Assembly: GCA_016618085.1 (NCBI GenBank)
Contig: JABLTG010000062.1
Location: 35,312-99,311, forward strand
Direction of reading: 5' to 3'
Length of the DNA stretch: 64,000 nucleotides
DNA from: Neovahlkampfia damariscottae
Taxonomy: Eukaryota > Heterolobosea > Selenaionea > Neovahlkampfiida > Neovahlkampfiidae
Shown: piece by piece, positions 1 to 64,000 of the stretch
Layout: each line of letters begins with the position of its first letter
Position numbering within the stretch: position 1 is the stretch's first letter
Notes under the pieces: model-generated
Databases searched by the model: none
What the model was told of the DNA's origin: nothing
What the model saw: the letters and a program-made list of their open reading frames with translations, nothing else
Made by a program: the position numbers and the translations under genes

Positions 1-159
1 TGCTGAGAATAAATTAAAGGATCTTTTGTGAGCAGAATAGAAACTTGGATGTAATTTGTATTCCATTGAGAATGGTTTTTCTTGATTTTCCAAGTCTGTT
101 TCTTTTGGAAAATTTTTCAAAATTTCTTCATTTTCCAACACCTCCTCTTCTTCCAACAT
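1..159 (-). CDS. Unidentified gene, 5' end only (runs off the left edge)
   Basis: The first 53 codons of a minus-strand gene are present. It starts with MLEEEEVLENEEIL, so the N-terminus is very acidic, and then becomes more mixed (KLHPSFYSAHKRSFNLFSA) before leaving the window. The ATG at 159 is chosen because a CCAAT box lies 29 nt upstream, as at most genes here. It is divergent from XRCC3, with about 180 bp between the starts. I do not recognise the family from this fragment. Confidence 0.5.
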   Translation of the reverse strand, partial: MLEEEEVLENEEILKNFPKETDLENQEKPFSMEYKLHPSFYSAHKRSFNLFSA

Positions 160-188
160 TCTTCCAACAAAGTTCAAAATAAGTGATG

Positions 189-193
189 ATTGG
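189..193 (-). promoter_or_regulatory. CCAAT box of the partial minus-strand gene
   Basis: ATTGG on the plus strand (CCAATCA on the minus strand), 29 nt upstream of the ATG at 159. A separate ATTGG at 305-309 serves the divergent XRCC3 gene. Confidence 0.5.
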
Positions 194-341
194 TCAACTG
201 TCAATGGAACAAATAAAAAATTCTCCGATTTAGATTATTCAGTGTATTTCTTTTTTTTTGAATATCAAATATTTCCATTGAAAATTGGCTTTTCGACTCT
301 TTTTATTGGTTGCTTTTTTCATTTTATTCTGACAAACAAAG

Positions 342-1409
342 ATGTGGAAAGACCCAAACGAAGAAGTTAAAATTGAAGATGTCATGTCTTTGATCTATCA
401 AGAATCAAATGATTATCCTTCAATTGACCAGGTGTTGAGAAGCCTTTACTCTTTGAAGATTTTTACTCTGAATTCATTTATTCATGAACTCTGTATAGAT
501 AAAGAAAAATTACAAAAATCAATTTCGATACAAGATAAAATAGTATTTTCCAAGTTCGTTCATGAAGTAAGTACCATAGTACTCCTTGAACCGATGCAAA
601 TTGCTTCAAATTTTACGAACCAAATTCTTTCAACTGGATGTAATAAATTAGATGAACTTTTAAAAGGCGGAATTAGAACAAAAATGATTACTGAAATAGC
701 AGGATCAAGCTCTTCCGGAAAAACTCAAATTTCTCTTCAACTTTTACTTCAAACTGTTTTATCTGAAGATGAAGGAGGTTTATCAGGAAGTTCTGCATAT
801 TTTTCAACAAAAGATTTTCCTCTTAACCGATTAAAACAAATATCAACTCAAAGATATTCCAAAGAAAATTTATTAGACAACATTATTGTCCAACACATTC
901 AAAATGAAGAAGAACTTTATAAAAACCTACAAAACCTGTCACAAATAATTGAAAAAAGAAAAATTAAATTACTAATCATTGATTCTATTGCTTCATTATT
1001 CAGAATAAGCTCAAAAAAAGAAGAACTATTCAAAAGAAGTGAATCTTTATTCCAAATTTCAAGTTTTTTAAAAAATTTAGCTTATAAGTTTGATTTATGT
1101 ATTGTAGTTATAAATGAAGTTTCTTCTGTTTTTCTAAAAGAAGATGACTTACCAAGTTTGTTTGATGGAGAAAAAGTTAAACCAGCATTAGGTTTGACTT
1201 GGGAAAATTGGTAAAATTAGAATTTAAATTTAAACAAAAAAAAAAGTGTAAATGTTAGAATTCAAATAGAAAATACAAAAATGAAATTGAATGAAGATTT
1301 GTCTTCAACTGTGAGAAGAATGAAATTGATTTTTTCACCTTACGCTGTTTCTGGTGTTTCTCAATTTATTATCAATAAAACTGGAATACAGGATACTGAA
1401 ATTTGTTAA
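342..1409 (+). CDS. XRCC3: RAD51-paralog recombinase, XRCC3-like
   Basis: A RecA-fold ATPase of the RAD51 paralog family. XRCC3 works with RAD51C in homologous recombination and Holliday-junction processing. The helical N-terminus (about 1-100) is followed by a conserved opening STGCNKLDELLKGGI, Walker A GSSSSGKT (near residue 120), an XRCC3-type GGL..S.AYFSTKDFP segment, Walker B LLIIDSIAS and a C-terminal PALGLTWEN block. A 36-nt intron at 1211-1246 (GT..AG) splits that block; the second exon runs to TAA at 1409. Total length is about 344 aa, normal for XRCC3. The start is set by an ATTGG box at 305-309. The order of conserved blocks fits XRCC3 better than RAD51C or DMC1, but family naming rests on motif reading only. 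Confidence 0.8.
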
Positions 1410-1478
1410 CCATGGAAAATTTTATTTAATTTTTATTTTATTTTCATCTTCCAATCATTTCGTTTTTTTTTTGTGTTG

Positions 1479-3955
1479 ATGAGTAAACCGATAACAACTT
1501 GGAGTAAACTTGAAGAAACAACACAGAATAAAAGATTTATTGACATTGGAATTAAAAATCAAAGAGAAGATGAACAAAACAAAGAATTTTTAGACCCTCT
1601 GGAAATTGTTACAAGTTCAGAAGCAAATTCAGATAGATCAACAAAATATCGTCAAAAAAATTGGGATATAGCACAAATAATATCTTCAAGTGCCGAAAGT
1701 GGTTTGAATTTCATAAACAATTCTAAAATTTCCACCAGCAAAAAAGATTTCTGTTTCACAAGAAGAATTTTCAGCGACATACTTTTTAGCGAATGTACAC
1801 GATAAAACACCTTATTTAGATTTCTTAGGAACACCTAAAACTGTGGAAGAAAAAATGGAAGATCAACAAGCAAAGATTAGAAAATTAGTTCGTGAAAATT
1901 TCTCACAATTTAGAAGAGCAAAAGATGCTTTAGATGAAGTATACTCAACAAAAGATGCAATATTTACAACAAATTCAATTGAAAAATTAACTTTAAAATA
2001 TCAAGATGTTCAAACATCAGGTGAAAATTTATTTTCTCCGTTATGGAAAAGAAAACAAGAAATTGAAGAAATTAAACAAGTCACATCACTTTTTCAAAAG
2101 TATAATTTCATTTTTAGTTTACCAGATGAAATCAAAAAAAACATAAAAGAACGTGATTTTAAGAAGGTTTGAAAAATTAAAAAAATTAACAAAATTGATA
2201 GGTGGTTCATGATTACGAAAAAGGAAAATTTTTCAAAAAGAGATTAAAAACAAATATATTTTCAAGAACATTTGAAGCAATTGAAACAGAAATCAAAAAA
2301 TTAAGAGAAGATCTATTTTTAGAACTTAATATTGACAAACACGTAAAAGAAAGACACTTGAAATCAATGTTAAATGAACAAGAAAAAATTATCATTTATT
2401 TGTATGCTCTTGATGCTGATGTTGATCCTGCTGAAACATATTTGAAAAATTTAGTTTTTTATGTTTCTTCATTATTAGAGAATGCAATTCAATCACAACA
2501 TGAATTGTTATCAAATGATCCTATTGTGAGAGATAAATTAAATTTCCATGCCATCAAGAAATTAACTGAAACTTTATTAACAAAATTTCCATTGATAAAT
2601 GAATTAGCTCAAAATATCTTAACTGGAAAATTTCAAAAGAGAGGTGGTGTTATTCATAATAAATTACAAATGATTGAACAAAAGGAATTGAAACAAAACA
2701 AAATTAGTGAATTAATTAATGAAAATATCATCTCAACTTATTCTCAAAAAATAGAAGAAGTTATTTCCCACATTGACAGAGGATTCGCTCATCAAGATGT
2801 ATTATTTGAAAGTATAAAAGAATGTATGGATTGTAATAACTCATTACTTTCTTTAAACATTCCAAAATCATTCACAAAACAATTGAATGATTTTACAAAC
2901 AAATTAAAAAAAGATTTTGTAATGAATACATGTATTAGAACAATGAAAGAAATTGGAACACTGTATGAAAGTGAAGATTTCACTATTAATGAAAAATCAA
3001 TCACCAATTCACCAATATTGTTCAAAGCAAAATTAGAAAAGTTCATTGAAGTCTTATCACATTTTGTGACTAAAAATGATGTTCTAATGGGTGATATTAC
3101 AAAATATTACTTAAAATCAATTGCTTCTTTTGCTGATTGTATTCACGCATTGGCATTTCCAGTTGATGATTATGTTCATCAAAGTGATGAACATTTATTG
3201 GTACTTTTGAACAATTGCACTTATACAAAAAATAATATTCTTTCAAGTGTTACATTCAAATTTATAGAAACATTCTACTTTGCATCAATAGCACATTATC
3301 AAAAAGATGTTCAAATTCATACAGATGAATTTATTAACTCAAATATTATAGAATTTTCATTATACCAAAATTTAGAAAATTTTGTTATTGATGCATTTGT
3401 ACAAAGAAGATCTATCGCTTTATTACCATTTTATAACAAAGGTATTCATTTAGCTGGATATGATTGGAAGAAATCTTTGAAACCAACTGAAATTAGAAGT
3501 TTTGTTTTGGAAATTTTGGTAGATTTAGCTTTGATTCATTCTGAAGTTGAGAAATATGCAAAAGCTCATACTGAACAAATTTTCAAAACTTTATATGAAA
3601 TTATTTCTCAATTATTTGAACAATATATTCGTTTTGAATTGGATGAAATTAGGTATTGAATTCAATGATTTTATTGATTTTTTAAAAGTGAAAATGCTGC
3701 ATTTCAACTTGATATTGAATTTGAATTCATTCAAAGAGCTCTTGCAAAATATGAAACTAATGTAATTGTTGCACAATTTCTGAAATTACAAAAACATTTG
3801 GATCAAATATCTGGTTATGTTTTGAATTTTGATGATGAAAGTTTGAAAACAGAAATTATTAGAGGTATGCCCTTTTTGGTGATTAACTATGTTTCACAGA
3901 TTTTAGTGAAAAAACAAGAGTTCAATTGAATTGTTTTGATATCAAAAAATTGTAA
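1479..3955 (+). CDS. SEC5: Exocyst complex component Sec5 (EXOC2)
   Basis: Sec5 is a helical-rod subunit of the exocyst, which tethers secretory vesicles to the plasma membrane. The diagnostic block FLANVHDKTPYLDFLGT lies near residue 110, followed by a long coiled-coil and helical region and the Sec5 helical repeats. Introns: a first near 1691-1730 (acceptor before CAAAAAAGATT, two possible donors), then 2167-2201, 3651-3685 (approximate) and 3867-3901 (approximate). The ATG at 1479 lies 21 nt after a CCAATCA box. As written the frame stops at 3955, but dropping one A from the run at 3944-3949 would carry it through an intron (3971-4038) into a further exon ending at 4164. Length is about 760 aa either way. 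Confidence 0.8.
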
Positions 3956-4038
3956 TAAATGTTTATTGTTGGTAAGTCATTTACATTTTTTTGATTTAAG
4001 TCATTTAAATTTTTTCAAAAATATTCCAGTGGTACTAG

Positions 4039-4164
4039 TATACTGGTGAATCCTCAAAAGATCTCTTGGACAAATTTTTAGATAAATTTGAAATGAATTT
4101 AATACAACCCATAATAAAAATTGATTGTTTTGATAAATATTTTATATTCTTCGAGCATTTGTGA
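4039..4164 (+). other. Probable displaced last exon of Sec5
   Basis: An open, amphipathic-looking coding stretch (ESSKDLLDKFLDKFEMNL, then IIKIDCFDKYFIFF) follows an acceptor-like CTAG and ends in TGA at 4162-4164. A strong donor GTAAGT at 3971 pairs with it. It joins Sec5 only if one base is removed from the A run at 3944-3949, so either the assembly has a homopolymer error or the gene has a recent frameshift. The remainder of 3956-4394, up to the convergent F-box/RCC1 gene, shows no other gene. Confidence 0.4.
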
Positions 4165-4394
4165 AATGCAGGAAGAAAGAAATGTGTCTGCAGCTCATTT
4201 GCCATGATTTTCTCAATTAATTATTTTTTCTGGTTTTTGTCTTTGAAAAACCTGTGGTTTTTTTGAATCACTGTGAAAAAAAACCAAGAAAAATAGAGGG
4301 GAAATTAATTTTCTCGGAAAGAAATCAAACTTTTTGTAGAAAATAATTGGACTCTGATATGGTTGAATTGGTTCATTCTTGAATTGAAAAAAGT

Positions 4395-5855
4395 TTATTG
4401 GTCAATGTTCAACCTTCCAATGGCGACACTATGCTCAGTTCCACAAGACACAGTTTGAAAACTAATGTGCAATGGTTTAATGAAAATAGAACAGAACTTT
4501 TCATTATCATCCAAATGTTCTGTTGAGAAGCATTCATTACCCCTACCTAGAATTCCAATTTTTTTTTCATCTTCTCCAATTGAAATCAATTCTCCTTTTG
4601 CAGTAATTCCATAAAGTACTTTTTCATTTGAAGTGAAAAATTTCAAAGGTATCTGATCAAATATCGTTTGTCCAACTGGAGTAAAAGCAATCGCAGACTG
4701 CTTGTGTATCCAAAAATAATTCATTGAAGTTCCGTGAAAATTTGTGGAATCATGAACGTCAACAATTTTCATTGGTTGGTCAATCAATCCAAATGAAGTA
4801 GAACCTGTCAATTGGAGAACATAATTTTCATCCAAAAAAGCACTTGAATAAGAATTACAAGCTATATCTAATATTTGAGGATCATTTGAAAAATTAACTT
4901 TTGTGAGTTTGTATTCCATTTCTGAATGAGGCAAATTCAAATTAAAAGGAGCAATATTTCTTTCATCAAACTCTCTTCGTCTTCCAATTTGTCTCAAATC
5001 ATTCCTTCCAATACCATAAACCATTCCATTTTCATCTAAAAACATAGTGTGTCCACTTCCGCACCCAATTTTTTTAATCTTCATTCCTTCAAGTTGTTTA
5101 ACCATTTTTGGTTCATCCACATAAGGATAATTATTATTTCCTTCGTCTAAAATCCATTTTGATTCATTATCTGAATGACCTGCTCTTCCATTTTTATTGA
5201 AACCCCATCCAAAACAATTTCCATTCTCATCAAGAGCATAAGAAAACGCATATCCACAATAGATTGATTTGATATTTTGTAAATTCAATTTTGTTGGAGT
5301 TGATCGACTTTTTCTATCCTTTAGACCTAATTGACCAAATGCATTCGAGCCAAATGAATAAACTTCTCCAGTTCTTGATAAAGCCAATGTATGATATCCA
5401 CCTGTTGCAATTTGAATTATATCTTTTCCTATTAAGTTTGGTATCAATGTGAAAGTTGAAATTGAAGAAATTTTTTCATAATCTAATCCCAAACCAAGTT
5501 GTCCATGATCTGGTTCAAGTGGATTTTGTTCTAAACCCCATGATTTTGGACCTCTGTTATAGCCAACAGAGAAACAATTATTATATAAAGTTCTATGAAA
5601 CTCTTTCCAATTTTTTTCTTTTGAAAATTTAGGTAATACGTTTTCCAAAGTTGTGGTGAAAATTTTTGATGTCTTTAACAGTTTTTTTATAAAAATTTCT
5701 GAAACATCATACCAGAGTTTTTGTTTGTTTGCCAAATCAAAACAGATTCTTGAAATTTTTTGGAAATATAAGAGTTCTTTTGGTGTGAAGAATAATAGTA
5801 CATGGTAAAACGTGTCATGTGTTAAAAACTCAAACAAATTATTCTCATACTTCAT
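4395..5855 (-). CDS. F-box protein with RCC1-type beta-propeller
   Basis: A 486-aa protein. The N-terminus (about 5-45) reads as an F-box (FLTHDTFYHVLLFFTPKELL), which in known families docks Skp1 in SCF ubiquitin ligases. From about residue 110 there are RCC1 repeats: IATGGYHTLALSRTGEVYSFGSN, YCGYAFSYALDENGNCFGWG and GCGSGHTMFLDENGMVYGIG are typical blades, and the last one (VSCGTEHSVAIG) closes the propeller. The likely role is a substrate receptor (inferred). An upstream in-frame extension exists, but a CCAATCA box sits only 12 nt upstream of the ATG at 5855, so I take that Met as the start. The box at 5868-5872 lies inside the rejected extension. Confidence 0.8.
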   Translation of the reverse strand: MKYENNLFEFLTHDTFYHVLLFFTPKELLYFQKISRICFDLANKQKLWYDVSEIFIKKLLKTSKIFTTTLENVLPKFSKEKNWKEFHRTLYNNCFSVGYNRGPKSWGLEQNPLEPDHGQLGLGLDYEKISSISTFTLIPNLIGKDIIQIATGGYHTLALSRTGEVYSFGSNAFGQLGLKDRKSRSTPTKLNLQNIKSIYCGYAFSYALDENGNCFGWGFNKNGRAGHSDNESKWILDEGNNNYPYVDEPKMVKQLEGMKIKKIGCGSGHTMFLDENGMVYGIGRNDLRQIGRRREFDERNIAPFNLNLPHSEMEYKLTKVNFSNDPQILDIACNSYSSAFLDENYVLQLTGSTSFGLIDQPMKIVDVHDSTNFHGTSMNYFWIHKQSAIAFTPVGQTIFDQIPLKFFTSNEKVLYGITAKGELISIGEDEKKIGILGRGNECFSTEHLDDNEKFCSIFIKPLHISFQTVSCGTEHSVAIGRLNIDQ

Positions 5856-5867
5856 ACGATGGATTTG

Positions 5868-5872
5868 ATTGG
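5868..5872 (-). promoter_or_regulatory. CCAAT box deciding the F-box/RCC1 start
   Basis: CCAATCA on the minus strand, 12 nt upstream of the ATG at 5855. It argues against the longer in-frame reading that starts further upstream. Confidence 0.5.
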
Positions 5873-6013
5873 ATGAATGAATCCAGGCAAAATGAGATTG
5901 AAGTTCAATCAAATATTTTCATTCAAAACGACCAAAGGATTATAACACAAGTAAATATCGTAAAAAGAACCAAAGGAATGTTTGAAAACTTTTATTCACC
6001 AAAGTCTACAATA

Positions 6014-9000
6014 TTATTCAATGATCACGTAATCTGTTGAGCTTCTTCCAAATATTTCTGGAGTATACATTTCTTTAGCTACACAAGGAAGAACAATATA
6101 ATCACCCTTGATGGTGCAATTTCCACAATAATTCAACTCCTTGATACCTGGCCATAAGCAATCTGTGAAAACTTCAACTCTTTCATCCCTAATATTTTGA
6201 TATTGAAACCATTTGCTAAAAGAATGAATTGATCCCTTTCTTTCAAGAAATGGATTAAAAGGTTCAAATCCACCTGGAATTTTATCAATCAAAGCAACAT
6301 GATATTTTAAAGAATCTGTTACAATGGAAATACGGATATTGATAGTTTCACCAATGTTAAAATGATATCGCCCTTTTTTATCTTTTATAATTTCTTTTTT
6401 GTTTTGATTATAATATTTTCTTTCAATTAGGAAACCAAAATCACAAGGTTTCAAATTCAAATTTAAAGGAGAATAACTCATTACAAGGCGATAATATAAT
6501 CTTCCAATACCTTTCTTTTCTAATGTTAAATTTGATGAATTTTCTTTCAATAAATCTTCCATTGGAATCAACAATTGTTTTGAATCTAAACTCTTATTTT
6601 TAAATTCTAAACTACCACCATATGAATCACCAAACCATACATTTGTTTTAAAATTTGGGATTTCTTTTTCATATGTATCAAGGTATTTCTTCATTGATGT
6701 CAAAATGAAACAATTTTCTTGTGATGAATTCCATTTTCCACCAATTCTTCTTTCAAGTAAACCTTGTGCTATTTTTGGAATCAAGTAATTTGTGGGATCT
6801 ACTGAGATCAAAGTATTCATAATAATAGCATCAGTTCTAATATTTGATTGCAAAATAAGAAATCCATTTGATTCAACTTTTTCGACAAACCTTGCAGACT
6901 TTCCAGTTTCATTTACTGACTTCATCAAATAAGCATGAATTGTTGGAATCAATTTATCCTTTGGATCACAATAATCCAAAGTATACAATAAAAATGATAA
7001 TCCTTCCATTAAAATATTCTTTGTGTCACACTTTTTGAATAAATTATGTGATTTCTTTAACAAATCACTCTTATCACATTTCTCATGAAATGTCAATGCA
7101 TATTGAGCGAATGCTGTTAACGTATTGATAATTTTTGGATTAAAAAATGATATAAAAATTGAAGAAAAGTTCTTTGTTGAACATGAGTCAAAATTATTGA
7201 GGTATTGAAAAGATCTACTGATCACATCATCATCAACACTATAACCAGACTTCTTACAAAAGAATAATGTGTATCCAGCAAAACAAGAAACAAAAGGATC
7301 ATTAATTCCTGAATTCAAATAATTTGGTAAAAATGACCAACCACCCGATAGATTTTGATATTTACAAATGTTTTTGATTTTCTTGTTTATGAATGAATCA
7401 ATATCTTTTTCAGATGGCAATGATTTTATCTTATATAAGCTAATAACATCTTTTAATGCAAGTATCCCTAGAATCGATGAACACTCAGATTCTGTAAAAT
7501 TCCAATCAGATTCATCAAGTGAAATCACTGCATCTGTCAGAGTTTGAGCTGCTGTTGATGATGTTGATATTTCTAATCCTCCAGTTTCTTTGAATACTTC
7601 ATCCGTTTCTGGTGGTTGAATTGGTTGAATCACAATGTTATCATCATCTATTTCACCATAAATTGCAAATGATTCGGATGTAGCTGGGGTTAAAACTTTA
7701 AATTGCTTTTCAACAGCATCTGAGTAGATTCCTCCTTTGAGAATGGCTCCGAACTGCATTTTCGCAATTCCATGTTTACATGGTTTCACTGTAAAACAAA
7801 CCACATCCCTGGAATCTTTTTTGATTTTGAGGTTATACCCAATTTCTTTCTCAAAGTCTAAATTAAATGATCTGGCAGCTAAATCGATTTCAATATCTTC
7901 ATCTGATTGATTTTCTACAACAACTGGTATTTGAACATTCTCATCTCCTACATTCAAGAATCGAGGTAACATTGGTCTTATCATGAATGGAAGTGATACT
8001 GTGAAATTGGATTCAGTAGTTCCAAAGTAACATTCTTTGAAAGATGCTACGGCCATAATTCTGTATCTTGTCAAAGTATCTGGGAGTTTTATTTTGACTT
8101 TAACTTTCCCTTCTTTATCTGTGAATGTTGATGCTTCAAACGCAGCAACTGGATAGAAGTTTGTTCTTACTTCTAATTTTTCAGTTTTTTCTTGCTTTTC
8201 AGTTAACAAACCACCAACAGTCATATGCTCATGTTCTGAATCATGATCATCAAATTCTTCAAAAGATACTTCTTTGGAGATTGACGTTCCAAAAAATGGA
8301 AATCCTCCTGATTGTCGTTTTTTGGAATAAATATGTCTTCTATTGTTGAAATTTTGAAGAGATTCCTTTAATTGAATAGAACTTGAAGAATCAATGAAAT
8401 CAATGAATTCACGAGAACTTCTCTGTGATGCCTTGATAGATCTGGATAAAAAGTGATCCAAAGGATTTTTTAACTTATAATTTCCGAGATGTAACACTGC
8501 ATCATCTACAATCATCAACAATACATCTGCTCCTTCAACGGATTTTTTTTGGTAATCTAAAACTTCCACTTCAATTATTGTCTCTTCACCTGGTTTTAAT
8601 TGATTATTATCTTGGTTGATTGAAACATGCAAATGAGATTCAACAGGAAGTACTTTCAGATTCAATGATGCAAACATAGTTTTCTTTTTTTCTGAATTTT
8701 CGAAAATGGAAACAACAACAGCAAAATTTGGAATCATTTCTTTTGTAATTTTGATTTTTAACAAATATGAAGGTGAATCCAAAGTAAGTGTTTCTGATTT
8801 TATCACATCGTCACCTAAAACTAAAAGTTGAACATGAGATTTCTTAAAAGGTGACTGCAAATAAATTTCTGCTGTTTCATCAATTACATATTCTTCCTTA
8901 TTGGCAATCATCAATATTTCAGGTGCAGGTTCAAAAACATTATCATTGTTGTTTGAATCCACATAAAATGTAACACTTGTACAGTTTTTGTTTCCTTTTT

Positions 9001-11935
9001 TGTCTTGAACTGATGCTTTGATTTTATAATTACCACTATGTTCGAGTTGGCATTGAAAGTTGATTGGTTTTGAAGTGGAATCTTTTTCAAATTTTTGAAT
9101 TGATTTTTCAACTTCTTTCTTATGTTTGTAACTGATTTCAACCAATTCCAAATCAACCTTTACATTTGAAACCGCAATTCCATTTATATTAGCCACAATC
9201 AAATCAACATCACAAACTTGATCACAAGAAATAACTCTTGATTTCATTTTTAAACCGACATAAACTTCAGCAGGATGAAAAATAATTGATGATGAAGAGT
9301 TTACAAGTTGATTGTTAATATCATAAACTGATGCGGTGGTATTCACATGAAAGGGCATGATAGGGGCATCTTTCAAACTTTTTAGTGAAATACCAACATA
9401 TCCTTCACCTGAATCATTCAAGGATAATGGATAATATCCAAAATCTTGAGTTTGACTGATGATATCATTAAAGGTGTACGAAATCCAACCATTTGGTTTA
9501 TAAATAGTAGGTGTCACAGTAGTAGCACAATTTACAGCACATAAAGACATTGGTCCACCACTGAAATAATTCGCTTTTATCTTCATCTGAGCTTTTTCAT
9601 TGATTAAATATAGTTTTGGAGCAATTTCTGTTGATGCTGTGAATTCTGGTTTTCTAAATTCTTGTACACAAAATGAATGAGTTTCAATAAAATCTTTTCC
9701 ATCTGAAAGTTTCAAAAAACAATCTCCCAAGTTCAAATTATCAGGAAGTGAAAGTTCAAAGTTAAAAGATCCATTTTCAGCAATTTCCAGTTTTGATTCA
9801 TAAAAACTATTTCTTTGAGAATCAAACGCTTCACAGATCAAACAATTAACTTTAGGATATTCCACTGAAAATGAAGATCCTTTTTTGACAATGTTTCTGA
9901 GATATCCTTTGATGTTCACCTTTTCATTTGGTAAATAAAGAGCTTTCTCATCAATCACAACAACATGAAGCCCATATTTTCTTTTTTGATTGTATTTTGT
10001 CAATACTACTGAACAATCATTTTTCCTTCGTGAAATAATAATTTTTTTTTCTTTATCTGCAGAAAATGAGACATAACCTTCTTTGGTAGAATAAATCTTG
10101 TCATATTCAAAGTCTGTCTCAATTAAAGAACCATCTTTTAAATTGGTACTCCAAGCATGAATTATTCCATTGTAGTAAATTTGATCAAGACTGATACAAG
10201 TTGATTGTATCCAAACTATTTTTCTGTATTGAGAAGGAAACCAAAAGTTTGGTTCAACGACTACTATCAATTGTCCTAAATTTTCATTTTTATGTTGTAA
10301 ATATTTTTGAAGTTCGATTGTTGTTTCATCATAACCAATTTTTGATTTTTGAACATTCAATGTTAAATCAACTACATGGGTTCCTAAATTTGATAAATGC
10401 TCATCCAAAGTTGATTTTGACAAATCTAAAAATGACAATTCGCTTAATTTTGAATATTTAGTAACATCAGCGTGATAAACTGAACATTTGATTTTTGAAA
10501 CTTTTTTTGTCCAAATTTGATATGTTGGAGGTCCTGTTGATGCATCATGGATCATTTTTCCTTCAGCAGCAATGAACTCAGTTGAATTTGAATCTGTGGG
10601 TGTGAAATAATATTCCCGTTTTTTCATAGTAGAACCATAGATATCAATCAATTTGGAACTGAAATCAATTTTATATTCTGTTCCAACTAAAAATTTGCCA
10701 GAGATATTAAGCCACAAAGAATAATTTTCATAACTAATTTGAACATCAATTCGTGGTGAAATAGAGATCATGTTCTTTTCAAAAATAGATTCATCAATTG
10801 GACGTGTCAATTGAATAGAGACACGTCCTGGTGCAGTATAACTCTCTGCTATAGTAAATTCAGTGTAAGTTCTGAATTGTGCTGATTTTGATTCTGTTGA
10901 ACATAAAACACCTTCCATTGATTGTATTCCAGGTAAAATTTGTAATTCAAAAGGATATCCAGCAGGTAATTCAGAGTCAACAGTGAACCAAACTCCATCA
11001 TGAGATTTAGGATCTTCAAGTAAAAATTTGATGTTTTCTTGAATATTTTTATATTGATTGTCAATATACATAAGTTTTACTTGGTCTCTTGTGAGCATTG
11101 ATAATGAATAATGAGTTAAACGAACAAGGCCTCCATCTACAAGTCTTACATGTTCTAGTAAATTTTCGACATCAATTTCTTGATCAAACTTCAAAAAGAA
11201 AATAGGTTTTGCACTGACTGAGATTCCAGAAGGAAAAATATCAATACATTTTGGTGAAGCTGTTGAAAATGAAAAATGATACATCTTTTGAAGCTCCATT
11301 TCCAATTCACTTTTAATTCCTTTTGGTATTGTAACTTGATAAGTTGTTGCTTTTCGAATTTCATGAGGTGTGAATTTTAAAATTTTTGGAGTTATCCATT
11401 TTATTTCTCCTTCAAGTTTTGGTGAAATTTTTAATGGATTTTTTTTCTTTCTGATGAATTCAAGAGTAGCAATCGGAACCATAGGTTGATTAAATATTAC
11501 AGTGATAAAAGTAACATCTTTGACTTGTTCTCCATCCGGAGTATGATTTAAAATTAATAATTCTTCTCCTCCTTCTGTAGGTCTCATAGGTGCTTGTAAT
11601 TTTTCTTTTGGTTTTGCAGGAAATTTAGCAAGTTCAATCTGACCTTTTTCAGGTCTCTTGATTGAATCATCTCTTTGAGTAAATGAATTTTCATTCTTAG
11701 AAGTTATTTGAAAATCAGGTAATTTTTTAAATATTGTTTGTGCTTCTTCTTTTGAAAGTTCCTGATGTTTTTTCTTTTCACTTTGCTCTTTTTGAATTTT
11801 TTTGAATTTTTCTGATGATAGAGACAGCAAAACATTGGACTTTGTTTTGTTTGTTATTTCAGATTTTTTCAAATGTACTTTGTCAAAAAAAGTTGATGCA
11901 CTCACCGTGAACAACTCGTTTACGGTTTTAAACAT
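6014..11935 (-). CDS. Alpha-2-macroglobulin-like protein, bacterial-type architecture, thioester lost
   Basis: An intronless 1973-aa member of the macroglobulin/complement superfamily. N-terminal Ig-like domains of the kind in bacterial YfhM/ECAM proteins are visible (TFITVIFNQPMVPIATLEF; KWITPKILKFTPHEIRKATTY). Then come macroglobulin beta-sandwich domains, a basic Ser/Arg-rich bait-like loop (around residues 1190-1250), the A2M block LPDTLTRYRIMAVASF, and an alpha/alpha TED domain with receptor-domain-like C-terminus. Where thioester members have GCxEQ, this protein reads WNFTESEC (1478-1485): the Cys is Glu and the Gln is Cys. The start at M11935 is fixed by a CCAAT box 14 nt upstream; from it there is no signal peptide or lipobox, so an intracellular or unconventionally exported inhibitor is possible. 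It is head-to-head with the Q-rich membrane gene. Confidence 0.85.
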   Translation of the reverse strand: MFKTVNELFTVSASTFFDKVHLKKSEITNKTKSNVLLSLSSEKFKKIQKEQSEKKKHQELSKEEAQTIFKKLPDFQITSKNENSFTQRDDSIKRPEKGQIELAKFPAKPKEKLQAPMRPTEGGEELLILNHTPDGEQVKDVTFITVIFNQPMVPIATLEFIRKKKNPLKISPKLEGEIKWITPKILKFTPHEIRKATTYQVTIPKGIKSELEMELQKMYHFSFSTASPKCIDIFPSGISVSAKPIFFLKFDQEIDVENLLEHVRLVDGGLVRLTHYSLSMLTRDQVKLMYIDNQYKNIQENIKFLLEDPKSHDGVWFTVDSELPAGYPFELQILPGIQSMEGVLCSTESKSAQFRTYTEFTIAESYTAPGRVSIQLTRPIDESIFEKNMISISPRIDVQISYENYSLWLNISGKFLVGTEYKIDFSSKLIDIYGSTMKKREYYFTPTDSNSTEFIAAEGKMIHDASTGPPTYQIWTKKVSKIKCSVYHADVTKYSKLSELSFLDLSKSTLDEHLSNLGTHVVDLTLNVQKSKIGYDETTIELQKYLQHKNENLGQLIVVVEPNFWFPSQYRKIVWIQSTCISLDQIYYNGIIHAWSTNLKDGSLIETDFEYDKIYSTKEGYVSFSADKEKKIIISRRKNDCSVVLTKYNQKRKYGLHVVVIDEKALYLPNEKVNIKGYLRNIVKKGSSFSVEYPKVNCLICEAFDSQRNSFYESKLEIAENGSFNFELSLPDNLNLGDCFLKLSDGKDFIETHSFCVQEFRKPEFTASTEIAPKLYLINEKAQMKIKANYFSGGPMSLCAVNCATTVTPTIYKPNGWISYTFNDIISQTQDFGYYPLSLNDSGEGYVGISLKSLKDAPIMPFHVNTTASVYDINNQLVNSSSSIIFHPAEVYVGLKMKSRVISCDQVCDVDLIVANINGIAVSNVKVDLELVEISYKHKKEVEKSIQKFEKDSTSKPINFQCQLEHSGNYKIKASVQDKKGNKNCTSVTFYVDSNNNDNVFEPAPEILMIANKEEYVIDETAEIYLQSPFKKSHVQLLVLGDDVIKSETLTLDSPSYLLKIKITKEMIPNFAVVVSIFENSEKKKTMFASLNLKVLPVESHLHVSINQDNNQLKPGEETIIEVEVLDYQKKSVEGADVLLMIVDDAVLHLGNYKLKNPLDHFLSRSIKASQRSSREFIDFIDSSSSIQLKESLQNFNNRRHIYSKKRQSGGFPFFGTSISKEVSFEEFDDHDSEHEHMTVGGLLTEKQEKTEKLEVRTNFYPVAAFEASTFTDKEGKVKVKIKLPDTLTRYRIMAVASFKECYFGTTESNFTVSLPFMIRPMLPRFLNVGDENVQIPVVVENQSDEDIEIDLAARSFNLDFEKEIGYNLKIKKDSRDVVCFTVKPCKHGIAKMQFGAILKGGIYSDAVEKQFKVLTPATSESFAIYGEIDDDNIVIQPIQPPETDEVFKETGGLEISTSSTAAQTLTDAVISLDESDWNFTESECSSILGILALKDVISLYKIKSLPSEKDIDSFINKKIKNICKYQNLSGGWSFLPNYLNSGINDPFVSCFAGYTLFFCKKSGYSVDDDVISRSFQYLNNFDSCSTKNFSSIFISFFNPKIINTLTAFAQYALTFHEKCDKSDLLKKSHNLFKKCDTKNILMEGLSFLLYTLDYCDPKDKLIPTIHAYLMKSVNETGKSARFVEKVESNGFLILQSNIRTDAIIMNTLISVDPTNYLIPKIAQGLLERRIGGKWNSSQENCFILTSMKKYLDTYEKEIPNFKTNVWFGDSYGGSLEFKNKSLDSKQLLIPMEDLLKENSSNLTLEKKGIGRLYYRLVMSYSPLNLNLKPCDFGFLIERKYYNQNKKEIIKDKKGRYHFNIGETINIRISIVTDSLKYHVALIDKIPGGFEPFNPFLERKGSIHSFSKWFQYQNIRDERVEVFTDCLWPGIKELNYCGNCTIKGDYIVLPCVAKEMYTPEIFGRSSTDYVIIE

Positions 11936-11949
11936 GTTGAATTGATTTA

Positions 11950-11954
11950 ATTGG
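11950..11954 (-). promoter_or_regulatory. CCAAT box deciding the A2M start
   Basis: CCAAT on the minus strand, 14 nt upstream of the ATG at 11935. It excludes the longer GTG-initiated reading, whose extra residues could be mistaken for a leader. The A2M/membrane-gene spacer also has an ATTGG box at 12223-12227 for the plus-strand gene. Confidence 0.5.
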
Positions 11955-12256
11955 TGGAGGAGTTCTATTCTAAATTTAATCTTCTCAATTCTCACAAAGT
12001 AAACTTGAATTTTTAAAACAATACCCACTCAGCAAGTCTTTCAGTTCCAAAATAGCATTATCAGCATACTACTTCAATTGCTATTTTGAGACAGATTTCT
12101 AATTGGTTGAAAAATTTGTCGTTAGGGATTTTCAATACATTTCAAGGAAATAGAATGAAAAAATTGCAGAATTGAATGTTCTTCATATTTGATTGGGTAG
12201 ACATATTTAAATGTCGCACTTCATTGGTTGAATTTCATCAACAAAAAAACAACAAA

Positions 12257-12972
12257 ATGGTACTCTTTGGCGCTCCTGTTCTAGAACCAAATACGTCAAT
12301 AGTAAGAACAACAACATACTAAAAAAAAAGATCATTTGTATTGTTTCATTTTTACTTCCTGGCGTCGCTCAAATAATTGCTGGAGCGATTGCTAAGCCAG
12401 TAGACAACGCAGCTATCATGGTAGGAATATCAATGATTGTTGTAAATCTTCTTTTATGGCTACTTTCAAGTTTTATTGTAGCAATATTGGCTTTAATTGT
12501 TTCTGTCTTCGGGGTTCTCACATTTGGTATTGGATTTGTGCTTTATCCATTTGTGTTTGTTGGTTACCTCGCTCCATTTATTGTTTACCCATGGTCAATT
12601 ATCTGGGGTATCAACTGTTATCTCAAATCAAATGCAGCACCTATCCCTTCACAAGCATCTGTTACTGAAAACCCACAACAACCTCAACAAGTTCCTCAAC
12701 AAAACTATGAGCAACAACCTCAACAACAACAACAAGACTTTCAACAACAACAACAACAACAACAATTCCAACAAGGAATTCCTCAACAAGACTTTCAACA
12801 ACCTCAACAAAACATGCAACAACCACAATTCCAACAAGAAATTCCTCAACAAGACTTTCAACAATTCCAAGGCATTCCGCAACAAGACTTTCAACAACCA
12901 CAACCTCAACAAATCTATGAGCAACCTCAACAAGACTTTCAACAACAAGGAATCCCTCAACAAGACCAATAA
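12257..12972 (+). CDS. Small multi-pass membrane protein with Gln-rich repeat tail
   Basis: Exon 1 (12257-12301) encodes MVLFGAPVLEPNTSI. A 29-nt intron (12302-12330, with TACTAA) follows, and exon 2 continues in frame as IICIVSFLLPGVAQII. The protein has about three hydrophobic segments in its first 135 residues, including a second-half stretch VLYPFVFVGYLAPFIVYPWS, and then a cytosol-like tail of Q/P repeats (units such as IPQQDFQQ and QFQQ) to the stop at 12972. I do not recognise the family; function unknown. A box at 12223-12227 (ATTGG) lies 29 nt before the ATG. It shares a roughly 320-bp promoter region with the A2M gene and has a paralog at 15580. Confidence 0.7.
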
Positions 12973-13092
12973 AAACTAGTTGTATTTAACTTTTTATCAT
13001 TTTTTTTTGGTTCATTATTTTCAAAGTATTAATATTAACCTTTGTTTTTTCTTTTTTTACTCCATCTACTGATGATATCAGGTTCAGTTTCT

Positions 13093-14284
13093 TCAAGAAT
13101 ATTTGAGAAAATTCACAAATCTTTTTTTTTTTGATTTTGAATCAGTTTTAGCATTGTAACAAATGGCTGCATATTCTGGACCGAAAATAGCTTTAGTTTC
13201 TTTAAGTAATACAAAGGTATGAAAAAACTGTTTCCCAAGTTCTTTTGGACGTGTAGTAGAACAAGAAATAAAAAAACTTTCTTTTCTTCTCCACCAAATA
13301 AGAAGCATTGTCAGGACCACCAAGTTGACCAGCGTCAATAATGTATGTATATGCACCAAAAGGAACTAATTTATCAACTGCTCTCATTATTGCTTCATGG
13401 TATGTAAAATTTTCTTCTTTAAAATTTTTGTAAATTTTTGAATCTTCAAAAACTATACAAAAAACAAATCCTTTTTCATCTACAATCTTCTATGAAGTAA
13501 TGCCAGTTTTACATTCTTTTTTATCATTCTTTTTTTTTAATCCTCGACCAGTCCACTTCCAAGCATCATCATCCAAACTGAGAATCAAAAATGGTATCCA
13601 ATAGTCTTTTGATAAATGATGAAACTTCTCTTCTGCCTTTTCGAAATCAATATGAAGGTAATGATTAATAAAATGATATTTTTTTTTTGACATTATTCCT
13701 TGAAAAAATTCATTTCCAAAAATTCCTGTTGAATCATGTTTCCAATAATTCTCCGACTTCATGATTCTCACAAGACCTTTCACAAAATATATAATTAGTC
13801 AAAACCATATAGATTCTTCTGTAACTTGAATCAACTGTTTTGATTTTGTTGTGACATTTTTGTTTTTCAAGTTCAAATTTGTTGCTTCCAAAATATTGTG
13901 AACAAAAGGTGTAAAAAACCTTTTGAAAACTGTATCAATTGAGTATTTTGTAAACCGTTAGCTTTACAAGTTGGACCTGAGTGAACATCTGTTTTGGCAT
14001 ATTTTTTTGAATAATCATAATCTGGAGTGATAGAAACCCCAACTGTTTTAAAACTTCAGAAAGAGTAATACCATAAGTTTTCTCCTGCCTGGTACCTAAA
14101 AAAATAAAAACTCTTTTCTGGTTGTTTTTTGGAGATTGATGTTTGATGGTTTCTTCTTCATTCTCTTCATCAAACAAAACCTCTTTCTCTTCTTCTTCTT
14201 CTGATGAACTGTCATAGGTATCTAATTCATCATCGTAAAATAATCTTCAAATTGAATTTTCTTTGGGTTTTGACTCATGTCCAT
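13093..14284 (-). pseudogene. Decayed piggyBac-like (DDE_Tnp_1_7) transposase
   Basis: Minus-strand remnants in at least three frames. The N-terminus is Ser/Glu-rich (DSSSEEEEEKEVLF), as is common in piggyBac-type proteins. The core contains the block SKKKYHFINHYLHIDF, a first catalytic-Asp-like LSLDDDAWKWTGRG, then KIVDEKGFVFCIVF and YTYIIDAGQLGGPDNASYL (second Asp), then a TTRPKELGK block. Stops and frameshifts interrupt it near 13490, 13260 and 14220. An ATTGG-containing promoter-like segment precedes the ATG at about 14284. It sits between the two copies of the A2M/membrane gene unit. Assignment rests on order of motifs; no clear terminal repeats were found. Confidence 0.55.
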
Positions 14285-14462
14285 CTTCTCATTAACCAAC
14301 CACTAAATTTTGATGATTAGCCAATTTTTCCAAAAATAAAAAGCACGGACTAAAAAATTAAAACTCAAAAATTGTTTGCATTAATCTAAAGAATGTTTGG
14401 GACAGTATTATTTTTACATTGGAAGAACTTTTTTTTTTCTTGTGAAAAATGAGAACTCAATC

Positions 14463-15175
14463 GGATATATTTTCATTCAAAACGACCAAAGGATTATAAA
14501 ACACAAATAAAATTAGATATTCTTATTGGTCATTCTTCAATAGAATCTAATTTTCTGTTACATTCAGAACACATTAAACATCGTCAAAGAACCAAAGGAA
14601 TAGAAAACGTTTTATTTTACCAAAGTGCACAATATGATAAAACTTTTTAATTGATCTGAGTTATTCAATGATGACGTAATCTGTTGCTTCTTATGAGCAT
14701 TCATAATGAATAATGAGTTAAACGAACAAGTCTATCTACAAGTCTTACATGTTCTAGTAAATTTTCGACATCAATTTCTTGATCAAACTTCAAAAAGAAA
14801 ATAGGTTTTGCACTGACTGAGATTCTAGAAGGAAAAATATCAATACATTTTGGTGAAGCTGTTGAAAATGAAAAATGATACATCTTTTGAAGCTCCATTT
14901 CCAATTCACTTTGGTATTGTTTGTTGCTTTTCGAATTTCATTAGGTCTTGATTGAATCATCTCTTTGAGTAAAGAAATTTTCAATCTTAGAGCTTATTTG
15001 AAAATCAGGGAATGATTTTTTATTGTTAGTGCTTCTTTTGAGAGTTCTTGATGTTTTTTCTTTTCATTTTTTTGAATATTTCTGACAGAGAACATTGGAT
15101 TTTGTTTTGTTTGTTATTTCAGATTTTTTCAAATCCACTTTGTCAAAAAAAGTTGACCATGAACACGTTCTCACA
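14463..15175 (-). pseudogene. A2M pseudogene, second copy with large internal deletions
   Basis: This stretch aligns by eye with the intact A2M locus: 14471-14700 matches the 3' flank and end (5908-6045), then it jumps to 11093 and continues near-identically to about 11368, skips to about 11654, and continues to the gene start. About 5.0 kb and 0.29 kb of the parent are therefore missing. The surviving reading (FDQEIDVENLLEHVRLVD and flanks) is frameshifted. It lies in the same orientation as the parent and upstream of the second membrane gene, so it marks a tandem duplication of the whole divergent pair. Confidence 0.8.
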
Positions 15176-15579
15176 CCAAATTGGCCAAAAATTTTTTACC
15201 TATTTTATGCATTTTTCAGCCTTTTCATTGGTCTATTTCCCTCTTTGTTGAAGTTTTGATTTTTTTCATTGGTTACCTTTGTCAATTTTTTATTTTTAAA
15301 TTTTGCCAACTTGGTCTGAAAACGCAATAAAGGTTTTAAAAAAATTGAAATTTAGTGGATGGTCACAAATGTACACTTCAATTGCTATTTTAAGAAAGAT
15401 CTCCAATTGGTTGAAAATTTGTTGTCGTTGGGAATTTTTCAAAGCATTTCAAAGAATACAAAGAAATAATTATGGAATCATCAACGTTGATTTTTCTTTG
15501 GATTTGATTGGATAAAGAAAATGATAAATGTGGCACTTCATTGGTTGAATTGAATTCACATCAACAAAGAAACAACAAA

Positions 15580-16495
15580 ATGGTACTCTTTGGCGCTCCT
15601 GTTCTAGAACCAAATACTTCAATAGTAAGACAACAATTTTCTAAAAACAAAAGATTATTTGTATTGTTTCATTTCTCCTTCCTGGCTTTGCTCAAATAAT
15701 TGCTGGAGCGATTGCTAAGCCAGTAGACAACGCAGCTATCATAGTAGGAATATCAATGATTGTTGTAAATCTTCTTTTATGGTTATTTTCAAGTTTAATT
15801 GTAGTATTATTGACTGTGATTGTTACTATCGTAGGCACTTTCACATTTGGGCTTGGATATTTGCTTTATCCATTTGTTTTGGTTGGTTACCTTGCTCCAT
15901 TTATTGTGTATCCATGGTCAATTATCTGGGGTATCAACTGTTATCTCAAATCAAATGAGAAAGCACCTGTTCCTTCACAAGCATCTGTTACTGAAAACCC
16001 ACAACAACCTCAACAAGTTCCTCAACAAAACTATGAGCAACAACCTCAACCTCAACAACAACAACAAGACTTTCAACAACAACAACAACAACAACAATTC
16101 CAACAAGGAATTCCTCAACAAGACTTTCAACAACCTCAACAAAACATGCAACAACCACAATTCCAACAAGAAATTCCTCAACAAGACTTTCAACAATTCC
16201 AAGGCATTCCGCAACAAGACTTTCAACAANNNNNNNNNNNNNNNNNNNNNNNNNNNNNNNNNNNNNNNNNNNNNNNNNNNNNNNNNNNNNNNNNNNNNNN
16301 NNNNNNNNNNNNNNNNNNNNNNNNNNCCAACAAGGAATTCCTCAACAAGACTTTCAACAACCTCAACAAAACATGCAACAACCACAATTCCAACAAGAAA
16401 TTCCTCAACAAGACTTTCAACAATTCCAAGGCATTCCGCAACAAGACTTTCAACAATCACAACCTCAACAAATCTATCAGCAACAACACCAATAA
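15580..16495 (+). CDS. Paralog of the Q-rich membrane protein (interrupted by an assembly gap)
   Basis: Same structure as the gene at 12257: exon 1 (15580-15624) gives the same 15 residues, a 29-nt intron (15625-15653) sits at the identical position, and exon 2 keeps the hydrophobic segments with many conservative changes (VVLLTVIVTIVGTFTFG). The tail is the same Q/P repeat, followed by 97 Ns and a second near-identical repeat block that ends QSQPQQIYQQQHQ and TAA at 16495. The frame after the gap differs from that before it, so the true gap length cannot be 97 nt if the gene is intact. ATTGG at 15540-15544 lies upstream. Confidence 0.65.
16230..16326. other. Assembly gap (97 N) in the Q-rich repeat
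   Basis: A run of 97 Ns. The sequence before and after it carries the same repeat block, so the gap is a tandem-repeat collapse. A gap length congruent to 2 modulo 3 (for example 95 or 98) would keep the flanking Q/P reading frames together. Confidence 0.9.
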
Positions 16496-16711
16496 AAGCT
16501 GCTTGTATTTAACTTTTTCTCATTTTTTTTGGATTTTCTCTACCAACAAAAATTATTATGAATCAAAAACCAAGCCATACCTCAGGAAGATCTACTACAG
16601 AAGAGCAAATTTTTTGAGTTTCATTGGTGTACGATATTTTTGACAATCTCAACTTTTTTCATCTCATCATTCGAAAATGTTTGTCAAGAGATTTGATTCA
16701 AAAAAAAAAGG

Positions 16712-16800
16712 CCTCTTTGACTTGTTCTCCATCTAGAGTATGATTTAAAATTCATGATTCTTTTGGTTTGATTTTATTATTATTACTTTTTCTTTTGGTT
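16712..16800 (-). pseudogene. Third A2M fragment
   Basis: CTTTGACTTGTTCTCCATC and the following bases match 11516-11560 of the A2M gene, and a weaker match continues to TTTTTCTTTTGGTTT (parent about 11600). This segment is exactly one that the 14463-15175 pseudogene has lost, and it is in the same orientation. It is a further relic of the duplication, lying beyond the second membrane gene. Confidence 0.6.
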
Positions 16801-16839
16801 TAATTTTAAGTATTCCTACACCAATCAGATTATCTGAAA

Positions 16840-17465
16840 CAATATGAACTCTCTAACAAAAAGGAGTGAAGGCAAAATTTCGGTTTGACGTTGAAGGTGT
16901 TGAAAATATGTTGATCAACAACGCCTTTGATGCATAATTTACCAGATCCATTGAAAAGATAGAGGATGGTTATCACTTTGTGATTGTGAAAATTACAAAC
17001 ATCTCTCAAAATAATATTAAATTCCAAAAACATTTGGAGATTGGTGATGATTCTTTTTCTGAACGAAATGTACATCTTGCTGCGCTCTATTCCAGATGGA
17101 ACAAAGATATATTTGAAGGTTCTTTTATTTCTAATGAATAAAATGGTTTGATGTTGAAAGCAATCTTTGGTGGAAAAATTGACAGATTTTTAAAAGAAAT
17201 TTTATTGGAAAAATCCACATGTTTGACACAAAAATTTCCTCAAAAAACTGGTTTTCCACAAAAATTTCTGTAATTTTTTCAATTTCCTCTTGAGTTTTTA
17301 TTTCACATGTACCCAATTTTTTGCAGTTGACATCGATGAGGAAAATAACACGATTTTTTCCACTGATGTAAAAAAAGCGATAAGCCAAACAGAAAAAGGA
17401 AAATCTTTTCAAATGGATTTGCAAGATCAAGAAAAAGAAGCAAAACAAAAAAAAGTAAAATAACT
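16840..17465 (+). pseudogene. Unrecognised coding relic
   Basis: Plus-strand coding-like pieces in broken frames: VEGVENMLINNAFDA, then after a stop IEKIEDGYHFVIVKITNISQ and GDDSFSERNVHLAALYSRW, another stop, KAIFGGKIDRFLKEILLEKS, and finally DIDEENNTIFSTDVKKAISQ after an acceptor-like TTTTTTGCAG. The composition looks like former protein sequence, not spacer. I do not recognise the family. It may have arrived with the duplicated block to its left. Confidence 0.35.
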
Positions 17466-17605
17466 TCAACAAAGAAATAAAAATCCAATGACCACAATGT
17501 TGCTCAACTGTATTAAGACATTCAAAAATCATAGTCTTTTTTTTCTTCATTTGTTTGGTATTCTACCATATATCATAGTTCAATATAAAAATAAGTGAAA
17601 TGAAA

Positions 17606-18703
17606 TCAATAATCAAAGTTGATATTTTTCAAATAAACCTTACATAATTCTTCACTGTAATCCCATAGTTCATTTGCCAATTTCTCATTTCTTGCCAATG
17701 AATTTGGTTCCTTTAAATTATTATCTTGAAAATATTTTCCACTAATTTCTTCAACTTCAATTGAAGAAGCCAAATATAAAGTTGTCTGACTTCCTTCAAA
17801 TATTGTTTTAAAAAATGTTGGTTCCAAAATTGGAGCGACAATTTTATAGACAATTCCAAATTCATCTTTCCCGATTCCAGTTGAAATATTTCCAGGATGT
17901 AATGAATTACATCTAACTCCGTATTTGTGATATAATTTGTGAATTTGAGATGATGTAAGAACATTGAATAATTTTGAAGCACCATATTGAATGAGTGGAA
18001 TGGAAGTTCCTTTTGATGGTTCAAAGAAATCTTTTATATTTATTGTTTCTCCTTTGACAAATGTATGTCCATGAGACGCTAAAATGATGATTTTTCCTTT
18101 TGATTCAATCATGAATTTCATCAGCAACTTTAAGATTTAAAAATGTATTATTTAGTTACTCGAAGTAATAAATAATGGGATAAATGATTAATTCCAACCA
18201 TTTTTTCAACTCCTTGTTTCGTCAAATCTTTCATTGACATAACATTCAAATAACCTGCGTTTGTGATCAAAATGTCGATTTTTAAATTTAATTTTTTGAA
18301 GTTTTCAACACTTGAAACAACCGAATTTAGGTCTGAAAGATCAATTTTTAAAAATGTTAACTTTTAAAAATGAGTTAATTTTTTTGTTTTTACTTTTGAA
18401 TTTGGAGCTTCTTTTTGAATTTCTTCCATTACAATTTTTGTTTTTTTTTCATTTCTGCAAGCAAATATGATATCAGCACCCATTTTTGCGAGATTCAAAG
18501 CAGTACATTGTCCAATACCATCACTTGCGCCTGTGTGTATTTTTTTTTTAAATTTTTTTTTTTTAACCTGTGATAAAGACAGATTTTCCTTTCAATGAAA
18601 CGGATAAATCAGTAAAGGGTGCTTCCACAAAAACTTTTCGACAAATTTTATAGGTAATAAACAAAAAGGCAATAACACCAACTACAACAGTCAACAAACT
18701 CAT
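17606..18703 (-). CDS. Short-chain dehydrogenase/reductase, membrane-anchored (retinol dehydrogenase-like)
   Basis: An NAD(P)-dependent oxidoreductase with a Rossmann fold. The N-terminal hydrophobic segment (LLTVVVGVIAFLFITYKI) should anchor it in a membrane. The cofactor motif TGASDGIG spans intron 1 (18531-18567), NAG follows in exon 3, the catalytic Ser lies in ILASHGH, and YGASK gives the Tyr and Lys. Two more small introns occur near 18360-18392 and 18127-18157. After splicing the length is about 310 aa, usual for this group; the substrate cannot be read from sequence. The ATG at 18703 is 10 nt from an ATTGG box (18714-18718). It is divergent from the ClC gene with a 138-bp spacer. Confidence 0.8.
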
Positions 18704-18826
18704 AAAAATTTGACCAATGAAATAGAATCGGATAATTTATTTCCACCAATTTGAAATCAAACTTCTTTTTATTTTTAAATTAGTTTATGTGATTTTTTAA
18801 TGATTCTTTGAATTCGAAACATCCAT

Positions 18827-18831
18827 CCAAT
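18827..18831 (+). promoter_or_regulatory. CCAAT box of the ClC gene
   Basis: CCAATCA 10 nt before the ATG at 18842. A second CCAAT at 18714-18718 (ATTGG on the minus strand) serves the divergent SDR gene. The 138-bp spacer is therefore a two-box divergent promoter. Confidence 0.5.
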
Positions 18832-18841
18832 CAAATCACCA

Positions 18842-21196
18842 ATGACCACAAAAATCGTAAACTCAATTAGCAGGTTGTGGTGGGAAATTTTTCCTGATTT
18901 AAGTGATCCAAAGCCTGAAGAAAAAACTGATGAAAAATATGATGTGGTGGATTATTATGGAGATTTAGAGGTCCTCATAGAATCAAAGGAAATTGAATCA
19001 AAAACAAAAACTAATTTATTTCAAAAAGTATACAATTCAATGAGAAATGACGTATATGTAGTTATTTTACTACTATTTTGTCTTGGATCATTAACTTCAA
19101 TTGTATCTGCCGCCATAGATTGGGCAATTGATAACCTTCAATCAACAAGAAATATGTTAAGCTCTTTAACACCTTATTTTTTTGTAAATTATTTTTTGTA
19201 TGTAACCTACTGCGTAATTTTTGGAGTGCTATCAGTTGCATGTGTTAACAACATCAGTATCAATTCACCAGGTTCAGGTAAAGCTTTTTAAAAAAAACAA
19301 AAATTAAATTATCAAAAACAGGTAAACAATTTTTTTTATTTCAATTAATTTCAAAAAGGTATACCTGAAATGAAAGCCATGGTAAAATATAATTATTTTT
19401 TTATTATTCATTTCAGATTGGAGGTGTTATTATGAATCGTTATTTATCTTTAAAAAATTTCACTGGAAAAATACTTGGATTAATTTGTGCCTTTGGATCT
19501 AGTTTATCTGTTGGACGTGAAGGTCCTTTTTGCCATTTTGGAGGAATGTAAAAAAAAAAAAATTAATTTTTTTTTCAATTTTACAGGGTAAGAACTTATC
19601 TTTTCATCAAACTAATTTTCTCAAGATTGCTCATTCAATTATGAAATTAAGTTTCTTTTCAAGAATCAGAGGAAATGATTTAGAGAGAAGACAAATGTTA
19701 GCTGCTGCTTGTGCTGCTGGTGTTGCTTCAGTTTTTGGTGCACCATTTGGTGGTGTTATATTTTCAGTTGAAGTTACAGCAACTTATTTTCCAGTTGGAA
19801 ATTTATGGAAATCTGTTTTTGCTGCATTATGTTCAAGTACTTTATTTTCAATTTGGAGATATTTTGGAATCAAAGGAACACAAGAATTTACAGATTTTGA
19901 TGAACATCCATTTGAAATGGTTGAATATATATTCTTTGCCATTGAAGGAATTGCTCTTGGATTATTAGGTGCTTTATTCGTTTATTTAACTATTTATGCA
20001 ATGAAATTAAGAAAAAGACATAAATTAGTGAAGGATAGACCATATAGATTAATTATCATAGTCACTATAGTTGTATCTTGTTTAAGATATGCTCTCAATC
20101 CTGGTTTGTTCAAAACAACTTCATCAATGTTAACCTATTTGTATAAATTACCATTAGTACAATGGGAGATACCCAATCCTTTGGTTCATTTAATCATCAT
20201 GAGTTTTGGAATTTACTTTATTACAATCATTTCAGTTTCAATGGTAACAAATTCAAAATTTTTTATTTTTTTTTTTAGCCAATAGCTGGTGGTGTTTTTT
20301 CTCCAACTTTTTTATGTGGAGCTGCTTTTGGAAGATTATTTGGTGAAATAATATCTATAACACTTTCATTTTTTGGACTTCCTCCTGTTAATCCTTTGGG
20401 TTATGCTGGTAAAACTTTTTTTGTTTTTTAATTGAATTAAAGTTGTTGGTGCTGCTGCAATGGCTTCAGGTGTAACAAGAACTTTATCCACTGGTGTTAT
20501 TGTATGTTTTTTAGAATTTTAATTTTTTTTTAGATGTTTGAATTGACTGGTCAAATTAGATTTTTAGTTCCAACTTTGTTGGCTACTGTTTTGGCTGTTC
20601 CAGTTGCAAACTTATTTACAGAATCTTTTTACGCAGAAGCTTCACAATTAAGAGGAATACCAGAAATAAAACCAATAAGAAAAGAAGCATCACATCAATT
20701 AACAGCAGCAGATTTAATGAGAAAAAATGTTGATTTTATCACTAAAGAAACAACTGTACAAAGAGGAATTGGTAAATTTAAAAAAAACAAATTTAACATT
20801 TTTTTTCACAAAGAATTAAGTCAAGGTATTTGGAGAAGCTTTTATCCAATTGTGACAAATAAAGAAGAAAAAACTTTATTAGGTTATATAAGATCTGAAA
20901 AGTTACGTGCTATTGTTGATCAATACCAAAATCACCCAAACATGTCAATTTTCTTTTCAAAAAAAAAAAAAAAATTAGTTTCAGAAATGGACTCAATGGA
21001 AAATATATTCGTTAAATCACAAAGAGGAATTGAAGTTCAATATGATGCAGCACCATTAGTAATTTTACTTCATACACCTGTCATCAGAATTTTTTATCTA
21101 TTTTCAATTTTAGGATTGAGTCATGCTTATGTTTTAGATAAAGGAAAATTAATTGGAGTTCTTTCAAAAAAAGATTTAATTAAATTTAAATTATAA
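18842..21196 (+). CDS. ClC-family chloride channel with C-terminal CBS domains
   Basis: A multi-pass chloride transport protein. ClC signatures appear in order: GSGIPE (formed across an intron), GREGPFC with the gating Glu, FGAPFGGVIFSVEVTATYF, then GGVFSPTFLCGAAFGRLFGE, followed by two CBS domains (TAADLMRKNVDFI; SHAYVLDKGKLIGVLSKKDL). Where exchangers carry the proton Glu, this protein has Val (SVEVT), which in known members goes with channel activity. At least seven introns are needed, including 19548-19586 and 19588-19625, which enclose a single-base exon (G at 19587) that restores codon ATG and the frame. ATG at 18842; the gene ends 33 bp from the convergent pyruvate kinase gene. Confidence 0.85.
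19587..19587 (+). other. Putative 1-nt microexon in the ClC gene
   Basis: The upstream exon ends GGAGGAAT at a GTAAA donor (19548). TTACAG ends at 19586, then one G, then GTAAGAAC starts a second intron that ends CTCAAG at 19625. Only this single base joins the two exons in frame, giving HFGG-M-IAHSIMK, which matches other ClC proteins at this place. Confidence 0.55.
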
Positions 21197-21229
21197 ACTT
21201 CATAAGAATAAAAATTATTTGTTTTTTTT

Positions 21230-22826
21230 TTATTGAAGTCTCATAACTTTCATGTTATTGATTTGTCCAGTGACACCTTCAACATTTCCAAAAACAACAA
21301 CAACAACATCACCTGGGTTTAAGATTTGTGATTTTTCTAAATCTCTAATGACTGATTTAACAATATTGTCTGTTCCTAAGATACTATCAACAACTCTACA
21401 TTTAATTCCTCTTGTAATTTGTAATTGTCTTGCAGTTTGTTTGTGTTGAGTGATAACTAAAAGAGGTGTTTTTGTTTTATATTTTGAGATTAATCTAGCT
21501 GTGAATCCAGATTCTGTCAAAGTGATAATCATTGAAGCTTTTAATTCTTCTGCTGTTTTTACTGCTGATGAAGCAATAGTTTCGGCAATGGAAACTTGTT
21601 CGTTTTGTTCTTTGATAGCAGTTCTCATTGCTGAATAAAGAGTTGAATAGTCCATTGAGTCTTCAGTTGTAACACAGATTTGTGACATACGTTTTACTGC
21701 TTCAATTGGATAGTCTCCTTTAGCTGTTTCTCCACTTAACATAACACAGTCACTACCATCATAGACAGCATTAGCTACATCTGTTGCTTCTGCTCTTGTT
21801 GGTCTTGGATTAACAATCATAGTTTCTAACATTTGAGTAGCTGTAATTACTGGTTTTCCTGCAAGATTACATTTAGCAATCATCATTTTTTGTGCTAAAA
21901 CAACTCTTTCTAATGGGATTTCAACACCTAAATCACCTCTAGCAACCATAATTCCATCAGATTCTTCAAGAATTTCATCAAAGTTTTCTAAACCTTCTAA
22001 ATTTTCAATTTTTGAAATGATTTTAATATTTGATCCTTTTGGTCCTAAAACTTTTCTAATGTCACGTACATCTGATGCTTTTCTTGTGAATGAAGCAGCA
22101 ATGAAATCAACACCATTTTTAACACCAAATTGAAGGTCAGCAACGTCTTTATCAGTTAAAGCTGGTAAATCTACTTTTGTTCCTGGCAAATTACAACCTT
22201 TTTTTGTTCCTAATTTTCCTGTATTTTGAACTAAAACTTTAACTTCTGTTTCTGTTGTTTCAAGTACTTTACATGAAATTAAACCATCATCAACAAGTAC
22301 AATATCATCTTTTTTTAATACTTTTACGATATTTTTGTAATCAATGAATACATGTTTTTCGTCACCAGTCTTTCAAAAAAAGAATTAAAAATTAAAAGTT
22401 TTTTTTTTTACTTCAAATTCTTCATCTTTTGTTGTGAATGTGAATTCAGAATCTTTTTCAAGTGTAACTTCTTTGATATCATTTTTGAAATATCCAGTTC
22501 TAATCTGTTGAAAAATACAAGTTAAAAAAAAAAAAAATCCAAACTTCTGGTCCCTTAGTGTCTAATAAGATTCCAATAGTTTTTTCAAGGTTATCAGCAG
22601 CCTTTCTTGCATTTTGGATTGTTTTTAAATGATATTCATGTTCTCCATGTGAAAAATTCATACGAACAACATTCATTCCTGCTTTCATAAGTCCTTCAAG
22701 TTGTTCAACACTTTGTGTTTTTGGACCAATTGTGCAAACGATTTTTGTGTGTTTTTTGGTTCCATCAAGGTTTGTATCGCAAATTTGTTTTCCTGTAAGG
22801 TTACTCCAGAACTTAATGTGACTCAT
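21230..22826 (-). CDS. PYK: Pyruvate kinase
   Basis: Catalyses phosphoenolpyruvate + ADP to pyruvate + ATP, the last ATP-forming step of glycolysis, in the cytosol. Visible motifs: TKIVCTIGPKTQS, MNFSHGEHEYH, DTKGPEIRTG (split by an intron at Glu/Ile), the B-domain, and MVARGDLGVEIPLE, ITATQMLETM and RPTRAEATDVANAVYDGSDC in the barrel, then the C-domain. Two introns (about 22508-22545 and about 22372-22412). Length is about 500 aa, as in the family. The ATG at 22826 is chosen over an earlier in-frame Met because a CCAAT box (22864-22868) lies between them. Convergent with ClC. Confidence 0.95.
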
Positions 22827-22863
22827 TTTTATTCTTTTTATTCTTTCAGGTGATGGGAATGTG

Positions 22864-22868
22864 ATTGG
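22864..22868 (-). promoter_or_regulatory. CCAAT box deciding the pyruvate kinase start
   Basis: CCAATCA on the minus strand, 37 nt from the ATG at 22826 and downstream of an alternative in-frame Met. The rest of 22827-23215 (390 bp) shows no convincing gene; a 62-codon reading from 23026 looks random. Confidence 0.5.
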
Positions 22869-23215
22869 TCTTTTATTATCCGATTGAGAAGTGAATGATT
22901 GGCCAAAAAAAACCAAAATCGAATCTCGAAAAACGAAATAGAATTATTTACGTTAAATTCATCAAAATTTAAATAAAATGAACGAATTTCCCAATTAGTA
23001 GAATTCCCATATTTAATTTTTGCCATCCAATTAACATCAAATGTGAAAAATTTTATCTTCTACGATGTTTCATGATGACTTAGATGGGCGAACTGAAATT
23101 AGTTGTTTAATTTCGAAATGATGTTATTCTCATGTGTACAAATTTGTCTGAAAAATAAAAAGAAAAATTTTTTGGTTATCAAAATGGATCATTTCCAAAG
23201 AAGATTAAATTAGTT

Positions 23216-24595
23216 TCATTTTTTTGAAATAATCATAAATCCCCTTGGCGAAATTTTTGGATCAAAAATTCTCACTAAATCAGCATCCAATTTATTTTCT
23301 TTCAAATATAAAGTTCGATCCATCAGTATAATAGCTTCAATAAGAGGACTAAACATTGCTCTCAAAGACCAAAAACATGCAAATTCTCTAATAATTCCAT
23401 CTTTATCTGGGTTGAATGTTTGATAATACTTGATGAGCATTTTCTTGAATTCTTCAATATTTTCAAAGTTTTTTTTAAAAGAAGATTCAAATAAATCTGA
23501 ATTTGATTCTAACAATTTCTTAATTCCTTCATAGGAATATTCTTCAAATGAATAAGAGTTTTGATGTGTTGTTCGAATCCTAAATTCAGTTTCTTTTGAT
23601 TTATCCTTTAAATTTGATTGCAATAAACATTCTAAAGCAGCTCTAAATGAATTCTTTCGAAAAAGAAAAATATTTGTTTCTGATAAATTACCCAATACTT
23701 TTCCATAATTCAAAAAACTATTTGAGCAACTTTTTGACATTGGATATCCATATATTTCATTTCCATGACCTTTTTCTGATATTTTATTATAACAGCAACC
23801 AACATTTATCAATGCTTTTGCATTACTTTTTTTGAATAATTGAATGACAGACGCACCAAGATCACCACATGTATGCAGACCTTTTTCATTTTTGAGTTGA
23901 TTTTTTTTTGTTACCAATAAGTAAGTAATTATCATTTTTATCCATATATGGTTCGATTAAAGTTTCAAAATCTTTTACTGACATCTCCAGACTGATGTGA
24001 AATGTCAGCAAATTTAACTTTTCATTTTTCTCATTTTTGTTTCGTTTGATTGAACTTTCTGTGATGTTTTCTTTATTATCAATACCAATTACATTTAGTC
24101 CATATTTTTCAGACAATAAATTTGTCAAATACCCTCGTCCTGAACCTATGAAATTTTAAAAAAATTCATTTGAGTAATACCAATGTCAATGACAGTTTTA
24201 CAATGATATTTTTCAGCCGTATCAGCTATTATTTTGGTCATTCTTTCTACTTCATATTTTTTTTTCGGTTTTATTTTTTTTTCTTTTCCAATTTCAATAG
24301 TTTCAACTTTAAGACATTCTTGAGGTAACTCCAATTCTTTTGCTGTTTTTACAAATTCTATCAGTGATTTTGGAAAATTTTCATTTATTTTTCCTTCATT
24401 AATCATTTCAAATAGTTCTTCGTTGGACATGGTGAGTAACGGTTTTTTCCATTCTTCAGGAACTTGTTTTTTCCAATGTTCTTCAATGAAAAACTTGATG
24501 ATATCACATTGAAAATCTTTCTTTATTGGATAGTAATTAAAAAAATATTCGTGTCGTGAAATAAACTTTGACAACTTCTTTGCTTGTTCTTCCAT
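23216..24595 (-). CDS. METTL25/RRNAD1-family methyltransferase-like protein
   Basis: A Class I SAM-dependent methyltransferase fold of the METTL25/RRNAD1 type. The N-terminal helical region (about 1-110) ends at MTKIIADTAEKYHCKTVIDIG, where an intron precedes a glycine loop SGRGYLTNLL. The second intron (about 23887-23920) joins YLLIG to LHTCGDLGASVI. The family hallmark VGCCYN follows, then the C-terminal helical part with PLIEAIILMDRTLYL. About 420 aa after splicing. The ATG at 24595 lies 12 nt from an ATTGG/CCAAT box (24608-24612). The substrate is not established for most members; no claim is made here. Confidence 0.75.
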
Positions 24596-24692
24596 TTGAA
24601 TTTTGAACCAATAAAATTGGTTGAAAAGAATGACGCTTTAATTTCTAACATCGTATGAAAACTTTTCTTTTTTGTTTAATTGTTTAAAATTT

Positions 24693-25376
24693 TTATTGAT
24701 GTTCCAAAATTTGTGATTTGTACATTTTTTGCATTTGTTTTTGGTTCAATGGTTGATATATTGAAGGATTGTTTGCAGCGAGTAATCTTTCAGCCATGGA
24801 ACCATGTTTTTCTGTTTTTGAATTTTCTTTCAAAGCATAATCTACTGTAATTTGTTTTCCGCTCAAAAATTGACCATTCATTCCATCTATAGCTTGATCT
24901 GCAGCTTCAAAACTATCAAATGAAAGAAAAGCAAATCCTCTACTTTCTCCAGTTTCCAAATCTTTTTGAATTTGAGGTGTTGTAATTATATTTCCAAAAA
25001 CACTAAAGGTATCATACAGTTGTTTCTCATCTAAAGAAGGATCTAAATTTCCAACAAATAAATTAGCTCCAACTTGTAAATTCTTTTTATCTTGACTTGC
25101 TTTGTTTATTCTAATTGGTTTTCCGAATAACTTGACAGAATTCATAACTCTGACAGCATAATCAGCATCTTCTGTTGATTTAAATTCAACAAAACCATAA
25201 CCTGAATGAGTTTGAGTTACTCTGTCCTTTGGAATATAACAATTAACAATTGAACCAACTTGTAAAAATAATTCCCAAACAATTTCTTCTGAAACTTGTT
25301 GGTCAAGATTTCCGACATAAATTGTCGCTTCTTGGTTACGCTCTGTTGGAGGACCAATGGTGAATTTTGCAGACAT
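24693..25376 (-). CDS. SF3B4: Splicing factor SF3B4 (SAP49/Hsh49)
   Basis: A 227-aa protein with two RRM domains. RRM1 has RNP2 IYVGNL and RNP1 GYGFVEF; RRM2 has [19 protein letters not shown] and RGFAFLSF. The inter-RRM and end motifs ([27 protein letters not shown]) are those of SF3B4, a U2 snRNP subunit that contacts pre-mRNA near the branch site. The Pro/Gly-rich C-terminal tail of animal SF3B4 is absent; it ends just after the ERLLAANNP motif. No intron. CCAAT box at 25402-25406, 25 nt from the start. Fitting in a genome with very short introns, though not evidence of special adaptation. Confidence 0.9.
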
Positions 25377-25447
25377 AATTGTTGAACTGTTTTAGAAAAT
25401 GATTGGATAAAAAAAATAAACAAATCATAAATTAAAATTTTAATTCT

Positions 25448-26963
25448 TCAAATACGAACTTGATAATCTTCAGCTTGTGTATAATACCTTACAAAAGGCA
25501 TTCCTTGTTTATCCAATTTCTTAAAATGAACTTTCAAATAACGAACTTGTAATCCTGAAATCTGTTTTACAAAAATTAGAAAATTTGATTGAAATTTACT
25601 GTGTAATATGGGATTTGAAACCATACTGAAATTGGTTTTTTCAATGCACTTTTGAAATTTTGTTCATCTGTAATTGAAAAAAATTCAACTGAAAAATTCA
25701 TTGAATAAGATTTCGTTCCTTGGAAATTTGTAATTTTCCAATGAACTTCATCTTTCTCAGGATAATATTTAGCACTTCCAATTTGTGCTGTAAATTGAAA
25801 ATTAGTTGAATCTTGAAAAATTAAAAAGGAATTTTGAAATGATCTTACCAGATGGAACTGTAATTTTAATAATAACCTCAGAAGATGAAGAATCATTTTT
25901 ATATTGTGCTTTCACTGTTACATCATATTCAATTCTTGAACTTCCAACATTTGGTTTACAATGAACAAGAATCAAAGGTTTAACTTTTTCATCTAATCTA
26001 TAACTCAATAATTCAAATTCACCATCGGGTGGCACAAAATAAATAGTTCTATCTTCTTTAAATCTTGTTAATTGAACACATTGATGAAATTTAATATCTT
26101 CTAAATCAACACTTGATGCTTTGGAGAGATCTTTATTCATTGCTTCAAATAAGACTTTATCATTCAATCCAAGTTTTAATTCAGGCATTCCTGATAATTC
26201 TGATTTAACTTTAATTCGACCAATGACCTCTGAATGAATTGCTTTTCCATTTGAACCACAAATCATGTTTACATATTCAATGACATCCATAAAAACTTTG
26301 TTTTCTGGATAATAAATTCCTTCTTTTCTCCATGATATTGCGTTTGTTACTGCAGTTGGAACTTTTAATTGTTTTTCAACTTTTGTGTCAGTTATTTTAT
26401 GAAAAGCTTCTTTTAAAGTCATTTGTCCAATTTTATTGACTTCATCATTCATTTTGTATGCAGTTGCGATAATTCCTTTGTTATATAATACCTTTTCATA
26501 TTCAGATATTTTTGAATGTTTAATTTGAATAAAATCTTTTAATAAATCACTTTCTGTTAATTGTGGCCATCCATAATCGATAGTTTCGTCAAGTAATTCA
26601 TAGACCGTGACAAAATTATCTTTTATAGCTTCTTCATTCACCACATTGAAATAATCTTCAAATACTTTCACCAAACGAATTAAAAAATCCATCAGCATCA
26701 TGGCGTTTGAATTATTGTCGCAAATCATAACAACTAGAATAATTTAGAATATATTTAGAATATATACAAAATAAATTGTCATTTTTGTAATGTATGAAAG
26801 TATAGTCTTCTATTTGCAGGATTGGTTCAAGTAGTTTTCCGTCGTTTTCTGTTATAACCTTCTTTACAAATAATTTATGTTTAGAGGTTGGTATATTGCC
26901 TCTATAATCCCTTGAAATTATTAATTTTCCATTAAAATCCAGTATAAATAATTGAGAAGACAT
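25448..26963 (-). CDS. AP1M: AP-1 complex subunit mu
   Basis: The medium subunit of the AP-1 clathrin adaptor, which sorts cargo at the trans-Golgi and endosomes. The N-terminal longin-like domain opens with FILDFNGKLIISRDYRG; an intron (GTATATATTCT..TTCTAG near 26727-26761) joins YKNDNLF to FVMICDNNSNA. Next come DNFVTVYELLDETIDYG, the linker, and the mu-homology domain (SWRKEGIYYPENKVFMDVIE; LSGMPELKLGLNDKVLFE; LEDIKFHQCVQLTRF; FVPPDGEFELLSYRL). Further small introns lie near 25816-25848 and 25560-25600. The end reads FVRYYTQAEDYQVRI then TGA at 25448. The block spacing matches AP-1 better than AP-2 or AP-3. ATTGG on the minus strand at 26999-27003. Confidence 0.9.
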
Positions 26964-26998
26964 TCGTGCTTCACCACAAAACGAACGGGAAAATTAGA

Positions 26999-27103
26999 CC
27001 AATGAAACAACTTCAAGAATTAAAATTAAGTAGACTAATACCTAAAATTACAGCAAAATCACATATAATAAGAATAACACTCAACTTTGATAATCCGACC
27101 AAT
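26999..27103. promoter_or_regulatory. Divergent two-box promoter between AP-1 mu and AsnRS
   Basis: CCAAT at 26999-27003 lies 35 nt from the AP-1 mu ATG (26963), and CCAAT at 27099-27103 lies only 4 nt from the AsnRS ATG (27108). The latter spacing leaves almost no room for a 5' leader. Confidence 0.5.
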
Positions 27104-27107
27104 AACA

Positions 27108-28561
27108 ATGTTTAAAATTTTGAAGTTAACAAAACATGTTCAATACTCAACTTTGATGAAGTAAGAAATAAAAAACAGGATTAAAACTACAAGAATATCA
27201 AAAATACAAACTAAAGAAATAATAGGAAAAGAAATAAAAGTCCAAGGTTGGTTAAGGTCAATGAGACAACAAAAAAATGTAACCTTTCTTCAATTAAATG
27301 ATGGTTCTTGCTTAAATAATGTGCAAGTTGTTATTGATGATGTTACAAAAGAAGAATCACAAAAATTTAATGTTGGTTGTTCTCTTGAAATTGAAGGAAA
27401 AATTGTTGAAAGTATTGGAAGTGGACAACAGACTGAAATTTTTGTGAATTCGTTATCAGATGTGAAACTAATTGGAGAGTCACCAGAAACATATCCTTTA
27501 CAGAAAAAACGACACACAAATGAATATTTAAGAGAAATTGCACATTTAAGATCAAGAGCAAATCAACATGGTGCTGTATTAAGAATTAGAAACAAAGCGA
27601 TGATGTATATTCATCAATTCTTTCAAGAGAATGATTTTATTAATATACACACTCCAATTATCACAGGAATTGATTGTGAAGGTGCCGGAGAACAATTTCA
27701 AGTTTTATCTTCAAAAGATAAGAATTTCTTTGGTTCCAATGCCTATTTGGCTGTTTCAGGACAATTAGAAGCTGAAATATTTGCGAATTCAATGGGAGGT
27801 GTTTACACTTTTGGACCAACTTTTCGAGCAGAAACTGGAAAATCACCAAGACATTTGAGTGAATTTTGGATGATTGAGATGGAGAAGGCATTTTGTGATT
27901 CAAATGAAAATATCGAATATATTGAAAAAATGTTAAAATATGTTGTTAAAAATATGCTTGATAATAGTGAAGAAGATTTATCTTTATTCAATCAATTTGT
28001 CGAAAAAAATTTAATTTCAAAATTGACATCATTGGTTGATCAATCATTTGAAAAATTAACATATACAGAAGTTATTGAAATTTTGAAAAAGTCTGATAAA
28101 AAATTTGAATTTCCTGTCTATTGGGGTTGTGATTTACATTCAGAGCATGAAAATTACATTTGTAAAGATTATGCAAAAAAACCAACATTCGTGGTGAATT
28201 ATCCAAAAGATTTGAAACCATTTTATGCAAGAGTCAATGATGACAATAAAACATGTGAAGCTGTTGATTTATTCGTTTCCGGAATCGGAGAATTGATTGG
28301 AGGGTCAACAAGGGAAGAAAGATATGATGTTTTATTGAAATCTATGAATGAAAAGAATTTAAATATACAAGATTTAGACTGGTATCTGGACTTGAGAAAA
28401 TATGGAACAACGCCTCATTCAGGTTTTGGTTTAGGTTTTGAGAGATTAATCATGTTTTTAACTGGATTACAGAATATCAGAGGTTTGAAAAATTTATATT
28501 AAAAATATCATTTTTAGATGTAATTCCAATACCAAGACATCCTGGTTATATTAAATTTTAA
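27108..28561 (+). CDS. NARS: Asparaginyl-tRNA synthetase, probably mitochondrial or dual-targeted
   Basis: A Class IIb aminoacyl-tRNA synthetase, charging tRNA-Asn. Exon 1 encodes MFKILKLTKHVQYSTLMK, basic and free of acidic residues like a mitochondrial presequence. A short intron (27161-27193, 33 nt, or an 18-nt alternative in the same frame) leads to the OB-fold (VQGWLRSMRQQKNVTFLQLNDGS). Catalytic core: HLRSRANQHGAVLRIRNKAM, motif 2 TFRAETGKSPRHLSEFWMIE, GGSTREERYDVL, and motif 3 GFGLGFERLIMF. A last intron (about 28485-28517) adds PIPRHPGYIKF, then TAA at 28561. The GGSTREER motif and lack of an AspRS-type insert favour AsnRS over AspRS. About 450 aa. Confidence 0.85.
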
Positions 28562-28634
28562 AATCTCTTCTTTTTCACTTTTTAAATAACTTTTTGATTG
28601 GTTTAAATTTCTGAACCAATCATCTACTAAATCA

Positions 28635-29508
<874 letters not shown>

Positions 29509-29510
29509 AA

Positions 29511-30512
29511 TTATTCATGTTTTAATTTATCAACCAATTCTTGAAATTCTGATTTACGCTCTGGAATTGCATCCATTGCTTCTTTTAAGAAATCTTGAGC
29601 TTCTTTAATTTTTCCAATTTTTGCTAAAATACTTGAAATTGAAATGTAACTTGGATGATGATCTTTTTTCACTTTGATTATTTTTTTATGCATTTTTACA
29701 GCTTCTTGAAATCTACCTGATTTTTCAAGCATAATAGCTAAAGTTTGCATTAATTCCAAATGTGTTGGATTGATGGAAATTGCTTTTTCTAAAATCATCA
29801 TACACTCATCTGGCTTTCCTTGTTTTTCTAAAAGTAAAGCAGCATTCATATATGCTTCAATTTCTTCTTCATTTATTTCAATAATTTGATCATAAACTTC
29901 CAAAGCTTCATCAAATTTCTTTTGAAATGACAAAATATAAGCTTTCAAATGATATCCATCTGTTGAATTTTCAACATCATTTTTTATCATTAAATCACAA
30001 TAATCTAAAGAAATATCTTGATCTTTATGTGCTAATGCTAAATCTGCATATGCTTGAGTGAATGAAGGTTCAATTTCAATAATTTTTAACAGATGATTTG
30101 TGGCTTCTGAAAACAATCCTTTTGCAGCTGACACTTGTGCTAATCTGTATATACATTCAACAAATTTATCATTAATTTTTAGAGCTTTTAAATAATAATC
30201 CTTTGCTAAATCATATTCTTTCAATCTTTGATGAACAACACCTATGTTTGTAAGCGTTGAGCAATTTTTTGAATCATAATCAAGACTTTTCAAATATTCA
30301 ACCTTTGCTTGTTCTAAATCATCTCTTACTTCAAAAATTAAACCAATGTTGTTGTGAAAAATCGCTTTTTGTTTTGGATCTTTTTCTATTGAGTTGTTTT
30401 TCATTAAAAGGATCTTTGCTTCTTCATATTTTCCTTCTTGAAATAATTTATTCCAGTTAAATCGTTTGAATAATTGATTTTGTTTCGAACTAAAAATTTT
30501 GAACCTCCTCAT
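29511..30512 (-). CDS. Tetratricopeptide-repeat (TPR) protein
   Basis: A 333-aa protein made almost wholly of TPR helices. At least seven repeats are readable, for example KDPKQKAIFHNNIGLIFE, YDSKNCSTLTNIGVVHQRL, IEPSFTQAYADLALAHKD and INPTHLELMQTLAIMLEK. Such solenoids bind partner proteins; no partner domain is fused, so the role is unknown. The first 24 residues (MRRFKIFSSKQNQLFKRFNW) are basic and lack acids, compatible with a mitochondrial presequence. No intron. This gene lacks a clean CCAAT box; only a degraded CCTATCA lies upstream on the minus strand. Confidence 0.8.
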   Translation of the reverse strand: MRRFKIFSSKQNQLFKRFNWNKLFQEGKYEEAKILLMKNNSIEKDPKQKAIFHNNIGLIFEVRDDLEQAKVEYLKSLDYDSKNCSTLTNIGVVHQRLKEYDLAKDYYLKALKINDKFVECIYRLAQVSAAKGLFSEATNHLLKIIEIEPSFTQAYADLALAHKDQDISLDYCDLMIKNDVENSTDGYHLKAYILSFQKKFDEALEVYDQIIEINEEEIEAYMNAALLLEKQGKPDECMMILEKAISINPTHLELMQTLAIMLEKSGRFQEAVKMHKKIIKVKKDHHPSYISISSILAKIGKIKEAQDFLKEAMDAIPERKSEFQELVDKLKHE

Positions 30513-30563
30513 GAAAAATGGTTCAAAAAAACGTTTTGATAGGTTGAAAAAGAATGAAAAAAT

Positions 30564-32079
30564 TTAATAAGATTCATCAGATGAATCACTACTACTATAT
30601 AATGGTATTGGTGAAGGAATATCATGTCTTCTAAGAGGGCTTCTACTTCTACTTCTCATTCGGACCGAAGTTGTTGCAAATATATCACTTTCAGAATCAC
30701 TTTCACTGCTACTTGAACTTTCTGTTTCATCTTTTTTTGTGAAGCAAAGACAATTTCCATCATAAGCCTTGTAGAAGAATTAAAAAAAAATCCAAAAAAT
30801 CAAACGCAATCACAAAACATTTGAGTAGATTGCCAAAAATAAGTAGTATGTCCTGAATGACACTTTAAAATACATGACTCACAAATAGAATCACCTTGAG
30901 TATTCAAATTACAATCATGACAATGATAAGCTTTTTGGAATGTATAATTTTTTTTTGTCAAATTTGAAGTACAAATTCCTTTAGAAATGGCTTTATCAAC
31001 ACTAATTGTTAGAAATTCACCTCTTCTATAGGAATCAATTGACGAATCATCATCAAAATCACTGTCAAGTTCTAAATTTGGGAAATCAAAAATGGAATTG
31101 TTGTTACCTAATTTTTCATCTTTTTCCAAAATTCCCAGGAAAATTAATTCTTTTTTTATATGTTGGTCTAATTCACTTCCTTCTGAATCAGTGAACTTTT
31201 TCAATTCACCAAGGATTTTTTCTTTGAAGAATAATTTAAAATCATTGAGGGTGATTTTTCCTTCAGTTTTTTGTTGAACTATATCTTTTTTAAAAGTTTC
31301 TATTTGATCCGAAAATATTTCCCAAAGATCTTCTTTTACTTCTTTTTCAATGTAAATAACATTAACCCTTTGGCCAATTGTTTTCAAAGAAAGTGGACAT
31401 AAAGCAGTTAAAGTATCATCTAAAGCAACTTTGAATTCTTTTTCATCTAAATAACCACTTCTATCAATATCATAAAAAAGAAACATATATTCTAAAAAAC
31501 GATCTAAAAATGATTCATCTGTGGATTTGATTTTATCTTTAATTGAAAATAAATCTTTGTATAAATTTTTTGTTGGTTTAATATCAAAAAATCTGAAGAT
31601 TGGAGCAAAGTCATTTTGAATTTTTTCAGTGGTTTCATTGTTTGCCTTTGGAACTTGTTTTTCACTTTTTGTTGAAAATTTGATTAAGTTTGGGCACTCA
31701 AACTTAACATCATCAATAACAGCTTTAGAGTCAAAGTGATAAGATAATTGAACGGTTTTTTCTTGAACAATCTTTTTTGTTAATTTTTTTTTTTTTTTAC
31801 ATTTTCAACCTCTTTTGCTTTTTTCATAATTTCTTCCAAGTTTGTGGCTGAGTTTTGAATGTCAAATGATTTTTGCATATTATCAATGTAGAATTCATGG
31901 TCTTCCATTTTTTTTAAGTAATCTTTTTTAAATTGTTCGATTATTTTTTCAACTTCTGTTGATAAACTGTCAGCTGCTTTTTCAACTTGTTTTTTCTTTT
32001 CTTCAATTGATTCAAGTTCTGTTTTGATGAATTCTGTAGTTGGAGCAACTTTTTCCCACATGTTTTGACAGTTGGACAT
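30564..32079 (-). CDS. Coiled-coil/EF-hand protein with a UBR-box-like zinc finger
   Basis: About 480 aa. N-terminal coiled coil (1-95), a 29-nt intron (31772-31800), then an EF-hand region with a canonical loop DIDRSGYLDEKE (about residue 170) and weaker flanking hands. An acidic linker (FDDDSSIDSY) leads to a Cys/His-rich module: GICTSNL, AYHCHDCNLNT, ICESCILKCHSGHTT and FCDCAYDGNCLCF, split by an intron near 30782-30820. This spacing resembles the UBR box that recognises N-degrons. The C-terminus is Ser/Asp/Arg-rich (RMRSRSRSPLRR). The pairing suggests a Ca2+-linked degron adaptor, but no E3 catalytic domain is present. The ATG at 32079 is 33 nt from ATTGG. Confidence 0.65.
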
Positions 32080-32327
32080 TATTAACAAATGAAATCTTTC
32101 CAGGTTATTTTACCAATGAAAACCTAATTCTCCAGTTTTCTTTCTTTCAGCTCCAAACTGAAACTCTTCTCATAAGTAAGAAAAAAAAAAGAACTAGCCA
32201 TTTAACCAAGCTGGAAAATTAAATCAAAAATTTTTCTAAATTTGGGTATGAAAAATGTTGTCACAAAATAAAAAAAGAAATTTTTTTGAGAAGAATAATT
32301 TATACATCATTATTTGAAAAAAGAAAC

Positions 32328-32798
32328 CTAATTCTTTTCAATCAAAACAGATTTTGCGTAAACTCCAACTTGTCTTCTTGTTCTAGTTGTAACAAAGTGC
32401 TTGCTAATAGCTGTCCAATTTTTTCCTAAAGCTTTTAAACCTCTTTCAAATTGTATTTTTTCTTCTGGTGTCCACTCTCCTCTTTTTGTGTTGGAGATTT
32501 GTCTCATTTTTTGAGGATCATAACAATGGAAGTTTTTTGCATCTGGATCTCCACGAACTGATATCTCTTCGTTTATAGATTGGATACAATTATTTATATT
32601 TTTTTCATGGATTTCATGGGTTTCTGGTAACATTTGTTCGTAGTAGTTTGTGGTAGAGTTTTCAAACAACAAGGATGTTGATTGTCTCTTATTGTACGGT
32701 ATCATTAAGTATATATAAGTTTCTGGTTGTATTTTAACATTAGGTTCCATGACTTCAAACTTTCTTTTTTCTTTAAAGTTCAAATTTGCTTTGTTCAT
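32328..32798 (-). CDS. Small SANT/Myb-domain protein
   Basis: A 156-aa protein with a single C-terminal SANT domain (GEWTPEEKIQFERGLKALG, then NWTAISKHFVTTRTRRQVGV) and the extra motif VYAKSVL typical of the SHAQKYF-like subclass, where it reads VGVYAKSVL. The N-terminal 100 residues are not recognisable. Function: probable DNA- or chromatin-binding factor. The ATG at 32798 is set by an ATTGG box (32833-32837) 34 nt upstream; an earlier in-frame reading without ATG is rejected. No intron. Confidence 0.7.
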   Translation of the reverse strand: MNKANLNFKEKRKFEVMEPNVKIQPETYIYLMIPYNKRQSTSLLFENSTTNYYEQMLPETHEIHEKNINNCIQSINEEISVRGDPDAKNFHCYDPQKMRQISNTKRGEWTPEEKIQFERGLKALGKNWTAISKHFVTTRTRRQVGVYAKSVLIEKN

Positions 32799-32993
32799 TG
32801 TTTGACAAATTTCCTGTTTTGGTTTGGGTTGACCAATCAAAAACTTCTCGTTTGACGAATGAGGCAAGTTTATCAAATTAAACAACTTAATATTTTGAAA
32901 TACCAATTAAGACAATTGTACATTCCTTTTCATTTCTCTTTTAGATTTCTTTGATGATAAATCTTTGAAATGAATATTTCATAATAACATCTT

Positions 32994-33290
32994 CAATTAG
33001 ACTAACCTCTAATTGGTCTTTTATCATGAATAAACACGGACTGAAGGATTGAAATGCTATGGTTATAATGGACGACATATGTTTTATTGTAAAGCAGGAT
33101 GTTATTTAATATTAGTGATGTTTTATCATAATATTGGGTATTCAAAGTGGTGTTTTATGATAAAGTCTGGCGCTTTATGATCAAAAGTGGTATTATTCAA
33201 TAGAAGTCGTGTTAATTGTAAAATACATCCAAACATGTTAAACATAGTGATTTATGATAAAACACGATATTTTATGATAATAAAAAATTA
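32994..33290 (+). repeat. Outer inverted repeat, left copy
   Basis: Begins CAATTAGACTAACCTCTAAT and continues with recurrent tracts like GTTTTATGATAAA. Its reverse complement recurs at 37550-37747 with scattered differences (for example CAATTAGACTAACATCTAAT and GCTATGGTTAT shared). Of the remaining gene-free DNA, 33291-33642 holds only a shorter inverted pair (AAACGAGTG at 33423-33431 and CACTCGTTT at 33496-33504). Confidence 0.7.
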
Positions 33291-33642
33291 TTAATAAGGC
33301 TTCTGTGCAATTAGTCATGTTATGAGAACAAACCTTAGTTTCTAACTTTTCCATAGTTTCAACCGAGCAAGTGTCGTTTTTTGCAATAACAAATCTTATT
33401 TCTGAATAAGTCATGTCAATTCAAACGAGTGGAGTTATTGTGAATAAGTCTGGTTTTGTAGAAAAAGTGATTCTATCAATAATACTGAAATAAGTCACTC
33501 GTTTAATATTAATTTCAAGATTTCCTCAGCTCAACTGAAGGTTAACTGGAAAGTACGAGATAAAAAACCAAAAAATCAACTTTTAAAGATGTTCAAGATG
33601 CAATTAACGTTTAAAAATTAATTCGCAGATTAAATTTATTTT

Positions 33643-33974
33643 TTACATCACCAAGCAATAGCCTTTTTGTGGGTTTGTATTTTCGTAATGAATCTTCAAT
33701 TTCTCGAATATTTCTTCATAAAGTCTGATAAACTTGTTTCTGTCAATAGTTGTTGTTTGTTTATCATGACAAAGTGAGTTTCTGATTTTAGCTAATTTCT
33801 TGATTTTGGTATCTATCTTGTTTGGAATTCCATGGAAACTGTTTTGCCATTCTTCAACATCTTTAGAAAGTTTTATCACCAATTCATAGTCGTTGTTGGG
33901 ATATGAAGGTGAAGGATTTCTAAAAATATAATAAATACCTAGACTTATAGCCGCAGCTCCTATTAAAGCATATG
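33643..33974 (-). pseudogene. 3' part of a small host gene split by a mobile element
   Basis: Encodes a membrane anchor (TYALIGAAAISLGIYYIF) and a helical domain (WQNSFHGIPNKIDTKIKKLA; YEEIFEKLKIHYENTN), ending in TGA at 33643. The first seven codons lie 3.4 kb away at 37401-37419. Removing the 33978-37397 element and one TTA copy joins the two parts in frame into a 117-aa protein (354 nt). I do not recognise the family. The gene is disrupted on this haplotype. Confidence 0.75.
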
Positions 33975-33977
33975 TTA

Positions 33978-34195
33978 AGTAAGTAGGTGGTAAGGCCCAA
34001 AGCTCTAGCCCATAAATAACACCGGTGGACGCTCTAGCGGGTTAAATTTAACGTTTGCCAAAAAATATGAACTTTTTCCCCACCCTCTAATTGGATTTTT
34101 TGCCGAGCAACACAGAATACAAAATTATTTTTTCCTCTCCTAGAGCTCTCAAATCGGCATAAAATATTGAAAATATTGAGAAAATTTTAAAAGAC
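33978..34195 (+). repeat. Left terminal inverted repeat of the 3.4-kb element
   Basis: Shares AAAGCTCTAGCCCATAAAT, the block TCTAGCGGGTTAAATTTAAC and GGATTTTTTGCCGAGC with the complement of the right end. It contains a CG-richer core than its surroundings. Homology fades past about 34195. Confidence 0.8.
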
Positions 34196-34340
34196 ATTCA
34201 GAGGGATTTTTTTTGCTGATACAAACGATATCACATTTCGGTCGCTCTCAACTTTCGTTTTTATTTTTTTTTCACACACAAATTCTCCAACATGAAATAA
34301 AAATTAAAAAATAATATAAATTAATATTATATTTATAAAA

Positions 34341-34730
34341 ATGAGTTATATTTTGAACAAATTTAATAAAAGTTGTAATAAATATTTTAGTCAGGATGAA
34401 ATATGTCAAGCCTTAAAAAATACGATAAAATATAATAAATATATTAATTTATATGGTATTGATAGTAAATATTTTAAAAATTATGATTTTTTATTTAATA
34501 TTATTGATATAATGTATGAATTTTTATTATATGTATATGATTTAAATCAAAATAATAATTATTTAAACACGCAGAGCGAGAAAAAATCATATTTTTATTA
34601 TATTAATCAACTTAAAGGAAATCTTGTTAGCAATAGCACATTGAGACATCCATGTATAGTTAAAAAACTTAAAAAATTGAGAAAAATTTTAAAGCCTCTC
34701 CAAGTGATTTTTTTTAGATACAACCGATAG
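34341..34730 (+). CDS. Element ORF, Lys/Asn/Tyr-rich, unknown
   Basis: A 129-aa reading within the element, extremely AT-rich even for this genome and of different composition from nearby host genes (KNTIKYNKYINLYGIDSKYF). No domain recognised. Its last codons (from about 34674) fall in a copy of the inner TIR segment (compare 34170-34257), so the C-terminus may be a product of that duplication. Confidence 0.35.
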   Translation: MSYILNKFNKSCNKYFSQDEICQALKNTIKYNKYINLYGIDSKYFKNYDFLFNIIDIMYEFLLYVYDLNQNNNYLNTQSEKKSYFYYINQLKGNLVSNSTLRHPCIVKKLKKLRKILKPLQVIFFRYNR

Positions 34731-34760
34731 CACTCTCGGTTCTCAGGTCATTCTTTTGAT
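34674..34760 (+). repeat. Direct repeat of the inner left TIR segment
   Basis: AAATTGAGAAAAATTTTAAA followed by TTTTTTTTAGATACAACCGA closely parallels 34171-34257. It is a same-orientation copy about 0.5 kb inside the element, evidence of an internal rearrangement or nested insertion. Confidence 0.5.
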
Positions 34761-34874
34761 TTTTTTCTTCCAATGGTTATGGAAAATAAATTAAAAAAAT
34801 AATGTAATTTAATAATATAATGTATACAGATTTAATTCAAAAATGCGAAATCGGATTCAACAAATAGAAAAGAT

Positions 34875-35318
34875 TTATTTTAAGTGCTTTATCTCCTCTA
34901 TCGAACGCTCGAGAGCCACATAAATAATTATTTTCTGGATTTCATTTTTAATATCAAAAATTGTGAACGAAGAAGGGGTCTTTTCCGCATTCACTTTTGT
35001 ATATGAGAGATCAGGCATTATTTCCAAAGTATTGTCGCACTCTTTCATCCCACAAACCCAATTGTCAAAAGCCCCTGGTAAAAAATAATTGAGAAGTTTT
35101 TGTAATTGAAGTTTCTCAATATCAATATCCGGGTTTTGAGTTAAAGAAAGTTCATATGCAGTGAATAATTGAAATCCTTTTCCGAATTTATGTTTTTTAA
35201 TTTCTACTTTTGTAAGATACACGTCTTTCTTTAATTTGTCTGAAATTAATTTATAATTCTTTGTAAAATCGGTTCCATCATAGAATTTAAATTTATTATC
35301 GTCTCCGTTCATTATCAT
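34875..35318 (-). CDS. Element ORF of 147 aa, unknown
   Basis: Intact reading from ATG 35318 (or 35312) to the stop at 34875. It is mixed-charge and globular-looking, with CGMKECDNTLEIMPDLSYTK as its most distinctive stretch. No recognised family. It is preceded on the same strand by another fragment (35340-35585), and the two may once have been neighbouring or joined genes of the element. Confidence 0.4.
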   Translation of the reverse strand: MIMNGDDNKFKFYDGTDFTKNYKLISDKLKKDVYLTKVEIKKHKFGKGFQLFTAYELSLTQNPDIDIEKLQLQKLLNYFLPGAFDNWVCGMKECDNTLEIMPDLSYTKVNAEKTPSSFTIFDIKNEIQKIIIYVALERSIEEIKHLK

Positions 35319-35339
35319 TGAAAAGAATTTGAAATATTT

Positions 35340-35585
35340 TCACCCAAGTTTAGGAGAGGTGAAATCGTCATTTAATTTTCCCGAAAAAACTTCAATTACA
35401 CCTTTTTCTCTTTCTATGCATTTGCGACCCCGAACGCAAAACTCATGTTTTTTCAAAATAATTGAAAAAGTATTTTTCTCAAAAGTCATAGTTTCATTTT
35501 TGTCAAGAACAAAAACAATATCTAATTGCTCCCAATTTGAAAGTTTATGTGGGCTAATGGACTTCCAAGTTTTTGTATATTATAG
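35340..35585 (-). pseudogene. Element ORF fragment without start codon
   Basis: About 80 codons open on the minus strand (SNWEQLDIVFVLDKNETMTF; CVRGRKCIEREKGVIEVF), ending in TGA at 35340, 21 nt before the ATG of the 147-aa ORF. There is no Met at its head and an in-frame stop lies just upstream. It is probably the C-terminus of a lost element gene. Confidence 0.35.
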
Positions 35586-35586
35586 A

Positions 35587-35808
35587 ATGCCAAAGAAATT
35601 ACATAATATTGAAAATGAGCAACAATATAAAGAACATATAAAACAATACAACCAAAATTATTATTTAGAAAATAAACAAAGAATAATTGAAGGAATGTCT
35701 GAGAAAATACATTGTCCATACTGCGATATACAAATCAAATGCAAATTAGATAGACATTATCGGACAAATAAACAGCAAAGAAATGTGATTGAATTTGATA
35801 TGCGTTAA
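35587..35808 (+). CDS. Small zinc-finger protein of the element, giant-virus/virophage style
   Basis: A 73-aa protein with a YKEHIKQYNQNYYLENKQRI helical segment followed by IHCPYCDIQIKCKLDRHYRT, a C..C-H finger. Proteins with this layout (charged YYLENK helix plus CxxC..H finger near the C-terminus) are frequent in large DNA viruses and their satellites. The final His of a full C2H2 finger is replaced (NKQQ). It probably binds nucleic acid. Confidence 0.5.
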   Translation: MPKKLHNIENEQQYKEHIKQYNQNYYLENKQRIIEGMSEKIHCPYCDIQIKCKLDRHYRTNKQQRNVIEFDMR

Positions 35809-35897
35809 TAAATTTAATAAATTTTATGTATTAAGTAAAAAATACATAAATGAATACACAAGTATTAATTTTAAAGTTAAATTATCATGAAGTTTTA

Positions 35898-36880
35898 TTA
35901 ATTTTCTAATTCATCATTTGGCTCTGTTATTTCAACAATTAATTTATCCTCACGATATTTATCGAAATTTCCTCTTTGATTGAATTTTTTATGTGAAATA
36001 AGTAAACTCATTATTGGTTCTTCTTCACCTCCTTGTCGATTAACCCTGATAGCACGACCTACAAATTGTGAAAAACGATTTGGTGATCGAATTTGTGACA
36101 TAATTGCGCATATGGAAATATTAGAATTGTCATAACCTTCTAAAAGCATCCCGAAACAATCAAAAGAGTAATCTCCCCATTGTCAAATTTTTTTAATATT
36201 GTGTCTTTAATTCTGTCTTTTATGGAACTATTATAAACTTCAGATTTCATATCTAATTTTGTTGCTATCTCTGAAATTTTTTCTGAGTCTGTAATGGATT
36301 CAACAAAAACTATACATGTATGGTTTCCATTGTTGAATTGATACTTTTCATCATATAAAGTCAAATGCTCTTTAACTTTCAATAATATTGAACCACAAAC
36401 ATCATCATCATCACATTCAATAATGTCAATGTCTCTAATAATTTTTTTTTTTAATGCCACTTCTCTTGATAACACAAAAGTTGGTTTTCCTTTAATTACT
36501 CTTTTTCTATCATTTCTGTATGGAGTAGCTGTAAAAAATATAATTTTTGAACTTTGATGGAAATGTTCAATTATTTTTTCCCATGTTTCTGCAGGAAAAT
36601 GATGAGTTTCATCAACAAGAATGATCTCAAATTCAGATGGGTTTATTTTTTGAGTCCAATCTGTGAAACGTTTTTGCATTTTTTGTGCGTTAATGATCAA
36701 GCATTCTTTAGTAGTAACAATGTCATTAAGTTCATTTGTGGTATCAACTCTAGCTATGGATGGAATACAATCACTTATATGTTCTTTTGGAATAAATTTT
36801 GAAAGAAAAGATTCTTCCTTCTTATCTTTGCCTTCGAGAGAATGTGTTAACTGTTCCGAAATGACTTTGGATGAACAATG
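35898..36880 (-). pseudogene. Broken SF2 (DEAD/DEAH-like) helicase of the element
   Basis: Motif II reads DETHH, motif III FTATPYRND, and the C-terminal domain has TCIVFVESI, LLEGYDNSNI and QFVGRAIRVNR (motif VI). Motif I (Walker A) is missing: the N-terminus is cut where an antiparallel fragment begins. A frameshift near 36150 separates LLIV from GMLLEGYDN. Related helicases occur in giant viruses, their mobile elements and bacteria. As written it cannot be active. Confidence 0.7.
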
Positions 36881-37035
36881 TTCCAGATGAATTGATTGCA
36901 GCAGGAATGATTTACTCCAATGGTGCACTTGTTATCGGTGTGGATAGGAATACAGCATTTTCAACATTAAATAGAAACCAAAGATACTGTTTATATCACC
37001 AACGTGAAGGTACCTTTGAATTTGAAAGAAAATAA
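36863..37035 (+). pseudogene. C-terminal fragment of an unidentified element protein
   Basis: Opens in WMNNVPDELIAAGMIYSNGA, continues LVIGVDRNTAFSTLNRNQRY and ends EFERK with TAA at 37035. It abuts the truncated helicase on the opposite strand, so a deletion has fused two element genes. The family is not recognised. Confidence 0.4.
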
Positions 37036-37181
37036 ATTTTATTATCAGTTATTTCTTTTGCTTAAAGGCAAAAAAAAAAGCTTAGAAAAAGGCGAATTTT
37101 GTTATTTTAAAATAAAAGAGCGAAATAAATGGAAAAATATGATCAAGTAATCAACAGGAGAGCGTCAAATCAATCAGAGAG

Positions 37182-37397
37182 GCTTTTAAATTTTTTGAGA
37201 AAATTGTTTTTTCTTATACCGAGTTGAGAGCATTTGGAGAGGAAATACAATTTTGTATTGGGTGTAGCTCGGCAAAAAATCCAATTAGAGGGCGGGGAAG
37301 AAGTTCACATTTTTTGGCAAACGTTAAATTTAACCCGCTAGAGCCTCCACCGGTGTAATTTATGGGCTAGAGCTTTGGGCCTTACCACCTACTTACT
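37182..37397 (-). repeat. Right terminal inverted repeat of the 3.4-kb element
   Basis: Inverted counterpart of 33978-34195, ending CCACCTACTTACT before TTA. Small substitutions and indels separate the two copies, so the insertion is not brand new. Confidence 0.8.
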
Positions 37398-37400
37398 TTA

Positions 37401-37419
37401 TGTTTCCTTCCTTTGACAT
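37401..37419 (-). pseudogene. 5' part of the split host gene, with its promoter upstream
   Basis: ATG at 37419 opens MSKEGNI, then the element starts. Two overlapping CCAAT boxes (ATTGG at 37452-37456 and 37457-37461 on the plus strand) lie 33-42 nt upstream, so the promoter remains outside the insertion. The protein part is at 33643-33974. Confidence 0.65.
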
Positions 37420-37549
37420 CAGTGGAAAATCAAAACTTAGGAACAATTGTAATTGGATTGGTCAAATAATTTATAGATTATTAAATTTTTTTATTTTTCT
37501 TCCATCTTGATCTCAATAAAATTAAATTGATAAGTTGAGTTTATGAATA

Positions 37550-37747
37550 ATATCTTGTTTCACTATAAAACACCATACTTCATGATGAAACACTACACTT
37601 TACGAATAAACACGACTTATCATGAATAACACCACTGATTATCAATAACACTTCACTTCATCATAAAACATAATACTTACAAAATAACCATAGCGACAAC
37701 TGGATGTTTATTCATAAGAGACGACCAATTAGATGTTAGTCTAATTG
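37550..37747 (-). repeat. Outer inverted repeat, right copy
   Basis: Reverse-complement partner of 32994-33290, again with repeated motifs of the kind CATCATAAAACA. It ends 29 bp before the LYR gene stop. The copies are more diverged than the inner TIRs, so this pair predates the 3.4-kb element. Confidence 0.65.
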
Positions 37748-37776
37748 ATTCAGTAAAAAACAATACTTTTTTATTT

Positions 37777-38016
37777 TTAATTTGCAATGGAAAATCCTTC
37801 AAAATTTGGATTTGATATTGTATCCAACTGGAATTTTCCATTTCTTAATTTCCATTCAATTTTATCAATAGCTGTTTTGGGTATCAATGAATCAGTTCTG
37901 AATTGTTCTTTAATGTGTAGAGTTAATTGTTCATTGTTTTTATTTTTTGCCACTCGTAGAAACTGTTTATACAATGTCAAAACATGAAGTTGAAGTCCTG
38001 ATAATCTCTTCATCAT
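37777..38016 (-). CDS. SDHAF1: LYR-motif mitochondrial protein, SDHAF1-like
   Basis: A 79-aa protein of the complex1_LYR family. It reads RLSGLQLHVLTLYKQFLRVA with the LYR-type motif (here LYK), then FRTDSLIPKTAIDKIEWKLR and GKFQLDTI. Order and length match SDHAF1, which helps deliver Fe-S clusters to succinate dehydrogenase subunit B in the mitochondrial matrix. It implies a complex II-bearing mitochondrion (inference). Two adjacent Met codons (38016, 38013) can serve as start; CCAATCA lies about 10 nt upstream. Confidence 0.75.
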   Translation of the reverse strand: MMKRLSGLQLHVLTLYKQFLRVAKNKNNEQLTLHIKEQFRTDSLIPKTAIDKIEWKLRNGKFQLDTISNPNFEGFSIAN

Positions 38017-38111
38017 GCAGAGAATGATTGGACAAAATTCGGAAAACTCCGAATTGAATAAAAGATCTTCCAGTTGTAAAAATAAGACTCAAGTACCTGA
38101 AATTGAAAAAT

Positions 38112-38300
38112 AAAGATTAATGTTCTATTTCATTTTGAATGATATTTACTCTTACACAACCAACAGGATATTCAAATCGAGATCTATCAATAAAGTTAAA
38201 TTGTTCAATGAAGGTTTTGCCATCAAATTAAATCTTTCTCATATATTGCCTCTGCTCACATTTCTCCAATTTAATAAACTGTTCATATCTCTGTATTCTT
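38112..38300 (-). other. Possible exon or relic, minus strand
   Basis: Minus-strand coding-like sequence: IQRYEQFIKLEKCEQRQYMR, an in-frame TAA, then KTFIEQFNFIDRSRFEYPVG and CVRVNIIQNEIEH with a stop near 38112. At 38400-38520 another minus-strand piece starts at an ATG (MDNSPSIVLIVLIISILYN, hydrophobic) and a separate frame reads EFHFEKIKQKEEELSH. I could not link them by GT..AG introns. They may be pieces of one small membrane-protein gene with sequence errors, or a pseudogene. Confidence 0.3.
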
Positions 38301-38537
38301 TAATTAACATGTTTATTAGTTTTTAAAATTATCTTTCTTTTGTTATTAGTTTTGAGTTAAATGACTTAGTTCTTCTTCCTTTTGTTTAATTTTTTCGAAA
38401 TGAAATTCTTTGGTTTGTGATTCCGTGAATGAAAAAAAAACGTCAATAAAAATAATTATACAAAATTGAAATAATCAACACTATAAGTACAATTGATGGT
38501 GAATTATCCATAATTGTTGGTATTATTTCCAAAACTT

Positions 38538-39116
38538 TCAAACATTAATTAATTTAGGTTTACCAACTTGTTTGATTTGTTCTTTTCCAGAAATAACAGG
38601 AGAGACTTTATCATCAATTATACTGTCCACTACTCTATATATTACAGGATACAAAAATTCACCAAGAGTGTTGTCCACAAAATCAACATTTTGTTTGATA
38701 ATGTTTGAAACTTCTGGAGAACTATTGGTGACAACACCAACATGTTTTATCAAATTTTTAAGACTAACCAATGATTCTACCTTCTTTAAAATTTCTTTTG
38801 CTGGTGATATCAATTTAAAAAAGCTGTACATTATAGTTAAACTGGCAGTTGAAATTAATTGCATCAAAATCGAAAATACACTTGGTATGATGCCAAAGAA
38901 AGGAAGTAAAGTAATAAGCGCCAGGATTATTAAACAGTTCCAAATAATTCCAAAAAATAATTTTGTTGATGAATTCATGTTTTGAATTTTTAATCTGATT
39001 TTTTCTGTTCTTGAAAGAGGTTCTGAAGCCTGTTGTTGACTTTCATCTGTGAATGTATTGTATTGTAAGATTTGACTTTCTTCTGATATTTGTTCTTCGG
39101 CGTTTTCAGTTGACAT
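38538..39116 (-). CDS. Uncharacterised membrane protein
   Basis: A 192-aa protein. A polar, Glu/Gln-rich N-terminus (about 45 residues) precedes two long hydrophobic stretches (FGIIWNCLIILALITLLPFF; IPSVFSILMQLISTASLTIM) and a helical C-terminus (EVSNIIKQNVDFVDNTLGEF). The arrangement resembles a hairpin-type membrane insertion, but I see no family signature. The ATG at 39116 is preferred to an earlier in-frame reading because a CCAAT box (39145-39149) lies between them. No intron. Confidence 0.65.
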   Translation of the reverse strand: MSTENAEEQISEESQILQYNTFTDESQQQASEPLSRTEKIRLKIQNMNSSTKLFFGIIWNCLIILALITLLPFFGIIPSVFSILMQLISTASLTIMYSFFKLISPAKEILKKVESLVSLKNLIKHVGVVTNSSPEVSNIIKQNVDFVDNTLGEFLYPVIYRVVDSIIDDKVSPVISGKEQIKQVGKPKLINV

Positions 39117-39341
39117 TTTTCTGTTCAAAAAATTACAAAAAATGATTGGACAACCATATTTATTTCCAACCTTCTCAACAATCATGTATGCAATAAAATT
39201 TGGTAAGAAGAAACTGAATATTTGATGAATCAGTTCGGAGATCTCATGAAATACAAAATAGACAGACTAATGATTTCAAACTTGATCTTATATTAATTCC
39301 AAATAATGTGTTCAAAAATATAAATCAAATTACTATTTTAT

Positions 39342-40660
39342 TCAAATAAAATTGAATTTTGTATCAATTTCTTTTTGATAAATCAACATCCAAAAAATTT
39401 TGTCTTGTTCAAGATTATGAATATCCCAAAAAGTTATAGTACCATTTTCACAACATGATACAAGAGTACTGTGTGATAGAATAGTTAAATTTAGAATATC
39501 TCTTCCATATCCCTTTTGTGAATCAGTATCAGAGTAATAATGATCCGAAAAATGAGATTCATTTATTTTTTCGTTGGACTCGAATTCGTAATTTTCTGCT
39601 TTAATATTTTGAATACAAACAAGTGTATTCTTTTCCAAAACAAAAATATTTCCTTCATATGTAGAAATAGCTAAATAACGATTTGAAATTGGTCGTATAC
39701 AAGATAGAGATTCATTTAAATTTAATTTTTCAATGATTATCCATGTTTTATCTTCAATGACCACCATCAGACCATTATAAAACCCTAAATACAAATAACC
39801 TGTTGATTTATCATAGTATGAAGATAAATTGGTTGGATATTCGAATGCTATTGATTTTTCAAGTTTAAATGTTTTGTAGTTTCTGACACGAAATTTTTTA
39901 TGTTTAAAATAACCAATATATTGTTCATTGATATTCATTATATTATAAATCCAATCTACATTGTCCATTGAATCAAGTTTTTGAAGTGTTTGAACTTTTC
40001 CCGCTCTCAGGTCATTTAAATCGTACCTTTCAATATGCTCAAGATTACTACCAGCTAAAACTAAACTGCCATCTGAAAATGTACAATGACTTCTGATAAA
40101 ATGATCCTCGAACGTTGAAAATTCTGTTATCAATTTTCCGTTTTCGTCCAGAACAACAGCACTGGATCCAATTGCCATGAACATGTCATCAAAGGATAAA
40201 CATTGTGAGTACTCTTTAACTCCTTCAAAAACTGTTTTAATTTCAGAGTTTATGATATTTAGAATAATTTTCCTGAGTCTCCAACACATAACAAACTATT
40301 TTTTTTTTCCATGAAACAAGTACAGTTGATAGGTTTTTTGTCAATCTTGAGAGTTTTTGTTTCTTTTAAAATTGGTGAGATGCTCTCATTGAATTCAAGT
40401 TTTTTTGTGTTTGAGTGGTTTGATTTTTTTGAAATAGAATCTTTTTCTGATTGGTGGTGATTACAACAGTTTGGTTGAAGCAGTGGAGAACAAATTTTCA
40501 AACCAGTTAATTTCTTTTGTTTATATTGTTTGCTTCCTACATTTTTTCTTCTGTGTATTAAAGCAAAGTAACCTCTAAAACGTTCTTTAAAATTATCAAT
40601 AGATTTTTCAGGTTGTTTTGTGAATTTATTTTGTTTGTATTTTTTGTCAAATTCAAACTT
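39342..40660 (-). CDS. WD40-type beta-propeller protein (5' end unresolved, frame break)
   Basis: WD-like blades are readable: INCTCFMEKKNSLLCVGDSG, SYYDKSTGYLYLGFYNGLMV, NRYLAISTYEGNIFVLEKNT and STLVSCCENGTITFWDIHNL. A basic N-terminal part with an IQ-like stretch (NFKERFRGYFALIHRRKN) precedes them. Near 40268 the frame breaks within CVGDSGKLF/LNIINSEI. One missing base after GGAAAATTATTC would mend a normal blade; a 56-nt GT..AG intron could also bridge it but would delete half a blade. The first exon and ATG are not found; the region upstream overlaps the opposite-strand LRR-AAA gene. The stop is at 39342. Confidence 0.6.
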
Positions 40661-40698
40661 GAATAAGAAAAAACAAAAATTAAACAACAAAACAATTC

Positions 40699-43600
40699 AA
40701 GTCTCGGAGTTTTTAAATTCTGAACAAAATGTTGCTTCAAAACTGGAAGGAGAAATAATTCAAGAAGTTGAAGTTAATTTTGCTGAAGAAATTTTGGAAA
40801 TCGTATCAGAAAAAGAACTCGAAAATTTCAGAAAATGCACAAATTTGATATTAAATTTAAAAACCAATCAAAAAAATTCAAAGGAGAATATTATCAATTC
40901 AAAAATTTTCACTGGAATACAATGGCTAACAAAATTAACTATAAATAACTGTTCAATGACTTACTTTCATATAAATGAAAATAAATTGCCATACCTCGAA
41001 GAATTGGACCTGTCAAATAACAAATTAAACAAATTCCAAATATCGAACTTACATTCTTTGAAAATTGTCGATATATCATCAAATCAGATTCATGTTTTAG
41101 ATCAACATAACTTGAATCATTTTAGAAATTTGAAAAATTTGATTTCTGTGGATCTGTCTTCAAATTGCCTACATCAAATTTGTTCATTAGAAACTTTGTT
41201 CAAAGATAATCAAAATTTGGAAAATTTGAATTTAGAAAACAACTTTTTGTCGTTAATCGAAATATTTTCGGTGATCAAATCAGTCAAAAGATTAAATTTG
41301 TCTAATAATTTCTTGAGATCGATTCCCAAGAACACTTTCAAAAATTTGGTTTGTTTGAAAGAATTAGATTTATCGTTTAATGGTTGGACGAATTATGACT
41401 GGATTGATGAATTATCTGGTAGTTTAGAAAATATATCAATTCAGAACTTTTCATCATTGGATGTGGTTGTGGATCAATTCAAACATTTTCCACTTGAAAA
41501 ATTAAGCATTAACGAAAAATTGAATCAAAAAGCAAAAAAAGTTTATCAAATTGATACATATTTGAAAGAAAATATTGATATATTTACGATTCTTTTGAAA
41601 AAGGGATTAACTAATGATTGGATGAATAATTTCAACAACGAATCAGATATTTCAAAACTGAATCAAGAAATAAATGATTTGAAATACATATTATCGAAAG
41701 AAAAATCAAAAAATATATTTGAAAGTCATATTAGAAACGAAATATTGATGAAATTCTTCTTTTTTTTGGAAAATAATGATATGAAAGAAAATATTGCTTG
41801 GAATATCTGGAGAACAGGAATATCAGTTGAAAATATTCTGGAGGAAGTAAAAAATGAATTTTTAGGTTTAGATAATGTGATTGAACAATTGAATATCATC
41901 GGAAATAGTTGTTTGTTGAAACTATCAAAAGGCGAAAAAATTGAAAAAGACAACTTCATTTTCATAGGTAAATCAATGATTCTTTTTTATGAAATTTAGG
42001 TCAACCTGGAACAGGAAAAACCACATTAGCGAGAAAACTATCCAAATTATTCTATGCATTTGGATTGATCACATCTCCTGATAAATTTATTGAAAAAGGG
42101 AATAATCTAAAAGGTTCTGTTGTTGGAAAAGCACAAGAGAATTTAATCAAATCATTTGAGGAAGCCAAAGGTGGAATTTTATTCATCGATGAAGCCTATT
42201 CTCTGCTATCATCAGATTACGGAAAAGAAGTTATTGATACTCTTGTCCAACAAATGACTTTAGATACAACAGATGCAATAGTAATCATTGCAGGATATGA
42301 AAAAGAAATGGACGAATTTTTGAATTACAATTCTGGATTATCCAGAAGATTTCAAACAGTCATAGATTTCGGATATTATGATGAAAAAGCTTTGATGAAT
42401 ATTTTCAATAATTTGAAAGGAAATTTGACTCTAGATTCAAGTGCAATGAAAATTTTACAAGATTTCTTTCAAAAAAATAAAGGAAATCCAACATTTGGGA
42501 ATGCAGGAGGTGTAATAAAACTGATAAAAAATATCAATAAAATGCTCTCAAAAGAAGTGACAATTTTGACATCCAATGAAAATGAAATAGTTTCAGGTAA
42601 TATTTTAAGAAGTGCAATTGCAAGTTTAAACAAAATGATTGATGAAAAAATTGTGAAAATATTAAGAACTTGTAAAATGGAAGGATATGGACATCGATTT
42701 CGTGGATTCAATTTACACACTTTTTCACAGTTGACAGAAAAGGATCTAAGGAATGATTTTAACATATCCAATGTTTCAGATAGAAAAACAATCCTTCAGT
42801 ATGCACAATATTTCTCATATTGTAAACATCCAGCAACAACCAGTATTGTATTGGATTTAATAGAATTTCAATTTATTTCGATTTATGATGCTATTGAAAT
42901 CATCTTTCAATTTTTACATTTTGATAGTTCTTTTTTTCAAAATGTGATTTCCTTTTTGCTTAAGAATTATGAAAATCTTGATGATTTATTGAAACTAACA
43001 AAAAAAGAATTGGAGTCCAGCTATGATGCTTTGTATAAAGAAATTGATGATTTTTTGAATTCAGTGGAAATTAAAAAGAAAATGAATGAAGAGTTGGAGA
43101 AATCATTTGACGGAATTCCCTCATTGAATCATTGGTCAAAAGATGAAAATTTGAAATTATTGGTCAATATAAGGAAAGAAATAAAGAATCACAAGATTAA
43201 AATGATCACTCAAGAATTCAAAAATCAATTCAGAACTTTAATTGATTATTTTCAAAAGAAAAAGAATTTCAAAAATTTAGTTCCATTTTTTGAAGAAATT
43301 CAAGCTGAATTAAAAGAATTGACAAAGTTAGGATTAAAAAATGATGTGCATAATTATCATTATATCCCTCAAATTCAAAAGAAATTGCAAAATGAGGAAG
43401 ATTCCAACATGCAATGTGAAAAATTACTCAAATTGATATCAGAAGCCACATTATATTCAAAAAATCATTCTCATCAAAATCAAGTGAAATTGATACATAT
43501 TGATAACCATAATTCACTGAATGAAAAAATAGAAGATTTGAAGGTGAACAAAACGGATTTTGAAAATGCAAAAAAAGGTAAAATCAGATCAATAATGATT

Positions 43601-43876
43601 ATCCTGGATATAACAAATTTATTAGAAAATGAAATATTTCATGTTTCCAAAACTTCATTATCTGTACCAAATTTATTCTTCATTTACAAGAAAAAAGATA
43701 CTGCAGTCTTCTATTTCAATGTTGAATGTTTCAAAATTTTGAATGAAAATCCAAAATTGAATTTCAAGCAAATCAAAGATAAGTCAAGAAAAATGATAGA
43801 AAAAATTTTAAAAACAAATCATTGGAATCAAGATAAAATCAAAAAAATGGCAAAAATTTATTGTCAAGTTCACTGA
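40699..43876 (+). CDS. Leucine-rich-repeat protein fused to a CbxX/CfxQ-type AAA ATPase (5' end unresolved)
   Basis: LRRs occupy about the first 250 residues (LEELDLSNNKLNKFQISNL; LISVDLSSNCLHQI; VKRLNLSNNFLRSI; LKELDLSFNGW). After a coiled-coil linker, a 32-nt intron (41967-41998) precedes a Walker A GQPGTGKTT. CbxX-type marks follow: GGILFIDEAYSLL (Walker B), IVIIAGYEKEMDEFL and SGLSRRFQTVIDF with Arg fingers, then a lid with NAGGV. Next comes a SAM-like segment (FRGFNLHTFSQLTEKDLRND) and a long helical C-terminus. The sensor-ATPase layout recalls NLR-type proteins, though the ATPase is not a NACHT. No ATG is found before the exon at 40699. Overlaps the next gene's stop by 7 bp. Confidence 0.7.
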
Positions 43877-44777
43877 TTCAACCATTTATTGATTCCCAAA
43901 ATTGATTGAGTTAAATCTGTTTCTTCAATTTGAAATGATGATTCAATTGGATTTTTAGAATCTGTTAAGAATAAAATAACATTTTCATGTGCATTTAAAA
44001 TTGATTTTCCAATAATCTCTTCATAATTAATTTCTGTTCTTAATTCTTTGTTAGATTGAATTTCGTTTTGGATTTGTAGAGCATTTTCATCTGACAGTAG
44101 GAAATGAAAAACTTCCTCCTGCTTTAATATCAGACATAAAACGAACAAAGAACACTTTGTTTCATTCTCAAAGACTTCAACGAAATTTTTCAGCTAAATG
44201 ATGTTATTTTTGAATAAAGATTCATTACATGATATTTGGCTGTTTTCGAGGCAAAATACAACGATTTATAGTTATTTTCAAATGCTATCTTTACCATTCT
44301 TTCATTTGATTTCCAAGAATCCGATAGATGACGCAATAACATCCCATTTGTTTGTAAAATCGATTCTACAAATATTTCATCATCACAAATAGAATCAAAT
44401 TGATCAAAATGAGAAGACAATTCAAAAATAAAGACCAATTCCTCCATCTTGAATACATGTATATCTACTAAATACCTGCAAATGTCGATTTTGTTATAAA
44501 CCGAACAACACTGTAAAAGTACAAAAGCCAATGTTGATTTTTTTTTTGAAACTTTATCAAATATGTCTGAATTTAATTTTTCAAGATTTGAAGACTTTGG
44601 ACTGTCTATTTTTGTTCCTTTTTTTTTCAAAGATTCAAGAGTTTTTTTTAAATCAGAAATGTGGTATTCCTGAGATAAAGATAATTTTGTTTTCTTTATG
44701 AAATCTTTCAAAGCTTGAATAACGTTATCGTTTATCAGTAAAGACCAAATTTTCACCACAGCATTGTCTTCTAACAT
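43870..44777 (-). CDS. Uncharacterised helical protein
   Basis: Two exons: ATG 44777 to TATCAT, a 35-nt intron (44194-44228, GTAATG..TTTAG), then a second exon that opens LKNFVEVFENETK and ends LTQSILGINKWLNQ. About 290 aa, mostly helical (VVKIWSLLINDNVIQALKDF; STLAFVLLQCCSVYNKIDI; ERMVKIAFENNYKSLYFASK), possibly ankyrin- or CTLH-like solenoid, with no clear signature. The start is set by ATTGG on the minus strand (44803-44807). The final 7 bp overlap the convergent LRR-AAA gene. Confidence 0.6.
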
Positions 44778-45244
44778 CAACAAAAAAAACCAGAAAAATG
44801 AACCAATCAGCCTGGAATTTTCAAAAATTGTTTCTTTTGGAAAAAAAATAGTGGAAACTGTATAGAATAACTTGTATTCATAACATTATTTGAATTGACC
44901 AATCATTTGGCTGTCTTCAATAACTCCGTCTTCACTCTTTGACCAATCAGAATGTTCCACATTTACTATAAATGCCTGTTATTTTGCAACGGTTTTTGTC
45001 TAAATAAACAGTTCAGGTACAACATACCAGGACTAACTTTATCACTCAAACTTACTTTTAACTTACACAAACCTTTATTCCAAACAGAAACTGATTGGAT
45101 GAATAGACGTCAGTGAAATGGAAGAAAATCTGAAATATTTTTACTTGAAGCAAAGGAAAAATATGACAACATTCTTCTATTAAAAATGATGCGTTCTGAT
45201 TGGATGACTTGTCAACGTTTACAAAAAAAAAGTTATTCCGAACT
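44778..45244. promoter_or_regulatory. Divergent intergenic region with several CCAAT boxes
   Basis: 467 bp without a gene. CCAATCA or ATTGG occurs near 44805, 44899, 44946, 45091 and 45199-45203. The last lies 41 nt before the Myb ATG at 45245 and overlaps an earlier in-frame ATG (45204), which is therefore unlikely to be the start. Confidence 0.4.
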
Positions 45245-46656
45245 ATGAACAATACAATCGACTCCGTCCGTAAAACTGTCGGAGAAAAATTCTTTGGTAA
45301 AAAGAAAGAAGAAAATTTACTCGAAAACCATCAACAGGAACTCAATGTCGATGAAACAACTCACACTACCGAAACACAAACAAACTATGGATATATCATG
45401 GAAACTCCAAGATTAATCTTTGATAAATTTTCAAAATATGACTTTGGTAAACTTCCAAGCGATTTTATGACAATGACTGGAATGAAAACTGACCAAAAAA
45501 AAGATCCTAATGTCACACAGAACCAGTCAACTACTGAGCCAGGAACAAAAGAAGAACCACAGACTCCTTCAATTCTAAGTTTTCAAGGTCTCAGAAATCA
45601 TTTTGGTTTTGGTCAAAATAGAAGGTAAAAAATGTGAAAAAAAGTTAACTTTGTTTCAGAGATGCTCCAACTGGAGCTGTCAGAAAATCAACTCGTGGAG
45701 GTTGGACAGAAGAAGAAGATGAAATATTGAAGAAAGCTGTCAAAGAAAATGACGAAAAAAATTGGAAAAGAGTTTCAGAACAATTGGAAGGCAGAACACC
45801 GATTCAGTGTTTGCATAGATGGCAAAAAGTATTAAATCCATTCATTGTCAAAGGACCTTGGTCAGAAGAGGAAGATAAAATCTGTTATGCTTTGGTACAA
45901 AAACATGGCGCAAATAATTGGACAGAAATAGCTGAACATATTCCTGGTAGAATTGGCAAACAATGTAGAGAAAGATGGCTTAATCATTTAGACCCAAGTA
46001 TAAACAAAGAACCATTTTCAGAAGAAGAAGAAAGAATATTAATTGATGCACAAAGAAGACTTGGAAATAAATGGAAAGAGATGACTTCATTATTCAATGG
46101 AAGAACTGATAATCAATTGAAAAATCAATTCAAATTGATTCGTTCACATCAAAAAACTGGAAAAAGAAAAAAAGAAAGACCATTGACACAAAGACCATCT
46201 ACTTCAACAAGAAATGGTTCTTATCCTCGTATCTATGGTGGCTCCAAATCAAAGCAATCTTCAAATTCTGTAATGCAAAATAATGGACAAATGTTCCCTT
46301 ATCAACAAACACAAAATAATTTATTATCAACCAGTAGTGCTCATAATTTATCATCACAATCAGTTGTCACTGGATCCACAACAAATTCATTAATTGAATA
46401 TACATCAGGTTTGTTTGATGATGATGATGAAACAGATGCTTCTTCTCTTTTTACATTCACAGAAACTGATCAATTTACATCAAATACACTTCCAACTCCA
46501 TTAGATTTCGAAGAATTAGATTTAGAAGATTTGATGAACTTTCCTGATTGGGATGAAGAAGATTCGTCGTTGGGACTTGATTCTTTTCAAATGTTTAATT
46601 TAGGCGGATCAATGATTTCTGATGAACCAAGTGCAAAAAAACAAAAACAAGAATAA
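45245..46656 (+). CDS. MYB: R1R2R3 Myb transcription factor
   Basis: Three Myb repeats in order: GGWTEEEDEILKKAVKEN..W (R1), GPWSEEEDKICYALVQKHG..NWTEIAEHIPGRIGKQCRERW (R2), and EPFSEEEERILIDAQRRLGNKW with GRTDNQLKNQFK (R3), each with the three-Trp-type spacing (in R3 the first is Phe). The N-terminal 125 residues are polar and low-complexity; a 35-nt intron (about 45628-45662) sits before R1. The C-terminus is acidic (FDDDDETDASSLF; DLEDLMNFPDWDEEDSS), like an activation domain. R1R2R3 Mybs control cell-cycle genes in animals and plants. About 460 aa. Confidence 0.9.
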
Positions 46657-46817
46657 AAAAACATTGTAAATATTTTTATTTTTTGAAGATTCTTTGTTTC
46701 CAGTTATTTCATCAGTTCTGAGACGAATTTCTTATTGTGTGGGAAAAATGATAAAATTAAGGTAATGCTGTTTGACCAATCAATTACTTTTTCTCAAATC
46801 AAGTAGTTTAGGAAGGA

Positions 46818-48096
46818 ATGAAAAAAATCTTCTTTCTCTTCATAATTTTATTGGCTTATTATTTTTTTGACATGAGGAAAGCACCAAAACTTATACTTCA
46901 CTTTGATGTCAACAAGACATTGATCATTTTAGACCCTGCTGCAAACAAATCAGTTTCAGATATGATCAATGGAATTTTATCTCAAGCAACTTATGGAAAA
47001 TTATTAAAACAACCATTTCAAAAAAATATACCAAAAGATTTTGATGAAGATATATTCAAATGGCAATTAGTTTCAACAGAACCTACAACAATAAAACCAG
47101 ATAATTTTGAAAAAGACAATTTAATGACTTATCACTATTATTTAGAAAATTATGTTTATCCACACCCAAAACATGATAAATCTATATCAAAAAATGAAGT
47201 AAATACCATCAATAAAGCACTTGATAGAAAGAATGACGCAGCTAAAAATAGATTTACCGAAAAAGGTTTTCCAGGTGAAAAATTAAGAAAGTTTTATGAT
47301 GAATTACTTGAAAAACTAACTTTAAAAGAAACAAAAAATGATAAAAAATATGTTTTTATTTTACCTACATTTTTTAAAATGATCTTGGATTTGATTAAAG
47401 ACAAAATTGAATTTTCATTAGTTATAAGAACATTTGGTATTGACATTGATGAAATAGCAGAAGAATTGAATTTATTTTGCGAAGGAAAACATCCAAATTA
47501 TCCAAATGTAAAATTTAACGGAGAAAATGGAACAAAAGACTTAAGAGTACCAAAAAAAATTACTCTGATAATTTTTTAAGTTACATGGCACAAAAACTGG
47601 TAATTTCTACAGAAATGGTGATTTAGAAGATCATTTATATTTAGTTGAAGGAACTATTGATCAAATTGAAGATATGGATCACAAAAAGTATAGCAATGTC
47701 AGTGCTGTTGAAAGTTTTTACGAAAATCATCAAAATATTTCAGTTACGAGTGGATATGAAAAAATATATTCAAAAATCTTAAGTTCCAATGAAACCAGAG
47801 CTTTCAGAGATCATTATCATTGGTGGAATTCCAACAATAGAAGTCCTGATTCAGGGAAAGTTTTTATCGTAAATCCAGAAGATAAAGATGTATTACAAAT
47901 ATTTTTTGATGATAATATAATCATGGAAGGTGAGAACAATGGCATCGTTAATTTAAGGCATGTGAATGGTGTTTCATTGGACATCAATGAACACCTTGGT
48001 GTTTTTGTTCATCACGTTGAAGCATTATGTTCAATAACTGATGAAAATTATTTTTATAATTTGATCCAAAAAAGTTTGAAAGCTTTCAATAAATGA
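46818..48096 (+). CDS. HAD-like phosphatase-fold protein with N-terminal anchor
   Basis: MKKIFFLFIILLAYYFF at the N-terminus is a signal peptide or anchor. HFDVNKTLII gives the HAD nucleophile motif (DxxxT), and ITLIIF/LQIFFDDNIIMEG supplies the acidic motif IV late in the protein. A roughly 32-nt intron (47549-47580) joins KDLRV-region codons to LHGTKTGNFY. About 415 aa. The substrate cannot be deduced; the canonical second Asp of the DxD pair is Asn, as in DVN, so phosphatase activity is uncertain. The ATG at 46818 lies 37 nt after CCAATCA (46776-46780). I have not recognised a named family. Confidence 0.6.
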
Positions 48097-48316
48097 TATT
48101 TGATCATCATCAACAAAAATTTTCATTGAAAGAATCAATATCCAAGAATGCATGTCCATTTCCAAATATCATTCTCCAATCAAACAAATTCAGGTTAAAC
48201 TGCACCAGAAATGGGATTCATGCAACTATTTTTTAATAAAAGATTTGTTTCGGTTTGGCAAATTTCTTCAAAACAAACTTCTCTTTTTTGCACATTTTTT
48301 AGATAAAAAAATATAT

Positions 48317-48398
48317 CGACCACGATGAGATTCGAACTCACGCGGGTGAAACCCAATGGATTAGCAGTCCATCGCCTTAACCGCTCGGCCACATGGTC
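48317..48398 (-). tRNA. tRNA-Ser(GCU)
   Basis: 82 nt of cloverleaf. Acceptor arms GACCATG/CGTGGTC (one G-U pair), D-arm GCCGAGCGG, anticodon stem ATGGA/TCCAT with loop CTGCTAA (anticodon GCT), a long class-II variable arm (GGGTTTCACCC), and T-arm GTGAG-TTCGAAT-CTCAT. The discriminator is G. Internal A and B boxes are intact, no intron is present, and a T-rich tract follows on the minus strand as a Pol III terminator. Confidence 0.95.
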
Positions 48399-48500
48399 TT
48401 ATGTAAGATACTACTCAATATTTTTAAACATATTTTGTTAGAAAACATTCTACTTCAACTAATCCACCTTTCGAATTCGACTGATTGGTCGGTTTATTCA

Positions 48501-51265
48501 ATGGAGGACGAGGTTGATGATAAAAATGTGAGTAGAAAATTTATCTAATTTCTCACAGAAGTCAAAAAAAAGAATGAGCCTTGGTCTTGAAGCCAAAGAA
48601 ATTCAAAAACCAAATTGGTAAAAATCAAAAAATTCTTTTCACCCAATTTAAAGGTTAATGATTTTGAGACAAATTTATTTAACATACACTGTAATAAAAT
48701 AAATATATTTAAACGATAGATCGTCTTGTCAGGTATTTTGATGACAATTTCAGGTTTTTCAGTTGTACTTCAAGTTTTCTATCAATTTAGAAAGTTAGAA
48801 TATAATCATACCATGGACTCATCAAGAAAATTATATACACAAGGTATTAAAACGCCTTATTTTACATTTTTTTAGTCGCTTTTATTGCCCAATTGATGTT
48901 TGGAATTTTTATCTATTCAAATGTTCTATCAAAAGCGTATCAAATCGGAAAATTGATTTGGTTTCAAGATCAATATGAAGAATTTGCAAACAAAATTATG
49001 AGTTTTTTTTGTTGCGGAAAAATGAAAAGTAGAATTTTTGCAATCATTGTTCAAATTACATTTGTTTGTGCTTTGGAAGTAATTCCTTTACTTTTAGGTG
49101 TAATTATTGCAATTTCAACTTCAGATATTGCAATGGGTTTTCAATATTGGATTAGTTCTGGAACACTTGTTTCTTTTGTCACAATTATTACTTGGTGGGT
49201 TGCTTCTATTTTAACCAATCATCAAAGATTCATCATGATGGTAATATTAGGAAAAAACATTTTTCTATATGAAAGTGATGAAATTGAAGATCATGAATAT
49301 GAATTGATCAATGCAAATATGTGGGTTGATCCAAAAACAGAAATGAATTTTTTTTCACTTGCCGCTTATTATATTTGGGAATTTCCATTAATACCAAAAA
49401 GATGTTTTTCAGGACGTGTTAGATTTAGAATGAAACATGTTTGGAAATTTTTAATTTCTTTTATTGTTTTTTCATTGATTATTGGAATTGGATTTTTAAG
49501 GTTTTATGTTGGAATGGGTTTTATTATTTCTGTTTATTTATTTGTGATTATTAATTCTTTACTTGATTCATTTTTTTATATACCAAATCATAGTCCTTCA
49601 AAAACAAGATTAAGAAATGCTTGGGATGTCAGTTTTGTTCAAAGATTTATTGCTATTTTAGAAGAAGGTTTTTATCAATCTCCTTTTGTTGTTTATCATT
49701 TTGCTAAATTTGGATTATTAGCAACTTTTATATTACAAGGAATTTCTATTGCATTGGGATTATTTGGATTATTTGGAGGTAAGAAAATCAAATTTTGAAA
49801 AAATTTCAAGTTTTATTTTTACCTTTGGCAATTTTTTCAACTTTGTTATTTTTATATATTTTGAGATTTAATATTACAAGAATAGTTGATTCATTGAAGA
49901 ATTTAGTTTCAAAAGTTGAATCTTCAAATCCAAATGAAGAAAAAACTGAAGCATCTTCTTTATTGACACCAATACCTGATGAAAATGAAATTCAAACTCA
50001 ATTAGATTTAGAAAAAGTAAATGTTGAAAAAGATGATCTTGAAAGTCAAGCAAATAGTACTGATGATATCCTTGATCAAACAACAAGTTATCTTCATTTG
50101 GAATCTGAAAATCATGTTTTAAGAATTGCTTCAGTTGCTTATTTTTCAATGATTTTGATCACAGTTTCATCAATTGTGATCCTATGGTATTTTCTTTTCA
50201 TGGGTCCTGGTAAGATTTTATTCAATTCATTTTTTAGTTCATGGATTTGCTGCTCTTGCAGCTGGATTCACATTTTCATTTTTCTTGTTTAAAAGATATG
50301 ATAAAGATACAGTGAAAGTTCAAAGTTTGTTTTTCTTACTTTTACTTTCAATGATGAGTAAATACCTTATATTCTATTCATTTTTTTTAGTCTTGATTTT
50401 TGTACTGGGAAATTATCAACAAACAGAATCAGAACCTTATCCAACTGCTGGAACAGGTAAAATTATACCTCCTGATACGCATCCTTATTTAGTTTGTGAA
50501 AAAAAATGGGATGGTTTTGGAGTTTTAGATTTTGGATTTCTTTCACATTTAGCTTATTCATCTGATCCTTATTTTACAAAAGACTTACATACATTTTTCC
50601 CAAATTGTACTGGATGTCATGTAACTCATCGATACAATGAAACTGTGAGCTTTTATGATTTTCATATTCCTGAAAAAAATTTAAGTATCATTGCAGTTCG
50701 CGGAACCCATTTATTTTTAGATGTCATACAGGATTTTGATATTTGGAAAGAAATTTCTTTATTACAATTTGCATCTATGTTAGGTCCATTTTTGAATTTT
50801 TGGCCTGATTCAATGACTAGTAGACTAATTCAAGTTGTTTCTTTTGCAGAACAAACAGCTGTTGTTGCTTCTTCAGGTTCAAGATTTTATTATCAAGATT
50901 TAGATGATTATGTGAGAGTTGAAAAAACAAAAAGAAAAATAATTTTGACAGGGCATTCTTTAGGAGGAGGTATTGCTAATATTGTTGGTGCAAATCGTGA
51001 AATTCAAACAATCGCATTTTCAGCACCTGGAACTATTTTCAATCGTCATAAATTGAACATTGATTTGATCAACATCAACAGATATTGTGTGAATATAATT
51101 CCTGATAATGATATTGTTCCAAAGATTGATAGAAATGGAGGAACTATTCAAAGTTTAGATTGTGATGAATCATTTATTGCATGTCATTCAATTTCAAGAA
51201 CAGTAAATAGATTAACACAGTCATGTGGTTCAGGAGAATTAGGTAGATTTATTAAATCTAATTAA
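48501..51265 (+). CDS. Multi-pass membrane class-3 lipase, diacylglycerol-lipase-like
   Basis: Begins MEDEVDDKN, with the first introns at about 48528-48559, 48619-48654 and 48691-48719 (29 nt, acceptor GATAG). Several transmembrane segments follow (FAIIVQITFVCALEVIPLLL; VWKFLISFIVFSLIIGIGFL; ASVAYFSMILITVSSIVILW), then a lipase_3 catalytic domain: IAVRGTHLF, the nucleophile GHSLGGG, an Asp in IPDNDIVPK and a late His (CHSIS). A 28-nt intron lies at 50210-50237. TM regions plus a C-terminal alpha/beta-hydrolase match DAG lipases, which release 2-arachidonoylglycerol-type products downstream of phospholipase C. About 820 aa; the 3' end is 21 bp from the convergent Kelch-G-alpha gene. Confidence 0.75.
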
Positions 51266-51286
51266 ATTATTTTTCATAAAAATTTA

Positions 51287-54200
51287 TTAAATAATATTGT
51301 CTCCAGACATTTGAGCTGTTGCATTTAAAGATTGAAAATGATTATAAATATTTTTGATACTAGTATTGACTGAATCCACTTTATTTGAACTCAAATAAAA
51401 AGCAAAAATTTCTCTTTTCTTTGAAAATTTGTGGGAAATGGTTTCAAAACAAGCCATCAAATATTCCTTTGTTTTTCTGTAATCTTTTCCTGATTCGTAT
51501 TCAGGAAATACTTTATTTATAAAAGACCCAGATGTCATTTTCTTTTCAAAAATATCACATTTATTATAAAGTAAAATAACATGATGATCTATTCAAAAAA
51601 TATAAAAAAAAAAACTTTTGGAATTACTTTTGTTATCATCATTACAACAAAATTCATGGAATAGTTTCAATGATTTCAAAATTGAACATGAAGATTTTTT
51701 GTTAATTTTGAAAAATTTTGAAAGTACTTTAAATTCATCAGTTGGTTCATCTAAGATAATATCATAATCTGATAAGGAAACCATTAGAACAATCATATTT
51801 CTTTCTGATTTTTTTGTTTCAATTCTTTCATCAATTGAATGTGATTTGAATATAAATGGAACATTTTCAATAACAAATTTTATCATTTTTAATTTAGTCA
51901 CTGAAATTTCTGATGATTGAATATCTTTTGGAATAGGAAGATAATTTTCTTTCAAAATTCTTTCATAATGTTTGAATAAATATTTGTAATTTGCTGATAA
52001 TTCATCATTAACAGAAAAAGCTTTGGAAATTGTTTCAAAATCATTTTCTGATAATAAATTTAATAATAATGGAAATGATTTTGTTGTAAAAGTTTGAGGT
52101 AAATCACTTGTCATTTTGATATCAAATTTTCCTGATTTCACAATAATTTGAACATTTTTGAACAGTTCTTTTTGAATTTCTGTTGAATATTGAAGACAAT
52201 CTCTTGGAGGTAATAATCCTTTATAAAGAAATGCGAGTTTTGTTAAAAATGTTGAAATACCAACACCTTCATGACCAATGAGAAAAAAGTTGAAATTTTT
52301 GTGTTGACCATCCAATGAATGATCATAGGTGACTCTTCTACTAGTGACTGATTTTGCATCTTTCAATTCTTCTTTCATTTTTGCAGAATGATAATAAAAT
52401 GGTGATATAAACTCCTCAGTTTCATTGGAGTTCATACAAACTTCTAAAACATCCACAGCATCAGCTACTTTTTCCATTCTTAATAAACACGTTCCTCTTA
52501 AAGCAGTACATTCAACATCCAATGTTTTTTCGATAGACACAAAATCAATAATTGCTTTTTTAAAATCACTATTTAAAAGTTAAATAAAATGATCAATACC
52601 CAATCATAAAATAACAAGTTCCTCGTTTTTTTATCATTTCAAGTGATTCACCAATTTTTTGTTCAATACAATGAGTTAAATAAGGAATTGATTTTTGATA
52701 TTGACGTGATTCAAAATAACAAATTGCTAACATCTCCTAAAAATTTTGATGAACAATTTTTCATTCTTACGAAAGTATTTTTTTCAACATTGTACATGTG
52801 TGATATTTCCTTTTGAGCCAGTTCTCTTTGTGACACATCTTCTGATTTGGTATCATAAAAAATGTATTTTTTCCATTCTGGGAATTCTGGCAACCATGGA
52901 AATTCTCTTTCATCTTTTTCAGGTTCTTCAGTTTCTTTTCTTGAATTTCTTCTTCCTCTTTGAACTGGTTCTTGAATAGAATTCAATGATAAATTACTCA
53001 TTTCCTTTTGAATTTCTAATTTAGGTGTTTCAACTGACGATAAGTCTTCTTTTTCAATTGTTACGTTCAAATCTATCGAAATTTTTTCTTGACTTCTTGG
53101 TGACATCAATTTTGGTGATTTTGAATCATCTGATTTTTTTGGTGAACTTCTTGATGATTGATCACTTGTAATTTTTGGAAGTGATGTAATTTTAACTTTA
53201 TTTGATTTCAATTTAATCTTTTCTGCATTGTATTGTTTTTTTTCTTTTTTATTTTTCGGATTTTTTTCAATAATTTCTAAAATAGACATTTCCTTTGAAG
53301 CATTTCTCAAAAGATATTTTAATTTCAATTCTTCTGTATCAAGAACCCAAACATCATTCAAATTTTTTTTGCTATCTTTTCCTCCGATCAAATAAAAGTT
53401 TGAATTGAATATAAAACTTGTTGAATATTTCCTATTTGAAGGCTTTAACATTCTTGTATCAAATAATAAAATCTGTGATTTGTTTGTTTTTAAATCAATA
53501 ATAAAACAATCTGAAAGTGTCTTTTTTGCATCAAATCCTTGATGTATTAATAAAAAACTATTTCCAATATTAGACATTGAATGACCTCCTCTAGGACATG
53601 GTATATTTCCTGTCAAAAAAATTTCTGTCCAAATATCAGTTGTTGAATCAAATATCCATAAATCTTGTAAAAAACACTTTTTCTCTTCTGCTAAACCTCC
53701 AAAAATAATCATGAAACGATCCAAATAGGTGCATGAAGAATGTGAATGTCTTTCTTTTGGTGATAATCCATTCCTCTCAACTGGGTTCCATTCATATGTT
53801 TCTAGATTAAATTTCCAACAATCACCTAAAATTCTCTTCTTCAGTTTGTTTGTTGAAATTCCTCCATAAATTATCATTTGATTTTTTATTACTGTGGCAC
53901 TATGAAAATGTCTTTCAACTGGTGACTTATTTGAAAAGTGATTCATGATTTTCCATTCCCATACATCTTGTATAAAAATTAAATTTTTTTTTTTTTTTCA
54001 AACCTGTGTATAAAACCCACATTGTTGAAGTTGATTCCCAAACTTGTCCACCGAATATATATATATTGTTTAAGAAATTAATAGCTCTTTAAAATGAATA
54101 AGGTTAAAAGTTGATGTTGTTTCTTACGTATGTCCTTTTAGTGTTGGTGGTTTCTCTTCAGATAAAATTTCTTTTTTTGAAACTTTCCAAATTCCATGTT

Positions 54201-54530
54201 TTACCATTGATGGTGATTTTAATAATCTTTCTTGCTTTGGTTCAAGCAAATAAATACCTGTTGAAAAAAAATTACTGAATTAAATTTCGAACTATTATTT
54301 TCTTTCAATTCTGATTCACCTCCGAATACAACTATTGTTTTATCATTGATGACACATGAAACATGTTTACATCTGGGTGGTAATTCTTCTCCTATTGTTT
54401 TTTCTTGATCCCAGAATTCATTATTCAAGGCAGAAGAAAGTTTAACTTGAAGTCCATCTTTATATCCAAAGGAATCAAATTCATAAAACTCATCTTCCTG
54501 ACAAGAATAAAATAATGCACCCTTTTTCAT
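51287..54530 (-). CDS. Kelch beta-propeller - TPR - G-alpha-like fusion protein
   Basis: About 1000 aa from at least seven exons, each junction in frame. Residues 1-430 carry Kelch repeats (IVVFGG; IYIFGG; ATVIKNQMIIYGGISTNKL; SSCTYLDRFMIIFGGLAEE; FYLIGGKDSKKNLNDVWVLD). A Lys/Ser-rich linker is followed by TPR-like helices (540-640). From about 675 to the end it follows a heterotrimeric G-alpha subunit: P-loop position GHEGVGIST (684-692, Lys replaced by Ile), an all-helical insert, IPKDIQSSEIS at switch I, DVGGQ replaced by KSHSI, LSDYDIILDE, NKCDIFEKK (NKxD kept), FPEYESG and a terminal helix. GTP binding is doubtful. ATG 54530 lies near CCAAT (54544-54548). Confidence 0.75.
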
Positions 54531-54693
54531 TTTTTTCTGTTGGCCAATCAGAGAAGACGGAAAAATAGAAGAAAAAAAATTATATATGTCTAAAAAAATT
54601 TGTTGCTTTCTTTATTATTTTTGAATAAATTCTCAAGGTTTTTTTTGATTGGTCAGAAGTCAGCTGGTAACGTTCAAAAAAACACGCTTTGAC
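54531..54693. promoter_or_regulatory. Divergent promoter shared by the Kelch-G-alpha and myosin genes
   Basis: 163 bp between two start codons. CCAATCA at 54544-54548 lies 13 nt from the minus-strand ATG; ATTGGTCAG at 54648-54656 lies 41 nt from the myosin ATG. Possible co-regulation of the two genes is an inference from shared DNA only. Confidence 0.5.
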
Positions 54694-57600
54694 ATGTCGT
54701 CAATTGTAGAACAATACCAAAGAAAATTTGATGGACCGGTGGAAGATCTTATTCTACCGAGTTTTGAAAGTTCTGATCAAGCCATTAAAGACGCTCTAAA
54801 AGAACGATACAAAGACAACAACATTTATACATACTTAGGCTCAACTCTTATCGCTGTAAATCCTTACTCAAACAAACCAAGAGATAATGGAAAGATATAT
54901 TCAAATGAAGTTAAGAATCTCTTCCATAAACACAATCCTTATGAACTTTCACCTCATGTTTATTCTCTTGCTGAATCTGCTTATCGTACCATGAAACAAA
55001 CAGGAAAACCACAAGTTGTTATTATTTCAGGTGAATCAGGTGCTGGAAAAACTGTGTCAGCCAGACTTGTTATGGAATACATTGCCGCTGTTTCAGTTTC
55101 TGGTGTCGCAACTGATCATATCAAGAGAGTTGTAAATAACACAAATCCTATTTTAGAAGCTTTTGGAAATGCTAAAACATTAAGAAACGATAATTCTTCA
55201 AGATTTGGAAAGCACACTGAATTATTTTTTAACTTCAAAGGTCAACTTGAAGGTGGTTATATCACAACTTCATTATTAGAAAAACAAAGAGTTATCACAC
55301 AAAGAGCTGGAGAAAGAAACTATCATATTTTTTATCAATTATGTTTAGGTGCTGATGATGCTCTCAAATCAGGTTTAAATCTTGGAACTCCAAAACAATT
55401 TGCTTATTTAAATCAAACTGATCCAAACATCAAAGGTAAAAATAACACTTCTTTTTTAATATTAATTTTAGGTGTAAATGATAAATTAGAATTCAGACAT
55501 ACAACTGAATGTTTAGCTGAAGCTGGTATTTTAGTTACAGAACAAATGGAAATCTTTAGAGTTATTGCTGGTGTTTTACATTTAGGAAACTTGAGATTTG
55601 CTGAAAATAAAAAAGACAACACAGAAAGAGCTATTATTACAACTAGAGATGTTTTAAAAAATGTTGCTCTTGCTCTCAGTGTTGAAGAATCTGCTTTAGA
55701 AACAGCTCTTTTAAATAGAAGAATTAAAGTAGCTACTGGTTCATCAGAAGGAGAAGTTACAATTATGGCTCAAAATCCTGAACAAGCTGCTAAAAATAGA
55801 GATGCTTTAGCAAAAGACATTTATGAAAGACTTTTCAATTGGTTAATTAAAAGAGTAAAAAGAAAAATATACTAACATTTCAAAAAGATCAACGCAGCTG
55901 TCAAAAGACCTGATAATGCAAAATTTGCAATTGGAATTCTTGATATTTATGGATTTGAAATTTATCAAGGAAAAGGAAATACTTTAGAACAATTGAATAT
56001 TAATTTTGTTAATGAAAAAATCCAACAATTAGTTTCAAAATGGTTACAAAAAGAACAAGAAGGTAAACCTGATATTTTTTTTATGTTTTTAGAATACATT
56101 GAAGAAGGTGTTACAGTTCCAGATTCATCACTTAAAGTTAAAAGTTCTACAGAATGTATCAAATTATTAGAAGGAAAACCAATTGGTGTTTATTCTTTAC
56201 TTGATGAAGAAGCTTTACTTAGAGGTGGTGGAAATGATAAAAATTATATGAACAAATTAAATTCAAACTTTGATAAAGAAGCTTATAGAAATGTCTATGG
56301 AAAACCAGGTGGAAAATTCAAGTAATTGTTTTTTTTTTTTTAACATTTTCTTTTTTACAGATTTGAACCTATGATGTGGGCTTGTAGACATTTTGCAGGT
56401 AAAGTTGATTATAATGTTGAAGGATGGATTGATAAAAATAATGATACTGTTTATGAAGATTTAATTAAATGTATTCAATCTACAGATAGTGATTTAGTTC
56501 AAGCTTTATATCCAAAAAATGAAAAAATTGTTGATTCTGGAAAATTACAAAAAACAACTTCAAAACAATTTCAAACAGATGTAGCTCAATTAGTTGGAAA
56601 ATTAAAAGGAAGAGAACAACATTATATTCGTTGTATTAAACCAAATCGTAACTTGAACCACTTTTTTAACGTATTTTAGACGAAAAGAAACCTGAATCAT
56701 TTAAAGACGATGTTGTTTTAGATCAAGTGAAATATCTTGGACTTGATGAAAATGTTCGTATCAGAAAAGCTGGTTACTTTTTTAAAATGCCTTATGAAAA
56801 ATTTGTTGATAGATATAAATTATGCTCAAAACAAACATGGCCAATATGCAAAGGAACTGATAGAGAAGGAACTGAATTGATCCTCAAAGATATGGGTCTT
56901 TACAAACATGCTGCTTTTGGAAAAACAAAAGTATTCTTAAAAGCACCATTTCATGTTTCAGAATTAGATGAAAAAATAGAATCACGTCGTGCTGATATGG
57001 CTTCACTTATTCAAAATAAGTACAAAAAATATAAACAAAAAAAATTACTTGCTGAAAATAAAAATCTCTCCATGGCTCTATCAGTAAAAAAAAAAAAAAA
57101 AAAAAAATTAACTTTTAAAAGATGACTTATAATGATACAGGGCCTTATACTTTCAAACAAAATGTTTATCAAATTACACAAACTGGAGAAAGAAAGAAAC
57201 AATTATTAGTTGTTACACCAAAAGGAACTTATCTTTTAGATCCAAAAAGTTATACTGTGAAAAAAAGACTTCAATATGCAAGAATGAAACAACTTTTCTG
57301 TTCAAATTTAAATGATGGAGTTTTTGGTGTTGAAATGGATAAGGATGTTGATGTAATCTTAGAAGCTGATAATAAACATGAAGTCATGCAAGCAATTAGG
57401 TATGATTTTTTGTTTTTTTTTTTTGACATTCTTTCAGAGATCATTATATGGGTTTAACAAAACAAAGTTTACATAAAGAAATTGGAGAAAACTTCAAATA
57501 TCAGATGAAAAGAGGTGTTCATCAACAACTTAAATATAGAAAGAATCATGGAGCAAAGACAACACTTATTGAATATACTCCTGAAGGCTTAAACGTTTCT

Positions 57601-59783
57601 ATCAAACCAAGTGATGATATCTTTGAAGGACTCAAAATTAGAAGAAGAAACTCTTTCAACAAAGGTAATATTTTAATTTTTTTTTTAATTTTGAAGTATT
57701 TTATGGTGATTATCTTCATTTACAAAAGACACTTATCATGGATCAACAAAGAGAAAAATATGGTGACAAAGATGTTCACTTTTCTTCACAAGTTTCAAAA
57801 TATAACAAAAAGTATAAACAACAAGAAAGAATTCTTATGGTCACTGATAAAGCTTTATATTCAATGGAACCAAATGGTTATATGGTTAATCGTAGAGTAC
57901 CTTTATTCCATGTTAGAAGTATTTCTGTCAGTCCATTCACAGATGGTTTCTTTATTATCCAAATTGAAGAAGATGATGGAGATTATGTATTTGAAAGTAA
58001 CAAAAAAACAGAAATCTTAAAAGTTATTGCTGAACAATACTCAAATAGCACAAGAAGAACTTTAAAATTCATCGTAAAACCTGAAATTTATTGGAGTCAT
58101 AAAGGAAAAGAAGATGAAATTAGATTTCAAGAAGATCCAACAGTTTCTGAAACTTACTTAAAAGCAGCAAGTTCTGGAGCGGATGTTTATGTGAAACCTG
58201 AAGATACAATGAACACTGCATTATCATCTGAACTTATTCAAGATTTATATTCCGGACAAAAATTAAGAAGAAGAGATTCATTAGTGCGTTGGTATCTTGG
58301 TGATTATTTACATTTACAAAATTCAAAAGTTATGCAAAAACTTTCAAAACAATACAAAGACCAACGTATTCTTTATTCTGGTATTGTAGCTAAAGTCAAC
58401 AAACGTTATACTGTCCAAAACAGAAAAATGATCATCACTGAAAAAGCAATCTATAACATGGATGATTCTGGTTATCATATTAATAGACGTATTCCAATTG
58501 AAAAATTAGAAAGTGCTCATGTAAGTCAAATGAGAGATGGATTCTTTATTTTAAGAGTACCTGATGAATATGATTATTTCCATACAAGTGCTCAAAAAAC
58601 TGAAATTCTTAAAGTACTTTGTGATCAATATAAAAAAATTACAGGAAGACAATTACCAGTTCATGTTGATAACAAAATTGTTTATACACCAACTAAGAAA
58701 ACAGTCAATAGAGGTGTTAGAACAGTTGAATTTAAAGAAGATCCAGAAGTCAATGTACCAACAATTTATCCAACCAAAACTGGTGTCAAAATTAAAATCA
58801 ATAATGATGAACAAATTATTGACGCAAATAGTGCGGATGCTGGTTTAATTGATAAACCAAATTCTGTTTATTCTGGAAGAAAATACAGAAGAAAAAATTC
58901 AATTGGACGTGATTATATTGGTGATTATCTTCGTTTAGAAAATTCTGCTCAAATCAAAGGTTTGTTCAAAAAGAATGGTGATAATCAATTATTATTTTCA
59001 GCTGAAGTAGCAAAAATTAACAACAAATACAAAGGACAAACAAGAATCCTTCTTATTACTGATCAAAATGTTTATAATATTGATCCAAATCAATTTAAAG
59101 TTAAACGTAGAATTAAAATGGATGAAATTGATGGTATTTCTGTATCTTCATTAACAGATGGTCATTTCTGCTTACACATGCCAAACTCTTATGACTATCT
59201 TTTTGAATCTGACAAAAAAACAGAAATTCTTGACACATTATCATCAGCATTTAAGAATAGAGATAAGAATTTAAAAGTCAATGTTGGTGACAAATTTGAA
59301 TATTCACCTAAAGGTTCTGATGCTACTCAAGTAAACTTTGTGTTGGATGACAACACTTCAGATACATTCCTTGAATCTAATAGTGGTGGATTAGTTGTTC
59401 ATGTTCAACATGAAGAACCAAGTGTCATCTTAGAAGCTGCATTTGTTCATGTTAAAGATCAACCAAAACCAATTGAAGTTAAATCAAATCCAATTCTCAT
59501 CAAATTAAGAAAAAGATGGAAATACAAACTTGAAATTCGTTTCTATGTAAATGATCATTTAGAAGGATGTATGTTCAGAGAAACAATTGACACAGTATCA
59601 TCAAGAGAAGAACATGTTTCAAAGGTTGGTGTTTTAGAAGCAAGAGATGAACGTTATGTTATTACTTTACCAGAAAGAACTGTTTTGTTCTCAATTCTCA
59701 GTAAAACTCGTGTCAAAGCTAAATTAGTTGATCCTCAAGGAAAATTATTGTTAGCTGTTAGATTTATTTATGATGTCAGATAA
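54694..59783 (+). CDS. Class I myosin with four tandem TH1 modules and a C-terminal RhoGDI-like domain
   Basis: About 1600 aa, eight small introns. Motor (1-690): P-loop GESGAGKT, switch I NDNSSRFGK, switch II DIYGFE, actin-binding YIRCIKPN. The TEDS position is Glu (EVTIMAQNPEQA), an acidic residue that makes heavy-chain phosphorylation unnecessary in known class I myosins. One IQ-like neck (LIQNKYKKYKQKK). Then TH1-like lipid-binding modules, each with KKYKQQERILMVTDKALYSM-like, VSPFTDGFF-like and KTEIL-like strands: 740-910 (degenerate opener), 918-1100, 1100-1300, 1305-1475; three begin with RRRNSF/RRRDSL/RRKNSI then GDYL. The last 125 residues (PKPIEVKSNPILIKLRKRWK; YKLEIRFYVNDHLEGCMFRE) follow the RhoGDI immunoglobulin-like fold. 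Confidence 0.85.
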
Positions 59784-59837
59784 ATAAATTTTCAGAGTTT
59801 TCTCTTTTATTTTTGTTTTTATTCATCTGTCAATAGA

Positions 59838-59870
59838 AATGATTGGATAATTTTTTTTAATCCAATCATT
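59838..59870. promoter_or_regulatory. Palindromic CCAAT promoter of the formin gene
   Basis: Perfect 11-bp inverted arms AATGATTGGAT / ATCCAATCATT (59838-59848 and 59860-59870) around an 11-nt A/T loop, so both strands carry a CCAAT box. The nearer box ends 21 nt before the formin ATG. As RNA the same sequence could also fold behind the myosin stop at 59783. Confidence 0.5.
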
Positions 59871-59887
59871 TTGTATTTTAACAGTAC

Positions 59888-62800
59888 ATGTCAGAATTAG
59901 AGAAGGAAATTCAAAAGAAAAGCAGTGCTTCCTTCTCAAAAAAGTTTTTACAAATATTTACAAGAAAAAATTCGACAGATAACCAAAATACACCTGAATC
60001 TCCAACAAAACGGAAACCAAGAAGATCTATATTTCAATTGAAAAAGAAATCCAGTCCTGGTTTGGTTTTGGATGATGCAGCAATAAAAAAGGAGGAGTAA
60101 TTTCTTTTTTAAAAAGTAACTTTTTAATTTAGACCTGATGATGAAAATGCTGGTTTGAAAAAAATAGCAGACGCTTTTTTAGCAAAAGCTGATACAAATG
60201 GTGATGGTATGATTGAATTTGATGAATTTGTTGAAGTTATGGTTGATTTTATGGGCAGTAATGAACAAATTCAATTTTTTTGGAGAAAATTATTAAATGG
60301 AGCGGACTTGGACGCAAAAGTTTTATTTTTGAAATTATTTAACTTTTTAGATTGATTCAAAGGAATTCTTAGAATTACTTTTACATCCAAAATACTCAAC
60401 TCCAAAACAAGAAGGTAACAAATAAACAAAATATTTAATTTCTTCAAAAGCGACATGGTGGTTTCAATCATTTGATGCAGACAAAAGTGGAGAACTGGAT
60501 AAAGACGAAATCTCACAAATGTCAACTTTTATTGATTGGTTACCTGAATTTTCATCACCAGAACAACTTCACGAATTCTTCAGTTTAAAGGAAGATGGCA
60601 CAATTGGATTGGATGATTTTGTAAAAATCTACGAAGAGCAGAACAAAGCAATACAAGAGCAAATTGAAAAAAATAAAAAAATGGGGACAGTAGAAAAAAG
60701 TGGTTGGAGTATCATGAAACAAACAGCAAATTCAACGTCGAAATTTGTAAATTTAATTTCAAAAGATGAATCAGAAACAAATCCAAGTATTATTATTGAA
60801 AAATGGAATAAAACTAGAAGCACTGAAACGTTAGAGTTAATTTTAAACAATTTAGAAAATTTACCAGCTGAATGGACAGCTAAGTTTATTCAAAATCAAG
60901 GAATTCACTGTATTGCTGATGCTATTTCAGTTTCAAATGTACTTTGTGCAAGACAAAATGATGATGATTTAAAAAAATTACATTTTGTTACAAAAATTAT
61001 TCATCATTTATTACAAACAAGTGTAAGAAAGAAATTAACAAAAATTAAAATGTTTGAAAGTCTGGTATTAAAATAATTCCTGGAGACAGTGAATTAATTG
61101 AACTATTTTGTTTATTAGTGTCAATTAAAACACCTTCACTTCAATTAATTGTTCTTTGTTTATCAATTATTTGTTCGAGCAATTCAAAAGGATATCAAAA
61201 TGTTTATCAAGCATTTGAATATTTACAAACAGTCAAAAGAGAAAAAAATAGATTTGAATATTTGATGAATCATTTGAAAGATAAAAATACAGATCAAAAT
61301 ACCCAAACAAATGTTATTTTATTAATCAATGAATTGATTGTTGGATCTGAAGATGAAGAACAATACAAAATTCAAGTTGATTTTAATCATTTGAATTTAT
61401 TACAAATATGTGATGTAACTAACTAAAAAATTGAATTTTTTTTTTTTAGAAACTTTCAGAAACTTCTCAACTTGAGTATTTGGATAATCAAATTGATATT
61501 CTTCGTGAATTGATGAAATATGAAGATCAAGAAATTGATCCTATAGAAGTTAATTTTAAAGAAATTAATAAACTTTTAACGGAAGAGGATTCAAGAACAA
61601 AATTTTTGAAAATTCTTGAAATTTTTCAAGAGATTTCAAAACATGAAAGTAAAATTAAAAATTGGGAAGATATTGAAAAAGTGAATGTTACTGCTTCGAA
61701 AAATATTTTATCTGGAAAAGTAGTCCCAGATATTTTCCAACTTGAAACAGAATTCAAAAAGAGGGCATTCAATTTTGATATTGAATTGAAAAAGAAATCG
61801 GATGAAATTGAGAATATCAAAAAAAAATTTGATGAATTGGAGTTGGAAAAAAAGGTAAATTCAAGTTAATTCTGAATTCAATAGAAAAAAGAAGATGAAA
61901 TATTAAAAAAAGAAGCAGAATTTAAAAAAGAATTAGAGGCTGCAAAAAAAGATAAATTGGAATCAAAAATTGAAAAACTTTCAGAAATTAAACCGACTGG
62001 AGGACCACCAATGAATGTTCCAACAGGAGGACCATCAGGACCACCTCCAATGAAGCCATCAGGAGGACCACCAATGGTCGCCCCAACTGGAGGACCACCA
62101 ATGAATGTTCCAACAGGAGGACCACCACCAATGGGTCCTACAGGAGGACCTCCTGGACCACCACCAATGGGAGGTCCTTCAGGAGGACCACCAGGACCAC
62201 CGCCAATGGGACCTTCAGGAGGACCACCGATGGGAGGACCTCCTGGACCACCACCAATGGGAGGCCCTTCAGGAGGACCGCCTGGTATGGGACCTCCTGG
62301 TATGGGAGGTTTTGGTGCACAAAAATCAAATTTACCAGCAATCCCTCTTTCTCCAATCAAAGAAAACGTCAAAGGATTTTTCTTCACCAAAGTAGAAAAA
62401 AGATTCATGGACACATCACTTTTCATTGAAGGTGGAATCGCAAAAACTTCGATTGAACATCAAAAAAAATTTGATTTGGATGAAGTGAAGTCATTATTTG
62501 GAAAGGTTGAAAAAAAAGTTGAAGAAAAGAAATCAACTGAGCCTGAAAAACCTGTCATTCCAATGGCAAATATTTTAGAACCAAAAGTAAATCAAAACAT
62601 TTGTAAGAACTATATCATTTCTCACATCAATTAGCTCTTGCAATTGGATCACTTAAAAGAAAAGGAATTACATCTCATCAAGCAATCAAAAATCTATTCT
62701 TGGAAGTTAGTCCTGATGTTGATCAAGAAATTTTATCAGGATTAAGAAATGTCATTCCAACGGAAGAAGATGCTCAAAAAATCAAAGAATACAAAGGAGA

Positions 62801-63773
62801 AGATCAATTAACAGAAGCAGAAGAATATTTTAAATTTATTCAAGTTATTCCTTCATTATCTGAAAGATTAGATTCTTGGAATACAATGGTATTCTTTCAC
62901 GATGATTTTTCAAAAATTAAACCAAAATATGATTCTGTGATTCGAACATGCCAAGATTTGAAATCAAATGAAAATTTCAAAGTTATTTTATCATTAGTTT
63001 TGGCTTTAGGAAATCTGTTAAGTGGAAAAACTAATGCCAAAATAATGTATGCTTTCAAATTAAAAACATTAAAAACTTTAATGGGAACAAAGACAAATGG
63101 TGGTCTATCTTGCATTCGATATATTTTGTCAATGGCTGCAATTGTCAAACCAGATTTTGATAAAATGTTCACAGATTTAAAGACTATTGAAGAGTCTTCC
63201 AAGGTAGATTTTGATCAATTAGATAAAGAAATTGAAGAGATAGAAAAGAATTTAGTGGTTGTGAATAAACAAATTCAATTGGCTGAAAAAAAGAATATTG
63301 AGAATGACAAACTTCCTTCTGTGATGAAAAAATTTGTGGAAAATGCTGAAACTGCTATGAAAATGATTAAAGAATCAAAACATAAAATGATTTCCTCCAT
63401 TGAAGAATTATCAAAGGCATTTGGTGAAGATCCCAAAAAAATTAAAGAATCTCCTTCTGAATATTTTCAAGAAATTGATGAAATATTTAAAACACTGAAA
63501 GAAGCACATTTGGCAAATTTAGCTAAAATTGAAAAAGAAGCTAAACGATTGAAAAAAGAAGAAGAAAAAAAAGAGAAGGAATTAAAAAGAGCAGAATCAA
63601 AAAATATGTCAACAAAAAAGTCTGTTAGAAAAATGAATGATGGAGAAGATGGAGGTGAAGACGGAAAATTCAATGAAGATGATTTGAGATCTGGTAATGC
63701 TTTAAGAAGAAAAATGAAAAAGAAAAAAGAAACAAAAGAAAAAAAGAAAAGGGTAATTGAAGATTTATTGTAA
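59888..63773 (+). CDS. EF-hand containing diaphanous-type formin
   Basis: About 1200 aa with at least eight introns (for example 60099-60133, 61023-61060, 61424-61452, about 62604-62633). N-terminal basic tail (KRKPRRSIFQLKKKS), then EF-hands with good loops DTNGDGMIEFDE and DADKSGELDKDE plus a weak third (KEDGTIGLDD). The GBD/FH3-type armadillo region follows (WKNTRST-like IIIEKWNKTRSTETLELILN; LENLPAEWTAKFIQNQGIHC), a coiled coil, an FH1 of Gly-Pro repeats (GGPPGPPPMGGPSGGPP-like, about 62000-62310) and FH2 (LALAIGSLKR; LGNLLSGKTNAKIMYAFKLK; TLMGTKTNGG). A basic end (NALRRKMKKKKE) resembles a DAD. Formins nucleate and elongate actin filaments, usually under Rho control; Ca2+ input here is inferred from the EF-hands. 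Confidence 0.85.
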
Positions 63774-63803
63774 TTTTTTACAATAAAACTTTTTTCCGCT
63801 ATC

Positions 63804-64000
63804 TTAAAACTGACTTTTCTGTTCATTCTGATTAATCAAGGTTTCTTTCGGGATAGGACCGTTGCCAGCAGTACTGGCAGTTTTTGGATTTCCAATAAAA
63901 TTTTGTATATTCATCAGAAATATATTTCTTGCTCCATTATAATCTCTTGGAAGAGAAAAATTACAATATTTACAATTGAAATAATCTTTTTTTCCAAGTT
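63804..64000 (-). CDS. TnpB/Fanzor-type RNA-guided nuclease, C-terminal end (gene runs off the right edge)
   Basis: The last 65 codons of a minus-strand gene. FNCKYCNFSLPRDYNGARNI is the second half of the TnpB/Fanzor zinc ribbon (CxxC) followed by the RuvC-III motif with catalytic Asp (RDYNGARN). A 40-residue tail leads to TAA at 63804. Fanzor proteins are eukaryotic TnpB relatives that cut DNA guided by an omega RNA encoded at the element end. The first CxxC and the other RuvC motifs lie beyond the window, so integrity is unknown. The stop is only 30 bp from the convergent formin stop. Confidence 0.7.
   Translation of the reverse strand, partial: LGKKDYFNCKYCNFSLPRDYNGARNIFLMNIQNFIGNPKTASTAGNGPIPKETLINQNEQKSQF
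63863..63879 (-). ncRNA. GC-rich hairpin near the Fanzor-like 3' end (possible guide-RNA scaffold)
   Basis: Perfect 6-bp stem TGCCAG/CTGGCA with a 5-nt loop, next to CCTATCCCG, in a region otherwise about three-quarters A/T. It lies within the nuclease coding 3' end, where omega RNAs of some TnpB/Fanzor elements overlap. Whether it is transcribed separately is unknown. Confidence 0.3.

Follow-up and report, generated by a model that had tools for sequence, protein, structure and literature searches.

A predicted class I myosin of Neovahlkampfia damariscottae with four tandem TH1 modules and a likely, remote RhoGDI-like C-terminal domain

Genomic region and gene model

The analysed window comprised 64,000 nucleotides of contig JABLTG010000062.1 from Neovahlkampfia damariscottae (GenBank assembly GCA_016618085.1, positions 35,312 to 99,311 of the forward strand), and all coordinates given here refer to it. 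The DNA is A+T-rich (66.6 to 75.2% A+T over 32 stretches of 2 kb; PMC11550330 gives 80.65% for Anaeramoeba ignava), carries plainly eukaryotic genes with short introns and contains 97 N in all. A single tRNA-Ser was the sole RNA match at the gathering threshold. The following features of a class I myosin gene were located on the forward strand:

54694..59783, +, whole class I myosin gene; 8 exons, 1613-aa product, predicted model without transcripts
54694-55435, 55472-55854, 55888-56321 and 56361-56647, +, exons 1-4
56680-57083, 57122-57399, 57438-57664 and 57697-59783, +, exons 5-8
54772..56942, +, class I myosin motor domain, protein residues 27-703, spliced; Pfam Myosin_head, 662.7 bits
55753..55755, +, TEDS-rule position, Glu342, 16 residues before DALAK; counted from the sequence
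57006..57044, +, single degenerate IQ-like motif, protein residues 725-737; read from the translation
57122..57654, +, TH1 unit 1, protein residues 751-915; Myosin_TH1, 59.5 bits; intron 57400-57437 inside
57631..58253, +, TH1 unit 2, protein residues 908-1104; Myosin_TH1, 127.6 bits; intron 57665-57696 inside
58269..58871, +, TH1 unit 3, protein residues 1110-1310; Myosin_TH1, 122.3 bits
58875..59420, +, TH1 unit 4, protein residues 1312-1493; Myosin_TH1, 152.5 bits; PDB myosin-Ic 4r8g_E, E = 1.4e-6
59421..59780, +, candidate RhoGDI-like C-terminal domain, protein residues 1494-1613 (120 residues); sub-threshold Pfam Rho_GDI

The exons are separated by seven GT-AG introns of 32-39 bases each (8-28% G+C, against 26-33% in the exons), and the spliced frame has its sole stop at the end (59781-59783). 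The intron at 57084-57121 (+, 38 bases) consists chiefly of A after its GT. In the initial annotation the myosin had been assigned to 57738-59783; this span does lie inside the last exon, and the whole gene proved larger.

TH1 units 2-4 and the C-terminal domain share one open frame. Across the domain, stops are absent from the frame in use and number 7, 13, 13, 7 and 14 in the five others; the codon score per codon is 0.41 for the domain and 0.37 for TH1 unit 4, against -0.46 and -0.82 for the other two forward frames. A scan of the last exon for introns of the form GTA[AT]...[TC]AG (about 29-67 bases, <20% G+C) returned none, and the 106 bases downstream of the stop have a G+C content of only 20%. 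An artefact, with the C-terminal end non-coding or part of another gene, would have to be accommodated within a single open frame of matching codon usage; no positive support for it was found, and even with a gene model predicted without transcripts its probability is considered negligible. The tail as a separate gene, which the initial annotation had named as the result that would speak against it, did not occur by frame and codon usage. As far as can be read from the DNA, tail and motor are one continuous predicted gene.

Several other frames were recorded in the window. The next gene on the strand of the myosin is formin-like (59888-63773, +; FH2 165.9 bits, FHOD-type FH3 33.8 bits), with an N-terminus that resembles an EF-hand by eye, a sub-threshold Drf_GBD match (20.8 bits) and a proline-rich, FH1-like stretch; an EF-hand formin, if this is what the gene encodes, would place another actin regulator with an atypical N-terminal part next to the myosin. 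On the reverse strand, a 2004-aa open frame at 6014-12028 (-) encodes a bacterial-type alpha-2-macroglobulin (bMG10, A2M, bait region, Big_5), possibly a bacterial acquisition in eukaryotic DNA, and a G-protein alpha domain was matched at 51593-52540 (-; 49.0 bits, cut-off 48.8), with 78 same-frame residues preceding the match. At 40620-43876 (+), an LRR frame is closely followed by a frame with AAA ATPase and SAM domains; the two may be exons of a single gene, whose combination of domains would be uncommon. A glutamine-rich repeat at 15756-16643 (+) contains a run of undetermined bases (X in translations).

Motor domain and lever

The motor domain carries the P-loop, switch I and switch II motifs at residues 113, 165 and 394, respectively. 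Myosin-Ib was the best PDB match; next came myosin IE, myosin-Ic and an entry called myosin I, and the top 8 of the 60 PDB sequences listed (150 matched) were class I by name. Together with the Myosin_head score, these nearest listed motors agree with the earlier designation of a class I motor. At the lever base, FLKAPF pairs with FIRNPR of myosin-Ib in an alignment judged by eye, and a proline insertion of this type is described as class I-specific in passages of the survey PMC5583752. In the PDB alignment, the IQ-like motif at 725-737 falls opposite the beginning of the myosin-Ib lever; a 33-aa peptide of this region gave no Pfam match, and no SH3 domain was present among the Pfam matches of the myosin. 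The TEDS position was placed at Glu342 by a counting rule, and since a glutamate occupies it, the motor is probably without need for activating phosphorylation. In Dictyostelium, TEDS phosphorylation is attributed to the Rac-activated kinase PAKb in passages of PMC8847673. The predicted protein is an intact class I motor with an expanded tail.

TH1 array

The four TH1-like units that had been noted initially were each scored singly, and all exceeded the Pfam Myosin_TH1 cut-off of 31.1 bits (59.5-152.5 bits). The span 57738-59783, to which the array had been assigned, contains units 3 and 4 in full and the greater part of unit 2; unit 1 lies upstream of it. When the four were aligned, as the initial annotation had proposed, units 2-4 were 34-39% identical to one another and unit 1 was 16-23% identical to units 2-4; unit 1 is without the N-terminal stretch of the others (~30 positions). 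In alignments read by eye, units 2-4 all keep the Lys and the Arg that myosin-Ic has in its first two TH1 strands, and unit 1 has Gln at both positions. Phosphoinositide binding by TH1 domains is ascribed to basic residues in the area of the first two strands in passages of PMC12676778. The presence of four tandem TH1 modules is secure. A multivalent grip of the array on membranes would be in keeping with the number of units, their scores and the kept basic residues. Myosins with several TH1 domains may well have been described elsewhere; the titles listed in a literature search for them (20 of 34) were immunological or clinical.

C-terminal domain: database matches

The last residues had been read as RhoGDI-like, and a match of this kind was obtained for the 120 C-terminal residues below threshold. 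A 124-aa query (59409-59780) matched Pfam Rho_GDI (PF02115) with 14.6 bits and E = 0.026 over profile positions 60-190 of 193, the curated cut-off being 26.5 bits. Rho_GDI was the sole Pfam family listed for the C-terminal end at E up to 10, a setting at which the HMMER filters still discard most matches above about E 0.1. With three later query starts the match was kept at 13.6, 13.6 and 12.9 bits; it was lost in two longer queries reaching into TH1 and was unlisted for the 681-aa tail or the full-length protein. The domain had no match in NCBIfam, and RhoGDI was not among the three PDB chains that phmmer reported at E up to 10. AlphaFold models computed without an alignment were of low confidence (pLDDT 42.7 for 124 aa and 33.4 for 300 aa). 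When the low-confidence 124-aa model was compared with the PDB by Foldseek, no match had an E value as low as 0.001, and RhoGDI was missing from the best 50 of 826 rows.

C-terminal domain: chance controls

A profile was built from the human, yeast and plant RhoGDI sequences, of which the plant and yeast sequences were entered by hand and verified solely by their own Pfam scores. Against this profile the domain scored 11.6 bits, above 5000 of 5000 shuffles; when another 20,000 shuffles were scored, one exceeded it. It also ranked first against 352 window peptides (124-aa cuts of window frames >=100 aa, those with ten or more X excluded), the best non-overlapping peptide reaching 8.0 bits, a level attained by peptides of the motor domain. 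The whole 704-aa frame was first of 474 window frames with 6.2 bits, followed by the formin frame with 6.1. By hhalign, the domain reached E 0.00041 at a probability of only 34.7%; the best window peptide outside it had 0.0017, and none of 300 shuffles did better than 0.013.

Scored singly, plant RhoGDI gave 16.3 bits, which none of 5000 shuffles reached (best shuffle 10.0; best non-overlapping of the 352 window peptides 7.0 bits), in an alignment colinear with the domain over 100 residues. Human RhoGDI1 gave 1.8 bits and yeast RhoGDI 0.9 bits, values reached by 200 and 633 of 5000 shuffles, respectively, and PDE6-delta gave -1.4 bits, reached by 2470 of 5000. The RhoGDI signal rests mainly on one plant sequence, entered by hand. 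At 38 positions the domain is identical to at least one of the three RhoGDIs, a count that shuffles also give (mean 33.8, maximum 46). Agreement in hydrophobic pattern, first seen as 28/33 versus 11/54, was discarded after its control had failed: when realigned for the control it was 27/32 versus 12/54, the same difference arose in 53 of 200 shuffles, and at least four of 61 alpha-2-macroglobulin peptides exceeded the domain (best 0.79 versus 0.62).

These values bear on a second explanation, according to which the domain is some other beta-sandwich of Ig or E-set type without RhoGDI descent, its likeness arising from chance and a common strand pattern. The sub-threshold Pfam score, the little signal of human and yeast RhoGDI taken singly, the PDB sequence search without RhoGDI and the motor-domain peptides at up to 8.0 bits with the same profile are what such a sandwich would give. 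It fits poorly with the colinear plant alignment, with PDE6-delta at shuffle level and with the lack of any further family in Pfam (E up to 10) or NCBIfam, and we regard it as improbable. A match to a different Ig-like family, which had been named beforehand as a result contradicting the RhoGDI assignment, was listed by Pfam in no instance. Descent of the C-terminal domain from RhoGDI is considered likely, short of proven.

C-terminal domain: kept and lost RhoGDI features

In passages of PMC8622166 and PMC2362126, RhoGDI is described as having two parts, an N-terminal arm that touches the GTPase switch through Asp45 and an Ig-like domain in which the prenyl pocket and a set of acidic residues lie; the pocket triad L77/F102/W194 is taken from the latter source. 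In the myosin tail the switch-binding arm is absent, the Rho_GDI match beginning at profile position 60 with a TH1 unit in place of the arm. The triad reads V/I/F in a four-sequence alignment, all hydrophobic in a mapping that depends on the alignment, and it is weak as evidence because hydrophobic agreement was no better than in shuffles. Acidic residues of RhoGDI grip the polybasic tail of the GTPase, and a choice of seven acidic human positions (121, 154, 163, 164, 183, 184 and 185) was checked: two are kept (154 as E, 183 as D), and 121, 163, 164, 184 and 185 are changed to H, R, T, P and Q, respectively. Yeast and/or plant RhoGDI also differ from human at 121, 154, 163 and 164. W192 and W194 correspond to V and F in the domain; yeast and plant have L and I at W192, and plant has Y at W194. 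The domain carries a net charge of +7 over 120 residues; the corresponding human, yeast and plant values are 0, +5 and +1. In the pairwise alignment with human RhoGDI1 the C-terminal part is paired otherwise than in the four-sequence alignment, and the residue mapping is provisional because the two disagree there.

The idea that the motor carries a usual, working Rho chaperone, as put forward initially, was not borne out, the arm being absent and 5 of the 7 acidic positions changed. A tail with full RhoGDI activity, which would extract Rho from the membrane, block exchange and turn Rho off at the motor, has family resemblance only in its favour and the same two losses against it; it is rated very improbable.

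The losses can also be taken further, to a RhoGDI descendant without GTPase or prenyl binding that now serves protein or membrane contact, or autoinhibition of the motor. To the missing arm and the changed acidic positions, this explanation can add the replacement of W194 and W192 by F and V and the raised net charge. It has to be set against triad positions that are still hydrophobic and against the differences of yeast and plant RhoGDI themselves from human at W192, W194, 121, 154, 163 and 164; function, moreover, cannot be inferred from sequence. Such a loss of binding is conceivable, if on the whole doubtful.

Discussion

Taken as a whole, the gene is read here, tentatively and at a little under an even chance, as encoding a remote RhoGDI-type domain that holds a prenylated GTPase at the membrane site of the motor. 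TH1 units 2-4, and perhaps unit 1, would jointly grip acidic phosphoinositide membranes and so attach the protein tightly. The RhoGDI-like domain would form a hydrophobic cradle in which the prenyl group of its partner, a Rho-family GTPase or some other prenylated protein, could lie, and the cradle would act at the same membrane site as the TH1 grip. The partner would then be held or positioned at the membrane, neither extracted nor blocked in nucleotide exchange, and a Rho signal would in this way stay near the actin on which the motor pulls. Holding is proposed in place of extraction because the domain is without the switch-binding arm and has lost much of the acidic grip, and because, in passages of PMC8622166, GDI1 variants without acidic residues of the arm or the Ig-like domain bound RAC1 and did not displace it from the membrane. 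That a cradle derived from RhoGDI, in a TH1-anchored motor, might capture Rho GTPases and carry or concentrate them along cortical actin is judged rather unlikely; if it did, Rho signalling and force production would move together.

Class I myosins are widespread and link membranes to actin; RhoGDIs usually occur as soluble proteins of their own. With the short-tailed class I myosins (myosin-Ib and -Ic: motor, IQ, one TH1), the predicted protein shares the lever-base proline and the TH1 domain, and its motor is closest to myosin-Ib among the listed PDB matches; it differs in having four TH1 units instead of one, a poor IQ motif and an extra C-terminal domain. Likeness to the Ig-like domain of RhoGDI (PF02115), best in plant, consists of remote, colinear similarity over 100 residues with hydrophobic triad positions, whereas the absent N-terminal arm, the 5 of 7 changed acidic positions, the fusion to a motor and the score below the Pfam cut-off set the domain apart. 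PDE6-delta and UNC119 are prenyl- or acyl-binding beta-sandwiches and relatives of RhoGDI; PDE6-delta stood at shuffle level against the domain, and the family was unlisted by Pfam for it. Coronin is not a motor and is not known to contain a RhoGDI-type domain. Dictyostelium coronin is actin-associated and is said in passages of PMC8847673 to hold GDP-bound Rac as RhoGDI does. Myosin IX, as described in passages of PMC3942036, likewise has a Rho-regulator type of domain in its tail and is a precedent for Rho regulators joining myosins, but that domain is a RhoGAP and its class is another.

For Naegleria, passages of PMC9928731 give one RhoGDI gene and 26 myosins and are silent on a fusion. RhoGDI was unmentioned in the main texts of the myosin surveys PMC3942036, PMC5583752 and PMC2375034, and no RhoGDI-bearing myosin appeared in the literature by title and start of abstract, among the matches listed. 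In viral contigs, a collection uninformative on eukaryotes, the 300-aa tail end gave 11 pattern matches and the three-sequence RhoGDI alignment 102, with 0 confirmed in either case; in prokaryotic genome contigs, equally uninformative on eukaryotes, the 681-aa tail gave 26 with 0 confirmed. The gene is likely to represent a new tail variant of class I myosin, in which the four TH1 units are secure and the RhoGDI end is likely.

The four TH1 units make this myosin a natural case for relating copy number to membrane dwell time. If the fusion is true, a site for a Rho partner would lie on the motor itself and would allow a direct test of Rho positioning by motors. A Rho-binding tail would, if true, be another route to Rho control, beside TEDS phosphorylation via PAKb, and a RhoGDI-type domain on a myosin would be a link between Rho and the motor that differs from the RhoGAP of myosin IX.
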